From positions 1 to 64,000 of the forward strand of contig NZ_FORA01000003.1 of assembly GCF_900113875.1 (NCBI RefSeq): a DNA stretch of 64,000 bases, read 5' to 3'. Of the stretch, positions 1 through 64,000 are shown piece after piece; the stretch's first letter is position 1; each line of letters starts with the position of its first letter. The DNA is from Jannaschia pohangensis (GTDB taxonomy: Bacteria; Pseudomonadota; Alphaproteobacteria; Rhodobacterales; Rhodobacteraceae). The position numbers and the translations under genes are program-made. The notes beneath the pieces are model-generated. The model was not told the origin of the DNA. It saw only the letters and a list, made by a program, of their open reading frames with translations, and did not search any database.

Positions 1-875
1 GGAGCAATGGGCGAGCAGCGGAACGCTTCCGTTTCGTGGAGCTGATCGCCCATTGCGGTGAGTTGGGCGGCGAATGCCGCAGGCGTTTGGTAGTCGAGGG
101 CTGAATGTGGGCGCGCGAGGTTGTAGTCGGCCACCCAGCGGGCGACGGCCTCGCGGGCGTGATCCAGTCCGAAGAACAGCGTCTCGTTCAGGAGTTCGTC
201 CCGCATCTTCGAATTGAAGGCCTCGCAGATTCCGTTCGGCATCGGCTTGCCTGGGGCGATGAAATGCCAAGGCACGCCCGTCTCCTCGCTCCAGGCCAGC
301 ATCGCGTTCGAGGTGAACTCGGTGCCGTGGTCGCTGACGATGAGGTCGGGCTTGCCGCGCCGGGCGATCAGCGCCGTCAGTTCCCGCGCGACGCGGCGGC
401 CCGAGATCGAGGTGTCGACCACCGCGGCGAGGCATTCCTTCGTCACGTCGTCAATCACGTTGAAGATCCGGAACCGCCGGCCTTGGGCGAACTGGTCGTG
501 GACGAAATCGACCGACCAGCGCGCGTTCGGCGTGGCCACAGTCAGGAGCGGCGCCCGCGTCCCGGTCGCCTTCTTCCGCCCCCGCCGCTTGCGCACGGTG
601 AGGCCTTCCTCGCGGTAGAGCCGTTGGGTCTTCTTGCGGTTCACGACATGTCCCTCCCGCCTGAGCAGAACGTGCAGCCTCCGGTAGCCGAACCGGCGGC
701 GCTCAGAGGCCAGCGCCCGCAGGCGCTCGCGCAGATCGTGGTCATCGGGTCGTCGGCTGCGGTAGCGGATCGAGGTCCGGTCTGCGCCGATCACGGCACA
801 CGCCCGCCGCTCGCTCATCTCGTGCTTCTCCACGAGGATCGCGACGGCTTCGCGCCTGGCGGCGGGCGTTACCAC
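1..875 (-). CDS. IS3-family transposase OrfB (DDE integrase core), cut by window edge
   Basis: This frame is open from GTG at 875 to the window edge, about 291 codons without a stop. It starts inside the end of orfA, one frame back, as expected for programmed -1 frameshifting to an OrfAB fusion or for coupled re-initiation. The translation shows an HTH_21-like segment ([20 protein letters not shown]) and then the integrase core with WSVDFVHD, a central DHGTEFTS and a late [15 protein letters not shown] block, which together supply the DDE residues. It ends in the window with [18 protein letters not shown], typical of the OrfB C-terminus, so only a few residues are missing. It carries out cut-and-paste/copy-out transposition of the IS. 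Confidence 0.88.
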
Positions 876-1135
876 TTTCGCGACAGGAGATCCTTCAGCG
901 CGGCCTGATCAAGCAGGGATTCCGCCAGCAGCCGCTTCAGACGGCCATTCTCCTCCTCGAGCGCCTTCAGCCGCTTCGCGTCCGACACGTCCATGCCGCC
1001 GAACTTGGCCTTCCAGGCGTAAAAGGTCGCGCTGCTGATCCCATGCCGACGGCACAGCTCCGCCGTCTTCGCACCGGCTTCCTGCTCCCGCAGAATGCCG
1101 ATGATCTGCTCTTCCGTGAACTTCGATCTCTTCAT
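869..1135 (-). CDS. IS3-family transposase OrfA (HTH_Tnp_1)
   Basis: This 88-residue protein begins [20 protein letters not shown]. It has the classic OrfA helix-turn-helix ([20 protein letters not shown], about residues 24-43) followed by a leucine-zipper-like helix ([17 protein letters not shown]) used for oligomerisation. It binds the IS ends and is also the N-terminal part of the OrfAB transposase. The stop TAA (869-871) overlaps the orfB GTG start. Length and content match intact OrfA, so the element may still be active if its left end is complete. Confidence 0.92.
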
Positions 1136-1174
1136 GGTCCGGTCCTCTTCTCGGGCCGGACTCCAGTATCAGAT

Positions 1175-1199
1175 GGAGGAACTATCGGGGGTCAGACCA
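1175..1199. repeat. Terminal inverted repeat of the IS3 element (orfA side)
   Basis: Reading inward from 1199 the sequence begins TGGTCTGACCCCCG, matching the usual IS3-family end pattern. Outside it (from 1200) the sequence returns to the Hint coding frame. The mate lies beyond the left edge. Confidence 0.75.
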
Positions 1200-2409
1200 A
1201 TCCGGTGACGAAGTACGTCTCCGTCTCGGCCACCGACATGTTCCAGGCCACCAGCGGCGCGTCGGCGATGTCTACCGACACCACCTCGGCCCAGCCGCCG
1301 TCCGCCTGTTGCAATGCATCGCCCGGGCGCAGGTAGGCCGCATCAATCCAGGCACCGCCCGCGACCGGACCCTCGTACCAGTGCCCCTCCGCGCTCGCCG
1401 GGGTCAGCCGCGCGCCCGATGGCACCGCGAAGAACGGGTGGCGGACATTCGACACGATGGTCTGCACCGCGCCGGTGTCCGCATCCGCCAGCCCGACCGT
1501 CACCGTCACGTCGTAGTCCGCGGAGGACGGGAACCCAAAGGCGCGGAACGCCGTCTCCCCGGTCGCTGCGTCCCGCGAAAGCACCTGCATCGTCTCGGGG
1601 TCCAGCGCGTCGATCCGTACCAACCCTTGGTCCGTCACCACCAGCGTCGACCCGTCGAAGGAGCAGGTGCACCGCGTACCCGTGCAGCTCGGGCCGCCAG
1701 GCTCGGGGCGCGACGTCCCCCGATTTGGCAAGCGCCCCGGCGTCACCGCATCCAGCGCCGCCGTGCCGCACAGGAACGCCGCGCTTCCTCCACCGCCGGT
1801 GCCCATGGCATAGGCCCCGATGGCGGTCCCGCAGTCGACACCCGCCAGAAATCCGCCGATCGCACCGGCCAGGTTCATGACACCCAAGCCGACGGTTCTT
1901 ACGGCAGACCGGATTGCCTGAGTTGACGCGCTGCTCGTGGCACCTGACTCCGCGCTCGACGTCAGCCCGCTCGGGTCGGTCGCATTGAACGGATCGTTCT
2001 CGACATAGGCGTAGAGGTTCAGATCCCCCGCCGCGAAGCCGATGGGGTCCTGTTGCAGGAACTGGCCGAGCGCCGGATCGTAGTGCCGCGCGCGGTAGTA
2101 GATCAGCCCGCTCTCGGCGTCGTGCTCCCGGCCCGTGTAGCCGTAGCGCGGCGCGTCGGCCTCGGCCCCGGTGACGTAGGTCCGCTGCCCGAAGCTGTCG
2201 TATTCGACCTCGGAGGCCACAGCCCCCGTCGCCACGCTGACGGCGATGGCAATGGAGCCCAGGCGGTTCGCCAGCAGCGACCGCAGCGAGCCCGATCCCG
2301 GGGCCGTCGTCCCCGCGTAGTCCTCGACCTCCAGCGGCTCGTCCACCCGCGGGCCGTGCAGCCAGCGGCGGGCCAGCGCGGACACAACGCGGCAGCCGAA
2401 CATTGTCAA
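1192..2409 (-). pseudogene. Orphan Rhs C-terminal cassette with Hint domain, toxin tip removed by IS insertion
   Basis: The first third repeats the end of the Rhs core of the large upstream rhs gene (from LARRWLHGPRVDEPLEVEDY to NATDPSGL). The tip then diverges into a glycine-rich linker and a pretoxin Hint domain: block A is CSFDGSTLVVTDQGLVRIDA, the middle block is SNVRHPFF, followed by YLRPGDAL and a last strand ending ETYFVTG. Hint domains of polymorphic toxins normally continue to a terminal His-Asn where self-cleavage releases the toxin. Here the frame enters the IS end just after TYFVTG and stops at the IS-derived TGA. The toxin domain is therefore missing, or separated beyond the left edge. 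The frame begins from a TTG/ATG 6 bp after the immunity gene. It is a displaced orphan CT kept as a recombination reservoir, now broken. Confidence 0.82.
1961..2375 (-). repeat. Rhs core direct repeat, orphan copy
   Basis: About 415 bp, nearly identical to 3324-3738 at a constant offset of 1363 bp. It encodes the conserved Rhs core C-terminus ending at DPSGL. Differences are scattered single bases. Homology stops abruptly at both ends, as expected for a CT cassette copied with part of the core. Confidence 0.9.
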
Positions 2410-2414
2410 TTGAC

Positions 2415-2768
2415 TTATGCTCTACGTTCCTGCGCAGCTTCCAACTCTTTCCGCCGCCTGTGGAATTCAGTGTACGCCGCGTGGCTCTTATCAATGAACG
2501 CCTCCAGTAAATTTCGGTCGTCCGCTAGAACAACATGGACAATGCAGGTTTCCGTCAGATTGCCCGCCTCATGGAGGAAGACCATGTTTTCGAGTGAGCG
2601 GTCGATTAGACGACACTCATTCGTACACACCTCAAGAGTTTCTATACCATTATCGCCGGTATATCCCCACCGCCCACGATCGTTATGTTGTAGGGCATCT
2701 ATAGCCCATACGTCGAGAACCGCACCCCGGACAAACGCCGCGTCGTTCGCCGTAATCACGATCTTCAT
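2415..2768 (-). CDS. Candidate immunity protein for the Rhs C-terminal toxin
   Basis: This 117-residue protein begins MKIVITANDAAFVRGAVLDV. Its ATG (2768-2766) overlaps the rhs stop as ATGA, and AGGAGG lies exactly 6 nt upstream. A second ATG two codons earlier touches the Shine-Dalgarno and is unlikely. Tight coupling directly after an rhs toxin tip, small size, an acidic N-terminal part and AT-richer composition than the core genome are the usual properties of a cognate immunity gene. The C-terminus (HRRRKELEAAQERRA) is a charged helix. I do not recognise a named immunity family, so the function is inferred from position only. Confidence 0.65.
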   Translation of the reverse strand: MKIVITANDAAFVRGAVLDVWAIDALQHNDRGRWGYTGDNGIETLEVCTNECRLIDRSLENMVFLHEAGNLTETCIVHVVLADDRNLLEAFIDKSHAAYTEFHRRRKELEAAQERRA

Positions 2769-5700
2769 GGCCATCCTCCTACGGATCCGACGATCTTGAT
2801 GTCCGCCACTGTGCCGGTGCCGGGATTCCACTGATAATGGACCGTTGCCGTGCTTCCGTTGCCGCCCCTTACCGTCAGCTGCATCTTTTGCCAACCATCA
2901 CTCGCCGCAAATCTCGGGTCATTGTTCATGCGCAATAAAACTCGACCACTTGCTGGACTATTCAGCGCAGTCTCCATCGCCATCTGTTCTCGAAGCGTCT
3001 GCGGCTCAGTCCATTGGTCCGGGTTTGCGGTCGAAATATCTAAGTATTCCTCATCATTCGATATATCAGGAATGTAAGGAACTGGCCATCTCGGTTCTTC
3101 AGGTCCACCATTGTGTCCTATCGGCGGGGACTCCCCTTGCCTCGTCCGCCATTCTTCGAGATGGCCGGGAACTTGAGAGATCGCTGCATTGATCTGTCCT
3201 AGCAAGGACATCAAGCCAGAAAAAATGCCCCCCACAGAAGAACGACACGGATCAGTAGCCGCACAAATCGCCGCTCCTCCCGCCGCAGCGGCTCCGGCCA
3301 TACTTCCAAATTGGAGACTCGAACTCAGCCCACTCGGATCGGTCGCATTGAACGGATCGTTCTCCACATAGGCGTAGAGGTTCAGATCTCCCGCCGCGAA
3401 GCCGATCGGGTCCTGTTGCAGGAACTGGCCGAGCGCCGGGTCGTAGTGCCGGGCGCGGTAGTAGATCAGCCCGCTCTCGGCGTCGTGCTCCCGGCCCGTG
3501 TAGCCGTAGCGCGTCGCGTCGGCTTCGGTCCCGGTGACGTAGCTGCGCTGCCCGAAGCTGTCGTACTCGACCTCGGAGGCCACAGCCCCCGTCGCCACGC
3601 TGACCGCAATGGCAATCGAGCCCAGGCGGTTCGCCAGCAGCGCCCGCAGCGAGCCCGACCCGGGCGCCGTCGTCCCCGCGTAGTCCTCGACCTCCAGCGG
3701 CTCGTCCACCCGAGGGCCGTGCAGCCAACGTCGGGCCAAGGTACCACCCTCGAAGTCCATCACCACCTCCGACGCCGTCGGGTCCAGCGACCAGGCGTCG
3801 AGGACGTAGGCCTCGACCGAGCCATCCACCGTCTTCGCGATCCGCCGATCCAGCGCGTCGTAGGCGTAGGTCGCCGTCGTCACACCGTCGGTGTAGCTCA
3901 CCAACCGGTTCTGGCTGTCGTAGCCATAGCTCTCCACCACGCCGTCCGCCTTCGACACCCGCGACACCCGGTTGCCCCGGTCATCGTAGAAGTAGGTGTA
4001 ATCGTCATCCTCGGTCAGCTGGTTGTGCGCGTTCGACACGTGGAGGTCCGACAGATGCGAGGCGAAGCGATTGCCCTCCTCGTCGTAGGCATAGTCCTCG
4101 ACCGGGAGCAGCGCCCCCGACCCCGATCCATCCGCCACGTCCGACCCGCGATCCACCTGCACCAGGCGGTCCAGGCTGTCGTAGGACAGGCGGCGGGATG
4201 CGGAGGGCGTCAGCTCGTCGATGATTGTCGTGAGTTTGCCGTCGGCGGCGTAGCCGTAGTCGAGGTCCAGCACCGGCACGCTTGCCTGCGCATGGGTCAG
4301 CGATGACAGCAGCCCATTCGTGTAACCCATGGTCGACACCCGCCCGGAGGTCGACGTGAACGACGTCCGCCGCCCTTCCCCGTCGTAGCCGAAGGAGAAC
4401 GCCGTGCCCCAAGGCGCCGTCAGGTTCGTCAGACGGCTTTCCGGATCGTAGGCATAGGTTGTCGTCCCGCCCAGGCTGTCCGACATCGACGTGCGCCGCG
4501 AGAGCGCATCGTAGGTGTAGGTGAGCGTGATCTCAGGTTGCGGCCCGACCGTGCCATCCGTCGTCATCGCGACCAGACGATCCCGAACGTCATAAGCCAT
4601 GGTCAGGCGGCTGTCGCCATCGGCAGCTGCAATCAGGTTGCCAACCGGGTCGTAGCCGTAGGTGAGCGTATTGTCGGGCGTCACCACTTGCGTCCGGCGC
4701 GACAGTCCATCGTAGGTGGCGGTTTCGACCTGACCGTTCTCGCGGGTGAGCACGGTCAGGTTGTCGCGTCCATCATAGCTGCGCGCGATCGTGCGGCCCA
4801 GCGGGTCCGTCCGTCCGGTCATCCGGTCAAGCGGATCGTAGGCGAATACCGTCCGTCCCGCGCGCCCGTCGGTCACCGCCAGGATGTTGTCGCGCAGGTC
4901 GTATTCGAACCGTTTCACGAAGCCTTCGGGATCGGTCACCTCGATCATCCGACCGATGTCATCATATACGTAATCGTGCTCGGCACCGGTCCCGTCGATA
5001 TGACGGACCACGTCTCCTGCTTCATCGTAGACGCGCGTGATCAGACCCTCTGCCGGATCGTCGACCGTCACCAGACGCTCCAGCGCATCGTAGGTCATCG
5101 TCGTCACCAGACCGGTCTCATCCGTGATCGTCGCAACATTGCCAGCCGCGTCGTAGGTATAGCGGGTTATACCATCGATCTGAGCGCCATCAGGGCCCGT
5201 AACCTCAACGGTCAGCATCCGGTTCAGATCGTCGAACGTCCGCAAGACCCGCCGCTCCTCCGGCAAGCCCTCGGCTTCGATGACCGTGACCATGTTGCCC
5301 CGCGCATCGTATTCAATGCGCGTGATTGTTCCGTCAGGGTAGGTCATCGACGTCATGTTCTGATCGTCGTCATAGGTATAGCTGGTAGTCCGCCCGTTCT
5401 CGTCGGTGCGCGACGCGAGTTTCCCTTCCTCCGTCAGGACCATGGTTGTGATACCACCTTCGGCATCCACCATTCGGATCAACTCGCCGAACGAGTCGTA
5501 CTCATATGTCGTGCCAAATCCTTCGGAGTCGGTCATCTCGGTCAAGCGCGAGAAAACAGGTTCGTATTCGTAGCGCGTCGTCCGGACAGCCGTTGTCCCA
5601 ACCGCTTCCCTTCGCAACACGACATTGCCGCGAGCATCGTAGGCCATCTCGTCGATCAGGCGTCCCGTGGGCGACCCGGTCGAAGGACGGTCCACACGGG

Positions 5701-8700
5701 TGACAAGATTGGCATCATCCCTGGCAATTCGGGTCTCGCGACCCAACGGGTCGGTCATTCGGACGATGGCGCCGAATGAATTGACTTCCACCTGCGTCTC
5801 CTCACCCCGACGATCCGTCACGGTCGTGATGCGATCCTCGGGCGCGACGACCCGCAGAGTACCGGGCGTGTCGAGACTGGCCAGCCCGAGCGAAGATGCG
5901 ATCTGCATCGAGATGCTCGATCCGTCAGGCAGGGTTGCCCCGCTGAGACGTCCGGTTGCATCAAAGGCATAGCGGGTCTCATTGCCATTCTGATTGGTCG
6001 TCGAGACAAGACGGCCCCGATCGTCGTATTCGAAAGCAACGGTGGCCCCATCCGGCTCGGTTAGCCCGAGCATCGTGGGAATATCGACCTGATCGTCATA
6101 TTCGAACGTCGTGATCCGGCCTGCGTCATCGGTAATTGAGGCCATGCGGCCAAGTGCATCGTAGGCAAAGCTTGTCACGCCGCCGACCTGATCAGTCACC
6201 GTTTCCAGGCGACCATTGAGGCCGTAGGCGAACTCGCGACGGTTGCCCTGCTGATCGACTTCCGCAACCTGCAAGCCCTCAGCGTTGAACAGAACGCGCG
6301 TCCCGTCCGTATAGCGTCGCTCCCAAGTCCCATCGTCCAGCCGTGTCAGAGTCGAAAATTCCCCGTCACCCGAGATAAGTCGACCGGTCAGTGAAGGTTT
6401 TGAGAAGAAGATCGTATTCTGGAACCGCTGCGTCGTCACAGCATCCAGACTTCCGTCACCGTCGAGATCTACGACTTCAAGATCCCCGAAGCCGAACGGG
6501 AGCAGACCCGTCTCGAATGGCGCGAAAGTTCCGTCACCCCTACCCTCATAGACGTGTACGGCTCCACCCGTTGATGCGACGATATCTGGAATGCCGTCTC
6601 CGTTGGCGTCAGCGATGCTGATTGGCATAGCGCTGCTGGCTTGCGGAGGACGCGGCAGACTTCCCAGCGATACCCTGCTCGCCGAGAACAACGACAGCGC
6701 TGACGATGTGCTGTAGAGAATTTCCTCACTGCCATTTCCATCAATATCGATGAGCTTCAGGTACTCACCGAACAGGTTCGGGAACGCGCCCCCCAGATCG
6801 GCATCCGACAGCGTGAAACTACGCTGGCCCGTATTCGCGAGCAGATCAATCCCTCGGACGGTGCGGAACGCGAGGTCGATGTCGCCGTCGCCGTCGAGGT
6901 CACCCGCTTCAAGTTGAATAGCTCCGCCGTCTCCGGAGAACAAACTCCGCTGATGGATTATGGTCGATTCGATCCGTCTGGCTGTGTTGCCCCAATCGAC
7001 AATTATGGCGCGCTGCAAGGAGAAGCGGCCTCCCGCTGTATGTGAGCGAACGACATCTTCAATTCCATCGCTGTCGAGATCCACCACGATGGCATCAAGA
7101 AAGTTCGTTCCGTCACCCACACCCGCACGGTCGAAAGACGCGAAACCACCTCCGGACAGGCCATTGCGATACCCGAATCTGTCTTCAAGTTGGAAACCGA
7201 ACGCGAGATCATTGAACCCATCCATGTCACGGTCAATAACCTCCACCGCGGTAAGGTTCGGTGTCCAACTGCCGGTGTTCGGAACGACATTCGGATCACC
7301 GACTGCCAAAAGCTCAACATCCTCGAACCCCCGCCGTCCAAGATTGCGCAAAAGGCCGACGGATCCGGTCCCACTGTCCGGCCAAACGACATCCGGAAGA
7401 TCGTCGCCGTTTATGTCGCCGATCGCCAGTCGTCCAGGGCCGCGTGCAGGAAACACGAACGGCTCTGGGTCGAACTCTGTCAGGGTCGGCTCGCTCTCGA
7501 ATACCGCGACTGCGTCGTCACTTATGATGGAAAGCGAACGACCTTGTCTGTCCACCACAAGTTTCTGCAACCCCGCGATCGACCAACCCCGGCCGTAAGT
7601 GCTTTCGACTTCGTTCTGAATATATAGCTCGCCATCGTGAGACGCGCCCACAGTTGAGCAGGCATATTTCGCCCGCGTCGTGAAACTGTAAGGATATCGA
7701 CCACTCGTTATCGATTGTGCATCTATGGTGGAAGGCTGGCGAAGGGTCACACGCTCTCCGAGAAGCGCCGGCGCGGACCCGGACGCCAGATCCCTCGGAT
7801 TCCACTGACGGCCGTCCGATACGGTCACTCCGGCCAAATCCAGTTGCGTCATCAACGTCTGCGGAAGCGAAGCACGCGCATCAATCGTAACATCGCCGGC
7901 AACGATCAGAGTAGGATCCGCGGCCGTCGAATGGTACGCAAGCGCAACGGCTTGGCCCTCGTCGAACGCCCGATACCCTGGCAGAACATATGTTTGCTCA
8001 AGGTCGCCTTCGAACGGCGTCAACGTCCGGTTGTGGCCGTCGACCATATCTTCGGATGGGATGCTTGTTGGACGAAGCGGGAGCAGTGAGATCATCGCTC
8101 CCCCGTCGGCAAGGACGACCGACGCCGTAACCGTCGCACCGCCAGCTTCCACAGACCCTTCAGAAACAGGTATGAACCGCGTTCCGCCCGCGCCCATGCG
8201 CCAGACGTCGAGAGCGGCTCCCTCCGCCAGACCGTCCACGTTGTTGGCTGTAACCGCCACGGGAGCATTGAAACGGGCACCCGGCGCGTCGAGCGCGAAG
8301 GTATGGCACGCTTGGACGTCGTCCGGCATCCCTGTCGGCTGGAAGAGCTGCGGCAAGGTGCCAAGACAAACTTCGCCCGCGTAAGCCGCTCCGCTACTAT
8401 CGGTCACACTGTCGGCCGGAAGCGTTGCCCTAATTCCCGCGACAGATGACGTCAGAATAGTCGGGGTACCGGCAACAACGGGCGAGCAACCCTGATTGAG
8501 AGGAACGAGCAGGATTTCAGGATCGATGTCGCGGTCCTGATTCTCGGTTATCTGAACGACACGGGACACTGTAGCATAGCCAGAAGCTCCGCCCGTCGGC
8601 GACACGATGACCTGATCGCTTCTCCCGGTCAGTCCGCCGAAGCGGAATCTTCCATCGGCATCCGAAACCGTATCAAGCGCCGCAGTCTCGATGCGAACCG

Positions 8701-11700
8701 GGACACCCACAACCGGAGTCTCGATCCCAGCCGCAAAATCGACCGCATCCAGCAGCCGACCATTGACCGCCGTCTCGCCCGCATCCGCTGGTATCACCAA
8801 GACAGACACATCGGCCGTGTCGGTCAGGCGTCCGTCCGAAACGGTAACCGTCAGGTCGTAACGTCCCTCCTGCCCGGCTTCGGGCCGGAAGGAGAGTAGA
8901 CCGGTCGCTGCGTCGAAGGACGCGTTCTCGACAAGCGGAAGCGGCGTCACCGTGAATGTCAGCGTGTCCCCTTCGGCATCGAAAGCCGAAACATCGAGAG
9001 ACAGCTTCAGCCCGAGTTCTACCGTATATTCCGCAAGCAACTCACCGAGGATTGGCGCGGTGTTGCGTGCGCCGGCGGACACCGAAATCTCCGCCGTGCT
9101 CTCTAGCGTGCCGTCACTAACCGTGACGGCAATGCGGTAGACGCCTCGGCGGTCGGCCGAGAACCCGGCCGATGAGCCATCATCCAAAGCCACCAATGTG
9201 GGCGTGCTCCCGTCCGGAGCACTGAGAATTTCATAGCTGAAAGTCAATCCCTGTCCATCCGGATCGCTTGATCCGGTGGCGTCCAGAATAACATCGTCGC
9301 CGACGAAAGCCTCGGACGGGCCGGTCAGGGCCGCAACGGGTGCGCGGTTGGGAACATCCAGCGTGGACGTAACACTGTTCGAAGCGATGCCGTCCGAAAC
9401 CGTCAACTCGAAAGTATAGAGCCCCGGGACGTCCGGCTGGAAGGCGGTGACGGCAGCGTCGCCCCCGATGACCACCGAGGTGCTTCCGACCGGCGATGAG
9501 GTATTGGTCCAGCTATAGGTCAGGAAATTACCATCTGGATCCGAAGAGCTCGTTGCGTCGAGAGAAAGTATCTCGCCGACAAAGGCCTGTGCTGGAACAC
9601 TTGCAACAGCAACAGGCGCGGAGTTGGAAACCAATACCGAGATGACGATCGGATCGGCCGCCCAAATGCCGTCATCCACCTGCATCTGGATCAGATACGT
9701 ACCAATTCGGTCCGGGATGAAAGCGACGGTCTCTGCTTCGATCAATTGCTCCGCGAACGCAGTCGCGCTGCCCGCCGGTTTGCTCAGGATTGACCACTGA
9801 AAACGCATTGCGTCGCCGTTCGGATCGACCGCGTAATCGGTCCCTGCCACGGTAATTTCTTCACCACCGACAGCGTCTATGTTGCGCGCTCTTGAAAATT
9901 GAGGTGGCAGATTCCCGTATCCGACCAGAACTGTATCCGGACGTGAAGCCAACGGCCCATCGGTCGCAACGACCTGGAGAACCGCTCCCGCCGCTGCATC
10001 CGAAAGGGTAAGGATTGGATTTGCCGCGGCAGGTGTCGACAGGGCGGCATCTTCACTGCCCATGACGAACCCAGTGACCGACCATTCGAAGTTCGCCGTC
10101 TCCGATGACGCAGCAGCGATCGGAGACACGGCCCCATCGCCACTCCGTAGAAGATCAGGTCCAGCATCGACCGAAGGTCGCGGCGCGCCGACAACGACTG
10201 CCCGAGTCTGCGGCATTGATGAGATCACGCCATCCGAAACAATAAGTTGCACGATATATGTGCCATCGACGTCGGGGGTCAGCGTTGTGGTCGGAGTGGC
10301 AAACGCAGCAAGATCGGCTTGGCTACCGGCAGGGCGATGGATCAGGGCCCACGACCACGTAATCGTATCCCCATCGAAATCATAACTTTGCGATCCATCG
10401 AACGAAAAGGCCTGGCCCGCAGCCGACGTAGAGGCCTCTATGCGCGCCACTGGGGCAATTGGACCCTCGCCGACGACAAGGCGTTGGTAGGTATCTGAGG
10501 GCGTCAAACCATCCGAGATCCGCGCGCGAACAATGTATTCCCCATCCTGGGGCGCCAAGAGATCGAGCGTCCCGTCCTGACGGGTCACCGTAGAACTCGC
10601 AACTCTTCCCGGGGCCGAGATCAAGTCCAGCGTCCCCATCAATCGGTCGCCGTCGATATCTGAACTCGCATAGGGTGACACCCTTGTGCTTGTCGGCAAC
10701 GCACGGCGTTCTGCGAACTGCAAAGCGGCATTTGGCGCAACCTGCCGTCCGCGACGTGGTTCGTAGAAATCCACACTGCGCGCGATAAGCGGCTGCCGTT
10801 GCAGATCCTTACCGATGACGTTCTCTAGCGTGACGGTCAGAGCGGGCGCTTCCCCGAACCGCAACGTTAGATCCGCTACGGAGGGGTCTGGGGAAATCAG
10901 CGCGTCGGTAAGGCTGTCACCATCCCGTTCGATTTCGCGCACGAAATTGAAAAAATCTCTGCGCTTGGACAGATCATAAGCTCTCCCACCAAAAACGAAC
11001 CGGAGGGTGTCGAAGCTCTGCTCGCCGCCACCGTTCACGTCAAAATCCGGAATGACGATATCGCCGGTTTTATCCTCAACCGCGCCAAGATCGAAAACGA
11101 CGCGCGGCCCTCCGTCGTTCGAAAGGTTCCGGTCATAGGATGTCCGGAACCTGAGGCCTTCTTCCGAACCTTCCTGATATGTCGCTGCGACACAGCTGGT
11201 CGACGAAACCAGTCCGGTCGTATCCGTCACCGTGAGACCGAAAACATAGTCGCCGACGACGTCGAACGCCACGTCGACAAACGGCTCCGCAGTGTCTTCA
11301 ATCGTGACGGCACTCCCATCGGGTTTCTTTTCGACCGTCCAAGCATAGCGCAACGCGTCGCCGTCGGGATCGAAGCTGTCGGACCCGTCGAGGGTCAGCC
11401 GATCCATGATCGAAGGTACCCCAACCGCACGCACCCGAGATTGCGGGGGGACGCCTTCGGTTCCGGCAACGATCTCGACCGTGCGCAGCACAACTCCGTC
11501 TGTCACCGCCGCGTCACGTATCTCCGCGGCGGCCCGCCAGGTCCCCGGAACGTCGGCCGTAAAGGCCGGGCGCACGGCGGCTGGGTCCGAGAAATCTGCG
11601 ACACTGACAGCTGGACGGTCGAGCCAGCGCCAGGAAACAGCCAGCTCGTCGAGTTCCAGACCGGCGATCGCCTCGAGGGGATCGAGGTAGACCGGTTTAC

Positions 11701-12136
11701 CTACGGACGCGATCGTGGAGAGGACGGGTACACGACAAGCGGATTGGGGCTCGCACCGACCAAGATGAAAACAGGCATCGAAAGCTTGGGGACCAGACGC
11801 CTTTGTCTTGCGCACGCCGCTGATGTCGAACGTCGCGACGTAGGTGCCGGGACCTCTGCCTTCTACCACCAGGTGACCGGGGGCCACCCTGAACGCTTCT
11901 GAGAAGTCACCGCCGTATTTCGTCAATGTGACGATTTGACCTGTCTGCCCATCGTTCTGGAGCCGCCAGTACGTCGTGTTCTCGCCGCTGACACCGAGAC
12001 TCGTCAGGTTGTCGGCACGCACAACACCGGCAGGAAACGCGAGCAGAAAGAGGACCAACAGTAGAGGAAGCTTCAGAGGCGACGCGGAACACACTGGCAA
12101 GAACTCGCGCAAAGCGCGCCCTGTCGAATTAAACAT
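2765..12136 (-). CDS. Giant Sec-secreted Rhs/YD-repeat protein with PKD-like and FG-GAP repeats and a C-terminal toxin tip
   Basis: About 3123 residues. ATG 12136 is chosen because it starts a clear signal peptide (positive N-end, hydrophobic LPLLLVLFLLAFPAG, VRA|D cleavage near 41); the open frame upstream has no such signal. Order of parts: Ig/PKD/cadherin-like repeats at about residues 210-1120 (recurring DPDGD and Y.F.LTVSDG); a carboxypeptidase-regulatory-like module at about 1120-1200; a region with GRGWSIAGL near 1500; FG-GAP/VCBS repeats at about 1570-1910 (DINGDDLPD, DLDGDGDID, DANGDGIPD); more than 20 YD repeats at about 1935-2780; the Rhs core ending DPSGL at 2937; and a 186-residue variable tip with GHNGGP, GWQKM and VHYQWNPGTG. 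YD repeats form a shell that holds the tip. Tip activity is not identified. An immunity candidate follows with a 4-nt overlap. Confidence 0.87.
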   Translation of the reverse strand: MFNSTGRALREFLPVCSASPLKLPLLLVLFLLAFPAGVVRADNLTSLGVSGENTTYWRLQNDGQTGQIVTLTKYGGDFSEAFRVAPGHLVVEGRGPGTYVATFDISGVRKTKASGPQAFDACFHLGRCEPQSACRVPVLSTIASVGKPVYLDPLEAIAGLELDELAVSWRWLDRPAVSVADFSDPAAVRPAFTADVPGTWRAAAEIRDAAVTDGVVLRTVEIVAGTEGVPPQSRVRAVGVPSIMDRLTLDGSDSFDPDGDALRYAWTVEKKPDGSAVTIEDTAEPFVDVAFDVVGDYVFGLTVTDTTGLVSSTSCVAATYQEGSEEGLRFRTSYDRNLSNDGGPRVVFDLGAVEDKTGDIVIPDFDVNGGGEQSFDTLRFVFGGRAYDLSKRRDFFNFVREIERDGDSLTDALISPDPSVADLTLRFGEAPALTVTLENVIGKDLQRQPLIARSVDFYEPRRGRQVAPNAALQFAERRALPTSTRVSPYASSDIDGDRLMGTLDLISAPGRVASSTVTRQDGTLDLLAPQDGEYIVRARISDGLTPSDTYQRLVVGEGPIAPVARIEASTSAAGQAFSFDGSQSYDFDGDTITWSWALIHRPAGSQADLAAFATPTTTLTPDVDGTYIVQLIVSDGVISSMPQTRAVVVGAPRPSVDAGPDLLRSGDGAVSPIAAASSETANFEWSVTGFVMGSEDAALSTPAAANPILTLSDAAAGAVLQVVATDGPLASRPDTVLVGYGNLPPQFSRARNIDAVGGEEITVAGTDYAVDPNGDAMRFQWSILSKPAGSATAFAEQLIEAETVAFIPDRIGTYLIQMQVDDGIWAADPIVISVLVSNSAPVAVASVPAQAFVGEILSLDATSSSDPDGNFLTYSWTNTSSPVGSTSVVIGGDAAVTAFQPDVPGLYTFELTVSDGIASNSVTSTLDVPNRAPVAALTGPSEAFVGDDVILDATGSSDPDGQGLTFSYEILSAPDGSTPTLVALDDGSSAGFSADRRGVYRIAVTVSDGTLESTAEISVSAGARNTAPILGELLAEYTVELGLKLSLDVSAFDAEGDTLTFTVTPLPLVENASFDAATGLLSFRPEAGQEGRYDLTVTVSDGRLTDTADVSVLVIPADAGETAVNGRLLDAVDFAAGIETPVVGVPVRIETAALDTVSDADGRFRFGGLTGRSDQVIVSPTGGASGYATVSRVVQITENQDRDIDPEILLVPLNQGCSPVVAGTPTILTSSVAGIRATLPADSVTDSSGAAYAGEVCLGTLPQLFQPTGMPDDVQACHTFALDAPGARFNAPVAVTANNVDGLAEGAALDVWRMGAGGTRFIPVSEGSVEAGGATVTASVVLADGGAMISLLPLRPTSIPSEDMVDGHNRTLTPFEGDLEQTYVLPGYRAFDEGQAVALAYHSTAADPTLIVAGDVTIDARASLPQTLMTQLDLAGVTVSDGRQWNPRDLASGSAPALLGERVTLRQPSTIDAQSITSGRYPYSFTTRAKYACSTVGASHDGELYIQNEVESTYGRGWSIAGLQKLVVDRQGRSLSIISDDAVAVFESEPTLTEFDPEPFVFPARGPGRLAIGDINGDDLPDVVWPDSGTGSVGLLRNLGRRGFEDVELLAVGDPNVVPNTGSWTPNLTAVEVIDRDMDGFNDLAFGFQLEDRFGYRNGLSGGGFASFDRAGVGDGTNFLDAIVVDLDSDGIEDVVRSHTAGGRFSLQRAIIVDWGNTARRIESTIIHQRSLFSGDGGAIQLEAGDLDGDGDIDLAFRTVRGIDLLANTGQRSFTLSDADLGGAFPNLFGEYLKLIDIDGNGSEEILYSTSSALSLFSASRVSLGSLPRPPQASSAMPISIADANGDGIPDIVASTGGAVHVYEGRGDGTFAPFETGLLPFGFGDLEVVDLDGDGSLDAVTTQRFQNTIFFSKPSLTGRLISGDGEFSTLTRLDDGTWERRYTDGTRVLFNAEGLQVAEVDQQGNRREFAYGLNGRLETVTDQVGGVTSFAYDALGRMASITDDAGRITTFEYDDQVDIPTMLGLTEPDGATVAFEYDDRGRLVSTTNQNGNETRYAFDATGRLSGATLPDGSSISMQIASSLGLASLDTPGTLRVVAPEDRITTVTDRRGEETQVEVNSFGAIVRMTDPLGRETRIARDDANLVTRVDRPSTGSPTGRLIDEMAYDARGNVVLRREAVGTTAVRTTRYEYEPVFSRLTEMTDSEGFGTTYEYDSFGELIRMVDAEGGITTMVLTEEGKLASRTDENGRTTSYTYDDDQNMTSMTYPDGTITRIEYDARGNMVTVIEAEGLPEERRVLRTFDDLNRMLTVEVTGPDGAQIDGITRYTYDAAGNVATITDETGLVTTMTYDALERLVTVDDPAEGLITRVYDEAGDVVRHIDGTGAEHDYVYDDIGRMIEVTDPEGFVKRFEYDLRDNILAVTDGRAGRTVFAYDPLDRMTGRTDPLGRTIARSYDGRDNLTVLTRENGQVETATYDGLSRRTQVVTPDNTLTYGYDPVGNLIAAADGDSRLTMAYDVRDRLVAMTTDGTVGPQPEITLTYTYDALSRRTSMSDSLGGTTTYAYDPESRLTNLTAPWGTAFSFGYDGEGRRTSFTSTSGRVSTMGYTNGLLSSLTHAQASVPVLDLDYGYAADGKLTTIIDELTPSASRRLSYDSLDRLVQVDRGSDVADGSGSGALLPVEDYAYDEEGNRFASHLSDLHVSNAHNQLTEDDDYTYFYDDRGNRVSRVSKADGVVESYGYDSQNRLVSYTDGVTTATYAYDALDRRIAKTVDGSVEAYVLDAWSLDPTASEVVMDFEGGTLARRWLHGPRVDEPLEVEDYAGTTAPGSGSLRALLANRLGSIAIAVSVATGAVASEVEYDSFGQRSYVTGTEADATRYGYTGREHDAESGLIYYRARHYDPALGQFLQQDPIGFAAGDLNLYAYVENDPFNATDPSGLSSSLQFGSMAGAAAAGGAAICAATDPCRSSVGGIFSGLMSLLGQINAAISQVPGHLEEWRTRQGESPPIGHNGGPEEPRWPVPYIPDISNDEEYLDISTANPDQWTEPQTLREQMAMETALNSPASGRVLLRMNNDPRFAASDGWQKMQLTVRGGNGSTATVHYQWNPGTGTVADIKIVGSVGGWP
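3324..3738 (-). repeat. Rhs core direct repeat, copy in the full-length rhs gene
   Basis: Partner of 1961-2375. It covers the end of the Rhs core. Recombination between the two copies would exchange the present C-terminal tip and immunity gene for the Hint-type tip. Confidence 0.9.
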
Positions 12137-12295
12137 CTTGATTTCCCGTGGCCATGCAATCCTCACAGCGAAGTTACCCCGCGATATTCGGAAGGCAATA
12201 CTCTTTTGCCGCAAGTGGACGGGTGAGACCCTCCGGCTGCATATTGTGAGCAACTGGTCTGCAAGGCCTTCAGAACATGTCTCATAACGAACATC

Positions 12296-12774
12296 ATGGG
12301 GCTCAGAACCCCTCAACCGGCCAATATCACCGCCGCGACCTCCTCCGGCGGCGGCTTCGCAGGCCTGCACGTGGCCGAGTACGGAGGGGATGCGGTCCTC
12401 CCTGCCCGGGACGCGAATCGGGGCATCCGCATCCCGACCCCGGATGTAGCCACGCCGCTCGACACGCGGCCGGGCTTCGGCCGGACCCTGTCGGACCTGG
12501 GCCTCCCGGTCTCGACCGGTCCGGCCTTTCGGCCGATTTCGTCACCGGTCTGACGGCCTATCTCGGGACGACGCTTGTGAACGCGCATAGCCGCACGACC
12601 TTAGGGACGACACAGATCAAAGCCGCCGACCTGCGCGCCCTGCCGTGCCCCTCCCCCCATGTTCTCTCCAATCTCGGGGCATGGGCCGCGCGGCAGTCTT
12701 CGTGGCCGGATGACACCGCTCTCGACGATCGTCTTGACGATCTGCTGGAAGGCCCGGCCGCCCGCGACCTGTGA
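12296..12774 (+). pseudogene. Decayed adenine-specific DNA methyltransferase (Eco57I-like) C-terminal fragment
   Basis: Two frames hold consecutive pieces of one family. The frame from 12296 gives GIRIPTPDVATPLDTRPGFG and then SDLGLPVSTGP, the latter resembling the L-G...V-S-T-G-P motif of Eco57I-type methylases. The frame from about 12541 gives FVTGLTAYLGTTLVNAH followed by TTQIKAADLRALP, resembling the late 'LNSTLVN..FR...G.TQVNATDLR' block. The material between these motifs is missing and the frame changes, so an internal deletion plus frameshift is inferred. The catalytic NPPY region is absent. This is probably the remnant of a restriction-modification or phage-defence gene lost during island decay. 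Family assignment is from memory of motifs. Confidence 0.55.
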
Positions 12775-12829
12775 AGGCGGCAGGGCCGGGCGCCTCGCTC
12801 GACCGCGAGGACGCAAGCGATGATCGCGG

Positions 12830-13114
12830 CTACGCCCCGCGCAGGGTTTCCAACTGCCTGCGCAGCCGCGCGATCTCGACGCCCGGATCGGGCCGCTCGG
12901 CGAGTACGCGGACGGCGTCGGCGACCTGCGTCATGGCGGAAGCGCAGGCGACGAGGTCGCCGCGGATGGCGGAGAGGTCCGCGAGCATCCGCTCGATCGG
13001 CTCGGCGACAGGGCGCTCGCTGCGATCGAGGAGCGCCTCGACCGCGTCAAGGAGCCGGCGGACATCTGCGTGGAGCGCGTCGTGCGGGCCGGGCGTGCGA
13101 GTGTGATGGGTCAT
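12830..13114 (-). CDS. Small helical protein downstream of relaxase, unknown function
   Basis: 94 residues starting MTHHTRTPGPHDALHADVRR. Apart from the start it is predicted helical with heptad-like leucine spacing (VRRLLDAVEALLDRSER; IARLRRQLETLRGA), so it is probably a coiled coil. It is the third gene after mobC-relaxase on the same strand, 45 bp after the relaxase stop, and may be a mobilisation accessory. No family recognised. Confidence 0.5.
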   Translation of the reverse strand: MTHHTRTPGPHDALHADVRRLLDAVEALLDRSERPVAEPIERMLADLSAIRGDLVACASAMTQVADAVRVLAERPDPGVEIARLRRQLETLRGA

Positions 13115-13159
13115 GGCAGTGTTCCGTTTCTGGAAGTTGGGGAGCGAGACGAAGTCGCG

Positions 13160-14494
13160 TCAGGGCGCGGGGCCATCGTCGTGGTTCGGCAGAGTCGGCC
13201 CTTCGACTTCGGTTCCGACCCTCTTGGGACGTGGGATCGGCGACATCGCAGCCAGGGCGGCGAGGGAACGGCGGACCTTGTCGAAGCCGCCTCCGGCCGC
13301 CCATCCGGCCAAGGCATGTGTCACCGCGTCGTATCCGGCGACATGGGCGATCCGGTCAAAGAGCCGTTCCGCGAGTCGGCGCAGGGTGAGCCCGGCGGAG
13401 AGGACGGGCGCGGCCGGAACGCGAAGGATCGCGGCGGGGTCGACGAGATCGGATGGCCGCGTGATGTCTGGGCCGTAGACCCGGGCATTCTCCGCCGCCC
13501 GCGCGGTCCAGGCGGCGCGCAGCCGCTCCAGTGCCGCGGCGAGGACCTGCTCCCGCGCCGCGAGGACCATGGGATCGGGCGGCGTCGGGGCCGCGTCGCA
13601 GAGCGTCCCGTGGAAGATCAGGGGCGTCCCTTCAGCCCCATCCTTCGGGGCCAGCACGATGGCGTCGTCGCGCAGCCCGCCGACCTGCCAACCGAGATCG
13701 TCCAGCATCGGGGCGAGCCCGTCGAGCAGACCCGCCCGGTCCGTCGCCCCGCCCCGGGCGATGGACTTGGCCGCGAGAAGCAATCGCGGCCGCGCGTCCT
13801 CCTGGTCGAGGCGCGCGCCCTCTCTTGGGTCGAGTCGCCCGTCTTCGCGATCATCCCCCTGCCCGCGTCGCGCTTCGATCCAGCGCCCGAGCGCCGCGGC
13901 GCGCCGCTCGAGCCACGACGGTCCGCGGACAGCGGCGGCGTTGCGGGGATCGCGCGGGTCGTGCCAGCTGAAGGCCCCGTTGAGCGTGTCCTCGAAGGCG
14001 GCCCAGGCCACCCGGCTCGCGGCGACGGGCGGGTGCGGGTTGAAGGCCCGGGGAATGCGCCGACCGGAAGCCGTCGGGACCATCACGCAGGCCGGGACAA
14101 GGATATTGATCTCCAGCCGCCCGGTATGGAGATGGGTACTCACGAGCACCGGCGGACGTGCCTCGGGGGCGAATCCGGAATGGGCCGTTTCCATCCACAA
14201 CTCGATCGCCGCGTCGATCCTGCGGAGAGTCTCCCGGTCGCGTCGACGCCATTTCTCAATATCGACTTCGTTTTTCGCAAAGCTGAGCGTCGCGCATCTG
14301 TAGCGCCGTTCCGTCTCCAATATGTCGATCGTCCGGGCGACGATCCGGGGATCACCGCGCAGGATCTCCGGAGCCGGATCGCGGGCGATGCGGTCACGCC
14401 GCCCGCCGATCACCACGGGGACGGTCTCGTCGAGAAGGTAGCCAATCACGCGGCGCGCGGTGCCGCCGGTATGGCGCGACCAGACGAGGATCAC
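13160..14494 (-). CDS. Relaxase / mobilisation nuclease (MobA/VirD2-like)
   Basis: 444 residues from a GTG start that overlaps the mobC stop (GTGA). The N-terminus has RHTGGTARRVIGYLLD, then PEILRGDP, a SFAKNEVD strand, and the histidine-containing block HLHTGRLEINILVPA followed by RAFNPHPP, which I read as the metal-binding H-x-H and downstream part of a plasmid relaxase. A catalytic tyrosine would be expected near the N-terminus; the best candidate is Y19 in VIGYLLD. The C-terminal half is alanine/arginine-rich and variable. It would nick oriT on one strand to start conjugal transfer and remain covalently attached. No type IV secretion genes are visible, so the element is mobilisable rather than self-transmissible within this window. 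Confidence 0.72.
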   Translation of the reverse strand: MILVWSRHTGGTARRVIGYLLDETVPVVIGGRRDRIARDPAPEILRGDPRIVARTIDILETERRYRCATLSFAKNEVDIEKWRRRDRETLRRIDAAIELWMETAHSGFAPEARPPVLVSTHLHTGRLEINILVPACVMVPTASGRRIPRAFNPHPPVAASRVAWAAFEDTLNGAFSWHDPRDPRNAAAVRGPSWLERRAAALGRWIEARRGQGDDREDGRLDPREGARLDQEDARPRLLLAAKSIARGGATDRAGLLDGLAPMLDDLGWQVGGLRDDAIVLAPKDGAEGTPLIFHGTLCDAAPTPPDPMVLAAREQVLAAALERLRAAWTARAAENARVYGPDITRPSDLVDPAAILRVPAAPVLSAGLTLRRLAERLFDRIAHVAGYDAVTHALAGWAAGGGFDKVRRSLAALAAMSPIPRPKRVGTEVEGPTLPNHDDGPAP

Positions 14495-14832
14495 CGGCCC
14501 CGCCCCGATGTGGCGTCCAGCGCCCGGATCAAGCGGTCGTCGATACGGTCGAGCGCGCCGCAGATGTGCAGCGTCTGGACCGGTGTGGTCCCTTCGATGA
14601 CCGACGCGAGCAGGTCAAGGATGCCGTCCATGGCAAGGCGCATCTCGTCGATCAGCTCCCCCGCGTCGGGAGTGGACGAGACCGGCGTGTCGAGCGCGGC
14701 CTCCGCGACGTAGCGCGAGCGCGACACGGCCCGCGCCGCCGCCGCCGCGCCGATGGCGGCCCATTCGCGGTCCGTCAGATGGATGCGCCGCGGCCTTGTC
14801 GGGACCGCACTTCTCGGGCGTCGTCTCGTCAT
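14491..14832 (-). CDS. MobC-like relaxosome accessory protein
   Basis: 113 residues with a basic N-terminus (MTRRRPRSAVPTRPRR) and a ribbon-helix-helix-like segment IHLTDREWAAIGAAAAARAV with SRSRYVAEAAL, characteristic of MobC proteins that open oriT DNA for the relaxase. The C-terminal part is a helical dimerisation-like region. It overlaps the relaxase GTG by 4 nt, which indicates translational coupling. It is placed next to the likely oriT spacer at 14833-15235. Confidence 0.7.
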   Translation of the reverse strand: MTRRRPRSAVPTRPRRIHLTDREWAAIGAAAAARAVSRSRYVAEAALDTPVSSTPDAGELIDEMRLAMDGILDLLASVIEGTTPVQTLHICGALDRIDDRLIRALDATSGRGR

Positions 14833-15235
14833 CGTTTCTCCTACCGGCCCCGGATGCGGCCTCTCGCTGTGCGGACGACGGGATATCGTTCATCAAGTTT
14901 AAGAATGAAGAATGATGACGCGCGCAGGGAAGGCGCGGCGGTGCCTCGAGTGTGGATAACTCTGGTGAAGAGAGGTCGGGCAGAGAAGGCCTCAGGAGGG
15001 TCACATCTCAGCGATACAGGGAGTTCGGCCCCCTCGCGCTGCATCGCTCAGCTAGGAAGGCAACTTTCAAAGAATGACGAGCGAACGGACCCGAGCGTGG
15101 GATGCACGCGAAGATCACATATCGTAATACGCAACTCGGCAGGCTCGTTCGGCCTGGACGAGCGCGCCCAAGGGAGACCGGATCGTCGGGTGCGAATGAC
15201 GGATCCGCCAGACGGCCGCACTAGCGCGCCGCGTC
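14833..15235. other. 403-bp non-coding spacer, candidate oriT region
   Basis: No convincing gene is present here. It separates the mobC-relaxase operon from a divergently relevant RHH gene and contains an AT-rich patch near 14885-14915 in otherwise GC-rich DNA. It also has an imperfect long inverted repeat: arms CTCAGCGATACAG (15007-15019) and CTGCATCGCTCAG (15039-15051), 11 of 13 positions pairing, with a 19-nt loop. Position upstream of mobC and the inverted repeat are typical of oriT. The nic site cannot be located by eye. Confidence 0.4.
15007..15051. repeat. Imperfect inverted repeat, possible relaxosome site
   Basis: Two 13-nt arms match at 11 positions around a 19-nt GC-rich loop. It lies between mobC and the RHH gene. 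It could be an oriT inverted repeat or a transcription terminator-like hairpin; no T-run follows on either strand. Confidence 0.4.
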
Positions 15236-15442
15236 TCAGTCTTCGTCTCGCAGCTCCAGGGCAGCATCGTTGTCCCGCACGTCATATCCCTGCCCGCGCA
15301 GGTGCCGCGTCAAGATGCGGCGGATCATCTCCGGTCGCGAGGGATCGTCATCAGCCCCCGCGATCAGGTCATCGAGCGCGTCGAGCATCGTCTGATGAAC
15401 GCGCAGCATGACCTGGTGAGTGTTTCTCTTCGGCGGTGCCAT
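15236..15442 (-). CDS. Ribbon-helix-helix DNA-binding protein
   Basis: 68 residues starting MAPPKRNTHQVMLRVHQTML. The basic strand QVMLRV followed by two helices (LDALDDLIAGADDD, SRPEMIRRILTRHLRGQG) is an Arc/MetJ-type RHH. The acidic C-terminus (AALELRDED) is typical of small plasmid regulators and antitoxins. AGGAAT lies about 10 nt upstream of the ATG. No toxin gene is adjacent, so a role as repressor of the divergent gene set starting at 15608 or in plasmid functions is more likely than a toxin-antitoxin pair. Confidence 0.6.
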   Translation of the reverse strand: MAPPKRNTHQVMLRVHQTMLDALDDLIAGADDDPSRPEMIRRILTRHLRGQGYDVRDNDAALELRDED

Positions 15443-15506
15443 GATCGGGATTCCTGTTTCGACACGTGGCAGAACAAGCGTCGAAGACCAGACGCTCAGT
15501 TTCGTG

Positions 15507-15534
15507 TTGACATTGTGATACTGATATTGCAATA
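15507..15534 (+). promoter_or_regulatory. Candidate promoter/operator between divergent RHH gene and island operon
   Basis: TTGACA at 15507-15512 is a perfect -35 hexamer in an AT-rich stretch, but the matching -10 is weak (around 15530). The perfect palindrome TATTGCAATA (15525-15534) overlaps that -10 region and could be an operator for the divergently encoded RHH protein. Confidence 0.35.
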
Positions 15535-15607
15535 GGTAAGCGGGCGATGCAGGGGCGGCAACCCCCGCACCGTCCTGACCACAACCGATCCAGCTAGGAG
15601 ATCGACC

Positions 15608-16138
15608 ATGGCTGATGCCGTCCTTACCATCCTCTTCGCGGGGGATGCACCCCGTTCCCATTCCATTCCGTGCCTCGTCTTCGGGCGCGCAGTCCAGGCC
15701 GTGGAGCGGCTGCTCCAGGCCGACACGCGTGCGGCCGGTCTGCCCTACGGCGACCCGGCATATGGCCGCGCGCCGGGGCATGCCGATCGCCAGCTCGTCC
15801 GGGCGATCGACGCGACCGCACGCGCCGCCGGGCATGCCGACGACGACCGCTACCGCGCCGCCGCGGAGATTATGCATGCGATGCTGATCTCGACCGACCC
15901 GGGTCATCTGCGCGACGGCCTCGCCGAGATGCGCCGGTTCGAGCTGCACGCCTACATCCTCGCCGACCGGACGATCCGGTTGTCGATCCTTCGCGCCGCG
16001 GGCGTCATGGAGAGCCTCCATCGCACCTGGACGACAGACAGGGATATCGAAGTCGACGATCTCGCGGCCGCGCACGATATCCAGGGCGAGGATGCCTGGG
16101 ATCTGTTCGCTGATCCGACGGCGTTGATGCCCGGCTGA
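15608..16138 (+). CDS. Unknown protein, first gene of the nuclease/AAA-protease set
   Basis: 176 residues starting MADAVLTILFAGDAPRSHSI, preceded by AGGAG 8 nt upstream. It is mostly helical in appearance with an acidic C-terminus (DREIEVDD-like; DIQGEDAWDLFADP). No motif or family is recognised. It lies in the same direction as the nuclease and protease genes, with a 125-bp gap before the nuclease reading frame, and has the same GC-rich codon use. Function unknown. Confidence 0.6.
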   Translation: MADAVLTILFAGDAPRSHSIPCLVFGRAVQAVERLLQADTRAAGLPYGDPAYGRAPGHADRQLVRAIDATARAAGHADDDRYRAAAEIMHAMLISTDPGHLRDGLAEMRRFELHAYILADRTIRLSILRAAGVMESLHRTWTTDRDIEVDDLAAAHDIQGEDAWDLFADPTALMPG

Positions 16139-16263
16139 CCGCTCCCGCCGACAAGGGCCGCGCAAAGCGGTCCGCGCCAGGGCAGGCCCGGGATCTCGCC
16201 TCGTCCGACACGCAACCCCGGTAGACGAGCCCGGTCCTGCATTGTCCGCACCATGACGGTCGG

Positions 16264-16890
16264 GTGCGTTCGCGCGCGCCCGTCCCGCCTGCCCCGTCCA
16301 CCCGACGATCCCCAACCAGGAGACAGCCTTTCGCCCATCCCACCTCCTCGTCTTTCCAACTCCCGCTCTTCGAACACCTCGCGCCCCGGACGAGCGTCCC
16401 GCCACCGGGCGCGGCCTACGACGACCTCGCCGCCTACCCGCACGTCTCGACAGCGGTCCTCGCCCATCACGCTTGCCTGATCGGCCAGGCCGGCGCGGCC
16501 GTCGTCGACAGCGTCCTGCTCGCCCGGGGCATTCCCGTGCTCCCGGCCCCCGACGGGCAGTCCTACGATCGGCTCGCCCTGATCCGCGGCGATCCCGTCA
16601 CCGTCCAAATCAAGACCACCTCGCATCCCGGTGCCGACGGCCGGTACCTTTGGAATATCGCCTGCGGCTACCGCGGTTCTCCCCGCGGCCGGCGGCCCTA
16701 TGCGCGGCACGCCTTCGGGCTCCTGGCATGCGTTGTTCTTCCGGTCTCCGCGGTCTTGTTCGTCGCCCCGGGCGCGACCCGGGTCACCCTGCATCCACGC
16801 GATGTCCCCGGCCTCATACGCGATCCGCTTGCCAGCTTGCGTGACGCACTCGACGCCATCGGCATCGACGCGCCGCAGCCCCCTCCGTGA
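16264..16890 (+). CDS. Putative PD-(D/E)XK-fold nuclease-like protein
   Basis: 208 residues if the GTG at 16264 is used. The true start may be near 16330, where AGGAG precedes the conserved-looking SSSFQLPLFEHLAP but no ATG follows. The core has a helix with QAGAAVVDSVLLARGIPVLP, then YDRLALIRG and VTVQIKTT. The D followed by a strand with Q-x-K matches the D...(D/E/Q)xK signature of group-I-intron-type PD-(D/E)XK domains. A later RHAFGLLACVVL resembles the final structural strand. It may bind or cut DNA. The stop overlaps a possible GTG of the next gene (GTGA). Confidence 0.5.
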   Translation: MRSRAPVPPAPSTRRSPTRRQPFAHPTSSSFQLPLFEHLAPRTSVPPPGAAYDDLAAYPHVSTAVLAHHACLIGQAGAAVVDSVLLARGIPVLPAPDGQSYDRLALIRGDPVTVQIKTTSHPGADGRYLWNIACGYRGSPRGRRPYARHAFGLLACVVLPVSAVLFVAPGATRVTLHPRDVPGLIRDPLASLRDALDAIGIDAPQPPP

Positions 16891-16949
16891 ACAACGCGCC
16901 CGACATCGCCCTTCGCCCCTCCCTGTCCCTTCGCCCTCCGGAGCCCAAC

Positions 16950-19250
16950 ATGACGATTCCCCATCCCACGCCCGATACCGCCTCCCCCACGTCCGACACT
17001 ACCGACGATTTCTCACAGACCGTCCCGACCAATCCTCGGCCCATCACCGGCGACGCCCTGCGCGACGCCGTCCTCCGCCGCTATATGGACCGACGCCGCC
17101 GCGCCGCGGCGGCGAAGATGGAGGACGACCCGGGCTCGGCTCCCAGGCAGGCACCGATCGGCCATCCGATCGCGCTCGCTTTCCTGGCGCGTCTCGCCCG
17201 GACGATCGGCGAGTTGCCCGATCCGGCCCTGGTGGCGACGGAGGGACGGGTGCTGCTCCTGCGGACCGACGACCCGGCGGATCGCACCCTACCCGCGCTG
17301 ATGTCCCGGGAGGTGCTGCCCACCCTCGCCGCTCTCCTCGGTCGACCGGCACCCCGCTCCGAACTCGTAATCGCGAACGCGTGGAACAAGGTCGGCAACG
17401 CGGAATGGTCCATCGTCACCGAGGATCTCACCCGCATCATGGCCGCCGGTCAGCTCGCCATCATCGCCTGCAACCCCGCCATGGCTGTTCCCGACGAGAT
17501 CGCGGACCTGCTTGATGTCGATGTCTCCGTTCCTGGCCTGTCCCCGGACGACATCATCGCAATTATGGATGCTGTCGAACGCCCCGGAAGGGACGACCCC
17601 GACCTTCTCGGCCTCCTGCCGTCGGCAGAGCGCCTCGCGGCCATCGGGCCTCTGCATCTGGCTTATGCCTGGGCGGCCACCGACGAGGACGGCGCGGCGG
17701 AGGTCGCGCGCCGCCTCGCGCGGGCGGCCGACCGGATAAAGGACCGGGAGCCGGAGCAGACCAGCGATCAGCCCGAGACCGCGAATGACGACGCCGAGGA
17801 CAATGACATTCCCGCGCTCCGCCTCGCCGATCTCCGCGGCCTCGGTCCCGCCGGCGACCTGCTCCGCCGCCTCGTCGACGACGTCGACGACTGGCGCGAC
17901 GGCCACCTGGACTGGCGCGACGTCGGGGCCTCGGTCCTCCTCTCCGGCCCGCCCGGCTGTGGCAAGAGCAGCGCTGCGGCCGCCATCGCGGGCGAGATCG
18001 GCGGGCCTGTCGTCGACCTGTCCTACACGCGGATGCAGGCGGCCGGACACATGGGAGAGGCGCTTCGCGCCCTGGACAAGGCAGTGGCGCAAGCCAGGTC
18101 GGAGGCCCCCTGCGTCGTCTTGGTCGACGAGGTCGATGACCTCGCGGATCGCGGTGGTCACGGTGCCAACGCAAACTCGCACAACCGCAGTTACATGCGC
18201 AGCATCGTCAATGCCTACCTGACCCGGCTGACGCAGCTCGCCGACGCGCCCGGCGTGGTCGTGGTGCTGGCGACCAACCACCCCCACCTGGTCGATCCGG
18301 CCCTGATCCGGGCGGGCCGCGTCGACCACCACCTCCACATCGGCCTGCCGGACCGCGCTGCGCTTGAAGAAATCCTCGCCGATGCGCTCGGCGATCATGC
18401 AGCACCGGCACTGGTCGATGCACCGGCCTGGTCCATGGCGCTCGATGCCCTCACGGGTGGATCGGGTGCGGACGCCGCCAAACTCGTCCGCGATGCCGTC
18501 GCCGCCGCGCGGACGCGCGTGCGGCGGCAGCGGACCGGCCGGACGCGCGCACAGAACGGTCAGCCGGCACCCTTCGCCGTCACGCCGAACGACCTCGCGG
18601 TCGCGGCCTCGGCCTCGAGATCGGGCACGTCCGTCCCGCCCGATCTGCACCGCCTCGCGATCCACGAAGCGGGCCACATCGTCGCCGCCCATGCTCTTGG
18701 TCGCCCCAGACCCTCCCGCGCGTGGATCGGGCCGCAGGGCGCGGGCGTGACCGCCCCGGTCGAGAGGACTTATACGGCGGACACGGCGCGGGCGGAGCTG
18801 GCCTGCCTGCTCGCCGGCATGGAGGCCGAGCGCCTGATCCTCGGCACCGTCTCCTCTGGCGCAGGCGCGGGAGCCTTGAACAGCGATCTGGCGAAGGCCA
18901 CGGCGATGGCCGCCCGGATCGCTTCGGAATGGCATCTGGAGACCGAAGACGCGCCGCCGGTCTGGCGCAGCGCCGAGAGCTATGCCGCGTCGCCCGACTG
19001 GGCGCACCGCCGGACCGCCGAGGCGGTCGAACGGCTGCTGACCGACGCGCGGGCCCGCTGCGTGGACCTCCTGCGGGAGTGGCGCGCCATTGTGGCGCGC
19101 GTCGCCGGTGCCCTCCTTCGGGAGCGGGAACTGAACGGCGACGCGATCGCGCGCCTCCTCGACGGACCGTTTCCCGCCTCGGTGCCGCCGCACGGGTCGG
19201 AGCATGTCTCCACACCGGATGAATCGCGCATCGACGGAGGCCCGCAATGA
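16950..19250 (+). CDS. Soluble AAA+ ATPase fused to M41 (FtsH-type) zinc metalloprotease
   Basis: 766 residues from ATG 16950, chosen for the CGGAG 6-7 nt upstream; an in-frame GTG at 16887 touches the previous stop but lacks a ribosome site. There is no transmembrane segment, unlike FtsH. The N-terminal 300 residues are a unique helical region. Then come Walker A GPPGCGKS (about 333), Walker B VVLVDEVDD (about 390), a sensor-like ATNHPHLVDPALIRAGRVD with an arginine finger, and a C-terminal M41 peptidase with HEAGH (about 572) and the third zinc ligand in LNSDLAKAT (about 646). All key residues are present, so an active ATP-dependent protease is expected. Its substrate is unknown. It overlaps the next gene by 4 nt. 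Confidence 0.82.
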   Translation: MTIPHPTPDTASPTSDTTDDFSQTVPTNPRPITGDALRDAVLRRYMDRRRRAAAAKMEDDPGSAPRQAPIGHPIALAFLARLARTIGELPDPALVATEGRVLLLRTDDPADRTLPALMSREVLPTLAALLGRPAPRSELVIANAWNKVGNAEWSIVTEDLTRIMAAGQLAIIACNPAMAVPDEIADLLDVDVSVPGLSPDDIIAIMDAVERPGRDDPDLLGLLPSAERLAAIGPLHLAYAWAATDEDGAAEVARRLARAADRIKDREPEQTSDQPETANDDAEDNDIPALRLADLRGLGPAGDLLRRLVDDVDDWRDGHLDWRDVGASVLLSGPPGCGKSSAAAAIAGEIGGPVVDLSYTRMQAAGHMGEALRALDKAVAQARSEAPCVVLVDEVDDLADRGGHGANANSHNRSYMRSIVNAYLTRLTQLADAPGVVVVLATNHPHLVDPALIRAGRVDHHLHIGLPDRAALEEILADALGDHAAPALVDAPAWSMALDALTGGSGADAAKLVRDAVAAARTRVRRQRTGRTRAQNGQPAPFAVTPNDLAVAASASRSGTSVPPDLHRLAIHEAGHIVAAHALGRPRPSRAWIGPQGAGVTAPVERTYTADTARAELACLLAGMEAERLILGTVSSGAGAGALNSDLAKATAMAARIASEWHLETEDAPPVWRSAESYAASPDWAHRRTAEAVERLLTDARARCVDLLREWRAIVARVAGALLRERELNGDAIARLLDGPFPASVPPHGSEHVSTPDESRIDGGPQ

Positions 19251-19594
19251 CCCCCTCCCCGCCGGTCTCCGAGGCCATTCAACGCCGCTGCTGCGCGCGG
19301 ATCCCCACCCGCCGCGCGTGGCTGGCGAACTTCGGAGACGAGACGGAGGACGGGGAAAGACGAGAGGAACTGACCCATGCGATCCTGACGCGGCATGTCG
19401 AGCCCCTCGCGTCGAGTGGCCCGACGAGCCGGGAAGATCTGACAGCGCAGCTCCACGTTCACTGGGTGGAGCATGGGCCCCGCGGGCGCGACGACGATGC
19501 CTACGCCGTCGATGACGCAGAGCCGTATACGCACCCGGACGCAGATCATGTCCGGCCGCTTCAAGAATCCCAGACGCGTGGCAACCCGCTATGA
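19247..19594 (+). CDS. Small unknown protein coupled to AAA+/M41 protease
   Basis: 115 residues starting MTPSPPVSEAIQRRCCARIP. The ATG overlaps the protease stop (ATGA), so the two are translationally coupled. The C-terminal half is acidic and histidine-containing (HWVEHGPRGRDDDAYAVDDA). No family recognised. It could be an adaptor or regulator of the protease, which is inferred from coupling only. Confidence 0.55.
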   Translation: MTPSPPVSEAIQRRCCARIPTRRAWLANFGDETEDGERREELTHAILTRHVEPLASSGPTSREDLTAQLHVHWVEHGPRGRDDDAYAVDDAEPYTHPDADHVRPLQESQTRGNPL

Positions 19595-19738
19595 CAGGTG
19601 CCCCACGGTGTTTATCTCGGCCATCGCCCTCGACCCTCCCGTGCTCTTCTGGCTACGGATCCAGTGGCGAAAGACGGTTCATTCGTACCGCTAGAGTACC
19701 CAAGGCCCGTAACCCATTCCGAGACAAGCGCGGGTCAG

Positions 19739-19807
19739 CCCCAAGAAGCGTTGGGGGATAATTTGGGGGACCAGTGTCGCCGAAAACAGAGTAATCTATC
19801 TGTTTTC
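19739..19807. repeat. Repeat cluster beside tRNA-Thr, candidate integrase arm/att region
   Basis: CCCCAA (19739-19744) faces TTGGGG (19751-19756) around a 6-nt loop. TTGGGGGA occurs twice (19751-19758 and 19763-19770, the second within ATTTGGGGGA). Further on, GAAAACAG (19782-19789) pairs perfectly with CTGTTTTC (19800-19807). These lie within 90 bp of the tRNA 3' end on the island side. Site-specific integrases bind such repeats, but no integrase gene is in the window. Confidence 0.4.
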
Positions 19808-19827
19808 AAAAACATAGAAAAAGTCTT

Positions 19828-19903
19828 TGGTGCCGCTGAAGGGACTCGAACCCCCGACCCCATCATTACGAATGACGTGCTCTACCAGCTGAGCTACAGC
19901 GGC
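19828..19903 (-). tRNA. tRNA-Thr (anticodon CGU), CCA encoded
   Basis: 76 nt with a complete cloverleaf. The acceptor GCCGCTG pairs with CAGCGGC, the D-arm is GCTC...GAGC, the anticodon stem CGTCA/TGATG carries loop TTCGTAA (anticodon CGT) and the T-arm loop is TTCGAGT. ACCA is encoded at the 3' end. The 3' end faces the accessory region, so this gene is the probable attachment site of the island. T-rich stretches directly after the CCA could end transcription. Confidence 0.96.
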
Positions 19904-19928
19904 ACCGTGGCGCGGTCCTTAGCAGGGG

Positions 19929-19952
19929 TTCGGGGCCGCTTCCAGCCCCGAA
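19929..19952. terminator. Perfect hairpin between hemY and tRNA-Thr
   Basis: TTCGGGGC (19929-19936) pairs perfectly with GCCCCGAA (19945-19952) around an 8-nt loop, just after the hemY stop. There is no T-run on the minus strand, so it may be a factor-assisted terminator or RNA end-protecting hairpin. Confidence 0.5.
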
Positions 19953-19963
19953 ATGCGCGATTT

Positions 19964-21505
19964 TCAGCTGCGGGCATCGCCGTTCAGCGTCACGGGTTCG
20001 TCGACGTCCCGGGTGGTTCCGACGATAGCAGGGTTCACGGGCGCAGCGGGCTCGACCTCCTCGGCATCGGGGATGTCATCGGGGGTCGGCACGATTGCCG
20101 GAACACCGGCCGCCGCCCCTGCCGTGGATGCCCCCACCAGAAGCGGCAGCATATCCGAGCTTAGCGCCGCCGCAGACGCGGCAGAGCCCTTCGGCTCGGT
20201 CCAGCTGAGGCTGTCGAAGGCCTCGCAACTTGTGCAGACCGGGATCCAGTCGGCATGGACCGTCCCGCAATTCTCGCACACCCACTGCGGGCCGCGCGTC
20301 GCGCCAAGCGCCTTGGCCAGCCAGCCGCGTACGACCGCCTCGCTCGCCCCCTCGCCCCGTTCGATCGCCGCCATCAGGGTCAGGGACCGGGTCGTCGGGT
20401 GGCTCTCATAGAGGGTGCCCAGAACGCGGCGCGCGGACGGGAAATCCTCTGCGGCCAGATACAGCTCGGCTTCCAGCATCTTGGTCTCGGGCGCATCGGC
20501 ATTGACCTTAAGGAACGGCTGGAACCGCTTGATGCGCTGCTCCGGGGTCTCGCCCGGCGCAATATCGGCGAAAGCGGCGGCAAGGTCGGGATGGGGGGTC
20601 TTGGCACGCGCGGCCTTCAGCACCTTGGCCGCCCGGCGCTCATCGCCCGACTCGGCATGCAGGCGTGCGGCCAGGACGGCGGCGGGGACCAGTTCGGGCG
20701 ACAGGCGGTTGGCCTCGAAGACTTCGGCGCGGGCCTTGTCCATGTTTCCCTTGGCCAGCTGATCGCGCGCATCGGCCAGGCTCAGCACCGCCTCGCGCCG
20801 CTTGTAGACATCCTTGGGCAGAGACCCGGATTTCAGCTTGGCGGTCAGAACGCGGCGCGCGCCGTCCCAATTCTCGTCCTTGGCTTGCAGGCGCAGCAGG
20901 GTGTCCTGCGTCTCGACATGGCGCGGCTTGAGGGCGAAGGCCTTCTCGGCCAACTTCATCGCCGTTGCGGTATCCCCGGCCTCGAGCTTCTGGCGCATCA
21001 GGCCGCGCACGCCCACGAACCGCGTCCGCTCATGGGTGACCAGCGTTTTCCAGGCTTCGCGCGCCCGGTCCGTCTCGCCCGCCGCCTCGGCGGCCTGGGC
21101 CACGACCAGCGTCGTGATTTCGGGTTTCTGAAGGTATTTCTCGGCCTTCTGCGCCTTTGCCGCCGCCTCGCGGGATTCGCCCGAGGCGAGCGCGATCAGG
21201 CTGTCTGACAGCGCCTGATATCCCTTCCGCTCCCGGTTGCGGTCGAAATAGGCGCCAAGGGCCGTGTCATCGCCGTTGATGAAGCGCATCACCGCGACAA
21301 GGAACCCGGCCAGCTTGAACACGACCCAGAGGGCCAGCATCAGCACCAGAACCGACAGGATGACGACGAGGGGTTCCAGAACGAACTCCCCGCCATTGAA
21401 CTCGACCGTGACTTGACCGGACAGGGCGAGCAGGGTCTGAACCCCGAAGGCCAAAGCGCCGACGATCACGACGAAGAGGAGGATTTTGAACAACGACCAG
21501 AGCAT
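19964..21505 (-). CDS. hemY: HemY-like TPR protein of the inner membrane
   Basis: 513 residues beginning MLWSLFKILLFVVIVGALAF. Two transmembrane segments lie at about 4-27 and 43-66 (HemY_N), followed by a long TPR-like helical region. The C-terminus has a zinc-ribbon-like CENCG...CTSCEAFDSLSW motif typical of the alphaproteobacterial form, then a low-complexity tail. HemY-type proteins are linked to late haem/porphyrin steps, but the biochemical role is unsettled. It is the last gene of hemD-mic60-hemY, 8 bp after mic60, so the three are probably one operon. Confidence 0.85.
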   Translation of the reverse strand: MLWSLFKILLFVVIVGALAFGVQTLLALSGQVTVEFNGGEFVLEPLVVILSVLVLMLALWVVFKLAGFLVAVMRFINGDDTALGAYFDRNRERKGYQALSDSLIALASGESREAAAKAQKAEKYLQKPEITTLVVAQAAEAAGETDRAREAWKTLVTHERTRFVGVRGLMRQKLEAGDTATAMKLAEKAFALKPRHVETQDTLLRLQAKDENWDGARRVLTAKLKSGSLPKDVYKRREAVLSLADARDQLAKGNMDKARAEVFEANRLSPELVPAAVLAARLHAESGDERRAAKVLKAARAKTPHPDLAAAFADIAPGETPEQRIKRFQPFLKVNADAPETKMLEAELYLAAEDFPSARRVLGTLYESHPTTRSLTLMAAIERGEGASEAVVRGWLAKALGATRGPQWVCENCGTVHADWIPVCTSCEAFDSLSWTEPKGSAASAAALSSDMLPLLVGASTAGAAAGVPAIVPTPDDIPDAEEVEPAAPVNPAIVGTTRDVDEPVTLNGDARS

Positions 21506-21513
21506 CTAAATCC

Positions 21514-22836
21514 TCATCCGTCCTGAAGGTAAGCATCAGCCGCCGCGAGTGCGGCAGCGCGGGTCTCGACGCGGGCGCGCCAGTCGGCCAGGGGGGCGGC
21601 GGCCTCGGGGGGCAGCGCGTCCATCTCGTTCAGCGCCGCCGCGAGGTCGCCACCGCGCACGGCGGCCTCCACACGGCTGAGAACGGCGTCGACGTCATCG
21701 CCCTCGCGCGGTTCGAGCGAGCGCGGGTTGAAAGCGTTGCGGAACAACGACCCCACGCCGCCGCCGCTCTGGCCACTGCGCGACAGACGCAGCGCCTCGC
21801 GGGCAAGGGGCGGGAACTCCGCGACAAGGGTGGCCTGCGTCACGACGCCTGCGTCGGCGACGGCAGCGAGGTCCGGGGGCACATCGCCCAGAATTTCGAC
21901 CTGATCGGCAAAGGGCACGCCCGATTGCAGGGCCAGGGCGATCTGGTTCTGCGCCGCCTGCCGGGCCAGCGCCTCGGCTTCGGCGACAACCGACTCGGCG
22001 GCGCCAGTAGCCTCGGTGAACCCGGACTCAAGCGCATCGACACGGCCGGTCAAGTCGCTCACCGCCGTCTCGACCGCGTCCGTCCGATCCGACAGCGCGG
22101 TCACATCGCCGCGCAACCCGGCATCCGAAGCCGTCGACGCCCCTGCAGCCGGAGCGGCTCCCGATGCGGGCTCCGCCGTTTCCAACGCGGCAATCCGTTC
22201 GGCCAATGCGTCGACATCGGCGCGCAGGGTGTCTTGAGTTGCCACAAGCGCCGAGAGGTCGGGCTCTTCAGCGGCCGGCAATGCCGCCAGCTGCGCCTCG
22301 AGCGCATCGAGACGGGCGGTCGACTCGTCGGCGGGCGGCATCACGAACGTCGGGATCGCATAGCCGATCGCCCCCGCCACCAGACCACCCAGAACCAACG
22401 GCACGAATCCGGGTCCGCGCTTTTCGATCACCTGCGGGGCCGTCGCGGGCAAGACCGTCGCGGGCTCTTCATCCTTGGCCGCGTCTTCCTCGACATCGGC
22501 ATCGGGCACGTCATGGTCCTGCCGCTCCGCGCCTTCGACGGTCACGAGGTCGGTCGTTGCCTCCGCATCCTCCGCATCGGGCTCCGTCGCCGCCGCGTCC
22601 TCGTCGGCTGGCGCATCGTCACGGTCTAGCCCGGATTCGTCCGCCGCCGTCCCGACAGGCTCACCCTCGGGGTCGTTCAGAACATCGTCCAGCGTCTCGT
22701 CAAAGGATTCGTCGGCGTCGTCACCCGCAGGCGGCGTATCGGACGCCATGGCATCCTCAATGGCATCGCCGGTCGAAGTTTCGACAGTCTGATCCTTGTC
22801 GGGCGTGGACCCGGTATTCTTCTTGCTGCGCGCCAA
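21514..22836 (-). CDS. Mitofilin/Mic60-like inner-membrane protein
   Basis: 440 residues. It starts with TTG (22836-22834), supported by GGAGGGG 5 nt upstream; no ATG is suitably placed. The N-terminal 130 residues are acidic and low-complexity. They are followed by one transmembrane segment (FVPLVLGGLVAGAIGYAIP, about 138-158) and a long coiled-coil region. The C-terminal mitofilin domain contains DQVEILGDVPPDLAAVADAG and a helical end. Alphaproteobacterial Mic60 shapes intracytoplasmic membranes and is found between hemD and hemY, as here. Assignment rests on architecture and synteny. Confidence 0.8.
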   Translation of the reverse strand: MARSKKNTGSTPDKDQTVETSTGDAIEDAMASDTPPAGDDADESFDETLDDVLNDPEGEPVGTAADESGLDRDDAPADEDAAATEPDAEDAEATTDLVTVEGAERQDHDVPDADVEEDAAKDEEPATVLPATAPQVIEKRGPGFVPLVLGGLVAGAIGYAIPTFVMPPADESTARLDALEAQLAALPAAEEPDLSALVATQDTLRADVDALAERIAALETAEPASGAAPAAGASTASDAGLRGDVTALSDRTDAVETAVSDLTGRVDALESGFTEATGAAESVVAEAEALARQAAQNQIALALQSGVPFADQVEILGDVPPDLAAVADAGVVTQATLVAEFPPLAREALRLSRSGQSGGGVGSLFRNAFNPRSLEPREGDDVDAVLSRVEAAVRGGDLAAALNEMDALPPEAAAPLADWRARVETRAAALAAADAYLQDG

Positions 22837-22892
22837 GGCGTCCCCTCCGGCTGGCTTATGGGACGGTGGCAGATCCGTCTCACCTGATACAC

Positions 22893-23615
22893 CTAGACCG
22901 TCGGCCCCGGGCCCTCAACCGCCCGTGGGTGCAAATTGTTCCGGATCGTCTGCATCATCGCCGGACCATCGGGCCTATCCGACACGGCCAGCGGCGGCAC
23001 GGGGCAGGCATCGGCCACCGCCCGGCTCAGGCAGATGGCCAGGATTCGGTCGTAGCGGTCCCCTGGAACAGCTTCGAACAGCAATGCCGCCGAGCGGGGC
23101 GAATAAAGCGGGGCCAGAACAGGTCCCGCCGCGATCACCTCCACCGCATCGGGGCTCAAGGCCTGCGCCTCCGCGCGGTAGATCACCTGCGACACCGCCT
23201 TCAGGCCGCGCGCCGTCAGATCCGCCGCCAGATCGCCGCGCTGAACATCGCCGCGCAGATGGGTCAGCGGCGGCGCATCGGCCGGGATCGTCAGGACCAG
23301 CGTCGCCGCATCGGGGGCCACGCCCTGCACCTCGCATCCCGCCGCCTCTGCCGCCGCCGCCGTGCGCGGCCCGACCACCCAGGCAGGCAAACCCCTGCGT
23401 CCGCCAAGCGCTGCGAACGCCTCGACCGCATTCACCGAGGTGAAGATCAGGCCCCCCGTCAGCGCGGGCAAATCCCCGAAGGCCACGATCCGGAGCAACG
23501 GCGAGATCACGACACGCTCCACCCCCTCGGCCCGCAGCTGCGCCGCCAGCGCCTCGGCGTCGGCAAGCGGGCGCGTCAGCAGGACCGGCAGGGGGACACG
23601 ACGGGGTGGATGCAT
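22893..23615 (-). CDS. hemD: Uroporphyrinogen-III synthase
   Basis: 240 residues beginning [25 protein letters not shown] near the start, [13 protein letters not shown] (about 56-68) and the late AALLFEAVP-type segment are HemD hallmarks. It cyclises hydroxymethylbilane with D-ring inversion to uroporphyrinogen III in tetrapyrrole synthesis (haem, and in phototrophs bacteriochlorophyll). It is divergent from tsaD with only 62 bp between the starts and leads the mic60-hemY operon. Confidence 0.85.
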
Positions 23616-23677
23616 TGTGGGCCGGGACCTCGCTGGCTAAAGGGGGGCGTGGCGACAAGGGTGGACCCGGGCGGGCG

Positions 23678-24757
23678 ATGGCACAAGGTCTGACGATATT
23701 GGGACTCGAAAGCTCCTGCGACGATACTGCCGCCGCCGTGATCCGGCGCGCGCCGGACGGCACGGGTGCGATCCTGTCCAACGTCGTGTTGCGGCAGGAC
23801 GACCTGCATGCGGCCTTCGGCGGTGTCGTGCCCGAGATCGCCGCCCGCGCCCATGCCGAAAAGATCGACATTGCCGTGGGGCAGGCCCTGAGCGACGCGG
23901 GTGTGGCGCTGCGTGACTGCGACGCCATTGCGGTGACCGCGGGTCCCGGGCTGATCGGCGGAGTGCTCGCGGGGGTGATGTGCGCCAAGGGGCTGTCGGC
24001 GGCCACGGGCCTGCCGCTGATCGGGGTGAATCACCTGGCGGGTCACGCCCTGACCCCGCGCCTTACTGACCGGTTGGTCTTTCCCTATCTGATGCTCCTG
24101 GTCTCCGGCGGCCATTGCCAGTTCCTGCGCGTCGATGGCGCGGACGACTTCACCCGTCTGGGCGGCACCATCGACGACGCCCCGGGCGAGGCTTTCGACA
24201 AGGTCGCGCGCCTTCTGGGCCTGCCGCAACCGGGTGGCCCCGCCGTCGAAGCAGAGGCAGAGACCGGCATGGAAACGCCCCGGCTGCCCCGCCCGCTGCT
24301 GGACCGGCCAGGCTGTGACATGTCGTTTTCGGGCCTCAAGACCGCCGTGCTGCGCGCCCGCGACCGGATCGTGGAGGAGCATGGGGGCCTGCCCCGCGCC
24401 GCGCGCGCCGACCTCTGCGCCGCGTTTCAGGCCGCTGTCCGCGACGTGCTGGCCGAGAAATCGCGCCGCGCGCTGTCCCTGGGGCCGGTCACGGCCTTCG
24501 CCGTCGCGGGCGGCGTGGCGGCCAATGGCGCGCTGCGGGCGGCGCTGCGCGATGTGGCCGATGCGGCGGGGGTGCCCTTTGTTGCGCCACCGCTGGCGCT
24601 GTGCACCGACAATGCCGCGATGATCGCCTGGGCCGGGGCGGAACGCCTGATCCTGGGGCAGCGCGATGACCTGACGTTGGCCGCCCGTCCCCGCTGGCCC
24701 CTGGACCGACGCGCCGATCCGATGCTCGGGTCCGGCAAGCGCGGGGCCAAAGCATGA
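23678..24757 (+). CDS. tsaD: tRNA N6-adenosine threonylcarbamoyltransferase TsaD
   Basis: 359 residues from ATG 23678 ([20 protein letters not shown]); the longer upstream frame overlaps the hemD start and lacks the family N-terminus. It has the ASKHA start motif, the metal-binding histidines in HAEKIDIA and [21 protein letters not shown], and the C-terminal [13 protein letters not shown] and [12 protein letters not shown]. With TsaB/C/E it makes t6A37 on ANN-decoding tRNAs. It overlaps gpsA by 4 nt, the usual pair in this order. Confidence 0.95.
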
Positions 24758-25707
24758 TCGGCGTCGTGGGCGCAGGCGCCTTCGGGACGGCGCTGGCCGT
24801 CACCTGGGCGCGGGCCGGAAGTGATGTCGTCCTCTGGGGCCGCAACACAGAGGCGATGGCAGCGGCCCAAAGCCTGCGCGCCCTGCCCTGCCTGCCGGGC
24901 GTCACACTGCCCGACAAAATCCACGCCACAGCCGATCCTGGCCACCTGGACGACTGCGCGACCCTCGTGCTGGCGGTGCCGACCCAATTCCTGCCCGATG
25001 TCCTCACCACCCTGCCCGCTTTCTCGGCCTCGCATATCGTCGCGGCCTGCAAGGGCGTCGACCTGCGCAGCCTTCAGGGGCCCACCACGACCATCGCACA
25101 GGCCTATCCCCAAGCCGTGACCGCGATCCTGTCGGGGCCGAGCTTTGCCACGGACATCGCCGCTGGTCTGCCCACGGCGCTCAGCCTCGGGTGCGAGAAC
25201 GACGCCGTCGGTGCCTCGCTTCAGGCCGCGCTATCGACCCCCACGATCCGCCTCTACCGCACGCAGGACGTGACCGGCGTCGAACTGGGCGGCGCGCTCA
25301 AGAACGTCATCGCCATCGCCTGCGGCGCGGCCATCGGCGCGGGACTGGGCGACTCCGCCCGCGCCGCCCTGATGACCCGTGGCATGGCCGAAATCATGCG
25401 CCTTGCTGCTGCCATGGGTGCGCGGCGCGACACCCTCATGGGCCTGTCCGGTCTGGGCGACCTGGCGCTGACCTGTGCCTCGCCCGCCTCGCGCAACTTC
25501 GCCTTGGGGATGGCGCTCGGGCGCGGCGAGCCCCTGCCCGATGCCACGACCGAAGGCGTCGCCACCGCCGATGCGGCGCTGCGCCTTGCCACCGAACGCG
25601 ACCTCGATTTGCCTGTCACGCAGGCCGTGTCCGGCCTTGTGGCCGGTCGCCTGACGGTGAAGGATGCGATGACGGACCTTTTGACCCGCGACCTGAAAAC
25701 GGAATGA
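24754..25707 (+). CDS. gpsA: NAD(P)+-dependent glycerol-3-phosphate dehydrogenase
   Basis: 317 residues. The Rossmann motif [20 protein letters not shown] is at the N-terminus, [16 protein letters not shown] at about 129-144, the catalytic lysine in [13 protein letters not shown] near 183, and [11 protein letters not shown] near 230. It supplies sn-glycerol-3-phosphate for phospholipids. ATGA overlaps connect it to tsaD upstream and the YciI gene downstream, so this is one transcriptional unit. Confidence 0.95.
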
Positions 25708-25988
25708 GCCCGATGATGCACGCCCTGATCTGCACCGACAAACCCGGCCACCTGGAGATGCGCAAAGCCAACCGCGACGCCCATGTGGCCTATCTCAAGT
25801 CCAACGCAGCCGTGCTTCAGGCCGGGCCCTTCTTGAATGGCCAGGGCGAGATGTGCGGCTCCCTCATCATCCTCGACACCGAAGACCGCAGCCAGGCAGA
25901 GGCCTTCGCCGCCTCCGACCCCTATGCCCTCGCCGGTCTCTTCGAGGATGTGCGGATCGAGGCGTGGAACCGGGTCATCAACGCATGA
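25704..25988 (+). CDS. YciI-family protein
   Basis: 94 residues if translation starts at ATG 25704, which overlaps the gpsA stop; ATGs at 25713 or 25716 (MHALICTDKPGHLEMRKANR) are equally possible. YciI-family features are the N-terminal strand, RDAHVAYLKS, GPFLNGQGEMCGSLIILD and SDPYALAGLFEDVRIEAW. The family has a dimeric ferredoxin-like fold with a His-Asp pair, and function is mostly unknown. The stop overlaps the EVE gene start. Confidence 0.85.
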   Translation: MSPMMHALICTDKPGHLEMRKANRDAHVAYLKSNAAVLQAGPFLNGQGEMCGSLIILDTEDRSQAEAFAASDPYALAGLFEDVRIEAWNRVINA

Positions 25989-26404
25989 ACCACTGGCTGT
26001 TCAAATCCGAGCCATCCACCTGGTCCTGGGACGATCAGGTCGCCAAGGGCGATGCGGGCGAGGAGTGGAACGGCGTGCGCAACTATCAGGCCCGCAACGT
26101 GATGCGGCAGATGAAGGTCGGCGACCGGGGGTTCTTTTATCACAGCCAGGACCAGAAGGCCGTCGTCGGCCTGGTCGAGGTCTGCGCCGAAAGCCACCCC
26201 GACAGCACGGCGGCCGACGACAAATGGGATTGCGTGGACATCCGCGCCCTGAAACCCCTGCCCGATCCCGTAACCTTGGCGCAGGTCAAGGACACGCCGG
26301 AGCTGGCCGATATGGCGCTCGTCCGGCAAAGCCGTCTGTCGGTTCAACCCGTCCGCCCAGAGGAATGGGCCCTGATCTGCAAGATGGGCGGCCTCGCGGA
26401 CTGA
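25985..26404 (+). CDS. EVE-domain protein
   Basis: 139 residues beginning MNHWLFKSEPSTWSWDDQVA, the standard EVE/thymocyte-nuclear-protein-1 start. It then has WNGVRNYQARNVMRQMKVGD, GFFYHSQ and VGLVEVCAE. EVE domains bind modified nucleic-acid bases in a cage and are PUA-like. It is translationally coupled (ATGA) as the last gene of tsaD-gpsA-yciI-EVE. Confidence 0.9.
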   Translation: MNHWLFKSEPSTWSWDDQVAKGDAGEEWNGVRNYQARNVMRQMKVGDRGFFYHSQDQKAVVGLVEVCAESHPDSTAADDKWDCVDIRALKPLPDPVTLAQVKDTPELADMALVRQSRLSVQPVRPEEWALICKMGGLAD

Positions 26405-26436
26405 AACCGGATCGCCTTTGGCTGCGTTAGCCCCGC

Positions 26437-26631
26437 ATGACCGAGTCCGATCTGATCCGCATCGAACGCATCCGCCTCGACCCGCTGACGGGGCGATTGG
26501 AGGGGTTCGCAATCTGCCGGACGTCTTCCGGCAGGACCCTTCGACGCCGAATCGTCACCTCCGGCGACCCCCGTTGGACCCACGCCGAGACGATCGCCGC
26601 GCTGAAGCGACGGGCAACCACAGGCAGTTGA
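26437..26631 (+). CDS. Small unknown protein
   Basis: 64 residues starting MTESDLIRIERIRLDPLTGR. It consists of alternating strands and a C-terminal basic helix (WTHAETIAALKRRA). It is codirectional and 32 bp after the EVE gene, and third-position GC is like the neighbours. No family recognised and no strong ribosome site, so it is a plausible but unproven gene. Confidence 0.45.
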   Translation: MTESDLIRIERIRLDPLTGRLEGFAICRTSSGRTLRRRIVTSGDPRWTHAETIAALKRRATTGS

Positions 26632-26715
26632 CCAGAAGGGGCCTGATATCCGGACCGGCGTTGCCGTCGGACAGCCCCCGCTCCACTTGATCCATCCCTG
26701 CTACGACAGCGCGGA

Positions 26716-26958
26716 TCAGGGCAGACGCCCGACATCATCCTCCGCCTCGGCCAACTCGCGCCCGGACTGGTCCACGAAGGGATAGGCCGTCCGCCCGAAT
26801 TCCAGAACGAAGGTTCCGCCGTCCGACCAATGCTCAACCCCAGGAAGGTCGAGGCGGTCCCCCGCAACCCGGTCGAAATTCGGATAACGACAAGTGAATC
26901 CGCCTCTGCCATCGCAGGCTCGAGGGTCGGCTTGAACGACGCCCGCAATTTCCGTGAC
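26716..26958 (-). pseudogene. Start-less open frame with protein-like sequence, probable gene remnant
   Basis: The 472 bp between the small gene and pyrF hold no complete gene. On the minus strand an 80-codon frame, bounded upstream by TAA (26961-26959), reads GGFTCRYPNFDRVAGDRLDL then EHWSDGGTFVLEFGRTAYPF and VDQSGRELAEAEDDVGRLP. The residue mix looks like folded protein rather than an antisense shadow, and no gene lies opposite. It has no ATG or GTG start. It may be the 3' end of a frameshifted gene whose 5' part lies toward 27100, or it may use a rare start. Confidence 0.35.
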
Positions 26959-27103
26959 TTAGATGCCATCCCGCGCCTCCATCGACCTCACCACAGCGAC
27001 GCCGTCCTGCCGCGCCAATCCGGCGATTCTGGCGCGTCCGACTGGACAAGCCCGCACCCGCCGTCCTAGGCGACCGGAGCCGACACATCCCGAGGAAAGC
27101 GCC

Positions 27104-27796
27104 ATGTCCACGACCGCCGATGACCGCCTGATCGTCGCTTTAGACGTGCCCGATGCCCTGTCAGGGCTCAAACTGGCCGAGACACTTGGCGACACGGTGT
27201 CCTTCTACAAGATCGGTCTGGGGATGCTGACCGGGGGGGGGCTAGCGCTCGCCAACGAGCTCAAGTCCGATCACGGCAAGCGTATCTTTCTGGACATGAA
27301 ACTTTTCGACATCGGCGCGACGGTCGAGGCGGCGGTGCGGGGCCTTGCCCGTTTCGACCTCGACTTCCTGACGGTGCACGGCGACCCCCACGTGGTGCGC
27401 GCCGCGGCACAGGCCAAGGGCGACATGAAGATCCTCGCCGTGACGATCCTCACCTCGCTTGACCGCGCCGACCTCGACGCCGGGCTGATGGTGGCGGGTG
27501 ATATTCCCGATCTCGTCGCCATGCGCGCCGCCCGCGCGCTCGAGGCCGGGGCCGACGGTGTCATCGCCAGCCCGCAGGAAGCCGCCCTGATCCGTGCCCT
27601 GCCGGAAGCGGCTGGCAAACTGATCGTCACCCCGGGCGTGCGTCCCGCCGGCGCGGCCCTGGGCGACCAGAAGCGGGTGATGACGCCGGGCGAAGCCGTG
27701 CGCGCCGGCGCCGATCACATCGTCGTCGGACGCCCCATCCACCACGCCCCCGACCCCCGCGCCGCCGTCAGCGCCATCCTGGGTGAACTGGCATGA
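27104..27796 (+). CDS. pyrF: Orotidine-5'-phosphate decarboxylase
   Basis: 230 residues from ATG 27104, preceded by GAGGAAAG. It begins MSTTADDRLIVALDVPDALS. Catalytic FLDMKLFDIGATV (Asp-Lys...Asp) is near residues 63-75. VTPGVRP and DHIVVGRPIHHAPDPR form the phosphate-binding end. It makes UMP, the last de novo pyrimidine step. A small frame follows with an ATGA overlap. Confidence 0.95.
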   Translation: MSTTADDRLIVALDVPDALSGLKLAETLGDTVSFYKIGLGMLTGGGLALANELKSDHGKRIFLDMKLFDIGATVEAAVRGLARFDLDFLTVHGDPHVVRAAAQAKGDMKILAVTILTSLDRADLDAGLMVAGDIPDLVAMRAARALEAGADGVIASPQEAALIRALPEAAGKLIVTPGVRPAGAALGDQKRVMTPGEAVRAGADHIVVGRPIHHAPDPRAAVSAILGELA

Positions 27797-28041
27797 CGCT
27801 CCGCCTTGGTGATCTGCTTTCAAGCGCCTTCCCCGCGTTCGATCCGGCCCGGACCGCACTAGGCGCCGTGACGCGCCTATCCGACGGAACCTGGTATCGA
27901 ACATTCCGACCACGCAAAGCGTCTGACAATCGCATTCCGCAAATCGTTCCATTCCTGCTATCCGAACAGGCAAACCTTAGGCGACGGCCTGTCTATCGAT
28001 GGATGGGAAGACCGTCCTGGGTAGCCGGGCCACCGGGCTGA
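27793..28041 (+). CDS. Small unknown protein overlapping pyrF stop
   Basis: 82 residues starting MTLRLGDLLSSAFPAFDPAR; ATG overlaps the pyrF stop (ATGA). The second half is basic (VYRWMGRPSW) and its base composition is less GC-biased at third positions than its neighbours. It may be a coupled small protein or the degraded start of a longer gene. No family recognised. Confidence 0.35.
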   Translation: MTLRLGDLLSSAFPAFDPARTALGAVTRLSDGTWYRTFRPRKASDNRIPQIVPFLLSEQANLRRRPVYRWMGRPSWVAGPPG

Positions 28042-28048
28042 ACCAGAA

Positions 28049-28267
28049 CTAGCGGCCCAGGCCCCGCTTGCAGACCGTGGGGACCTTACCGTCCTTGCCG
28101 AAACCCTTGATCCCGCAATGGGCGCAGTTGAATTCGTGCATTGGCCCGGTGCGGAAGCCCGTCGGCTGCCAGTCGCAGGGGTTGCGACGCACGGACGGGA
28201 CACGGCTGCCGGACCAGAACCAGATCGCCGCCGCCACAAGCAGGGTCAGGACGATCAGGATCGGCAT
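28049..28267 (-). CDS. Small membrane-anchored Cys-motif protein
   Basis: 72 residues. There is an N-terminal transmembrane helix (MPILIVLTLLVAAAIWFW), then a basic/soluble part with CAHCG and a later C in VPTVCKRGLGR, suggesting a small metal site. It shares a base with the NfeD-like gene upstream (TGATG-type junction), so it belongs to the SPFH-NfeD operon. Function unknown. Confidence 0.6.
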   Translation of the reverse strand: MPILIVLTLLVAAAIWFWSGSRVPSVRRNPCDWQPTGFRTGPMHEFNCAHCGIKGFGKDGKVPTVCKRGLGR

Positions 28268-28551
28268 CAGTCGTTGATGTCCTTGTCGAAGGTCTTGACC
28301 GATCCGCCCGGCGGCCCGAAGACCGCGCGCAACCCGGCCCAGGCGACGCCCGACAGGACAGCGAACAGCACCAGAAGCCAGGCGGCCCCGTAGGCCGAGG
28401 CGGCAAGACCGCCCAACAGACCGGTCAACAGACCAAGGCTCACCACACCCGCGCCGATGGCAAAGCCGAGCAGGATGTAGGTCGGGGCCACCACCTCAAG
28501 GATGGCCAGCACCACGGCGGTAAGCGCCCAGATCCACCAGGCGGCCCACAT
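28267..28551 (-). CDS. NfeD-like membrane protein
   Basis: 94 residues with N-terminal hydrophobic segments (AAWWIWALTAVVLAILEVVA; GFAIGAGVVSLGLLTGLLGG; AWLLVLFAVLSGVAW) and a short cytosolic tail GSVKTFDKDIND. The size and E-V-x-x-P motif in the first helix fit short NfeD proteins that partner SPFH proteins. It lies directly after the SPFH gene with overlapping stop and start. Confidence 0.75.
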   Translation of the reverse strand: MWAAWWIWALTAVVLAILEVVAPTYILLGFAIGAGVVSLGLLTGLLGGLAASAYGAAWLLVLFAVLSGVAWAGLRAVFGPPGGSVKTFDKDIND

Positions 28552-29444
28552 CAGCCGCGCCCCCGCAGCATCTTGAACGCTTCGCCGAAGGCATCCATCG
28601 CCGACGCGGGCACAACCACAGTCTGGGAGCCCGAGCCGCTGCCCAGGGCCGTCAGCGCCTCGACCTGCTTGAGCGCCACCTGATACTGCGCGGCCTCCAA
28701 GCCGTTCTCGGCGATGGCCTGGGCCACCACGCCGGTCGCATAGGCTTCGGCGTCCGCAGCGATGCGGCGGGCCTTGGCGGTCTGCTCGGCGGCATAAAGC
28801 TCGGCATCGGCGGCCAGTTCCACGGCCCGGCGCTTGCCCTCGGCCTCGGTCACCTGGGCGCGGCGCGCACGTTCGGCGTTCAGCTGCTGCATCATCGCCT
28901 CGCGGGTCTGTGCATCCAGATCGACGTCGAGGATTTCGGCCCGCGTCACCTGAATGCCCCAGTCGTCGACGGCCTCGGCCACCTGCGACTTGATCTTGGC
29001 GATGACCTCGGAGCGGTTCGACTGCACCTCGTCCAGTTCCATCATGCCGACTTCGGCGCGCACGATGCCCGCGACCGTGGTCGAGATGGCGGCATCCACG
29101 TCACGGATCCGGTAGACGGTCTTTTCAGGCTCGAGGATGCGATAGAAGACCGAGGTCTCGATCCGCACCAGCACGTTGTCGCGGGTGATCGCGTCCTGGC
29201 TGGCATTGGGCAACTGGCGCTCCAGCACCGAAATCTTGTGCGCCACCTTGTCGAGAAAGGGGACGATCACATTGATGCCCGGGCCCAGAACCGCCTTCAG
29301 TCGGCCGAACCGTTCCACCACGAATTTCTCGGACTGCGGAACGATCCGCACGCCGAGCATGATGCAGACGATCACGAAGATCGCGACCGCAATCAGCACC
29401 GCGTTCTCGCCCGCGAAGGTCAGCAGTTCACTCTGGATATCCAT
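28551..29444 (-). CDS. SPFH/stomatin-family membrane protein (QmcA-like)
   Basis: 297 residues from ATG 29444 (MDIQSELLTF). One N-terminal transmembrane helix (AVLIAVAIFVIVCIMLGV) is followed by the SPFH domain (VPQSEKFVVERFGRLKAVLG; FLDKVAHKISVLERQL) and a charged coiled coil (EAEGKRRAVELAADAELYAA). The C-terminus is GSQTVVVPASAMDAFGEAF. Such proteins form membrane scaffolds and influence proteolysis or quality control. The longer upstream frame lacks homologous sequence. Operon with NfeD. Confidence 0.9.
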   Translation of the reverse strand: MDIQSELLTFAGENAVLIAVAIFVIVCIMLGVRIVPQSEKFVVERFGRLKAVLGPGINVIVPFLDKVAHKISVLERQLPNASQDAITRDNVLVRIETSVFYRILEPEKTVYRIRDVDAAISTTVAGIVRAEVGMMELDEVQSNRSEVIAKIKSQVAEAVDDWGIQVTRAEILDVDLDAQTREAMMQQLNAERARRAQVTEAEGKRRAVELAADAELYAAEQTAKARRIAADAEAYATGVVAQAIAENGLEAAQYQVALKQVEALTALGSGSGSQTVVVPASAMDAFGEAFKMLRGRG

Positions 29445-29629
29445 CTCACCCAATTCCTCTGGCGTTGTCTCACGGTCTAGATAGGGTGCAGGGGACGAAA
29501 ACGGGACGGTCCGGCGATCCGCGACCACGCCAACCCTGCGCCTCTGTGGCGCGAAGGCCGCAGTCGCCCGCATCCCGCCGCAATCGGCCCCTGTTCCAAC
29601 CCCCGCACCGCAGGCGTAGGATCGGGCTC

Positions 29630-30883
29630 ATGCCAAGCCTCTGCCGCCAATGCCTGACCACCTTCGATGACGGGACACGCTGTCCCGCCTGCCGGTCGCC
29701 CCGCATCACGGCCCACCCCGAACTTTTCGACCTGACCATTGCGCATATGGATTGCGACGCCTTCTATGCTTCGGTCGAAAAGCGCGACCGACCGGACCTG
29801 GCCGACAAGCCCGTCATCATCGGCGGCGGGCGACGCGGGGTCGTGTCGACCTGTTGCTATGTCGCGCGGATTCGCGGCGTGCGCTCGGCCATGCCGATGT
29901 TCAAGGCGCTGGAGCTTTGCCCGGATGCTGTCGTCCTGAAGGGACGGATGGACCTTTATGTCGAGGTCAGCAAACAGGTCCGCGCCCTGATGGAAGAGCT
30001 GACCCCCGCCATCGAACCCCTGTCGCTGGACGAGGCGTTTCTGGACCTCACCGGCACCGCCCGGCTGCACGGCGCGCCACCGGCGGTCATGCTGGCCCGG
30101 CTGACGCGCCGCATGCAGGAGGAGATCGGGATCACCGGCTCCATCGGGTTGTCGCACAACAAGTTCCTGGCCAAGATCGCCTCCGACCTCGACAAGCCGC
30201 GCGGCTTTTCCGTGATCGGGCGGGCCGAGACCAAGGCGTTCCTGGCCCCCAAACCCGTCGGCATCATCTTCGGCATCGGGATCGTCGGGCAGGAATCGCT
30301 GAAAAAGGCCGGGATCAACACGATTGCCGACCTGAAACGATGGGACCGCGCCGATCTGGCGCGCCGCTTCGGGTCCATGGGCGACCGGCTCTGGCATCTG
30401 GCCCGGGGCGAAGACCACCGCCCCGTCAGCCGCAATCGCCCGGTCAAATCCATTTCGAAGGAAACCACCTTCGGCGAAGACACCGCCGACGCCGACATCC
30501 TCGATGGCCACCTCTGGCGGCTGGCCGAACAGGTGTCTGCCCGCGCCAAGGCCAAAGAGACGGCGGGCCGGGTCGTCACCCTCAAACTCAAGAGCGCGGA
30601 TTTCAAGACGATCACCCGGCGGCACGCCCTGTCGGACCCGACGCAGATGGCCGACCGCATCTACCGCGAGGCGCGGGCGCTGCTGGATGCCATGGGATCG
30701 ACCGGGCCCGCGCGGTTGATCGGGGTGGGCATTTCCGACCTTGTGTCCGCTGACATGGCCGACCGTGGCGGCGACCTTCTGGACCCCGGCGCCGCCCGCC
30801 GGGCCGAGGCCGAGCGGGCCACCGACGCCATCCGCGCGCGATTCGGCCCCGACGCGATCCGCAAGGGCCGCGCCCTGCGCTAG
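29630..30883 (+). CDS. dinB: DNA polymerase IV with N-terminal zinc-ribbon-like extension
   Basis: 417 residues from ATG 29630. The first 22 residues are Cys-rich (MPSLCRQCLTTFDDGTRCPA then C), a CxxC...CxxC pattern not present in E. coli DinB. The Y-family palm follows: IAHMDCDAFYASVEKRDRPD, then LSLDEAFLDLTG with the catalytic D-E pair. The fingers/HhH region contains VGIIFGIGIVGQESL and the little-finger domain starts near RPVKSISKETTFGED. It performs error-prone translesion synthesis. No LexA box was recognised upstream. It converges on the next gene with a 1-bp gap. Confidence 0.92.
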   Translation: MPSLCRQCLTTFDDGTRCPACRSPRITAHPELFDLTIAHMDCDAFYASVEKRDRPDLADKPVIIGGGRRGVVSTCCYVARIRGVRSAMPMFKALELCPDAVVLKGRMDLYVEVSKQVRALMEELTPAIEPLSLDEAFLDLTGTARLHGAPPAVMLARLTRRMQEEIGITGSIGLSHNKFLAKIASDLDKPRGFSVIGRAETKAFLAPKPVGIIFGIGIVGQESLKKAGINTIADLKRWDRADLARRFGSMGDRLWHLARGEDHRPVSRNRPVKSISKETTFGEDTADADILDGHLWRLAEQVSARAKAKETAGRVVTLKLKSADFKTITRRHALSDPTQMADRIYREARALLDAMGSTGPARLIGVGISDLVSADMADRGGDLLDPGAARRAEAERATDAIRARFGPDAIRKGRALR

Positions 30884-30884
30884 G

Positions 30885-31742
30885 TCATTCGGCGGCCAGG
30901 CTGCGCGACGTATCCAGCGTGGCGCAGAACCGCGAAATCGCTTCGGTCAGCATATCCTGCAGATTGCCGAAGTTATCGTTCGGCTGGACCTGCCCCTCGT
31001 CGAGATAGAGCGCGCGGTCGATCTCGATCTGGATGGCGTGACGACCCCGGGCGGGCTTGCCGTAGGCCTGCGTGACATAGGCACCGGCAAAAGGCGCGTT
31101 GCGCGCGACGCGGAACCCCAGATCGACAAAGATCGACTCCAGCGCGCCCACCAGATCACCCGAGGCCGAGGCCCCGAAGCGGTCGCCCAGCACGATCTCG
31201 GGCGTGCGCCCCCGGGGGCCCGCCCCCTCGATCGCCTCATGGGGCATGGAATGGATGTCGAGCAGGATGGCCCGCCCGAACTGATCGTGCGCGCTGTTCA
31301 TCAGGTCGGTGAGACAGGCATGGTAGGGACGCCAGACCGTCTCTATCCGCTTGGCCGCCTCGTCCTGGCTGATCTTGCCCCGATAGATCGCCCGCCCCTG
31401 CGCCACCACACGGGGAATCACACCAAGGCCGGAGGAGATTCGCGGGTTCATCGCGCCGCGCGGCACCCCCTGCACCACCGCAGGGTCCAACTCTTCGGGC
31501 GCGCGGTTGAGATCGAGGAAGGCCCGCGGCATCTCGGCCGTCAGAAGCGGAACGCCAAGCGAGGTGACCCGGTCCAGCAGCAGATCGACATAGGCATCTT
31601 CGGACGACCGGATACCCGCCGCATCCAGAACCGTGGTGGACAGGAAATCCCAATCGTAGACCCGCCCCGAATGCGGACTGGCCACGACGACGGGGGCGGT
31701 CACGACATCGGGCAAGGTCAGCTTGAAGGTGGATCGGGACAT
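30885..31742 (-). CDS. N-formylglutamate amidohydrolase family protein
   Basis: 285 residues from ATG 31742 (AAGGAGA upstream). VVVASPHSGRVYDWDFL is the family's His-containing N-terminal motif. MPRAFLDLNRAPEELDP, AILLDIHSMPH and GRHAIQIEIDRALYLDE complete the metal/substrate site. The family hydrolyses N-formyl-L-glutamate in histidine degradation, but no hut genes are nearby, so the real substrate may differ. Confidence 0.88.
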   Translation of the reverse strand: MSRSTFKLTLPDVVTAPVVVASPHSGRVYDWDFLSTTVLDAAGIRSSEDAYVDLLLDRVTSLGVPLLTAEMPRAFLDLNRAPEELDPAVVQGVPRGAMNPRISSGLGVIPRVVAQGRAIYRGKISQDEAAKRIETVWRPYHACLTDLMNSAHDQFGRAILLDIHSMPHEAIEGAGPRGRTPEIVLGDRFGASASGDLVGALESIFVDLGFRVARNAPFAGAYVTQAYGKPARGRHAIQIEIDRALYLDEGQVQPNDNFGNLQDMLTEAISRFCATLDTSRSLAAE

Positions 31743-31874
31743 CGGGTGCGGGGTCTCCTTTGGGATGACGATAAGGTAGTGCCAAAACTCTCGAAAGCCC
31801 CCTTGCACGCCAACGTGAAAGACACTATCCACCGCCCACCAATGTTCAGGGGCCAATCTTCGGCGTCTGGAAGC

Positions 31875-31949
31875 GCGTGATTAGCTCAGCGGTAGAGCAC
31901 TTCGTTGACATCGAAGGGGTCACTGGTTCGATCCCAGTATCGCGCACCA
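31875..31949 (+). tRNA. tRNA-Val (anticodon GAC), CCA encoded
   Basis: 75 nt. The acceptor GCGTGAT pairs with ATCGCGC (one G-U), the D-arm is GCTC/GAGC, the anticodon stem CTTCG/CGAAG has loop TTGACAT (anticodon GAC), and the T-arm is ACTGG TTCGATC CCAGT followed by ACCA. It is immediately upstream of and codirectional with rpmJ. Confidence 0.96.
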
Positions 31950-32020
31950 TTCACCGCTCCGCCAGTCGGAGCAATCGCAAACCCGGGGTGTCACCCCGCA
32001 GGCATCAGGAGCGCAAACCC

Positions 32021-32146
32021 ATGAAGGTTCGCAATTCCCTCCGGTCGCTGAAGAACCGCCATCGCGACTGCCGCGTCGTGCGCCGCAAGGGCCGGGTCTA
32101 CGTGATCAACAAGACGCAGCGCCGGTTCAAGGCCCGCCAGGGCTGA
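32021..32146 (+). CDS. rpmJ: Ribosomal protein L36, zinc-free type
   Basis: 41 residues beginning [20 protein letters not shown] and ending KARQG. It is very basic. The four zinc ligands (CxxC...CxxxxH) of the classical form are replaced except for a single Cys at 17, which marks the type-B/C-minus L36. AGGAG lies upstream. A CGGGGTG/CACCCCG hairpin (31984-31998) sits between tRNA-Val and this gene. A rho-independent terminator follows. Confidence 0.95.
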
Positions 32147-32170
32147 AGCCATCGCTTCGCACCAGAACAA

Positions 32171-32197
32171 GGCCGCGCCCCCGGGTGCGGCTTTTTT
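32171..32197 (+). terminator. Rho-independent terminator of rpmJ
   Basis: GCCGC (32172-32176) pairs with GCGGC (32087-plus-100, i.e. 32187-32191) around a C/G-rich centre and is followed directly by TTTTTT (32192-32197). Confidence 0.85.
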
Positions 32198-32251
32198 CGT
32201 CCTGTCCGGGTGTGGTCTTCCCCTTCGGACCAGATCGGGCCAGTCTTCACC

Positions 32252-32908
32252 ATGACCGAAGACCTTGAACGTGACGGCTACCTCTGGCTGCGCGATGCCG
32301 TTCCGCAGGCCGAGCTTGCCGACCTTCGCGCCCTGGCACAGACCGACAGCAGACCCGGCGCGCGGGTGCCCGTCGGCGCGCCGCTGTTTCGGCAGGTGGT
32401 CTCTGGCGATTGGCTCGGGCCTGTCATGGCGTCACGCCCCGATCTGCGCCCCGTCAGATTGGTGAGCTTCGCCAAGGGCGAGGCGTCGAACTGGAGTGTC
32501 CCCTGGCATCAGGATCGCGTGATCGCCGTGGCGGAACGCGACGATGCGGCCCCGGTCACGAACTGGTCGCGCAAAGACGGCATCTGGCACTGTGAACCCG
32601 ATGTGGGCACCCTGTCGGCGATGCTCTTCGTCCGGCTGCATCTGAATTGCCACACGGCAGAGAACGGGGCGATGGAGATTGCAGTCGGCAGTCATCGCCA
32701 AGGCCCGATCGCCGGGCAGGAGGCGGAGGCACAGGCGGCGCTCCACCCGCGTCACGTCTGCACGGCAGAGCCGGGCGACATCCTCGTCATGTCCATGCTT
32801 TTGCTGCACAGGTCCGGGACGGCCCGGACGCCCGCTCCGCGCGGCGTCCTGCGGATCGACTATGCCGATACGCCGCCCCCGCCGCCGCTCTGCTGGCAAA
32901 CCGACTGA
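32252..32908 (+). CDS. Phytanoyl-CoA dioxygenase (PhyH) family protein
   Basis: 218 residues from ATG 32252. A double-stranded beta-helix Fe(II)/2-oxoglutarate enzyme is suggested by WSVPWHQDRVIAVAE (H-x-D), and a distal His and Arg in LLLHRSGTARTPAPRGVLRI. It begins MTEDLERDGYLWLRDAVPQA, the usual family start. The substrate is unknown. It converges with the methyltransferase gene (14-bp gap). Confidence 0.85.
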   Translation: MTEDLERDGYLWLRDAVPQAELADLRALAQTDSRPGARVPVGAPLFRQVVSGDWLGPVMASRPDLRPVRLVSFAKGEASNWSVPWHQDRVIAVAERDDAAPVTNWSRKDGIWHCEPDVGTLSAMLFVRLHLNCHTAENGAMEIAVGSHRQGPIAGQEAEAQAALHPRHVCTAEPGDILVMSMLLLHRSGTARTPAPRGVLRIDYADTPPPPPLCWQTD

Positions 32909-32922
32909 CGCCGCCTCGGGCG

Positions 32923-33582
32923 TCAGGAGATCGTCGCACGGATCAACCTTTGGCCACGCGGCAGGCGCAGATCGCGGATCGCCATATCGAACCCCGCTTC
33001 CGCCACGACGCGCGACAGACCGGCCCGGGTCACGTGATAGGGGGGACGCGCCGCATGGGTCACGACGCCGTCATCCTGCCGGTGTGGCCCATGCCCCTCG
33101 GGCCCAAAGAACACGGTGAAAAGAAAGGCCTGCACCCCCGGGAACCGGGCGCGCGCATTCGCCAGCGCAACTGCCAGAAACGCCGTCGGCAAATGCGTGA
33201 AGACCGCGAAGGCCAGGATGAAATCGATATCCTGGGGCACCCCGGGAAAGGCGAATTCGGTATCCTCGATCAGGTAATCCTCGGGCAGGCGCTCCGGCTC
33301 CGCCATCTCGGTCGCCCTTCCGCGCAGCATCAGCGCCCGGCTGGCATCCGTCGCCCAATAGTTGCCGGGCGCAAGCCATGGCACCGCACGACAGCCAAGG
33401 CGCAGCGACCCCGCGCCCACGTCCAGCAGCCGGTGATGCGGGCGCAGCCCCTCGGCCTGCAACAGCGCCATCTGCGCGCGGCCCGTCTCGTCCCACCGGC
33501 CGCCCACGATATCGCGGTGACGCCCCTCGGCCAGTGCCCGGTCATAGAAACCGGGCACCAGATAGGGTGACGCGGGCGGCAT
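32923..33582 (-). CDS. Class I SAM-dependent methyltransferase
   Basis: 219 residues from ATG 33582 (MPPASPYLVPGFYDRALAEG). Motif I is LLDVGAGSLRLG (about 53-64); a post-I acidic region and DFILAFAVFTHLP (motif IV-like) follow. The target is unknown. It is the third gene of the TetR-Prx6-methyltransferase unit, 5 bp after Prx6. Confidence 0.8.
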   Translation of the reverse strand: MPPASPYLVPGFYDRALAEGRHRDIVGGRWDETGRAQMALLQAEGLRPHHRLLDVGAGSLRLGCRAVPWLAPGNYWATDASRALMLRGRATEMAEPERLPEDYLIEDTEFAFPGVPQDIDFILAFAVFTHLPTAFLAVALANARARFPGVQAFLFTVFFGPEGHGPHRQDDGVVTHAARPPYHVTRAGLSRVVAEAGFDMAIRDLRLPRGQRLIRATIS

Positions 33583-33587
33583 CCGGC

Positions 33588-34244
33588 TCAGGCGGAGGGG
33601 TCTTTCGTCATCCGCAGATAGGGGAAATGCGTCGTGAACTCGCCGAACTTCGCCTTGGCATCCGCGTCCGACACCGTCGCCGGAATGACCACATCGCGCC
33701 CGCGCTCCCAATTGGCGGGCATCGCCACGCCATGCTTGGACGCGGCCTGCAACGCATCGACCGCGCGCAGCACCTCGGCAAAGTTGCGGCCCACGTTCAT
33801 CGGATAGGTCATCGACAGCTTCAGCTGCTTGTCCGGCCCGATGATGAACACCGACCGCACCGTCGCCGTGTCGTTCGGCGTGCGCCCGTCAGGCAGATAG
33901 GCATCGGCGGGCAGCATGTCGTAGGCCTTCGATACTTCCAGCTTTTCGTCCGCGATGATCGGGAAGGTCGCCTCGGCCCCAGCGAACTTGCCGATGTCAC
34001 CCTTCCATTTGCGATGGTCCTCGACCCCGTCGACCGAGATGCCTATGACCTTGACGCCGCGGGCGGCCCATTCATCGGCCAGCTGCGCGACGGCGCCGAA
34101 TTCGGTAGTGCAGACGGGGGTGAAATCCTTGGGGTGGCTGAACAGGATGGCCCAGTGATCGCCGATCCAGTCATGGAACTTGATCGGACCTTCACTGGTC
34201 TCGGCTTCGAAGTCAGGAACGACTTGGTTGATGCGCAGGCTCAT
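33588..34244 (-). CDS. 1-Cys peroxiredoxin (Prx6 subfamily)
   Basis: 218 residues from ATG 34244 (MSLRINQVVPDFEAETSEGP). The peroxidatic cysteine is in HPKDFTPVCTTEFGAVA (about Cys49), and the Prx6-type C-terminus has MPANWERGRDVVIPATVSD and FPYLRMTKDP. It reduces peroxides. It lies 43 bp downstream of the tetR-type gene on the same strand. Confidence 0.93.
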   Translation of the reverse strand: MSLRINQVVPDFEAETSEGPIKFHDWIGDHWAILFSHPKDFTPVCTTEFGAVAQLADEWAARGVKVIGISVDGVEDHRKWKGDIGKFAGAEATFPIIADEKLEVSKAYDMLPADAYLPDGRTPNDTATVRSVFIIGPDKQLKLSMTYPMNVGRNFAEVLRAVDALQAASKHGVAMPANWERGRDVVIPATVSDADAKAKFGEFTTHFPYLRMTKDPSA

Positions 34245-34287
34245 GGCGATCTCCGGGATCAGAATCGAAAAGGATTGCGCGCTGACC

Positions 34288-34848
34288 CTAGGCCCCGGAC
34301 ACCGCAGAGGGAAGCGCCGCGACGACGGCGGCACAACCCCGGCGCAAAGCGGCGATGTCCGCCCCGCCACGCACCAGGCTCCGCAGGCCGACATAATGGA
34401 TGAGGAGCATCTCTGCCGTATCCCGGTCCCCCGTCGCCTGCTCAAAGCCGTCTCGCATGCGGGCCAGCATCGCTTGCACGACCACGCCGATCTGCCGGTC
34501 GCTTGCCGCCGGTCCGGACGCCGCGGCGCACAGAAGGCAGCCGCGCCGGTCGCCGTCGTCCGCCATGCCAAGCACCACCTCGAACAGTGCCGCCACCCGC
34601 GCAGGTCCGGGACGCGACGGATCCGACAAGATGTTCACGGCTGCCGTGACCGCCTCCCTGTCGTAGCGGTCGAGGATGGCGAGGAAGAGGGTCTTCTTGT
34701 CGCCGAACGCCTTGTAGAGCGAACCCCGCGTGATCCCCATTCCATCCAGAAGGTCCGGCAGGGCGGCCCCGGCATAGCCATGCTCCCAAAAGACATCCAT
34801 CGCCCCTGCGAGCGCCTTGTCCGTATCGAATTCCCGAGGTCTGGCCAT
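34288..34848 (-). CDS. TetR-family transcriptional regulator
   Basis: 186 residues. The N-terminal HTH is MARPREFDTDKALAGAMDVF then LLDGMGITRGSLYKAFGDKK, typical of the TetR/AcrR group. The ligand domain contains DRRGCLLCAAA, whose Cys-rich RGCLLC motif is common in a TetR subgroup that may sense electrophiles or oxidants. It is divergent from the DM13 gene, with palindromes in the intergenic region, and upstream of Prx6. Confidence 0.9.
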   Translation of the reverse strand: MARPREFDTDKALAGAMDVFWEHGYAGAALPDLLDGMGITRGSLYKAFGDKKTLFLAILDRYDREAVTAAVNILSDPSRPGPARVAALFEVVLGMADDGDRRGCLLCAAASGPAASDRQIGVVVQAMLARMRDGFEQATGDRDTAEMLLIHYVGLRSLVRGGADIAALRRGCAAVVAALPSAVSGA

Positions 34849-34873
34849 GTCCGGAGTGTAGCCGCGCCCAGTT

Positions 34874-34924
34874 TGGAACTCAATGGTCCATAATCACGGC
34901 AACGTGTTTTGAACCATTCGGTTC
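34874..34924. promoter_or_regulatory. Candidate TetR operator palindromes
   Basis: GAACCATTCGGTTC (34911-34924) is a perfect 5+5 palindrome with a 4-nt centre and overlaps a TTGAAC -35-like hexamer (34909-34914) for the DM13 gene. TGGAACTCAATGGTCCA (34874-34890) is a second, looser inverted repeat, 26 bp upstream of the tetR start. The two could allow control of both divergent genes. Confidence 0.55.
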
Positions 34925-34972
34925 CTAATTGTAGGGAAGCTTCATACCCACCCTGATCCAAGGACAAGACCC

Positions 34973-35374
34973 ATGAACATCAACTTCCCCACATCCTTTG
35001 CCATCGGCATCTCCGTAGCCTTCGTCGCCGCTGCCGCCCTGCTGCCAGCGCAGGCCCATGCCGATGAAAGCGGCACCTTCACCGGGGCCAGCGACCACGT
35101 CACGACGGGCGGGGTGTCGATCGTCAAGACACCGGCAGGCGGCACGCTGCTGGTGCTGGACGCCGATTTCAGCCTCGACGGTGCGCCAGACCCCCGCGTG
35201 ATCCTGGGCCGCGACGGTGCCCCCGTCGATGCCGCCGACCTGGGTGCGCTCACCAATCTGAACGGGTTGCAGGCCTATGTGGTGCCCGCCACGCTCGACC
35301 TTTCGACGCTCGATGAAGTCTATATCTGGTGCGAAGAATTCTCTGTGCCCCTCGGATTTGCCGACCTGAACTGA
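34973..35374 (+). CDS. Secreted DM13-domain protein
   Basis: 133 residues with a Sec signal peptide (MNINFPTSFAIGISVAFVAA ... AQAHA|D, about 32 residues). The mature part is one DM13 domain: GTFTGASDHVTTGGVSIVK, LDADFSLDGAPDPRVILG and terminal VYIWCEEFSVPLGFADL with the single conserved Cys. DM13 domains are suspected redox/electron-transfer modules. Expression is probably repressed by the divergent TetR protein. Confidence 0.88.
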   Translation: MNINFPTSFAIGISVAFVAAAALLPAQAHADESGTFTGASDHVTTGGVSIVKTPAGGTLLVLDADFSLDGAPDPRVILGRDGAPVDAADLGALTNLNGLQAYVVPATLDLSTLDEVYIWCEEFSVPLGFADLN

Positions 35375-35385
35375 GGAGATATCCG

Positions 35386-35445
35386 ATGCGTCTGTTCTCC
35401 CGGGCTCTCCGCGAAAGCAAGGACGCGCCCATGGCGCACTGCTGA
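35386..35445 (+). CDS. Possible 19-residue small protein with strong ribosome site
   Basis: MRLFSRALRESKDAPMAHC followed by TGA. GAGGAG lies 7 nt upstream of the ATG and the frame starts 11 bp after the DM13 stop, before a strong hairpin. It may be a real micro-protein in the DM13 mRNA, or the stub of a decayed gene. The ribosome site is the only real support. Confidence 0.35.
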   Translation: MRLFSRALRESKDAPMAHC

Positions 35446-35460
35446 CCCTTGCACGCTTGC

Positions 35461-35492
35461 AACGTGCCGTCCCGTCATCGGGGCGGCACGTT
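35461..35492. terminator. Strong hairpin between convergent DM13 and PNPOx-like genes
   Basis: AACGTGCCG (35461-35469) pairs with CGGCACGTT (35484-35492), and the inner CCCG/CGGG extends the stem almost to the TCAT loop. No long T-run is present. Placement between converging genes suggests a bidirectional terminator. Confidence 0.65.
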
Positions 35493-35497
35493 CGCGC

Positions 35498-36115
35498 CTA
35501 CCACATCCGGTCCTGCGCCCGCTCGACGTAATTGGCGTCATAGTCCGCCGCATCCGCGCCATCGAACCCGGCCTCCTGTTCGGCGCGGAACTGGCCCGGT
35601 GTCGGAAGACCCGCACTCTGGTCGCCCATCGTCCAAAGGGCCGACCGGAGCAGCGCCTTGGCGCATTGGAAATAGACTTCGCCCCCCGTCGTCACGATCA
35701 CCGTCTTCGGGTGTCGCCCCTTTTGCGCGAAGCTGCCGCAGATTTCCGGATCGGCCGTCAGCACCGAATGCCCGTTCACGCGAACGACCGACGTGCTGCC
35801 CGCCACCATGAACATGTGACTGCTGCGCCCGTCGCGCACGATGTTGCGCAGCGAATCGAGACGGTTGTTCCCCCGCCAATCCGGCATCCAGAGCGTGCGG
35901 TCATCGACGATGCGCACCACCGGGCCATCGTCGCCGCGCGGGCTGGCATCCGGGCCCTCGGGGCCGACCGTGGCCAGCACGACGAAGCGCGACGCTTCGA
36001 TCCAGCGACGATAGAGTGGCGTGATCCGCGTGGTGACCTTGGCCAGGGACGCGGGCACCGCCGCGTCGTAAAGCGCCTCCAGCGTCGCGATATCGTCTAC
36101 GCTCTGCATCCGCAT
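35498..36115 (-). CDS. Pyridoxamine 5'-phosphate oxidase-fold (flavin-binding) protein
   Basis: 205 residues. FVVLATVGPEGPDASPRGDDG and DRTLWMPDWRGNNRLDSLRN are the split-barrel FMN-binding motifs of the MSMEG_1061-like PNPOx family. GRHPKTVIVTTGGEVYFQCA and KALLRSALW follow. It is likely a flavin- or F420-type oxidoreductase of unknown substrate, not the vitamin B6 enzyme itself. Confidence 0.85.
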   Translation of the reverse strand: MRMQSVDDIATLEALYDAAVPASLAKVTTRITPLYRRWIEASRFVVLATVGPEGPDASPRGDDGPVVRIVDDRTLWMPDWRGNNRLDSLRNIVRDGRSSHMFMVAGSTSVVRVNGHSVLTADPEICGSFAQKGRHPKTVIVTTGGEVYFQCAKALLRSALWTMGDQSAGLPTPGQFRAEQEAGFDGADAADYDANYVERAQDRMW

Positions 36116-36140
36116 CTTCTCTCCAAGGTCATGGCCCCAT

Positions 36141-36797
36141 TCAGAACGGACAGGGCACCTCCAGCCGCATGACCGTTCCTGTCACCGGATGCTCGAACTT
36201 CAGCCTCTCGGCGTGCAGCATCATGCGCGGGAAATCCTGCGCAGCGCCACTGGCATAGAACGGATCGCCCAGAATCGGATGGCCCATCGACTGCATGTGG
36301 ACACGCAATTGATGCGACCGACCCGTGCGCGGCATGAGACGCATCCGCGTCGTCCCGTCTTCATGGGCCACGCGTTGCCAATCGGTCACCGACGGTTTGC
36401 CGCGTTCGTGGTTCACATGTTGCAGGGGCCGGTTCTCCCAATCGACGATCAGGGGAAGGTCGATGGTGCCCGACGTCTCAGCCACTTCGCCCCAGACCCG
36501 CGCGATGTAGCGCTTCTTGACGCGCTTGACCTCGAACATGCGGCCCATGTTGCGCTGTGCTTCCTTGGTCAGGGCAAAGATCATGATGCCGGATGTATCG
36601 CGGTCCAGCCGGTGACAGAGGAGGACTTCGGGCCAATCCACCGCCAGCCGCGCAATCAGGCAATCGGCCAGATGCTCGCCCCGCCCCGGCACCGACAAGA
36701 GCCCCTCGGGCTTGTCCACCACCAGCAGGTGATCGTCCCGGTGGATCACGGGGATCGGGCCGGTCGGCGGGTCATAGGGCGTGCTCGGGCCAGTCAT
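36141..36797 (-). CDS. RluA-family pseudouridine synthase
   Basis: 218 residues from ATG 36797 (MTGPSTPYDPPTGPIPVIHR). VVDKPEGLLSVPGRG and the signature LLCHRLDRDTSGIMIFA, with the catalytic Asp of HRLDRDTSG, are clear. The end has GRSHQLRVHMQSMGHPILGD. There is no S4 domain, so it most resembles the short RluA type (23S U746/tRNA U32). Confidence 0.92.
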   Translation of the reverse strand: MTGPSTPYDPPTGPIPVIHRDDHLLVVDKPEGLLSVPGRGEHLADCLIARLAVDWPEVLLCHRLDRDTSGIMIFALTKEAQRNMGRMFEVKRVKKRYIARVWGEVAETSGTIDLPLIVDWENRPLQHVNHERGKPSVTDWQRVAHEDGTTRMRLMPRTGRSHQLRVHMQSMGHPILGDPFYASGAAQDFPRMMLHAERLKFEHPVTGTVMRLEVPCPF

Positions 36798-36847
36798 GGG
36801 CGGGGCATATCCGACGCGCCCGGGCCGCACCAGTGCCCCGGCAGGCG

Positions 36848-37129
36848 TCAGACGGACCGGATCAACACTCCGAACCCGAAGGCGATACCCAAAAGGCCGA
36901 AGGTCAGCCCTAGCCACACCCACCGACGAAACCGCGTCTCGGGATCACGCATGTAGCTCTGGACGGCCGACACCTGCGCCCCGGTGCCCGGGATCGCATC
37001 ACCCCCCGACCGCGCTCGCCGAAGAATGGCCCACAGAATGCCGACGGACGCAACGACCCATCCCGCAAAGAACAGACTTTGCGCCATCAGGATCGTGACG
37101 ATCAGCGGGGAAATTCCATCGTTGAACAT
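36848..37129 (-). CDS. Small two-helix membrane protein
   Basis: 93 residues with hydrophobic helices at about 8-35 (LIVTILMAQSLFFAGWVVAS) and 70-91 (WVWLGLTFGLLGIAFGFGVL), and a soluble basic loop between. No family recognised. It sits alone between the pseudouridine synthase and the hydrolase on the same strand. Confidence 0.6.
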   Translation of the reverse strand: MFNDGISPLIVTILMAQSLFFAGWVVASVGILWAILRRARSGGDAIPGTGAQVSAVQSYMRDPETRFRRWVWLGLTFGLLGIAFGFGVLIRSV

Positions 37130-37168
37130 GACGGGCAGACGACCACGGTCCCCTGCCCGCCGTCAAGT

Positions 37169-38056
37169 TCAGGCCAGATAGACCCGGAACCAGCCGATGG
37201 TCTTCTCCCACGCCGCCTCTGCCGTTTCGGCGTCATAGCGCGGGGTCGTGTCGTTGTGGAAGCCGTGGTTCACATCCGGCCAGATCAGCGCCTCATAGAT
37301 CTTGTCGTTGGCTTCCAGCGCCTTCTGCATCTCGGCCCAACCGGCGTTGATGCGGCTGTCGAGCGCGGCATATTGGAACAGGAGCGGAGCCTCGATCTTC
37401 GGGACGTCCGCCGCCGCGGCCTGACGGCCATAGAACGGCACACCCGCCGCCAGTTCGGGATAGGCCACGGCCAGCGCATTCACCACGCCACCGCCATAGC
37501 AGAAGCCGGTCGCGCCGACCTTGCCGTTCGTGCCCTCCATCGCGGCCAGAAACTCGTAGCCCGCGAAGAAGTCGTTCATCAGCTTTTCGCCATCGACCTG
37601 CTGCTGCAGGGCGCGCCCTTCGTCGTCGTTGCCGGGATAGCCGCCGACCGACGTCAGACCATCGGGGGCCAGTGCGATGAAACCGGCCTTGGCCACCCGC
37701 CGCGCAACATCGCGGATATAGGGGTTCAGGCCCCGGTTCTCGTGCACGACCAGAACCGTTGCGGGCGGCGTCTCGGACGCGGCGGGGCGCACCAGGTATC
37801 CGTTGACGCTGCCGTGGCCGTTCGGGCTGTCATAGATGATATCCTCGCCCGTGATGTCGGCGTCGTCCTCGGCAACCTGTTGGGCCAGCGCGTAATTCGG
37901 GCTGAGCGTAGAGAGGATCGCAGCGGCGGTCAGCCCCCCGACCGCCCATTTCCCGGCGCGATCCAGAAACTCGCGCTTGGTGATCTTTCCGTGGGCATAG
38001 AAATCATAGAGATCGAGCAGGTCCGGATCGAAATCCTTTGCGGTCATGCGGGTCAT
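37169..38056 (-). CDS. Exported dienelactone hydrolase family protein
   Basis: 295 residues from ATG 38056, with GGGGGAG 5 nt upstream. The N-terminus has TKREFLDRAGKWAVGGLTAA, a Tat-like signal with KR in place of RR, ending near ALA|QQ. The alpha/beta-hydrolase core has VVHENRGLNPYIRDVARRVA, nucleophile GFCYGGGVV (Cys), and His in VNHGFHND, as in dienelactone hydrolases. The substrate is unknown. It is divergent from creA. Confidence 0.87.
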   Translation of the reverse strand: MTRMTAKDFDPDLLDLYDFYAHGKITKREFLDRAGKWAVGGLTAAAILSTLSPNYALAQQVAEDDADITGEDIIYDSPNGHGSVNGYLVRPAASETPPATVLVVHENRGLNPYIRDVARRVAKAGFIALAPDGLTSVGGYPGNDDEGRALQQQVDGEKLMNDFFAGYEFLAAMEGTNGKVGATGFCYGGGVVNALAVAYPELAAGVPFYGRQAAAADVPKIEAPLLFQYAALDSRINAGWAEMQKALEANDKIYEALIWPDVNHGFHNDTTPRYDAETAEAAWEKTIGWFRVYLA

Positions 38057-38147
38057 GGCGACTCCCCCTATTGTTGACCTTGCGGAACCTAGACCGATCC
38101 CGGAACGTGGAAAGGGAACCGGATCGAATAACGGAGCGTATTCAAAG

Positions 38148-38618
38148 ATGACATGCAAACCCCTCGCCGTTCTGGCCGCCGTCGCCATCCTTGCCGCTCC
38201 CCCCCTGACCGCTGAACAGGTGGGCGAAGTGGGCGTCGACTGGGTCGGCAATGACATCATCATCGATGCGATCGCCGATCCGAAGGTCGAAGGCGTGACC
38301 TGCCACATCGCCTATTTCGACCGGTCCCTGATCGACCGGCTGAGTCAGGGCAACTGGTTCGAGGATCCGTCCAATGCCTCCATCGCCTGTCGCCAGACCG
38401 GGCCGATCCGCATCGGTGACATCGACCGTTCCGAGGACGGAGAGGATGTGTTCCGCGAAAGCCGTTCGATCATCCTGAAATCCTTGCGGATCAAGCGCAT
38501 CTTCGACGAGGCGAACCAGACACTGATCTACCTCGCCCATGCGCAGGAACTGACCGAAGGGTCGGCCAAGATGTCGATCTCGACCGTCCCGCTCTATGGC
38601 GCGCAGCTGGCCGACTAG
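38148..38618 (+). CDS. creA: CreA family periplasmic protein
   Basis: 156 residues with a signal peptide (MTCKPLAVLAAVAILAAPPL TA|E). WVGNDIIIDAIADPKVEGVT, CHIAYFDRS, SNASIACRQTGPI and LKSLRIKRIFDEANQTLIYL are CreA hallmarks, including two Cys that could form a disulphide. The function of the family is unknown. The stop overlaps the chrR stop on the other strand (both use the CTAG at 38615-38618). Confidence 0.92.
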   Translation: MTCKPLAVLAAVAILAAPPLTAEQVGEVGVDWVGNDIIIDAIADPKVEGVTCHIAYFDRSLIDRLSQGNWFEDPSNASIACRQTGPIRIGDIDRSEDGEDVFRESRSIILKSLRIKRIFDEANQTLIYLAHAQELTEGSAKMSISTVPLYGAQLAD

Positions 38619-39271
38619 ATCCGCAGGAACTTTTGCGCGATGCGCGGCACCAATCCGGTGAACCGCAGCGGCGCATCGGTCACGACCAGACAGATGCAAT
38701 CCTCGCCCAGATCGGCGACGGGCATGTGTTCGTCGCCTTCGGACGCCACTTCGACGTCGCCCCGCGCGAACCGCAGGTCACCGTCCAGATAGGCGCCTTG
38801 CAGAACCAGCGTGATCTCCGACCCGCCGTGGCCATGGTCGGGCATCGCCTGACCGGCGGGAATCGACAGAAGGCGCACCGTCCCGTCAGGGGACGAGTCG
38901 ATGACGCATTGCTTCACGCCCATGCCGACCGATTTCCACCGGACCGCGTCCAGATCGCCGCCCACGGCATCGCGCAGGGGCCGGGGCAGCACCCAATCGC
39001 GCCGCGCCGTCTTGATGTCGGCATGGACGCTGTCTTCGGGGGCCGAGGCCGCAAGCCGCTCCAGCACATTGTTCAGAGCGCCGTCCGCGACAGGCATCGG
39101 CTCCGCATCTTCCAGCAGGGCGCCACCAAGGGCATCGAAGCCCGCAAGCCGCGCCCGCGCCTCGTCATCGAGCGAGACGGCCGTGGCCACGATCAGGTCC
39201 TGCGCCGCAGGAAGGCCGCCCGTGGCATATCCCATCAGCAGGTCATCGGTTATCGGATGTTGAACGTTCAT
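38615..39271 (-). CDS. chrR: ChrR-like anti-sigma factor, cupin intact, N-terminal zinc ligands lost
   Basis: 218 residues from ATG 39271 (GGGG upstream); a TTG at 39289 overlapping the rpoE stop is possible. The N-terminal anti-sigma domain reads HPITDDLLMGYATGG, then VATAVSLDDEARARLAGFDA. The R. sphaeroides protein, as I recall it, has His and two Cys here (VATHLSLCDECRARA), which bind zinc. In this protein they are Ala, Asp and Ala; only the first His remains. The C-terminal cupin keeps PDHGHGGSEITLVLQG and DEHMPVA, i.e. the H-x-H...E...H set. It should hold RpoE inactive until singlet oxygen or similar stress. Operon with rpoE. Confidence 0.85.
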   Translation of the reverse strand: MNVQHPITDDLLMGYATGGLPAAQDLIVATAVSLDDEARARLAGFDALGGALLEDAEPMPVADGALNNVLERLAASAPEDSVHADIKTARRDWVLPRPLRDAVGGDLDAVRWKSVGMGVKQCVIDSSPDGTVRLLSIPAGQAMPDHGHGGSEITLVLQGAYLDGDLRFARGDVEVASEGDEHMPVADLGEDCICLVVTDAPLRFTGLVPRIAQKFLRI

Positions 39272-39285
39272 GTCGTACCCCAATT

Positions 39286-39918
39286 TCAATCTTGCGGCAG
39301 GCGCGGCGTCTTTGGCCGTGTCTCTGCCTCCATCGCGTGGCGCAGCCGGTCTATGGCCAGGCGTATCCGCGACTTTATCGTTCCAAGTGGCAGCCCCGTC
39401 TCTGCCGCGATCTCGCTGTGGGTGACGTCACCGAAGTAGGCGCGTTCCAACAGTTTCCTCTGTTTGTCCGGCAGCTGCGCCACCGCTTCGGCCAGACGCC
39501 GTGTGTCTTCCTGCAAGGCCAGGGCATCGGCCTGTTCGGGTTCCGGCTCGGGTCCCCAGGGCAGGTCTTCCGGCTCGGGCCTGCGGGCCTTGCGGATCAT
39601 GTCGATCTTGCGATTGCGCGCGATCGTGAAGACCCAGGTCGTCACCGTAGCGCGCGCCGGATCGTACATGTGCGCCTTGCGCCACAGCGTCACCATGACG
39701 TCCTGCATGCAATCCTCAGCCATCGCAGGCGACAGCCCGGTCCGCATCAGGAAGCCCTTGATGCGTGGCGCGAATTGTCGAAACAACGCCTCGAACGCAT
39801 GTTTGTCGCGTTCCTGACCCACGGCGACAAGCTGCCGTGACCAATAGGCGTCGTCCGTTGTTTGGAACGGCACGAATATCTCCGGTTCTGGTCCTTTGGT
39901 GGAACCGATCTGTTGCAT
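39286..39918 (-). CDS. rpoE: Group IV (ECF) sigma factor RpoE, ChrR-controlled
   Basis: 210 residues from ATG 39918 (AGAGGAAC upstream). Region 2: RDKHAFEALFRQFAPRIKGF, AEDCMQDVMVTLWRKA and TWVFTIARNRKIDMIRK. Region 4: LPDKQRKLLERAYFGDVTHS and LPLGTIKSRIRLAIDRLRH. Adjacent chrR defines it as the singlet-oxygen-type ECF sigma factor. The gene is preceded by its own candidate RpoE promoter, so autoregulation is expected. Confidence 0.93.
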   Translation of the reverse strand: MQQIGSTKGPEPEIFVPFQTTDDAYWSRQLVAVGQERDKHAFEALFRQFAPRIKGFLMRTGLSPAMAEDCMQDVMVTLWRKAHMYDPARATVTTWVFTIARNRKIDMIRKARRPEPEDLPWGPEPEPEQADALALQEDTRRLAEAVAQLPDKQRKLLERAYFGDVTHSEIAAETGLPLGTIKSRIRLAIDRLRHAMEAETRPKTPRLPQD

Positions 39919-39980
39919 CTGTTCCTCTGACCACCTTTACCCTGTTCCGGACCGCGCCGGAAATCCCTTGCTTTGATGGT

Positions 39981-40009
39981 CATTACGCCCCGCTGCGGCG
40001 ACTGGATCA
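39981..40009 (-). promoter_or_regulatory. Candidate RpoE-dependent promoter of rpoE-chrR
   Basis: On the minus strand TGATCC (40009-40004) is followed after exactly 18 nt by TAATG (39985-39981). It matches the TGATCC / TAAGA-like layout known for R. sphaeroides RpoE. The rpoE ATG lies about 60 nt downstream. Confidence 0.75.
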
Positions 40010-40054
40010 CTTTCGCATCCGGGGCTTTTCAGGCTAGTGCTGATGGATGCCGCG

Positions 40055-40083
40055 TGATCCGACCCAGCCGCGGCAACGTAAGA
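40055..40083 (+). promoter_or_regulatory. Candidate RpoE-dependent promoter of the amine oxidase/DUF1365/MFS/DUF3833/SDR operon
   Basis: TGATCC (40055-40060), an 18-nt spacer and TAAGA (40079-40083) lie 35 bp upstream of the GTG start at 40118. The element is the mirror of the rpoE promoter 45 bp away, so a single stress signal can drive both directions. Confidence 0.8.
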
Positions 40084-40117
40084 CCAATGAGCAGCCAAAA
40101 GATCGGACCGATTCCAA

Positions 40118-41413
40118 GTGCCTTTTGAGACCCAGATCCAGCCCGCCCGCCGTATCGCCATCGTCGGGGGGGGCATCAGCGGCATGGCCGCCGCCCAGGC
40201 GCTGTCCCACACCCACGTGGTCACCCTGATCGAGGCCGAGCCGCGTTTGGGCGGCCATGCGCGCACCATTCTGGCGGGAAAGCGCGGAGATCAACCCGTC
40301 GATACCGGCTTCATCGTCTACAACAAGGTAAACTATCCCAATCTCGTCCGCCTCTTCGAAGAGCTGGACGTGCCGGTTGCCGACTCCGACATGTCCTTTG
40401 CCGCCTCGATCGATGGCGGACGGATCGAATATTCGCTCCAGACCGTCGACACCCTCTTTGCGCAGCGCCGCAACCTGTTGTCGCCGCGCTATCTTGGGAT
40501 GGTCCGCGACATCCTGAAGTTCAACGCCCGCGCCGCCGATGCCGCGAATGATCCGACCCTGCCGCTGCGCACGTTCCTCGACCATCTTGGGGTCGGGCAA
40601 ACCTTCCGCGACTGGTATCTGGGGCCGATCTCGGGCGCGATCTGGTCCACGCCAAGCCAGGACGTGATGGATTTCCCGGCGCAGGCGATGATGCGCTTTT
40701 TCAAGAACCACGCCCTGCTAAGCCACACCGGCCAGCACGACTGGTACACCGTTCGGGGCGGGTCCATCGAATACGTGTCCCGCCTTCAGGCGCAACTTGC
40801 CAAGCGCGGCGTCGACATCCGCACCGGCGCGCCGGTTCAGGGCATCCGCCGGACCCCGTCGGGCGTCGACATCAAGCTGAACGGCGCGGAATGGGAGGGG
40901 TTCGACGATGTCATTCTGGCGACCCACTCCGACGACAGCCTGTCGATGCTGACCGATGCCACCCCGCAAGAGACGGAACTGCTGTCACGCATCCGCTATC
41001 AGGACAATGCCGCCGTGCTTCATGCCGACGCCTCGGTCATGCCAAAGCTGCGCAAGGTCTGGTCGTCGTGGAACTATGCCGAACAGGCCGCGCGCCCGGA
41101 CCGCATCGGCCTGACCTACTGGATGAACCGGCTTCAGCCGATCCCGCAGGACGACCCCCTGTTTTCGACCCTGAACCCGCAGCAACCGATCCGCGAAGAG
41201 CTGATCTTCGACCAGAACACCTTCCGTCATCCGGTCTATGACCTGTCGATGATGGAGGCAGTCGAAGGCATTCGCCTGCGCAACGGAACCGCCAACACCT
41301 GGTTCTGCGGGGCCTGGATGCGCAACGGGTTCCACGAGGATGGCTTTGCCTCGGCGCTCGAGGTGGTCGATGGCATGGCCGCACGGCGCTCCGTTCCCAT
41401 GGCGGCGGAGTGA
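40118..41413 (+). CDS. FAD-dependent amine-oxidase family protein of the RpoE stress operon
   Basis: 431 residues from GTG 40118; the next ATG would destroy the FAD motif. RIAIVGGGISGMAAAQAL and LIEAEPRLGGHARTI form the dinucleotide-binding fold. DTGFIVYNKVNYPNLVRLFE is typical of the COG2907 group. The end has WFCGAWMRNGFHEDG. In R. sphaeroides the homologous gene is in the RpoE regulon and related proteins act as fatty-acid desaturases in furan fatty acid synthesis (from memory, not shown by sequence). It overlaps DUF1365 by GTGA. Confidence 0.85.
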   Translation: MPFETQIQPARRIAIVGGGISGMAAAQALSHTHVVTLIEAEPRLGGHARTILAGKRGDQPVDTGFIVYNKVNYPNLVRLFEELDVPVADSDMSFAASIDGGRIEYSLQTVDTLFAQRRNLLSPRYLGMVRDILKFNARAADAANDPTLPLRTFLDHLGVGQTFRDWYLGPISGAIWSTPSQDVMDFPAQAMMRFFKNHALLSHTGQHDWYTVRGGSIEYVSRLQAQLAKRGVDIRTGAPVQGIRRTPSGVDIKLNGAEWEGFDDVILATHSDDSLSMLTDATPQETELLSRIRYQDNAAVLHADASVMPKLRKVWSSWNYAEQAARPDRIGLTYWMNRLQPIPQDDPLFSTLNPQQPIREELIFDQNTFRHPVYDLSMMEAVEGIRLRNGTANTWFCGAWMRNGFHEDGFASALEVVDGMAARRSVPMAAE

Positions 41414-42174
41414 CCGGCATCGCCGAACATATCCGCGGCACGACGTTTCATGGACGGCAGGCGGAAGGCGTGGAGAACGCCTTTCGCTATGGCATCGACT
41501 ACGTCCTGATCGACCCCGACGATACCGGCGCCCTGCCACGTCTCTTTTCGCGCAATCGCTTCAATCTGGCCTCCCTGCGCGACCGCGACCACGGTGGGCC
41601 GCCCGGGCAAGGCACGGGCGCCCCCTGGGTGCGGCAGGTCCTGGCCGAGGCCTTGCCCGATTTCACGCCCGCGCGCCTCCTGCTTCTGGCGCAGCCACGG
41701 GTTCTGGGCCATGTCTTCAACCCGGTCAGTTTTTGGCTGATCCACGACGTGGACGACGTGCTGCGCGTGGTGGTGGCCGAGGTCACGAACACCTACGGCG
41801 ACCGCCATTCCTATCTCTGCCACACCGACGACCTGGCCCCCCTGACCCGCGAGACGACGGTCAGGGCGCAAAAGTTGATGCATGTCTCGCCGTTTCAGCC
41901 GGTTCAGGGCGACTATACATTCCGCTTCGACATCGACGACCGGCGGATCGGCATCTGGATCGACTACCGCATGGGCAACGGTCGGCTTCTGGCGACGCTG
42001 ACGGGCCATCGCCAACCGCTCACCAGTCCGGGGCTGATCGGCGCGGCCCTGCGCCGCCCGTTCGGCGCGCGGCGGGTTCTGGCGCTGATCCATTGGCAGG
42101 CGCTCAAGCTCTGGTGGAAGGGTGCGTCCTTCCGCCCGCGCCCCACGCCGCCCGCAAAAGACATCTCACGATGA
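41410..42174 (+). CDS. DUF1365 family protein
   Basis: 254 residues from GTG 41410, overlapping the previous stop. It begins MTGIAEHIRGTTFHGRQAEG. FSRNRFNLASLRDRDHGG, RVLGHVFNPVSFWLIHD, YGDRHSYLC and KLMHVSPFQPVQGDYTFRF are characteristic of DUF1365. The family regularly follows the amine oxidase. Homologues are linked to the singlet-oxygen response. The enzymatic role is unknown. Confidence 0.88.
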   Translation: MTGIAEHIRGTTFHGRQAEGVENAFRYGIDYVLIDPDDTGALPRLFSRNRFNLASLRDRDHGGPPGQGTGAPWVRQVLAEALPDFTPARLLLLAQPRVLGHVFNPVSFWLIHDVDDVLRVVVAEVTNTYGDRHSYLCHTDDLAPLTRETTVRAQKLMHVSPFQPVQGDYTFRFDIDDRRIGIWIDYRMGNGRLLATLTGHRQPLTSPGLIGAALRRPFGARRVLALIHWQALKLWWKGASFRPRPTPPAKDISR

Positions 42175-43406
42175 GCGCGACCCTCGACCTGCCCCGACCC
42201 GGCGGGCTTGCGCGCTATGCGGGTTTTGCGGCGATGCTGTCGGCGGCGGGGCTTCCGATCTATATCCACGCGCCCAAATTCTACGTCGACAGCTATGGCG
42301 TGACGCTGGCGCAGCTCGCGGTGGCGCTTTTCCTTTTGCGGCTGATCGACGTGGTGCAGGACCCGCTTCTGGGACGCCTGGCCGAGGTGACGCGCAATCA
42401 CAGGGCCGCCATGACCTGGGCGGCCGGCGCGATCATGGCAGGGGCGATGGCCATGCTTTTCGCCGTACCACCCCTGTTGCCGCCGGTCTGGTGGTTCGCC
42501 CTGTCGCTCGCCGCGCTCTTCTCGGCGTTTTCGTTCCTGACGATCTGCTTTTACGCCCAGGGTGTGGCAAAGGCGACGCAGATGGGCGACGGCCACGTCC
42601 GCCTGGCCAGCTGGCGCGAAACCGGCGCGCTTCTGGGGGTCTGCCTTGCCGCGGCCCTGCCGACCGTGCTGGCGGGAACGGGGATGCCCTTCACTATCTA
42701 TGCCGCGATCTTCGCGGGCGCGGTGCTTGTGGCGTTGGCCGTCATGACCCCCGAATGGGCAGCGCGGGGGCCCGCGCCCGAGGGCGGTCTGCGCCGGGTC
42801 CTCGGCGATCCGACGGCCCGCCGCCTGCTGCTGATCGCGCTGGTCAATGCCACGCCGGTGGCCGTCACCTCGACCCTGTTCCTGTTCTTCGTGGCCGACC
42901 GGCTGCAGGCTCCGGGGGCGGAAGGTCCGCTTTTGCTGCTGTTTTTCCTCTCGGCGGCGGTGGCTGCCCCTGTCTGGGGCCGCATCGCCGCAAAGGTCGG
43001 CACGGCCCGCGCCCTGATGTGCGGCATGGGACTGGCGATGGTGACCTTCGGCTTTGCCCTGCCGCTCGGGGCCGGGGATACCTGGGCCTTCGCACTGGTC
43101 TGCATCGGATCGGGCGCGGCACTCGGTGCGGATCTCACGTTGCTGCCCGCGATGTTCGCGCGGCGCATGGAAGTCATCGCCCCATCGGCTGCCGACGGCT
43201 TTGGACTCTGGTCATTCGTCAACAAGGCGACACTGGCCTTCGCAGCCATCGCATTGTTTCCGATCCTCGATGCCATGGGTTTTGTTCCGGGGGAACCGAA
43301 CAACGGGGCAGCGCTTTGGTCCCTGACAGCGCTCTATGCGGGGCTTCCCCTCGCTCTGAAGGCGATTGCACTTTTCTTGATGGTCCGATTGGGCCGGGAG
43401 GTTTGA
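42171..43406 (+). CDS. MFS transporter (sugar-symporter-like MFS_2 type)
   Basis: 411 residues starting MSATLDLPRPGGLARYAGFA and overlapping DUF1365 by 4 nt. About 11-12 hydrophobic segments. LIDVVQDPLLGRLAEVTRNH in the first loop resembles the D-P-x-x-G motif of the glycoside-pentoside-hexuronide symporter branch. Because it is embedded in the RpoE operon, a lipid-type or stress-related substrate is more likely than a sugar. Confidence 0.8.
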   Translation: MSATLDLPRPGGLARYAGFAAMLSAAGLPIYIHAPKFYVDSYGVTLAQLAVALFLLRLIDVVQDPLLGRLAEVTRNHRAAMTWAAGAIMAGAMAMLFAVPPLLPPVWWFALSLAALFSAFSFLTICFYAQGVAKATQMGDGHVRLASWRETGALLGVCLAAALPTVLAGTGMPFTIYAAIFAGAVLVALAVMTPEWAARGPAPEGGLRRVLGDPTARRLLLIALVNATPVAVTSTLFLFFVADRLQAPGAEGPLLLLFFLSAAVAAPVWGRIAAKVGTARALMCGMGLAMVTFGFALPLGAGDTWAFALVCIGSGAALGADLTLLPAMFARRMEVIAPSAADGFGLWSFVNKATLAFAAIALFPILDAMGFVPGEPNNGAALWSLTALYAGLPLALKAIALFLMVRLGREV

Positions 43407-43408
43407 CG

Positions 43409-43990
43409 ATGGACGGCATGACGGCATTGGCACTGGGGATGGTCCTGACCATCGCGGCACTTTGGGTGCTGCGCCAGTATGCGCAGTTTCCGTCCCAGAA
43501 GGCGTCGGAATATGCAGACAACCTCCCGCTCATCGACCTCAAGGCGCATCTCGACGGAAAGCTGGCTTGCGACGGAATGATCTTCGGCCCGACCGGGCGG
43601 GTGACGTCGCGGTTCCGGGCGATCATGAATACGACCTGGGACGGGCCCAAGGGCGTGATGGACGAACACTTCATCTATGACGACGGCAGCACCCAGGACC
43701 GGCAATGGCGCCTGACCGTGGCCGATGACGGATCCGTCCGGGCCGAAGCTGACGACGTGATCGGCGCGGGCCGGGGCCGGATGGCGGGCAACGCCTTCGG
43801 GATGCGGTACCGCATCCGGCTGCCGGAAAAGAGCGGCGGGCACGTTCTGGACGCCGTCGACTGGATGTACCTGCAAGAGGACGGGACGATCCTCAACCGC
43901 AGCCAATTCACCAAGTTCGGCGTGAAGGTGGCGGAGCTTTTCGCGACCATCCGCCCGATCGAACCCACATCGGAGAAGACAGATGCGTGA
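43409..43990 (+). CDS. DUF3833 family protein
   Basis: 193 residues. The N-terminal transmembrane/signal helix is GMTALALGMVLTIAALWVLR. The body contains FGPTGRVTSRFRAIMNTTWD, GVMDEHFIYDDGSTQDRQWR, GNAFGMRYRIRLP and VDWMYLQEDGTILNRSQFTK, the DUF3833 pattern. These are membrane-linked, probably beta-barrel-like lipid or flavin-binding proteins of unknown role. It overlaps the SDR gene by 8 nt. Confidence 0.85.
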   Translation: MDGMTALALGMVLTIAALWVLRQYAQFPSQKASEYADNLPLIDLKAHLDGKLACDGMIFGPTGRVTSRFRAIMNTTWDGPKGVMDEHFIYDDGSTQDRQWRLTVADDGSVRAEADDVIGAGRGRMAGNAFGMRYRIRLPEKSGGHVLDAVDWMYLQEDGTILNRSQFTKFGVKVAELFATIRPIEPTSEKTDA

Positions 43991-44720
43991 CTGGACCGGC
44001 AAGACCTATTGGCTGATCGGGGCGTCCGACGGACTGGGCGCGGCGCTGGCGGCCAAGCTGTCGGCGGCGGGGGCCGAAGTCGTGCTGTCGGCCCGCTCCG
44101 AAGACAAGCTGGCCGAGGTCGCCGCAGGCCTGCCAGGACGGTCCCGGGTGATACCCTGCGATGTCTCCGATCGCGCAAGTGTCGAGGCGGCAGCAAGGGA
44201 AATCGGGCATGTGGACGGCATGGTTTTCCTCGCCGGGGTCTATTGGCCGCAGAAGGCGCAGGATTGGGACGCCGAACAGGTCGAGGCGATGCTCGACATC
44301 AACATGACGGGCGCGGCGCGTGCCGTGGGCGCCGTGATCGGCGACATGGTAAAGCGCGACGCGGGCCACATCGTCCTGACCGGGTCGCTGTCGGGGTTCC
44401 GCGGCCTGCCGGGGGCCACGGGCTACGGCGCGTCGAAGGCCGGTGTCATGTGGCTGGCCGAGGGGATGCATGCCGACCTGCGCCACACCGGCGTGCAGAT
44501 CCAGGTCGCCAACCCCGGGTTCATCAAGACCCGGCTGACCGACAAGAACGACTTCGACATGCCGTTTCTCATGACGCCCGAGGAAGCCGCGCAGCACATG
44601 TTCGAGCTGATGAACGGGGACGACTTCAAGAAGAGTTTCCCGACCGTGTTTTCCTGGCTGTTCCGGGGCGGTCAGTTCCTGCCCGACTGGCTCTGGTATG
44701 GATTGTTCGCCCGCAAGTGA
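43983..44720 (+). CDS. Short-chain dehydrogenase/reductase
   Basis: 245 residues starting MRDWTGKTYWLIGASDGLGA. The NAD(P) motif is GASDGLG, the catalytic Ser is in HIVLTGSLSGFRGLPGA, and Tyr-Lys are in GYGASKAGVMWLAEG. It is the last gene of the five-gene RpoE-type operon and is followed by a GC hairpin. Confidence 0.9.
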   Translation: MRDWTGKTYWLIGASDGLGAALAAKLSAAGAEVVLSARSEDKLAEVAAGLPGRSRVIPCDVSDRASVEAAAREIGHVDGMVFLAGVYWPQKAQDWDAEQVEAMLDINMTGAARAVGAVIGDMVKRDAGHIVLTGSLSGFRGLPGATGYGASKAGVMWLAEGMHADLRHTGVQIQVANPGFIKTRLTDKNDFDMPFLMTPEEAAQHMFELMNGDDFKKSFPTVFSWLFRGGQFLPDWLWYGLFARK

Positions 44721-44752
44721 GGGGTTGCGCCGCCTCGCGGGCGTCGCGCCGG

Positions 44753-44786
44753 GCGGGGGCCAGCCCCCGCACCCCCGGGATATTTT
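44753..44786 (+). terminator. Terminator-like GC hairpin after the SDR gene
   Basis: GCGGGGGC (44753-44760) pairs perfectly with GCCCCCGC (44763-44770), followed by ACCCCCGGGATATTTT. The 214-bp gap before the formate dehydrogenase gene contains this hairpin and otherwise no gene. Similar 'CACCCCCGGGATATTTT' strings are common after genes in this bacterial group. Confidence 0.6.
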
Positions 44787-44934
44787 AGCCGAGAAGAAAG
44801 GGCTTTGATCCGTTTCGGGGCGGCGCGTGGCCTTTTGGAAACGCGGCTTGTCGTTTCCCACACGCTGGCTGTCGTGCATGGGCTTTCGACCGGGGCGGAC
44901 GTGTCCTAGCCTTCCCCTGCGAGGGGGGCCAATC

Positions 44935-47712
44935 ATGTCCGAACAGATCATCTTCACGCTCGATGGCAAGCAGGTCATCGCGCAGCCCGGCCAGACCATC
45001 TGGGAGGTGGCGAACGGGCGTGGCCTGGTCATCCCTCATCTGTGTCACAAACCCGCGCCCGGGTATCGGCCCGATGGCAACTGCCGCGCCTGCATGGTGG
45101 AGATCGCGGGAGAGCGGGTTCTGGCCGCCTCCTGCATCCGCGAACCCGCCGAAGGGATGGTGGTGACGACCGACAGCGCGCGGGCCAAGTCGGCGCGCAA
45201 GATGGTGGTCGAGATGCTGCTGGCCGATCAGCCGGAGCGCGATGCGGCCCACGACCGCTCGTCGCACCTGTGGGCCATGGCCGATGCGAACGGCATGACG
45301 ACAAGCCGCCTGCCGACGCTGGAGGTGGAGCGCATCCCCCTTCTGGACGACAGCCATGTCGCCATGAAGGTAAACCTTGATGCCTGCATCCAATGCGGCC
45401 TGTGCGTGCGCGCCTGTCGCGAGGTGCAGGTCAATGACGTCATCGGCATGGCCGGGCGCGGGCACGACGCCTATCCGGTGTTCGATTTCGACGATCCCAT
45501 GGGGGATTCGTCCTGCGTGGCCTGCGGCGAATGCGTGCAGGCCTGTCCGACGGGCGCGCTGATGCCCGCCACCATGGTGAACGCGGATCAGGTCGGCGAC
45601 AGCAAGGATTTCGACGAAGAGGTAAAGTCGATCTGCCCGTTCTGCGGCGTCGGCTGCCAGGTGTCGCTGAAGGTCAAGGGCGACAGGATCGTCAAGGTGG
45701 ACGGCATCAACGGCCCTGCCAACGAAGGACGGCTCTGCGTCAAGGGGCGGTTCGGTTTCGACTATATCCACCACCCGCACCGCATCACCAAGCCGATGAT
45801 CCGCCGCCGGGACGCGCCCGAGAAGGGCCTGAATGTCGATCCAGGCAATCCCTGGACGCACTTCCGCGAGGCGACCTGGGACGAGGCGCTGGACGTGGCG
45901 GCAAATGGTTTGGTCGACCTGCGGTCGCTCTATGGCGGCAAGTCGGTCGCGGGGTTCGGCAGTGCGAAATGCACCAACGAGGAAGCCTATCTTTTCCAGA
46001 AGCTGATCCGACAGGGGTTCGGCCACAACAACGTCGATCATTGCACCCGGCTTTGCCACGCGTCCTCGGTTGCGGCGCTGATGGAGAACGTCGGGTCGGG
46101 GGCCGTCACGGCCAGCTTCAACGAGATCGAGAACGCCGATCTGGCCATCGTCATCGGGGCCAACCCGACCGAGAACCACCCCGTCGCCGCGACCTTCTTC
46201 AAGCAGTTCACCAAACGCGGCGGCGAGCTCATCATCATGGACCCGCGCGGCACCGCGATGAAGCGGCACGCCAAGCACATGCTGCAATTCCGGCCGGGCA
46301 CCGACGTGGCGCTGCTCAATGCGATCATGAACGTGATCGTGGAGGAGAAGCTCTACGACCGGCAGTACATCGAGGGCTTCACGGAAGGGTTCTTCGAGTT
46401 CCGCGACCACATCCGCGCCTTTACCCCCGACCGCATGGCCGAGCTGTGCGGGATCGATGCCGAGACGATCCGCGCTGTGGCCCGCGACTACGCCGGGGCC
46501 CAAAAGGCAATGATCTTCTGGGGCATGGGCGTCAGCCAGAGCATCCACGGCACCGACAACGCCCGTTGCCTGATTTCGCTGGCGCTGCTCTGCGGTCACA
46601 TCGGGCGGCCCGGAACCGGGCTGCACCCGCTGCGTGGACAGAACAACGTGCAGGGGGCGTCGGACGCGGGCCTGATCCCGCATGTGATGCCGAACTATCA
46701 ATCCGTCACGGACGTGGCCGTGCGTGACCTCTTCCGTCACATCTGGGACGGGACGGAGATCGACCCCACGCCGGGCCTGACGGTGGTGGAGATCATGGAC
46801 CGGGTCTATCGCGGCGAGATCAAGGGGATGTTCATCCAGGGCGAAAACCCCGCGATGTCCGACCCGGATGTGGACCATGCGAGGAAGGCGCTCGCCAACC
46901 TTGATCATCTGGTGGTCCAGGACATCTTCGTCACCGAGACGGCGAATTTCGCCGACGTCATCCTGCCCGCCAGCGCCTTCCCCGAAAAGTCGGGCACGGT
47001 CACGAACACGAACCGGCAGGTGCAGATGGCGCGGCAGGCGCTCCAGCCGCCGGGCGAGGCGCGGGAGGATTGGCGTATCCTGATCGAGCTGGCGAACCGC
47101 ATCGGGCTCGATTGGGATTACGACCACCCGCGCGAGGTGTTCAACGAGATGAAGATGTCGATGCGATCCTTGCATCACATCACCTGGAACCGGCTGGAGA
47201 GCGAGGGGGCGGTCGCCTACCCAAGCCTGTCGAACGAGGATCCGGGGCAAAGTGTCGTCTTCGGTGACGGCTTCCCCCGTCGTGCCGGTCGCGCGATGTT
47301 CACGCCCGCGCGCGTGACACCACCCGCCGAGATGCCGGACGAACGCTTCCCGATGATCCTGACCACGGGGCGGCAACTGGAGCATTGGCACACCGGGTCG
47401 ATGACGCGGCGGTCCAAGGTGCTGGACGCGGTGGAGCCGGAGGCGAATTGCTCGCTCCACCCCTCGACCCTGCGCAAACTCGGCGTCGACGCCGGCGGCC
47501 ATGTGCGCCTGACGACGCGGCGGGGCAGCGTGACGCTGATGGCGCGGGCGGATCGCGCAGTGGCCCCGGACATGGTGTTCCTGCCCTTCGCCTACGTCGA
47601 GGCGGCGGCAAACATCCTGACGAACCCGTCGCTCGACCCGTTCGGAAAGATCCCGGAGTTCAAGTTTTCGGCCGTAAAGGTCGAGGCAGCCGAGGCGGTA
47701 GCGGCGGAATGA
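44935..47712 (+). CDS. Formate dehydrogenase alpha subunit, Cys form (FdsA-like)
   Basis: 925 residues from ATG 44935 with GAGGGGGG upstream. N-terminal 2Fe-2S domain (IPHLCHKPAPGYRPDGNCRA, then C in MVEIAG... LAASC), a NuoG-like Cys/His region, two ferredoxin 4Fe-4S motifs (CIQCGLCVRACRE; CVACGECVQACP), then the molybdopterin domain with CPFCGVGC...C and VDHCTRLCHASSV, in which Cys stands where FdhF has selenocysteine. The C-terminal molydopterin dinucleotide domain has LTTGRQLEHWHTGSMTRRS. It oxidises formate to CO2 (or the reverse). NAD-linked enzymes need FdsB/FdsG partners; none is adjacent. Confidence 0.9.
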   Translation: MSEQIIFTLDGKQVIAQPGQTIWEVANGRGLVIPHLCHKPAPGYRPDGNCRACMVEIAGERVLAASCIREPAEGMVVTTDSARAKSARKMVVEMLLADQPERDAAHDRSSHLWAMADANGMTTSRLPTLEVERIPLLDDSHVAMKVNLDACIQCGLCVRACREVQVNDVIGMAGRGHDAYPVFDFDDPMGDSSCVACGECVQACPTGALMPATMVNADQVGDSKDFDEEVKSICPFCGVGCQVSLKVKGDRIVKVDGINGPANEGRLCVKGRFGFDYIHHPHRITKPMIRRRDAPEKGLNVDPGNPWTHFREATWDEALDVAANGLVDLRSLYGGKSVAGFGSAKCTNEEAYLFQKLIRQGFGHNNVDHCTRLCHASSVAALMENVGSGAVTASFNEIENADLAIVIGANPTENHPVAATFFKQFTKRGGELIIMDPRGTAMKRHAKHMLQFRPGTDVALLNAIMNVIVEEKLYDRQYIEGFTEGFFEFRDHIRAFTPDRMAELCGIDAETIRAVARDYAGAQKAMIFWGMGVSQSIHGTDNARCLISLALLCGHIGRPGTGLHPLRGQNNVQGASDAGLIPHVMPNYQSVTDVAVRDLFRHIWDGTEIDPTPGLTVVEIMDRVYRGEIKGMFIQGENPAMSDPDVDHARKALANLDHLVVQDIFVTETANFADVILPASAFPEKSGTVTNTNRQVQMARQALQPPGEAREDWRILIELANRIGLDWDYDHPREVFNEMKMSMRSLHHITWNRLESEGAVAYPSLSNEDPGQSVVFGDGFPRRAGRAMFTPARVTPPAEMPDERFPMILTTGRQLEHWHTGSMTRRSKVLDAVEPEANCSLHPSTLRKLGVDAGGHVRLTTRRGSVTLMARADRAVAPDMVFLPFAYVEAAANILTNPSLDPFGKIPEFKFSAVKVEAAEAVAAE

Positions 47713-47717
47713 CGACA

Positions 47718-47760
47718 GAAAGGCCGGGCCGCCACATGGCGATCCGGCCTTTCGCTTTTC
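47718..47760. terminator. Hairpin between convergent fdh and rnj genes
   Basis: AAAGGCCGG (47719-47727) pairs with CCGGCCTTT (47744-47752), followed by CGCTTTT on the plus strand. It can serve both genes, since the A-run becomes a T-run on the minus strand. Confidence 0.75.
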
Positions 47761-47804
47761 AGGTCCAGCGGGCCAACCTCAATTAACCCCTTGTCGGCGC
47801 TTGG

Positions 47805-49481
47805 CTATTCCGCCGCCAGCCGGGTGATCAACACGGTGACTTCGGGGCGTTTGCCGATCTCGTCCTGGGCGACCTTGCGGACGCCCTTGATGATCAGATC
47901 CTCGAGCTTTTCGTCATCCCCGGCGGTGCGAGTATCGATCCGGGCCAGTTGGCCGGCCAGATGCTCTTCCATCATCTCGGCCAGCGGGGCAGACCCGCGC
48001 ACGACTTCGGGCAGGCCGCGAATGTCGACCCAGGTGTCTTCGAGGATGTCGTCGTCGTCATCGACCATCACCGCCACGACCACATGGCCATTGAGCGCCA
48101 TGCGGATGCGGTCGCGCACCACGCCGTCGAACTGACCCACCAGGGCCGAGCCGTCGACATAGGTCCGCCCCGTCTCCACGTGGTCGACGATTTTCGGGGC
48201 ATTGCCCGCCAGATCGACCATGGTGCCGTTGGGAACCACGAGACCGGTGCGGCCAAGCGACTCGGCCAGCTTGGCGTGTTCGCGCAGGTGACGGTGTTCG
48301 CCGTGCATCGGAATGACGACCTGCGGATTGACCAGCTTGTGGACCGTTTCCAGATCGGGCCGGTTGGCGTGGCCCGACACGTGATAGAGCCCGTCGTCCG
48401 CCGTCACCACATCCACGCCCATCTCGGACAGGTTGTTCATGATGTGCGCGACTTCCTTTTCGTTGCCCGGGATCGTCTTGGACGAGAAGAGGAAGGTGTC
48501 GCCCTCCTTCAGCTCCATTCCGAAATACTTGCCACGGGACAGCTGCGCCGATGCGGCGCGGCGCTCTCCCTGGCTGCCGGTGACGATCAGCATCAGGCTT
48601 TCGCGCGGGATGTCGGCGGCTTCCTCGGGCGAGACGGTCTTGGGGAAATCGGTCAGGATGCCCTCTTCGACGGCGGCTTCGGTCATGCGGCGCATGGCGC
48701 GGCCCATCAGGCAGATGGAGCGCCCCGACGCCACTCCGGCTTCGGCCAGCGAGCGCAGGCGCGCGACGTTGGAGGCAAAGGTCGTGGCGACGAACATGCC
48801 CTTGGCCGCCGCGACCAGCGGCTTGAGGTTCGGGGCAACTTCGGCTTCGGACCGGCCCGGGTGCTTGGAAAACACGTTGGTCGAATCGCAAACCAGCGCG
48901 CGAACGCCCGGCTTGGCCGCTTCGGCCCAGAGATCGGGGTCAAAGGGTTCGCCCACGATGGGCGAGGCGTCGATCTTGAAATCGCCGCTGTGGATGATCC
49001 GGCCCGCCGGGCAGTCGATCACGAGGGCGGCGCTTTCGGGGATGGAGTGCGAGACCGGCAGGAAGCCGACCTGGAAGGGGCCCGCGTCGATCATCGCCGG
49101 GAAGGGCGCGGCGGTGATGACGTTCTTCGGGTCCTGGCCCTTTTCCTGCAACTTGCGGCGCGCTAGGTTGGCGGTGAACTTGCGGGCATGGATCGGCTTC
49201 TGGATCTGGCCGAACAGATGGCCGGTGCCGCCCACGTGGTCTTCGTGACCGTGGGTAATGAACACGGCCTCGAGCCGGTCCAGACGCTGCAGCAGCCAAG
49301 CGATATCCGGCAGGATCACGTCGACCCCGGGGGTCGAGTCCATATCCGGGAAGGCAATGCCCAGATCGACGAGGATCAGGCGTTCCTTCCCCTCGGGCCC
49401 GTAGCCGTAGACATAGGCATTCATGCCGATTTCGCCTGCCCCGCCGAGGGGCATGTAGATAAGGCGGTTTCGTCCGCTCAT
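47805..49481 (-). CDS. rnj: Ribonuclease J
   Basis: 558 residues. It begins MSGRNRLIYMPLGGAGEIGM. Metallo-beta-lactamase motif FITHGHEDHVGG (about 75-86) and later H in VSHSIPES and GDFKIDASP. The beta-CASP block contains IVTGSQGERRAA and HVSGHANRPDLE, then PMHGEHRHL. The C-terminal domain is shorter than in Bacillus. It is a 5'-3' exonuclease and endonuclease acting in mRNA decay and rRNA maturation. It is last in the nuo-birA-coaX-rnj series and overlaps coaX by 4 nt. Confidence 0.95.
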   Translation of the reverse strand: MSGRNRLIYMPLGGAGEIGMNAYVYGYGPEGKERLILVDLGIAFPDMDSTPGVDVILPDIAWLLQRLDRLEAVFITHGHEDHVGGTGHLFGQIQKPIHARKFTANLARRKLQEKGQDPKNVITAAPFPAMIDAGPFQVGFLPVSHSIPESAALVIDCPAGRIIHSGDFKIDASPIVGEPFDPDLWAEAAKPGVRALVCDSTNVFSKHPGRSEAEVAPNLKPLVAAAKGMFVATTFASNVARLRSLAEAGVASGRSICLMGRAMRRMTEAAVEEGILTDFPKTVSPEEAADIPRESLMLIVTGSQGERRAASAQLSRGKYFGMELKEGDTFLFSSKTIPGNEKEVAHIMNNLSEMGVDVVTADDGLYHVSGHANRPDLETVHKLVNPQVVIPMHGEHRHLREHAKLAESLGRTGLVVPNGTMVDLAGNAPKIVDHVETGRTYVDGSALVGQFDGVVRDRIRMALNGHVVVAVMVDDDDDILEDTWVDIRGLPEVVRGSAPLAEMMEEHLAGQLARIDTRTAGDDEKLEDLIIKGVRKVAQDEIGKRPEVTVLITRLAAE

Positions 49482-50251
49482 GGATTTTCCTTATTGAATT
49501 GATGGATGACGGTCAGCCCGTGCATCGTCAGATCGTCTTCGATGGAATCGAACAGGTCATCTGCCTGTTGGAACAACGGCGCAAGCCCGCCGGTGGCAAT
49601 GATTTTCATGGGGCGATCACGCTCGGCACGGATCCGGGACGTGATCTCCTTGATGAGGCCGACATAGCCCCAGAAGATGCCGGATTGCATGCAGGCAACG
49701 GTATTTGTGCCCACAACGCGCTGCGGCTGAGTGATATCGACATGCGGCAGGGCCGCGGCGGCCATGTGCAACGCCTCCAGCGACAGATTGACGCCGGGGG
49801 CGATGACGCCTCCGATATAGGCACCATCGGTGTCGGATACATCGAAGGTGGTCGCGGTTCCGAAATCGACCACGATCAGATCGCCGTGATGCCGGTCGAA
49901 CCCGGCCACGGTGTTGACCAGCCGATCAGGCCCCACGGCCGTGCCCGCATCGACGCGCACCCCGATGGGCAGCTTCGTCTCGGGCTTGCCGACGACCAGG
50001 GGGCGGGTTTCGAAATAACGGTCACAGAGGACGCGCAGGTTGAAGACGACGCGCGGCACCGTGGACGAGATGATGCATTCGGTGATCGAGACATCCACGT
50101 TCTGAAGGTTCATCGTGGTGCGCAGCCAGGTGTAGTATTCGTCGGCCGTCGTCTGGTGATTGGTCGCGCGCCGCCAGGACGCCACGAAGGTCGCGCCGTC
50201 CCAGATGCCGAAGACCGTGTTGGTATTGCCGCAGTCGATGGTCAGAAGCAT
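49478..50251 (-). CDS. coaX: Type III pantothenate kinase
   Basis: 257 residues beginning MLLTIDCGNTNTVFGIWDGA, the ASKHA phosphate-binding loop of CoaX. GPDRLVNTVAGF, VVDFGTATTFDVSD and IIATGGLAPLF complete the fold. It phosphorylates pantothenate for CoA synthesis and is insensitive to CoA feedback. It starts 3 bp after the birA stop and overlaps rnj. Confidence 0.95.
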   Translation of the reverse strand: MLLTIDCGNTNTVFGIWDGATFVASWRRATNHQTTADEYYTWLRTTMNLQNVDVSITECIISSTVPRVVFNLRVLCDRYFETRPLVVGKPETKLPIGVRVDAGTAVGPDRLVNTVAGFDRHHGDLIVVDFGTATTFDVSDTDGAYIGGVIAPGVNLSLEALHMAAAALPHVDITQPQRVVGTNTVACMQSGIFWGYVGLIKEITSRIRAERDRPMKIIATGGLAPLFQQADDLFDSIEDDLTMHGLTVIHQFNKENP

Positions 50252-50254
50252 GGG

Positions 50255-51016
50255 CTATCCCCCGAAGAACACGTCGCCCGCCGCCACACGGTGCGGGCCC
50301 TTGGCGGTGCGCAGGACAAGCTGGCCGGTGTCGTCCACATCCTCGAAGGTGCCTTCGACGGTGTCGGTCCCGGTGCGGGCGGTCAGGGTCTGACCCAGGC
50401 CCGCCGCATGGGCCAGCCATTCCGTGCGGATCGGGGCAAAGCCCCAGGCCTGCATCTGCGCCTCTCGCGCGGCGAAAGCCGGGGCGAGGCGGTCGAGCAT
50501 CTCTTCGGGCGTGATCCGCAGGCCCGATCCGGCCAGAAGGGAGACGGGGCGCAAGGCCCGCGCCTCGACCGCGGCAGGGTCCGGGGCGGCGATGAGGTTG
50601 ATGCCGATCCCGAGGACGAGCGTACCCGGCGACGGCGACTCCAGAAGGATGCCCGCCAGTTTGCCGCCGCCCAGAAGCACATCGTTCGGCCATTTGAGCG
50701 TCAGCCCCGCGACCCCCATGTCGGCCAGCGCATCCCGCAAAGCGAGCGAGGCGACAAAGCTGCGCAGGGCGAGGGCCGCAGGCTCTCCGCCCGGGCGCCA
50801 GATCAGCGAGGCGGCGAAATTTCCTTCGGGCATCACCCAGGCCCGGCCACGCCGACCGCGCGCCGCCGTCTGTCGGCGCGCCATGATCCAGGTCGGCCCG
50901 GCGGGGGCGCGGCGGATCGCTTCAGCCGAGGTGCTGTCGATCTCGTCCAGCAGGATTCGGTCGACATCGCGCGGCCAGGGTGGCCCACGCCGGATCGGGG
51001 TCGCGTCAGTTGACAA
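50255..51016 (-). CDS. birA: Biotin-[acetyl-CoA-carboxylase] ligase
   Basis: About 253 residues. No ATG or GTG precedes the conserved [12 protein letters not shown] in a sensible place, so a TTG at 51016 within the nuoN end is proposed. [20 protein letters not shown] is the biotinyl-AMP loop (GRRGR), then [20 protein letters not shown] and LVLGIGINL. There is no N-terminal HTH, so it is a ligase without repressor function. The overlap with nuoN suggests coupled expression. Confidence 0.9.
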
Positions 51017-52436
51017 GCGCAGCCGCGGCGGCAGTCGCCAGTCCCTCGATCCCGAACATGCCCGCGACACCCACCACCAGCAGGACGGCAGAGCTGACCA
51101 TCGCGATCCACTGGATCCCGGACATGCCACGATCCAGCGGCGAGTCGGATTCGCCGAAATACATGAAATAGACGATCCGCAGGTAGTAGAACGCCCCGAT
51201 GACCGACGCGATGACCCCCAGGACCGCAAGCCAGGTCAGTCCGGCATCGACGGCGGCCTGCAACACGAAGAGCTTGGCGAAGAAGCCGAGCATCGGCGGG
51301 ATGCCCGCAAGGCTGAACATCAGGATCAGCAGGGCGATGGCCGCGCCGGGGCGCGCCTTCGACAGTTGCGACAGCGCGCCGATATCCGTGGTCTCCATCC
51401 CGTCGCTGGTCATGGACAGGATGAACGCGAAGGTGCCGATGTTCATAACGACATAGATCGCCATGTAGAGGAGCATCGCCTGCACCCCGCCCGCCGTCCC
51501 GGCGGCCAGACCCATCAGGGCAAAGCCCATATGGGCGATCGAGGAATAGGCCATCAGGCGCTTGATGTCGCGCTGGCCGATGGCGGCGATGGCGCCGACG
51601 AACATCGAGATGACCGACAGAAGGGCCACGATCTGTTGCCAGTCGCCGACGATTCCGCCGAAGGCATCGTGGACGACACGGGCGAACATGGCGATGGCCG
51701 CGACCTTGGGGGCCGTTGCGAAGAAGGCGGTGACCGGCGTGGGCGAGCCTTCGTAGACGTCGGGCGTCCACATGTGGAAGGGCGCGGCCGAGACCTTGAA
51801 CGCCAGGCCCGAGATCATGAACACGAGACCAAACAGCAGCCCGAGCGGGGCGTCGCCCGCCGCGGCGGCGATGACGCCCGCGAAATCGGTGGTGCCCGCA
51901 AAGCCGTAGGTCAGCGAGATACCATAAAGCAGGAGGCCCGACGACAGCGCGCCCAGGACGAAATACTTGAGACCCGCTTCGGTCGACTTCACATGGTCGC
52001 GCCGCATGGAGGCGACGACGTAGAGTGACAGGGATTGCAGCTCGAGCCCCATGTAGAGCGTCAGAAGGTTGCCCGCGGAAACCATGACCATCATCCCGAT
52101 GACCGACAGGGTGATGATGAGCGGGTATTCGAATTTCATCAGGCCGACGCGGCCCATGTAATCCTGCCCCATCACCAGAACGACCGCCGCGGACAGCAGG
52201 ATCGTGACCTGCGCAAAGCGCGAGAAGGCGTCCTTGACGATCATGCCGTCAAAGCCGCTGCCGCTGTTGGACGACAGGCCGATCCAGATCGCGACCAGCG
52301 TCAGCACCGCCGCCGTGAGCCAGACCAGAGGCCGGGCCAGCGCGTCCTTGGTGGTGTAGACCGCGCCCAGAAGGGCCACCATGACATAGACCGCAAGGAC
52401 GATCTCGGGAAGGATGAGGGAAAGATCAGCGCTCAT
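51006..52436 (-). CDS. nuoN: NADH-quinone oxidoreductase subunit N
   Basis: 476 residues, about 14 transmembrane segments. [20 protein letters not shown] starts the antiporter-like fold. [18 protein letters not shown] contains the family Glu, and [17 protein letters not shown] carries the key Lys/His-type channel residues. It is a proton-pumping antiporter-like subunit of complex I. The nuoM stop is 9 bp upstream. Confidence 0.96.
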
Positions 52437-52445
52437 GTCCGGTCC

Positions 52446-53993
52446 TCAATGGTCGGCCGAGGCGACATCGTGACCCAGCACGAGATCCGCCGTGGCGATG
52501 TCATAATTGGCGACGAGATTGGCGACCGACGGGCCGATGATATCGGTGATCAGGCTCGGGTAGACACCGAAGAGCAACGTGGCCACGATCAGCGGGGCGA
52601 AGATGGCCCGTTCACGCCCGGTCATGTCGGTGATCGAGCGCAGGCTCTCCTTGATGAGGTCGCCGAAGACGACCCGCCGATAGAGCCAGAGCGCATAGGC
52701 CGCCGACAGGATCACGCCCGACGTGGCGACAAGGGCGACCCAGGTGTTGACCTGGAACACACCCATCAGCGTCAGGAATTCACCGACGAAGCCCGAAGTG
52801 CCCGGAAGGCCGACGTTCGCCATGGTAAACAGCATGAACACCAGCGCATAGGCCGGCATCCGGTTCACCAGGCCGCCATAGGCGTCGATGTCGCGGGTGT
52901 GCATCCGGTCATAGATCACGCCGACACACAGGAAGAGCGCGCCCGACACGAAGCCGTGGCTGATCATCTGGAAGATCGCGCCGTCGACGCCCTGCTGATT
53001 TGCGGCGAAGATGCCCATGGTGACATAGCCCATGTGCGCGACGGACGAATAGGCGATCAGCTTCTTCATGTCCTGCTGCATCATCGCCACCAGCGAGGTG
53101 TAGACGATGGCGATGGCCGACAGCCACAGGACCAGCGGCCCCATCACCTCGGACCCGACCGGGAACATCGGCAGCGAGAAGCGCAGGAAGCCGTAGCCCC
53201 CCATCTTGAGCAGGATCGCCGCCAGCACGACCGACCCGGCGGTCGGGGCCTGCACGTGCGCATCCGGGAGCCAGGTGTGGACCGGCCACATCGGCATCTT
53301 GACCGCGAAGCTGGCGAAGAAGGCGAGCCAGAGCAGGGTCTGCATCCCGCCCACGACACTGATGCCCAGAACGTTGAGCGGCGCATAGCTGAACTGGTGC
53401 GACAGCAGCGTCGGGATGTCGGTGGTGCCCGCATCCAGATACATCGCGATCATCGCCACCAGCATCAGGACGGACCCGAGCAGGGTGTAAAGGAAGAACT
53501 TGAACGCCGCATAGATGCGGTTCGCCCCGCCCCAGATGCCGATGATGAGGAACATCGGGATGAGGCCCGCCTCGAAGAAGACGTAGAACAGCACGAGATC
53601 GAGCGCGCAGAACACCCCGATCATGAGCGCCTCGAGCACCAGAAGGGCCACCATGTAGTCCTTCACCCGGTGCGTCACGTCCCAACAGGCCGCGATGACC
53701 AGCGGCATCAGGAAGGTGGTCAGCATCACGAAGAGGACGGAAATGCCGTCGACGCCCATCTTGTAGGTGAAGGTCGACAGCCAGGCGCGCTCTTCCACGA
53801 ACTGGAAGTCGGGGTTCTGCGGATCGAAGCCCGCCAGGATGAACAGTGACACGAGGAACGTGAAGCTGGTCGCACCGAGGGCCAGCCACTTGGCATTGCG
53901 CTGTGCCGCCGCATCATCGCCGCGCAGAAACAGCGCGAGGATGGCGGCCGCGATCAGCGGTGTGAAGGTGACAATGGAGAGAAGATTATCCAT
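52446..53993 (-). CDS. nuoM: NADH-quinone oxidoreductase subunit M
   Basis: 515 residues, about 14 transmembrane segments. It has the conserved Glu in [20 protein letters not shown], the [20 protein letters not shown] loop and [18 protein letters not shown]. It forms the central proton pump of the membrane arm. It lies 4 bp after nuoL. Confidence 0.96.
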
Positions 53994-53997
53994 GGTC

Positions 53998-56079
53998 TCA
54001 GTTCCCGGCTCCGATGGTCGTCCAGGTGATCAGGATCACGATCCCGATGACCATCGCGAAGGCGTAGGTGAAGATGTACCCCGACTGGGCCTTGTTGAGC
54101 CACTTGGTGGCCAGCGGCACGATCCCCATGGCCAGCCCGTTGATCGAACCGTCGATGACGTTCCCGTCGCCCTTCTTCCACAGGAAGGTGCCAAGCCACT
54201 TGGCGAAGCGGACGAACAGGAAGTCGTAGATTTCGTCGAAATACCACTTGTTGAGCAGAAGCCGGTGCAACGGGGCCAGCGTGTCCGCCCATTGGCGCGG
54301 CAGGGCGGGCGCGCGGATGTAGAACAGCCAGGCCGTCAGCAGCCCGAGGAGCATCGCCACGAAGGGCGAAACCTTGACCCACTTGGGCACCAGATGCGCC
54401 TCGTGGATGATGTGGTTCTCGGGACCGATGAAAATCGCCCCCTCGCCCGGCACCTGGGGCGCGCGCTCGTGCGGCTCCTCGCCCTCGCCCTCGGTCGCGG
54501 CATGGGCCACGCCGATCAGGCCGCCGGTCGCGGTGGCATGTGCCTCGGCCCCCGGCACGCCCATGAAGTGATCGACCTGTTCCTGGCTGCCAAAGAACGG
54601 ACCGTAGAACACCATCCCGGCCAGCACCGACCCCACGGCCAGAACGCCAAGCGGGGCGGTCATCACCTTGGGGCTTTCGTGGGCGTGATCATGGGTGTGC
54701 TTGTCGCCGCGCGGCGTGCCGTAGAACGTCAGGAACATCAGCCGCCAGCTGTAGAAGCTGGTGAACAGCGCCGCGATGACCAGGGCCCAGAAGGCAAAGC
54801 CCCCCGCGGTGCCCGCATATGCGACCTCGATCACGGCATCCTTGGAGAGGAAGCCCGCGAAACCGATGTGGGTCAGCGGGATGCCGACGCCGGTGATGGC
54901 CAGGGTGCCGATCATCATCGCCCAGAACGTCAGCGGGATCTTTTTGCGCAGGCCGCCATAGTTCCGCATGTCCTGCTCGTGGTGCATCGCGTGGATGACC
55001 GACCCGGCCCCGAGGAACAGCATCGCCTTGAAGAAGGCGTGGGTGAACAGGTGGAACATGGCCACCGAATAGGCGCCAAGACCTGCGGCCACGAACATGT
55101 AGCCAAGCTGCGACATGGTGGAATAGGCGATCACGCGCTTGATGTCGTTCTGGACCAGACCGATGGTCGCCGCCACAAAAGCGGTGGCCGCGCCGATGAC
55201 CACGATGAAGGCCATCGCGGCGGGCGCGAATTCCATCACCGGCGACATGCGGCAGACCAGGAACACCCCGGCGGTGACCATGGTCGCGGCGTGGATCAGG
55301 GCCGAGACGGGTGTCGGCCCCTCCATCGCGTCGGGCAGCCAGGTGTGCAGGCCAAGCTGCGCCGATTTGCCCATGGCCCCGATGAACAGAAGGAACGCGA
55401 TCAGGTTCGCGGCGTTCCAGTCCGTCCAGAGGAAACGGATCGTGGTTTCGGCCAGCGCGGGCGCGGCGGCGAACACGTCTTCGAAGTTGATCGAGTCGGT
55501 CAGGTAGAACAGCCCGAAGATGCCGAGCGCAAAGCCGAAGTCACCCACCCGGTTGACGATGAAGGCCTTCATCGCCGCGGCCGAGGCCGAGGGCTTGCGC
55601 CAGTAGAACCCGATCAGGAGATAGGACGCCACGCCCACGCCTTCCCACCCGAAGAACATCTGGAGCAGGTTGTCGGAGGTCACCAGCGCCAGCATCGAGA
55701 AGGTGAAGAACGACAGGTAGGCGAAGAACCGGGGCTTGTAGACCTCGCCCTCGCGCCACTGCGGATCGTGATCCATGTAGCCGAAGGAATAGAGGTGGAC
55801 GAGCGACGAGACGGTCGTCACCACGATCAGCATGATCGCCGTCAGCCGGTCCAGACGGATCGCCCAGTCGGTCAGCAGGCTGCCGCTTTCGATCCAGGTC
55901 AGAAGCTGGATCCGCTCGGTCACGCCGTCATGGGTCAGGAAGACGACCCAGGACAGGATCGCCGACAGGAACAGCAGCGTCGTGGCCGTGACCATGGCGC
56001 CCTTTTCCCCGATGAACTTCCAGCCGAAGCCGCAGATCAGCGCGCCCACCAGCGGGGCGAGGAGGATGATGGTTTCCAT
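53998..56079 (-). CDS. nuoL: NADH-quinone oxidoreductase subunit L
   Basis: 693 residues, about 16 transmembrane segments and the long lateral helix near the C-terminus. [20 protein letters not shown] holds the conserved Glu. [20 protein letters not shown] and [19 protein letters not shown] follow. An insert near 480-570 is rich in His/Glu ([11 protein letters not shown] and [12 protein letters not shown]). It is the distal proton-pumping subunit. It follows nuoK by 4 bp. Confidence 0.96.
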
Positions 56080-56083
56080 GATG

Positions 56084-56389
56084 TCAGCCCTTCATCACGT
56101 TGACGTCTTCGACGTCGATGGTGCCGCGGTTGCGGAAGAAGCAGACCAGGATCGCAAGGCCGATGGCCGCCTCGGCGGCGGCGACGGTCAGGACGAACAG
56201 CGTGAACACCTGCCCTGTCAGATCGCCCAGAAAGCCCGAGAAGGCGACGAAATTGATGTTCACCGCCAGAAGCATCAGCTCGATCGACATCAGGATGATG
56301 ATCACGTTCTTGCGGTTAAGGAAAATCCCGAAAATCCCGATGACGAACAAGGCCGCCGCCACGGTGAGGTAGTGTTCCAATCCGATCAT
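56084..56389 (-). CDS. nuoK: NADH-quinone oxidoreductase subunit K
   Basis: 101 residues from ATG 56389 with GGAGGGACG upstream. Three transmembrane helices. The two conserved membrane glutamates are in [14 protein letters not shown] and [15 protein letters not shown]. The C-terminus is [14 protein letters not shown]. Distance to the preceding secreted-protein gene is 181 bp, which contains nothing obvious. Confidence 0.95.
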
Positions 56390-56570
56390 CTCGTCCCTCC
56401 GGGGTTCTGGCACCCCTTCGCTTCGGTCGGGCGCGTGGCCCGGGGTCATTCTGGCGGCCCGTGTCCGGGGTCGCCGGTCGTGTCGGTCTGCGTGCAGACG
56501 CCTGCCCGCCAAGTGCCTTGTCCGCGCCCGCAGCGCAAGCGGAAGGTGACGTTTTCCTGCCCGATTGGGC

Positions 56571-57131
56571 CTATCTTGCCCCGGGACTGTCCGGGTAGAA
56601 CAGCTTGCAGCCACATAAAAGGTCGATCCGGTCCTTGCGCGGCACGGGTTTGCCCCAGGGCGCCGTGTTGAGCGCGCGGATCGGGTCTGTTTCGCGCAGA
56701 CCCGCGGGTGTCACGATCTCGACCAGCTCGGTCAGGGTCGCCCCCGCCGACAGGTCCACGATGGCGTCAGGGCCGAGCGTGGTGAGAAAATCGGTCGGGC
56801 CGCAGGTGGTGAACGGTCCCTTGCTTTCGTCGACGGGGGCATAGAACATCGTCGCCTCGCGGGATTGGCAATCCGACACCAGAACCGCGACGTTGTTGTA
56901 AAGCAGCGACTGCGCCACGCGGCCATTGCCAAGGTCGACGGCATCGCCGCCACTCAGGTTGTCGCTGCCCCCTCCGTTCGTGAAGGCGCATTGTGCCGTG
57001 ACCTCGACCGGACGGCTCCCACGGATGATCTCCACCGAGGTGCGCGTGTCGGGGAGCAGCGGGCTACAGGCGAGCGTGGGGGCGGCGACGGCGACGACCA
57101 CCGCCGCGGAAAGGCAGGCGAATGTCTTCAC
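56571..57131 (-). CDS. Secreted Cys-rich protein, paralogue 1, inside the nuo operon
   Basis: 186 residues with a signal peptide ([20 protein letters not shown], cut near AC or after). The mature part has spaced Cys ([33 protein letters not shown]) and ends [16 protein letters not shown]. The D-C-x4 and C-x-C-x3-YPD patterns are shared with the adjacent gene at 57128, so the two are paralogues. It overlaps that gene by 4 nt. Function unknown. Confidence 0.75.
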
Positions 57132-57613
57132 AGCGAATCTCCTATGACGGATTGGACGGGGACGAGTTCAAAGGCAGGCAGATCGCCGCGGGCGTCGGGA
57201 TAGAGGGCCGCACAGGGGCAGGCTTCGGTCACCATCGGGGAAATCACCGTATCGCGCCCGACGCCCTCCAGATCCCGGGCCAGATCGGCGAGGGCGAAAA
57301 ACGCCGGTGAGCGGCGGGAAAACCGGTCCAGAACGTCCCGCCCCGCATCCCGGCGGTCAAAGGCACGGTCGCGGACCCCTTCTTCGCGCAGGCGACTGGA
57401 CAGGACCATCTGCCCCCGGCAATCGGCCACCAGAAGATCGCTCGCCACCCCTTCCTGTGCCCACCAGACCTCCCACGCGACATAGCCCGCCCCAAGATCA
57501 CGCGCGCCCGCCTCGCCCCCGTGCGAAACATTCGTAGTCCGGTTGCACTGCTCCAACTCAAGCGCAAAGGCCGGTTGCACCAGGGCAAACGATATCACGG
57601 CAGCGCGGATCAT
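57128..57613 (-). CDS. Secreted Cys-rich protein, paralogue 2, inside the nuo operon
   Basis: 161 residues with a signal peptide (MIRAAVISFALVQPAFA|LE). Cys occur in LEQCNRTTNVSHGG, LLVADCRGQMVLSSR and VTEACPCAALYPDARG. The layout C...GG...LG.G.V...DC...CxC...YPD matches the neighbouring paralogue. It lies between nuoJ (97 bp upstream) and nuoK. Function unknown; a periplasmic role is expected. Confidence 0.75.
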   Translation of the reverse strand: MIRAAVISFALVQPAFALELEQCNRTTNVSHGGEAGARDLGAGYVAWEVWWAQEGVASDLLVADCRGQMVLSSRLREEGVRDRAFDRRDAGRDVLDRFSRRSPAFFALADLARDLEGVGRDTVISPMVTEACPCAALYPDARGDLPAFELVPVQSVIGDSL

Positions 57614-57709
57614 GGGTCAGCGGAGTGGCCGTGCGGGGGCGGAAGACTGCGGGTTCGCAACCGCGGGACCGGCGAATACGAGGCCAAGCGCGACCGCCCG
57701 CAGCACGGG

Positions 57710-58324
57710 TCAGAGCCCCTGCCCGGGCTTCACATCCGTCACGTTCATCGCCTTGGCCGGATCGCGCCACATCTGGTGCAGCACGTTCTGGCGCTTGACG
57801 TCCTTGCGGTGGCGCAGCGTCAGGGCAATCGCCCCGATCATCGCGACCAGCAGGATCAGGCCCGACAGCTGGAACATGACGAAATACTGGTCGTAAAGGA
57901 CGAGGCCAAGCGCTTCGGTGTTCAGGGTCGGCGGCGTCTCGATCGCGGCCAGACCCGGCGCGATCTCCAGCCCTTCGGCGGTTTCCCAGACGCCGTAGGC
58001 AATTGCCAGCTGCATCAGCAGGACGATCCCGATCAACCCGGCCAGCGGCACATACTTGGCCATCTCGGCCTTCAACTCGGCGAAATCGACGTCGAGCATC
58101 ATGACCACAAAGAGGAACAGCACCGCGACCGCGCCCACGTAGACGATGATCAGCAGCATCGCGACGAATTCCGCCCCCAGAAGGACGAACAGCCCCGCCG
58201 TCGACAGGAACGTCAGGATCAGCCAGAGCACCGAATGCACCGGGTTGCGCGACACCACAGTCATCAATCCGCCCGAAACGGTGATGACGGCGAACAGATA
58301 AAAGGCGAAATCGAGAACGGTCAT
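57710..58324 (-). CDS. nuoJ: NADH-quinone oxidoreductase subunit J
   Basis: 204 residues from ATG 58324, overlapping the CMD gene stop (ATGA). Five hydrophobic helices. [20 protein letters not shown] and [20 protein letters not shown] (the pi-bulge-containing TM3) are NuoJ hallmarks. The tail is [20 protein letters not shown]. It is part of the membrane arm near the quinone site. Confidence 0.95.
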
Positions 58325-58710
58325 TCCTTTTCCTCCAGAACCTCGTTGGCGAGCTCCATCGCCTTGTTCATTGCGGGCAGGCCACCGAACAGACCCATGA
58401 GCCCGATGGTTTCGGCGATTTCCTGCTTGGTGGCACCCTGCGCCACGGCCTGGCGGACGGTGATGCGCACCTGCGCCTCGGCCTGCGCGCCAAGCACGGT
58501 CAGACCCGCCAGCGTCAGCAGCATCTTGGTCTTGGCATCCAGACCCTCGGGACTGATGCCCTTGCCCATGAATTGCTCGACCAGTTCGGGCGGCATCGTG
58601 GGCCACAGTTTCTCAAAGCCCGTAGGCGTGAAATGCTCGAGCGCGGGGTTCATGGCCTTGGCCACGTCCTGCATCTGGCCCATCCAGGCAGCGAAGGGGT
58701 TATCGGTCAT
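58321..58710 (-). CDS. Carboxymuconolactone decarboxylase-family protein
   Basis: 129 residues starting [20 protein letters not shown]. The CMD/AhpD fold is seen in [20 protein letters not shown] and [20 protein letters not shown]. The AhpD CxxC pair is absent, so peroxidase-type chemistry is unlikely. It sits between DUF4259 and nuoJ with overlaps on both sides. It is a regular accessory of alphaproteobacterial nuo operons. Confidence 0.85.
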
Positions 58711-59411
58711 TGGCCTGCCTTCTCGATCCGGTCGATACGCGCCGTCAGCGTGTCCAGGCTGTCGACGACGAAGTACCGCATGTTGGTGATGTCTTTATGG
58801 ACAAGGTGCATCTTGCGCACGAGGTGGCGCAGCATCTCGACCTGCGGATCGCCTGCTCCCGTGTCCGCAACCCGCTCCATCTCGACCATCATGTCGTCGT
58901 AGACCTGATCGACCGTGTCGCGGATCGTCTGTTCCTCGGACATCCCGCCTTCGTCTTCCGGCACGAAGGTGGGGTCGAGGCCGTGGGTTTCGGCTGCCTT
59001 GCGCAGGCGCGCCTCCAAGGCGGAGAGGGCTGTGCGCCAGTCTTCGGCGTCGTCGGTCTCGTCCCACAACGCTGCAAGTTCGGAGCCATCGGCGCGGACG
59101 CGTGACAGAACGGCGACCGCCTTGCCGACCGCGTCGTCATTGAACTTCAACGCGTTCTCGAGCTCATAGGGATCGGCCTTTTCCGTAGCGCGGGACTGCC
59201 CGAGCGAGGTGGCCACAATGTCCGCGGCGGCAACGCCTATGGCGGCGACGCCTGCATCGAGGCCCTGTGCCGACTGAGCGAAGACGGCATCCAGCGCTGC
59301 GATCACTCGTTCGGCGTTGACGACCGGAGGTTCGGATTTGTCGGCCTCAAGGGCCGCCACGAAATCGCCCGCGTCGTCATTGTCGAAACTATCTACGCCC
59401 CAAGTCCCCAT
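58707..59411 (-). CDS. DUF4259-containing protein
   Basis: 234 residues from ATG 59411, sharing one base with the nuoI stop (TGATG). It begins [20 protein letters not shown], the DUF4259 start. The C-terminal half is charged and helical ([34 protein letters not shown]), probably coiled coil. It is cytoplasmic and of unknown function, embedded in the nuo operon. Confidence 0.8.
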   Translation of the reverse strand: MGTWGVDSFDNDDAGDFVAALEADKSEPPVVNAERVIAALDAVFAQSAQGLDAGVAAIGVAAADIVATSLGQSRATEKADPYELENALKFNDDAVGKAVAVLSRVRADGSELAALWDETDDAEDWRTALSALEARLRKAAETHGLDPTFVPEDEGGMSEEQTIRDTVDQVYDDMMVEMERVADTGAGDPQVEMLRHLVRKMHLVHKDITNMRYFVVDSLDTLTARIDRIEKAGQ

Positions 59412-59905
59412 CAGCGATACGGCGCGTCCATCTCGAGGTTCCTGGCGATGACCGCCTCCCACCGCTCCCCGTTGGCCAGAAGCTTGTCCTTGTCATAGAA
59501 CAGCTCCTCGCGCGTCTCGGTCGCATATTCGAAGTTCGGGCCCTCGACGATGGCGTCCACGGGGCAGGCCTCCTGACAGAAGCCGCAATAGATGCACTTG
59601 GTCATGTCGATATCGTAGCGCGTCGTCCGGCGGCTGCCGTCGTCGCGGGGTTCGGCATCGATGGTGATGGCCTGCGCCGGGCAAACCGCTTCGCACAGCT
59701 TGCAGGCGATGCAGCGTTCCTCGCCGTTCGGATAGCGGCGCAGCGCATGTTCCCCCCGGAAACGCGGCGAGAGCGGGCCTTTTTCATGCGGATAGTTCAA
59801 CGTCGCCTTGGGCGCGAAGAAATACTTCAGCCCCAGCTTCATCCCCTGCCACATATCGGCAAGCAGGAAGTATTTGACGGAACGGTTCCAGTCGATCTGA
59901 GTCAT
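59411..59905 (-). CDS. nuoI: NADH-quinone oxidoreductase subunit I
   Basis: 164 residues from ATG 59905, overlapping the methyltransferase stop (ATGA). Two 4Fe-4S motifs, [12 protein letters not shown] and [12 protein letters not shown], carry electrons toward the quinone. The N-terminus [20 protein letters not shown] contains the amphipathic membrane helix and has a decayed copy at 60591-60695. Otherwise full length. Confidence 0.96.
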
Positions 59906-60588
59906 GTTACGATCTCCGGTGAAGCATTGGTTGCCACATCAGGCAGCCAATGGGCGACATAGCTCTTGGGTAGCACGATTCGCTCCACGAAGAGGGCGCA
60001 ATCTGGAAAAAGCGCCTCGACCTCGCCCCGCGAAAGCAGGTTGATGCGGTCGACATGCGCGCGGCGGCTGCCGATGTCGTGCTTGCGGTAGTGCGGCGAC
60101 AGCCACATCATCTTGCGGCGCAATGGCTGCGCAAACCAATGCAGAAACGGCGCTCTGAAGTGCGGCTCGATCGGAAATTCCCATGCGGGTGTCTGCACCC
60201 AACCAGCGGCACCGACCCGTCGCAGTTCCGACGCCATGGCAGCCATGTCCTCCCACGGCCCCACATGCTCGATCACGGAATTCGAATGGATGAAATCGAC
60301 GGACCCGTCGGAGCGGTCGGACAGATCACGAGCATCACCCAATTCGGCCCTGAAGCTCAGATCTCCCTCTGGAAGGTCCCGCTCCAGTTCGGCCGGATCG
60401 TTGTTGAGAAGGACGACCTCCTCCACATCGTCGGTTTTGACATTGGCCCAGTAGTCGGGCCGCCCGCCAACGTCGAAGACAACGACCTTGCGCCCAAGCA
60501 AAGCACGCGCGGCCGCCAGCTTGGTTGCCAGCATCCTTCCCCGCGCCCGCCGAAAGCGGTTGGTGGTCATGTCGTCGAATGACGCCAT
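59902..60588 (-). CDS. Class I SAM-dependent methyltransferase inserted between nuoH and nuoI
   Basis: 228 residues from ATG 60588 ([20 protein letters not shown]). Motif I is [16 protein letters not shown], post-[14 protein letters not shown], and [20 protein letters not shown] is the methyltransferase-11/23 motif IV. The C-terminal part is [17 protein letters not shown]-like. Related proteins are found in polysaccharide or cell-surface gene sets, so the target may be a glycan or small molecule rather than complex I. The gene is preceded by a fragment of nuoI and overlaps true nuoI by 4 nt. Third-position GC is somewhat lower than in flanking nuo genes. Confidence 0.8.
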
Positions 60589-60590
60589 CC

Positions 60591-60695
60591 TCAGATGCCC
60601 CCGGTCGCCTTGGTTGCGAAGAACGTCCTCATCCCCTGCCGCGGATCGGCAAGAGGGAGGCATGTGACGAAACGGTTCCAGTCGGACTGGGTCAT
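60591..60695 (-). pseudogene. Decayed duplicate of the nuoI 5' end (34-codon frame)
   Basis: On the minus strand the frame reads MTQSDWNRFVTCLPLADPRQ, then GMRTFFATKATGGI and TGA. It aligns with Nuo[21 protein letters not shown] and [15 protein letters not shown], with a 12-nt in-frame deletion and scattered substitutions. DNA blocks such as CATCCCCTGCC and AACGGTTCCAGTCG (plus strand) are identical to nuoI. The stop is 2 bp before the methyltransferase ATG and the start is 1 bp after the stop of the secreted-protein gene. It could still be translated as a leader that couples the methyltransferase to upstream genes. Confidence 0.8.
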
Positions 60696-60696
60696 T

Positions 60697-61137
60697 TCAA
60701 CACTGCCCTCCTCTGATACAGCCAATCACCGGAGCCTCGCCGTTTCCCGCATAAACGGCCTCGAGAAGGTCAAGCCGACTCTGCTGCGAGAACCTTTCGG
60801 CAAATGGCATCGATACACCATCAATCCAGACCGGCACGGACTCGTCACCGACAAAGCAATCAACAAACCCGGTGAGATTGTCGAGCACGGCGACCTGTTC
60901 GGCAGTGTAGACCCGTTTTCTGTCAAGCGCCTTGGCAGCGTCCCGCGCCGTGTCGGCGTAGGTTTGCAGCACAACGGGAATATCCAGAACCGACAGCTCA
61001 TCCGCCGTCTTCGTCGCCTCATCGGTGCCGATGGCGCGGAAATAGCGGTCGAGTTCAGCCGAGACGATGACACAGCCGCTCTGTGCGCTGGCCTGTTGCG
61101 CCAGAAGGACCAGACCGATGGACATGAAAAGTCGCAT
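60697..61137 (-). CDS. Small secreted protein inside the nuo operon
   Basis: 146 residues with a signal peptide ([19 protein letters not shown]). The mature part has Cys at SGCVIVSAELDRYF, GFVDCFVGDE and GCIRGGQC. No family recognised. The start shares one base with the nuoH stop (TGATG), so it is coupled to nuoH. Probably periplasmic. Confidence 0.7.
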   Translation of the reverse strand: MRLFMSIGLVLLAQQASAQSGCVIVSAELDRYFRAIGTDEATKTADELSVLDIPVVLQTYADTARDAAKALDRKRVYTAEQVAVLDNLTGFVDCFVGDESVPVWIDGVSMPFAERFSQQSRLDLLEAVYAGNGEAPVIGCIRGGQC

Positions 61138-62174
61138 CAGCCCCCCACTGCAAAGCGGGCCCAGAACCCACCCAGCACCTCGAACTTGGCAAGGAACGCC
61201 ACCAGCACGACCCAGCCCAGCGAGAACGGCAGGAAGACCTTCCAGCCCAGACGCATCAGCTGGTCATAGCGGTAGCGGGGCACGATGGCCTTCACCATGG
61301 CGAAGAGGAAGAAGAAGAACGCCATCTTGGCGACCATCCACAGAGGCGAGTCCGGGATGAACGGGATGGGCGACAGCCAGCCACCGAAAAACAGCAGCGA
61401 GATCAGCGCGCACATCAGGAAGATGGCGATGTATTCACCCGCCATGAACAGAAGGAAGGGCGTCGACGAATATTCGACCTGATAGCCCGCGACCAGTTCC
61501 GACTCCGCCTCGGGCAGGTCAAAGGGCGGGCGGTTCGTTTCGGCCAGCGCCGAGATGAAGAACAGGAAGACCATCGGCAGATGCGGCAGCCAGTACCAGC
61601 CGAAGAAGCCATAGCCCGTGTCCTGCGCCCGCACGATGTCACCGAAGTTGAGCGAGCCGGTCGACAGGATCACGCCGATGATGATGAGTCCGATGGACAC
61701 CTCGTAGGAGATCATCTGGGCCGCCGACCGCAGGGAGCCGAGGAAGGCATATTTGGAGTTCGACGCCCATCCGCCCATGATCACGCCATAGACCTCGAGC
61801 GAGGAAATCGCGAAGACATAGAGGATGGCCACGTTGATGTCGGCCAGAACCCAGGTGTCCCCGAACGGGATCACGGCCCAGGCGATCATCGCCAGCACGA
61901 AAGAGATGAGCGGGGCCAGCATGAAGACCGCGCGGTCCGAACCCGCCGGGATCACGATTTCCTTGACCACGTACTTCAAAGCGTCGGCCACCGTCTGGAG
62001 CGCGCCCCAAGGGCCGACCACGTTCGGGCCGCGCCGCATCTGGACCGCAGCCCAGATCTTTCGGTCCCCATAGACGAGGAACAGCAGCGAGATCATCACG
62101 AAGGCGACGACGGCAAGCGTCTGCGCCAGGATGATCAGAGCGATACCGGGTCCAGTAAGAAAGAATTCGCCCAT
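61137..62174 (-). CDS. nuoH: NADH-quinone oxidoreductase subunit H
   Basis: 345 residues, eight transmembrane helices. [20 protein letters not shown] and [20 protein letters not shown] with [14 protein letters not shown], and [20 protein letters not shown] are conserved NuoH motifs lining the quinone channel. The lipoprotein gene ends 9 bp upstream. Confidence 0.96.
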
Positions 62175-62183
62175 TTCACGTCC

Positions 62184-62576
62184 TCATACGGTCGGGATGC
62201 CCCGTGCGCCGCAGTCCTCGACCGCGACTTCGGCATCGATCGTTCTCAGCCCCCGGGGGATCGCTGACGACACGGTGTAAACCGCATCTCCACGCCAAAG
62301 GCCACCCTCATTGTCCACTTGCGTGCGCACTTGTCGCGCGAAGCCGAAGCCCCGGATCAGGGCATATTGCGCGGCCACGCATTGCGCATAGTCGAGCACA
62401 TCCTGGCCGTCGCGCGCGCCTCTCATCGTGACGATGAAATTCACGAGGTCGCCCTCCAGAAGCCGCGTCTCGGCCCCCTGATAGTCGGGGCGAAAGACGT
62501 CCACGCGCGGCACCTCCGCCGTCTGGCAAGCCGTCAGGGCCAGCACGGCGACCCCCGCCGCCACGCGACGCATCAC
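62184..62576 (-). CDS. Small lipoprotein inside the nuo operon
   Basis: 130 residues with a lipoprotein signal (MMRRVAAGVAVLALTAC; lipobox LTAC at about 14-17). The mature part has VFRPDYQGAETRLLEGDLVN, DYAQCVAAQYALIRG and VAVEDCGARG. It shares one base with the nuoG stop. No family recognised; a regular urf of the group's nuo operon by position. Confidence 0.75.
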   Translation of the reverse strand: MMRRVAAGVAVLALTACQTAEVPRVDVFRPDYQGAETRLLEGDLVNFIVTMRGARDGQDVLDYAQCVAAQYALIRGFGFARQVRTQVDNEGGLWRGDAVYTVSSAIPRGLRTIDAEVAVEDCGARGIPTV

Positions 62577-64000
62577 TACTCCGCGGCGATCGGCTGCGCG
62601 GCGCGCGCCTTGGCCAGCGCCGACAGCTCTGCCATCAACTGGCTGGCACGGGCGACCGGGTTGGTCAGGTAGAAATCGCGCAGCGAGGTGCCGAAATCGC
62701 CGTCCGCCAGTTTGGGCAGGCCGGACATCGGGGCCGCTTCGTTGACCGCAACCTGATCGATCTCGGCCAGCTGCGGGGCCGCTTCGACCAAGGCACGGCG
62801 CAATTGCGCGATGCTGTCGAACGGCAGCTGCTGACCCACCTCTGCCGAGAGCGCGCGCAGGACGGCCCAGTTCTCCTTGGCCTCGCCCGGGGCGAAACTG
62901 GCCCGCAGCGCAAGTTGGGGGCGGCCCTCCAGGTTGACGAACAGGCCCTGCTCCTCGGTCCAGGCGGCACCCGGCAGGATGACGTCGGCGCGGTGCGCGC
63001 CCCGGTCGCCGTGGCTACCCTGATAGATCACGAAGGGCCCGGCGGGGATCTCGACCTCGTCCGCACCCAGGTTATAGATCACGTCGGCCTTCAGCGCCGC
63101 GTCGATACCGCCCTCGGTGTGGCATCCGGCGTCCATCGCACCGACACGCGCGGCGGCTGTGTGCAGGATCAGGAGGCCCGATTTGGAATTCTCCGCGATC
63201 TGACGGGCATGGGCAAAGACCTCGGCCCCGTCGTCGCCGGTCAGCGCGGCCATGCCGACGATAACGAGCGATGGCGCGGCCTGCGTCTCGTCGCTGATGG
63301 ACTGGCCCGCGACCTTGGCGAGCGCGGCGCGCCCGGTGCCGACATGGGCATAATCGAAGGTCAGATCGACCTTTTCGCCGACCAGGCCGACATTCGCCCC
63401 GCGCAGCCACGCCTTGCGCAGGCGGGCGTTCAGAACCGGGGCCTCGACCGACGGATCGGTGCCGATCAGCATGATGTGGTCGGCGGTGTCGATATCCTCG
63501 ATCGCCGCCGTCCCGGCATAGGATGCCCGGTCGGTGCCCAGCTTGGCCCCGTCGGTGCGGCATTCGGTGACGCCGCCCATCTTGTCCATCAGGGACCGCA
63601 AGGCAAAGGCGGCTTCGGTCGGGACCAGGTCGCCGACGATGCCCGCGACCGACTTGTCCCGCATCGCAGTCGCGGCGGCGGCCAGCGCCTCGGGCCAGGT
63701 GGCGGGCGTCAGCTTTCCGTCGACACGGATATAGGGCTTGTCCAGACGCTGACGGCGCAGACCGTCCCAGACGAAACGCGTCTTGTCGGAAATCCACTCT
63801 TCGTTGGTGCCGTCGTGGTTGCGCGGCAGGATGCGCATCACTTCGCGACCCTTCGTGTCGACCCGGATCGACGCGCCAAGTGCGTCCATCACATCCACGG
63901 TTTCCGTCTTGGTCAGCTCCCAAGGGCGGGCGGTGAAGGCATAGGGCTTGGAGACCAGCGCGCCCACGGGGCACAGGTCGATGATGTTGCCCTGCATGTT
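62576..64000 (-). CDS. nuoG: NADH-quinone oxidoreductase subunit G, 5' part outside window
   Basis: About 474 codons are visible and the frame continues past 64000. [20 protein letters not shown] is the end of the N-terminal Cys-rich domain, including the last Cys of the 4Fe-4S cluster N4 region. It is followed by the degenerate molybdopterin-oxidoreductase-like domain with [19 protein letters not shown]. The C-terminus [12 protein letters not shown] is complete. It carries Fe-S clusters of the peripheral arm. Confidence 0.95.

Follow-up and report, generated by a model that had tools for sequence, protein, structure and literature searches.

The genes discussed here resemble parts of several described systems. 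The FtsH (M41) proteases carry an AAA+ module with Walker A and B motifs, HEAGH and a distal Asp in a single chain. IetAS is a defence system composed of an AAA ATPase plus a subtilisin-like protease. In type II toxin–antitoxin systems, a single operon encodes a toxin and the antitoxin that neutralises it by binding. The PD-(D/E)XK and GIY-YIG nuclease folds both include homing enzymes; I-Ssp6803I and the PDDEXK_5 group I intron-associated endonucleases belong to the first, and the T5orf172/MUG113 proteins to the second. Finally, SymE/SymR and RSF1010/R1162 have leaders that are controlled by antisense RNA.

The locus described here shares features with each of these. It was found in a 64,000-nucleotide stretch of DNA from Jannaschia pohangensis, which was analysed as a whole and is referred to as the window. 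A gene for an RHH regulator (68 aa, 15236..15442, minus strand; Pfam RHH_1 16.8 bits, below the cut-off of 20.5) diverges from four genes on the plus strand, namely gene A (176 aa, 15608-16138), gene B (208 aa, 16264-16890), gene C (766 aa, 16950-19250) and a 115-aa ORF (19247-19594) that overlaps C by ATGA at 19247-19250. The products of A, B and C are designated P0001, P0002 and P0003. All of this layout had been given correctly in a sequence-only reading of the DNA, which proposed that mobile DNA here couples a nuclease with an FtsH-like protease that is soluble. That proposal is supported: the order RHH (divergent)–A–B–C is recurrent on mobile DNA of Rhodobacterales bacteria, the identical order in dozens of loci places the grouping beyond chance, and the checks of fold and of partners were both run without refuting it. 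The interpretation as a whole is partly supported, in that A, B and C were rightly grouped but the 115-aa gene is not a core member, the RHH gene is, and a leader RNA was overlooked. An adjacent ORF (12277-12774) that had been called a dead methylase has no match in Pfam or NCBIfam at E<=1. A search of open-licence papers found no description of this gene set, and the module is apparently undescribed so far. The roles suggested in the earlier reading, namely defence, plasmid maintenance or regulated proteolysis, are possible, and the computations do not distinguish between them.

The survey of related loci covers 57 places that were fetched wide and contain gene B: 29 of the 34 listed GIY-YIG-type places, 9 of the 15 listed PD-(D/E)XK-type places, 4 from the same genus and 15 from plasmids, the count being limited to plasmid records that were opened. 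Near-copies are included in it (L143/L145, L103/L104, L120/L123/L124, L110/L113 and L048/L053), and a tenth PD-(D/E)XK-type place that was fetched (L108) is not a cassette. The divergent RHH gene is found in 46 of the 57 loci (the RHH alignment, A3, has 17 members) and a full-length C in 43. The sample was gathered mostly through B, so that losses of B are hidden in it. Starting instead from the protease, gene B lies directly upstream in 16 of the 17 listed P0003 matches better than E=1e-42 among 194 genomes, our own included. The exception (G015/L042) has A and C only; a nuclease-like ORF seen by eye upstream of it was considered as a third nuclease type and judged to lie outside the cassette. 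Among the next four matches (5e-42 to 6e-41), the partners are missing in L054-L056 and present in L053. For seven more distant plasmid AAA/M41 genes (L129-L134, L136), the A, B and RHH models match nothing in the fetched flanks of 5-6 kb. No cassette was found in phage and viral collections, in a search of which part used single proteins and was able to find close relatives only. The genome contig collection contained no relative of P0003, and one locus for a GIY-YIG protein.

P0003 contains Pfam AAA (E=1.3e-26) and Peptidase_M41 (E=3.4e-10) domains, both above the gathering score, and keeps the motifs that had been read in it: Walker A and B (GPPGCGKS, VLVDEVD), HEAGH, and the distal Asp (NSDLAKAT). 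Having its AAA+ module in one chain with an M41 peptidase that carries HExxH and a distal Asp, it is a member of peptidase family M41. It appears to differ from FtsH proper in lacking the N-terminal transmembrane anchor, as had been claimed: in a simple 19-residue Kyte-Doolittle hydropathy scan, the maximum in its first 320 residues is 1.47, compared with 2.1-2.5 in five canonical-like FtsH proteins. Among 44 cassette C proteins, 11 exceed 1.6 in the same scan, the highest reaching 1.81. Besides having no strong N-terminal membrane helix, C differs from FtsH in its divergent N-terminal region of about 290 aa, its operonic association with a nuclease and its carriage on mobile DNA. An alternative start of C at GTG 16887 is possible, giving a GTGA overlap with B and a protein of 787 aa instead of 766. 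PADLOC 2.0.0 matched C with generic AAA models only (IetA, TRIP13 and mads_8) and with no specific model, and at E<=1 matched neither A nor B. The IetA models match only the AAA part of P0003. The cassette resembles IetAS in linking an AAA+ ATPase with a protease, but has the M41 peptidase in the same chain, no subtilisin, and a nuclease partner.

The HExxH motif is present in all 43 full-length C proteins, in 42 by pattern and in L125 as HEIGH. Elsewhere C is absent (L127, L141, L142, L144), truncated (L119, L122, L140), or replaced by a Lon-type AAA ATPase in which no protease domain was found (L114, L115, L121). Of these last, L114 and L115 match NCBIfam lon at 1e-23 and 4e-26 in the AAA part only, and L121 was assigned by similarity to them; L118 lacks C at a contig end and is not counted as an absence. 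These absences, truncations and replacements mean that the cassette does not always need proteolysis by C.

P0002 had been described as PD-(D/E)XK-like, and the predicted structure agrees. The AlphaFold2 model (mean pLDDT 76.5, pTM 0.67) gave only three Foldseek matches in the PDB at E<=0.001, all of them chains of I-Ssp6803I (2ost, best E=1.5e-6), followed by the SPARDA nuclease (1.1e-3) and Holliday-junction resolvases (2.8e-3). The Pfam PDDEXK_5 match of P0002 is sub-threshold (E=0.041), and six of the nine alignment members, P0002 included, match this family at E<=0.1 (best 7.5e-6). The putative catalytic residues D102, Q115 and K117, which form the D and QxK motif also seen in I-Ssp6803I and the PDDEXK_5 group, are kept in all 16 PD-(D/E)XK-type B proteins. 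A Glu in helix alpha-1 is a feature of the Hjc-like subgroup of PD-(D/E)XK nucleases; it is present in 14 of the 16, and replaced by Ala (Ala78) in the window protein and its paralogue in L004. The window copy of B may therefore be impaired. The window cassette differs from the intron-associated endonucleases in this missing Glu, in its recurrent partners A and C, and in that no intron was noticed beside it.

The other 41 of the 57 loci carry in the same position a B protein that is GIY-YIG-like. This assignment is based on weak Pfam T5orf172 matches in 4 of 12 aligned proteins (best 1.6e-4) plus the annotation of the records; Y202, R226 and E257 are kept in all 12 of the 41 that were aligned. 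Like the T5orf172/MUG113 proteins, this form has the pattern Y..KxGxS..R...E...H, and it differs from them in having a Cys-rich, zinc-finger-like region in front and in sharing its slot with the PD-(D/E)XK type. Two unrelated folds are thus predicted for the nuclease B. On a tree of 43 C proteins its type has to change six times, with only three of the changes forced by well-supported branches, showing that the nuclease changed repeatedly beneath related C proteins. Since both folds share one slot and the type changes on the C tree, B stands out as an exchangeable effector, and RHH, A and C as the more constant parts of the control. This bears on the suggestion that the cassette is an ordinary regulatory or maintenance operon, with the nuclease as a bystander and with C processing proteins of the element, for instance the RHH repressor. 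Conjugative elements are known in which a metalloprotease controls a repressor, ImmA cleaving ImmR being the model for C, and the divergent, conserved RHH gene is what such an operon would have. But B has been replaced in place by another nuclease fold where a bystander should more often simply be lost, although a sample gathered mostly through B hides such losses, and C is sometimes missing while RHH-A-B stays. We consider this explanation very improbable.

The window cassette lies at the attR end of an element in a tRNA-Thr gene (19828-19903, minus strand). A second copy of the 26-bp 3′ end of the tRNA (attR, 19828..19853) lies at G000:C6:1339588-1339613. Next to this copy is a 406-aa tyrosine integrase, in which the Pfam domains Arm-DNA-bind_3, Phage_int_M and Phage_integrase score above cut-off. 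This direct repeat of a tRNA 3′ end together with an integrase identifies a tRNA-gene integrative element, on an inferred join between contigs C6 and C7. Also on the minus strand are a NikA/MobC-like mobilization accessory protein (14491..14832; Pfam NikA-like, 24.5 bits, cut-off 27) and a relaxase-like protein (13160..14494; NCBIfam relax_MbeA_E1 at E=2e-4, scoring 20.7 bits where the cut-off is 500). Relatives of the relaxase-like protein lie close to the cassette in 5 other loci, a relaxase of the P0006 family occurring in 6 of 59 loci examined. In 21 of these 59 a serine recombinase lies downstream.

Such neighbours raise the idea that B serves the element itself, cutting empty target sites or the DNA of rival elements as an endonuclease of the homing or transfer type, while RHH, leader and protease would determine when it is expressed in the course of excision or transfer. 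In the PDB, the top hit of B is a homing endonuclease, two plasmid relatives are annotated as 'group I intron-associated endonuclease', and the serine recombinase and relaxases are frequent neighbours. However, no intron or fixed insertion site was noticed in what was incidental inspection, and the mobility backbone that accompanies the cassette varies (the tRNA-Thr element with its tyrosine integrase, serine-recombinase neighbours, and plasmids), so that the cassette behaves like cargo. A service role of this kind is unlikely.

P0001 is predicted to be all-helical (seven helices, AlphaFold2 pLDDT 85), and its model has no PDB match at E<=0.001. Gene A evolves rapidly. It was recognised by HMM in 54 of the 57 loci and as an ORF in the A position in 56 (two extra, L038 and L039); only L128, where B itself is truncated, lacks one. 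Conversely, L193 has RHH and A but no B. This asymmetry is expected if A restrains B, and we propose that A is an inhibitor or adaptor of the nuclease. The gene order is compatible with a type II toxin–antitoxin system. The 115-aa ORF had been counted as a member of the system, but is an accessory: it matches no family in the Pfam, NCBIfam or PADLOC models, and has a single homologue among the loci searched (L044, 8856-9173).

It is quite possible, if somewhat short of probable, that the cassette is a mobile-element nuclease held by a repressor, a leader, protein A and an AAA+ protease, for use in defence or in competition between elements. As read from the sequences, RHH would repress the operon; translation of A would be held down by the leader hairpin, possibly helped by an antisense RNA; A would be the partner holding or presenting B; and C would act on A, which is a guess, or on the A-B complex. 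A trigger, for example an incoming phage or rival element, would then free the nuclease, which would cut foreign or host DNA and so protect or stabilise the carrier element. A swappable nuclease under steady control genes suggests an undescribed way to restrain a dangerous nuclease.

The same anatomy would fit C as a safety device: through A as an adaptor, B would be delivered to the AAA+ protease and destroyed, and the nuclease would become active once proteolysis is relieved. ClpXP destroys HsdR in restriction alleviation, which is a parallel. A small helical A could be such an adaptor, and a related protease is retained under changing nucleases. In addition, PMC1891008 describes the toxin SymE, whose antisense RNA model weakly matches the window leader, as degraded by Lon. 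On the other hand, RHH-A-B persists without an adjacent C in the four loci that lack it, which would be harmful if C were the sole restraint, and the very fast divergence of A is less expected for an adaptor to a slowly changing AAA domain. We think this alternative rather unlikely.

Upstream of gene A, an AT-rich promoter-like stretch (15505..15540, plus strand) contains TTGACA at 15507-15512 and the perfect palindrome TATTGCAATA at 15525-15534. The palindrome had been put forward as an operator candidate; it is present, but no operator dyad is common to most of the 46 loci with RHH, and a consensus promoter scan found no promoter. The 5′ UTR of gene A follows, with a leader hairpin (15542..15575, plus strand) that is common to the 46 RHH-anchored loci, the only ones in which leaders were sought, and has diversified loops. 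Across loci it is far more stable than its shuffles (mean z -3.41, z<=-2 in 36 of 46; mean z -3.22 and 34 of 45 in a first set, which did not include L107), and controls are near 0; the window copy is itself weak, with z of -1.1 to -1.5. A second hairpin around the SD and AUG has no thermodynamic support (mean z -0.16, z<=-2 in 0 of 45). RNAalifold on the MAFFT alignment of the leaders gave zero pairs, and the leader model R1 is therefore sequence-only. Structure was judged sequence by sequence, and the pair types come from each sequence's own minimum-energy fold, so that pairing is given by construction.

The leader resembles those of SymE/SymR and RSF1010/R1162 in its hairpin, CUGACCACAA-like linker and GGAG..AUGGCU, which suggests a hypothetical cis-antisense RNA at 15539..15613 on the minus strand, opposite the leader and the start codon of gene A. 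It differs in that other proteins are controlled and in that the Rfam gathering threshold for the SymR type is not reached: cmscan of the window gave symR at 41.6 bits on the minus strand (gathering 61) and Plasmid_R1162 at 34.2 bits on the plus strand. R1162 scores are 34.2 and 41.9 bits against a gathering score of 55, and L115 likewise has a sub-threshold R1162 match. Leaders of seven loci gave no Rfam match at gathering score, and those of L045, L120 and L144 no covariance-model match at E<=0.5. A consensus scan found no antisense promoter opposite the leader. Conserved codons of gene A that resemble an antisense -10 were noticed by eye only.

More tentatively, and with considerable doubt, the cassettes could form a new class of systems by which mobile elements gain immunity or compete. 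The AAA+ machine, usually M41-fused, would be the steady sensor and actuator, the fast-evolving helical protein a tether, and the nuclease a plug-in that has switched from one to the other of two unrelated folds on three to six occasions in the sampled tree; a leader cis-antisense RNA with diversified loops would make coexisting copies ignore one another. If this is right, the cassette offers a compact test case of a lethal nuclease held by an AAA+ protease, natural swap experiments with two nuclease folds under related control genes, and a candidate leader RNA of the SymR/R1162 kind ahead of an unrelated protein family. It would also be a marker for alphaproteobacterial mobile elements, whose cargo now often bears the labels 'hypothetical protein' and 'AAA family ATPase' in the records.

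The cassette in the window starts with a gene for an RHH regulator (15236-15442, - strand). Divergent from it are gene A (15608-16138, +), gene B (16264-16890, +), gene C (16950-19250, +, with an alternative GTG start at 16887) and a 115-aa ORF (19247-19594, +) that overlaps C by ATGA. The sequence-only reading had named four codirectional genes with the last two overlapping in this way, and all four are present. Beyond the regulator are a NikA/MobC-like gene (14491-14832, -), a relaxase-like gene (13160-14494, -) and, in the same element, a gene for a 3201-aa protein (2765-12370) that is RHS-repeat-like as judged from its sequence. A second cassette with RHH, A, B and C occurs elsewhere in the genome (L004; contig C15, 449398-452102), its C being 45% identical to that of the window. 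The genome also contains one canonical FtsH-like match (L003).

Protein B is a nuclease by predicted fold. The window protein alone gave only a sub-threshold match to PDDEXK_5, a family matched at E≤0.1 by six of the nine members of the B alignment, window B among them (best 7.5e-6). An AlphaFold2 model was built from 11 sequences (mean pLDDT 76.5, pTM 0.67). At E≤0.001 it matched only three PDB chains, all of them the homing endonuclease I-Ssp6803I (best 1.5e-6); the next hits were a SPARDA nuclease at 1.1e-3 and, at 2.8e-3, Holliday-junction resolvases. The PD-(D/E)XK fold suspected earlier for this 208-aa protein is thus supported by structure prediction. Residues D102, Q115 and K117 are present in all 16 PD-(D/E)XK B proteins. 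The alpha-1 Glu is found in 14 of the 16 and is replaced by Ala in the window and L004 proteins, and the window copy may therefore be a weakened version of the predicted nuclease.

Loci were gathered widely via matches to C, to the PD-(D/E)XK B and to a second kind of B that occupies the same slot, together with plasmid records. Among 394 family genomes, 12 had a match to the PD-(D/E)XK B at E≤1e-3, of which six reached E<1e-40, and 26 had a match to the second kind. Among 57 B-encoding loci, A was found by HMM in 54, with an unmatched ORF in the A position in L038 and L039; a divergent RHH gene was present in 46, and 43 carried an AAA/M41 gene of full length. Where full-length C was lacking (14 loci), it was split into two ORFs (L050, L053), interrupted (L128), truncated (L119, L122, L140), missing (L127, L141, L142, L144), cut by the contig end (L118) or replaced by a Lon-type ATPase (L114, L115, L121). 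In 194 genomes, B lies upstream at 16 of the 17 listed places matching window C better than E=1e-42, and at one of the next four. The RHH, A and B models had no match in the fetched flanks of seven distant plasmid AAA/M41 genes (Neorhizobium, Bosea, Azospirillum, Rhizobium, Pseudomonas, Roseinatronobacter and Rhodovastum). In both the Bosea (L130) and Rhizobium (L132) records a metallophosphoesterase gene follows the distant soluble AAA/M41 gene, which is perhaps another protease-linked operon.

The second kind of B, Cys-rich with a C-terminal GIY-YIG-like domain, accounts for 41 of the 57 loci, and PD-(D/E)XK for 16. T5orf172 was matched by four of 12 aligned proteins of the second kind (best 1.6e-4), and some database records name it 'GIY-YIG nuclease family protein'. 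A tree of 43 C proteins requires six changes of the nuclease label, compared to 13 for shuffled labels, and three of the six changes are forced by well-supported branches. Nuclease type is thus clustered on the C tree, yet more than one swap has taken place. B is the exchangeable part within a steadier frame of RHH, A and C, as expected of an effector, in a set of loci collected mostly through B, which under-counts loss of B.

Window C was identified by family scan as an AAA+/M41 protein. It retains the motifs expected of a working protease and lacks a strong membrane helix, in agreement with its earlier description as an FtsH-type protease without a membrane anchor. In three loci the C position is occupied by an AAA ATPase of Lon type (L114, 5276-7311; L115, 4841-7002; L121, 8543-9142). 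NCBIfam lon matched the AAA part of the L114 and L115 proteins (1e-23 and 4e-26), and family scans found no protease domain in either. Because no protease domain is recognised in these replacements, the essential act of C may be unfolding, rather than proteolysis. In L114 and L115 a separate gene resembling the N-terminal region of C precedes the ATPase.

Protein A diverges quickly: across a 45-row alignment its relatives are 12-21% identical to the window copy, L004 (34%) excepted. Comparing profiles joined two of the three sequence groups of A (probability 94; E 1e-7 for the single comparison) and linked the third only weakly. The predicted structure, from 34 sequences, is all-α (pLDDT 85), with no PDB match at E≤0.001. 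One locus (L193; 2811-4233, contig C11 of genome G105) has RHH and after it a pair of A-like ORFs, which a gene of mobilization type follows (Mob_Pre, sub-threshold), with B and C absent; it is possibly an orphan antitoxin-like remnant. Conversely, B without an ORF in the A position occurs only in L128 among the 57 loci, and there B is truncated. The occurrence of RHH and A without B, and of B without A only where truncated, suggests that A restrains B. The main rival, in which C destroys B with A serving as adaptor, is less likely. In the likeliest mechanism, with A as restraint, RHH would repress, and the leader, with a possible antisense RNA, would hold translation of A low or balanced. On a trigger, C would act on A and so release B, which would then cut DNA. 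The grounded parts of this mechanism are the gene set, the predicted folds, the conserved catalytic residues, the structured leader and the repeated nuclease exchange. No PADLOC model fitted beyond the generic AAA part, Pfam and NCBIfam named domains only, and no description of the gene set was found among open-licence papers. As far as these tools reach, the parts are of known kinds and the arrangement is undescribed.

The leader lies between a promoter-like stretch and the first gene's start codon (15534-15613 in the window), and in all 46 loci that share it the RHH gene served to locate the region. It consists of a hairpin, a linker of type CUGACCACAACGAUC, and then AGGAGAUC ahead of AUGGCU. 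Against dinucleotide shuffles, the hairpin had z ≤ −2 in 36 of 46 loci (mean −3.41; first run 34/45, mean −3.22), compared to 4, 1 and 4 for three control stretches of equal length from the same loci (means −0.41, −0.13 and −0.03). The window hairpin is weak (z −1.1 and −1.5). Stem sequences vary widely, with at least three standard pair types at each of ten loop-counted positions when each sequence's own fold is used, and the same folds give 29 different loops among 45 leader sequences. RNAalifold found no pairs on the plain leader alignment. A hairpin kept through changing letters and loop would fit an antisense-RNA-controlled leader. The shared leader resembles the symR/R1162 antisense RNA targets, and the protein family downstream is unrelated to SymE. 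The window leader scored 41.6 bits against Rfam symR (- strand; gathering 61) and 34.2 bits against Plasmid_R1162 (+ strand; gathering 55), and the L115 leader 41.9 bits against R1162, also below threshold. Neither family matched at E≤0.5 in L045, L120 or L144, among four other loci searched, and no antisense promoter was found. With sub-threshold scores and no such promoter found, symR/R1162-like control is a lead. In the window's own genome, strong matches to the leader model were confined to the two cassettes (E 6e-15 and 4e-9), the next match having E 0.019. Across 198 family genomes, 15 had matches, and 16 of the 21 places were known cassettes. The others were before A-like ORFs (G105 contig C11, G065 contig C31), amid ordinary genes (G025 contig C53), and in G113 and G229.

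Similarity to six same-genus genomes ends at the 3' end (19828-19829) of tRNA-Thr (19828-19903, -). The sequence past tRNA-Thr in one of them, G006, has its counterpart on contig C6 of the window's own genome, ending at 1328287. About 11 kb beyond this, at 1339588, 26 bp of the tRNA end recur on C6, likewise oriented, and a gene for a tyrosine integrase of 406 aa comes next; contig C7 starts at window base 1. Since synteny stops at tRNA-Thr and C6 carries the tRNA-end copy with an integrase, the cassette appears to mark the attR end of an element that is integrated at tRNA-Thr and divided between two contigs, the join being inferred. Among 59 loci examined, a serine recombinase lies downstream of the cassette in 21 (the single example scanned matched Pfam Resolvase and Recombinase), and relaxases of the window type are nearby in six. 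The cassette thus travels as cargo from one backbone to another.

The ~11 kb on C6 (1328287-1339588), from the end of the synteny block to the attL copy, holds ordinary-looking genes that are absent beside tRNA-Thr in G006. Type II secretion/pseudopilin-like genes occur on C6 in the other half of the tRNA-Thr element (13357-19649 of L168, the fetched C6 locus), one assigned to T2SSG by Pfam and the others judged by eye. In Paracoccus jeotgali (L144), sub-threshold matches to the small RNAs ar14 and CcsR1 cluster at 9473-9852, near the cassette and beside a DUF1127 gene.
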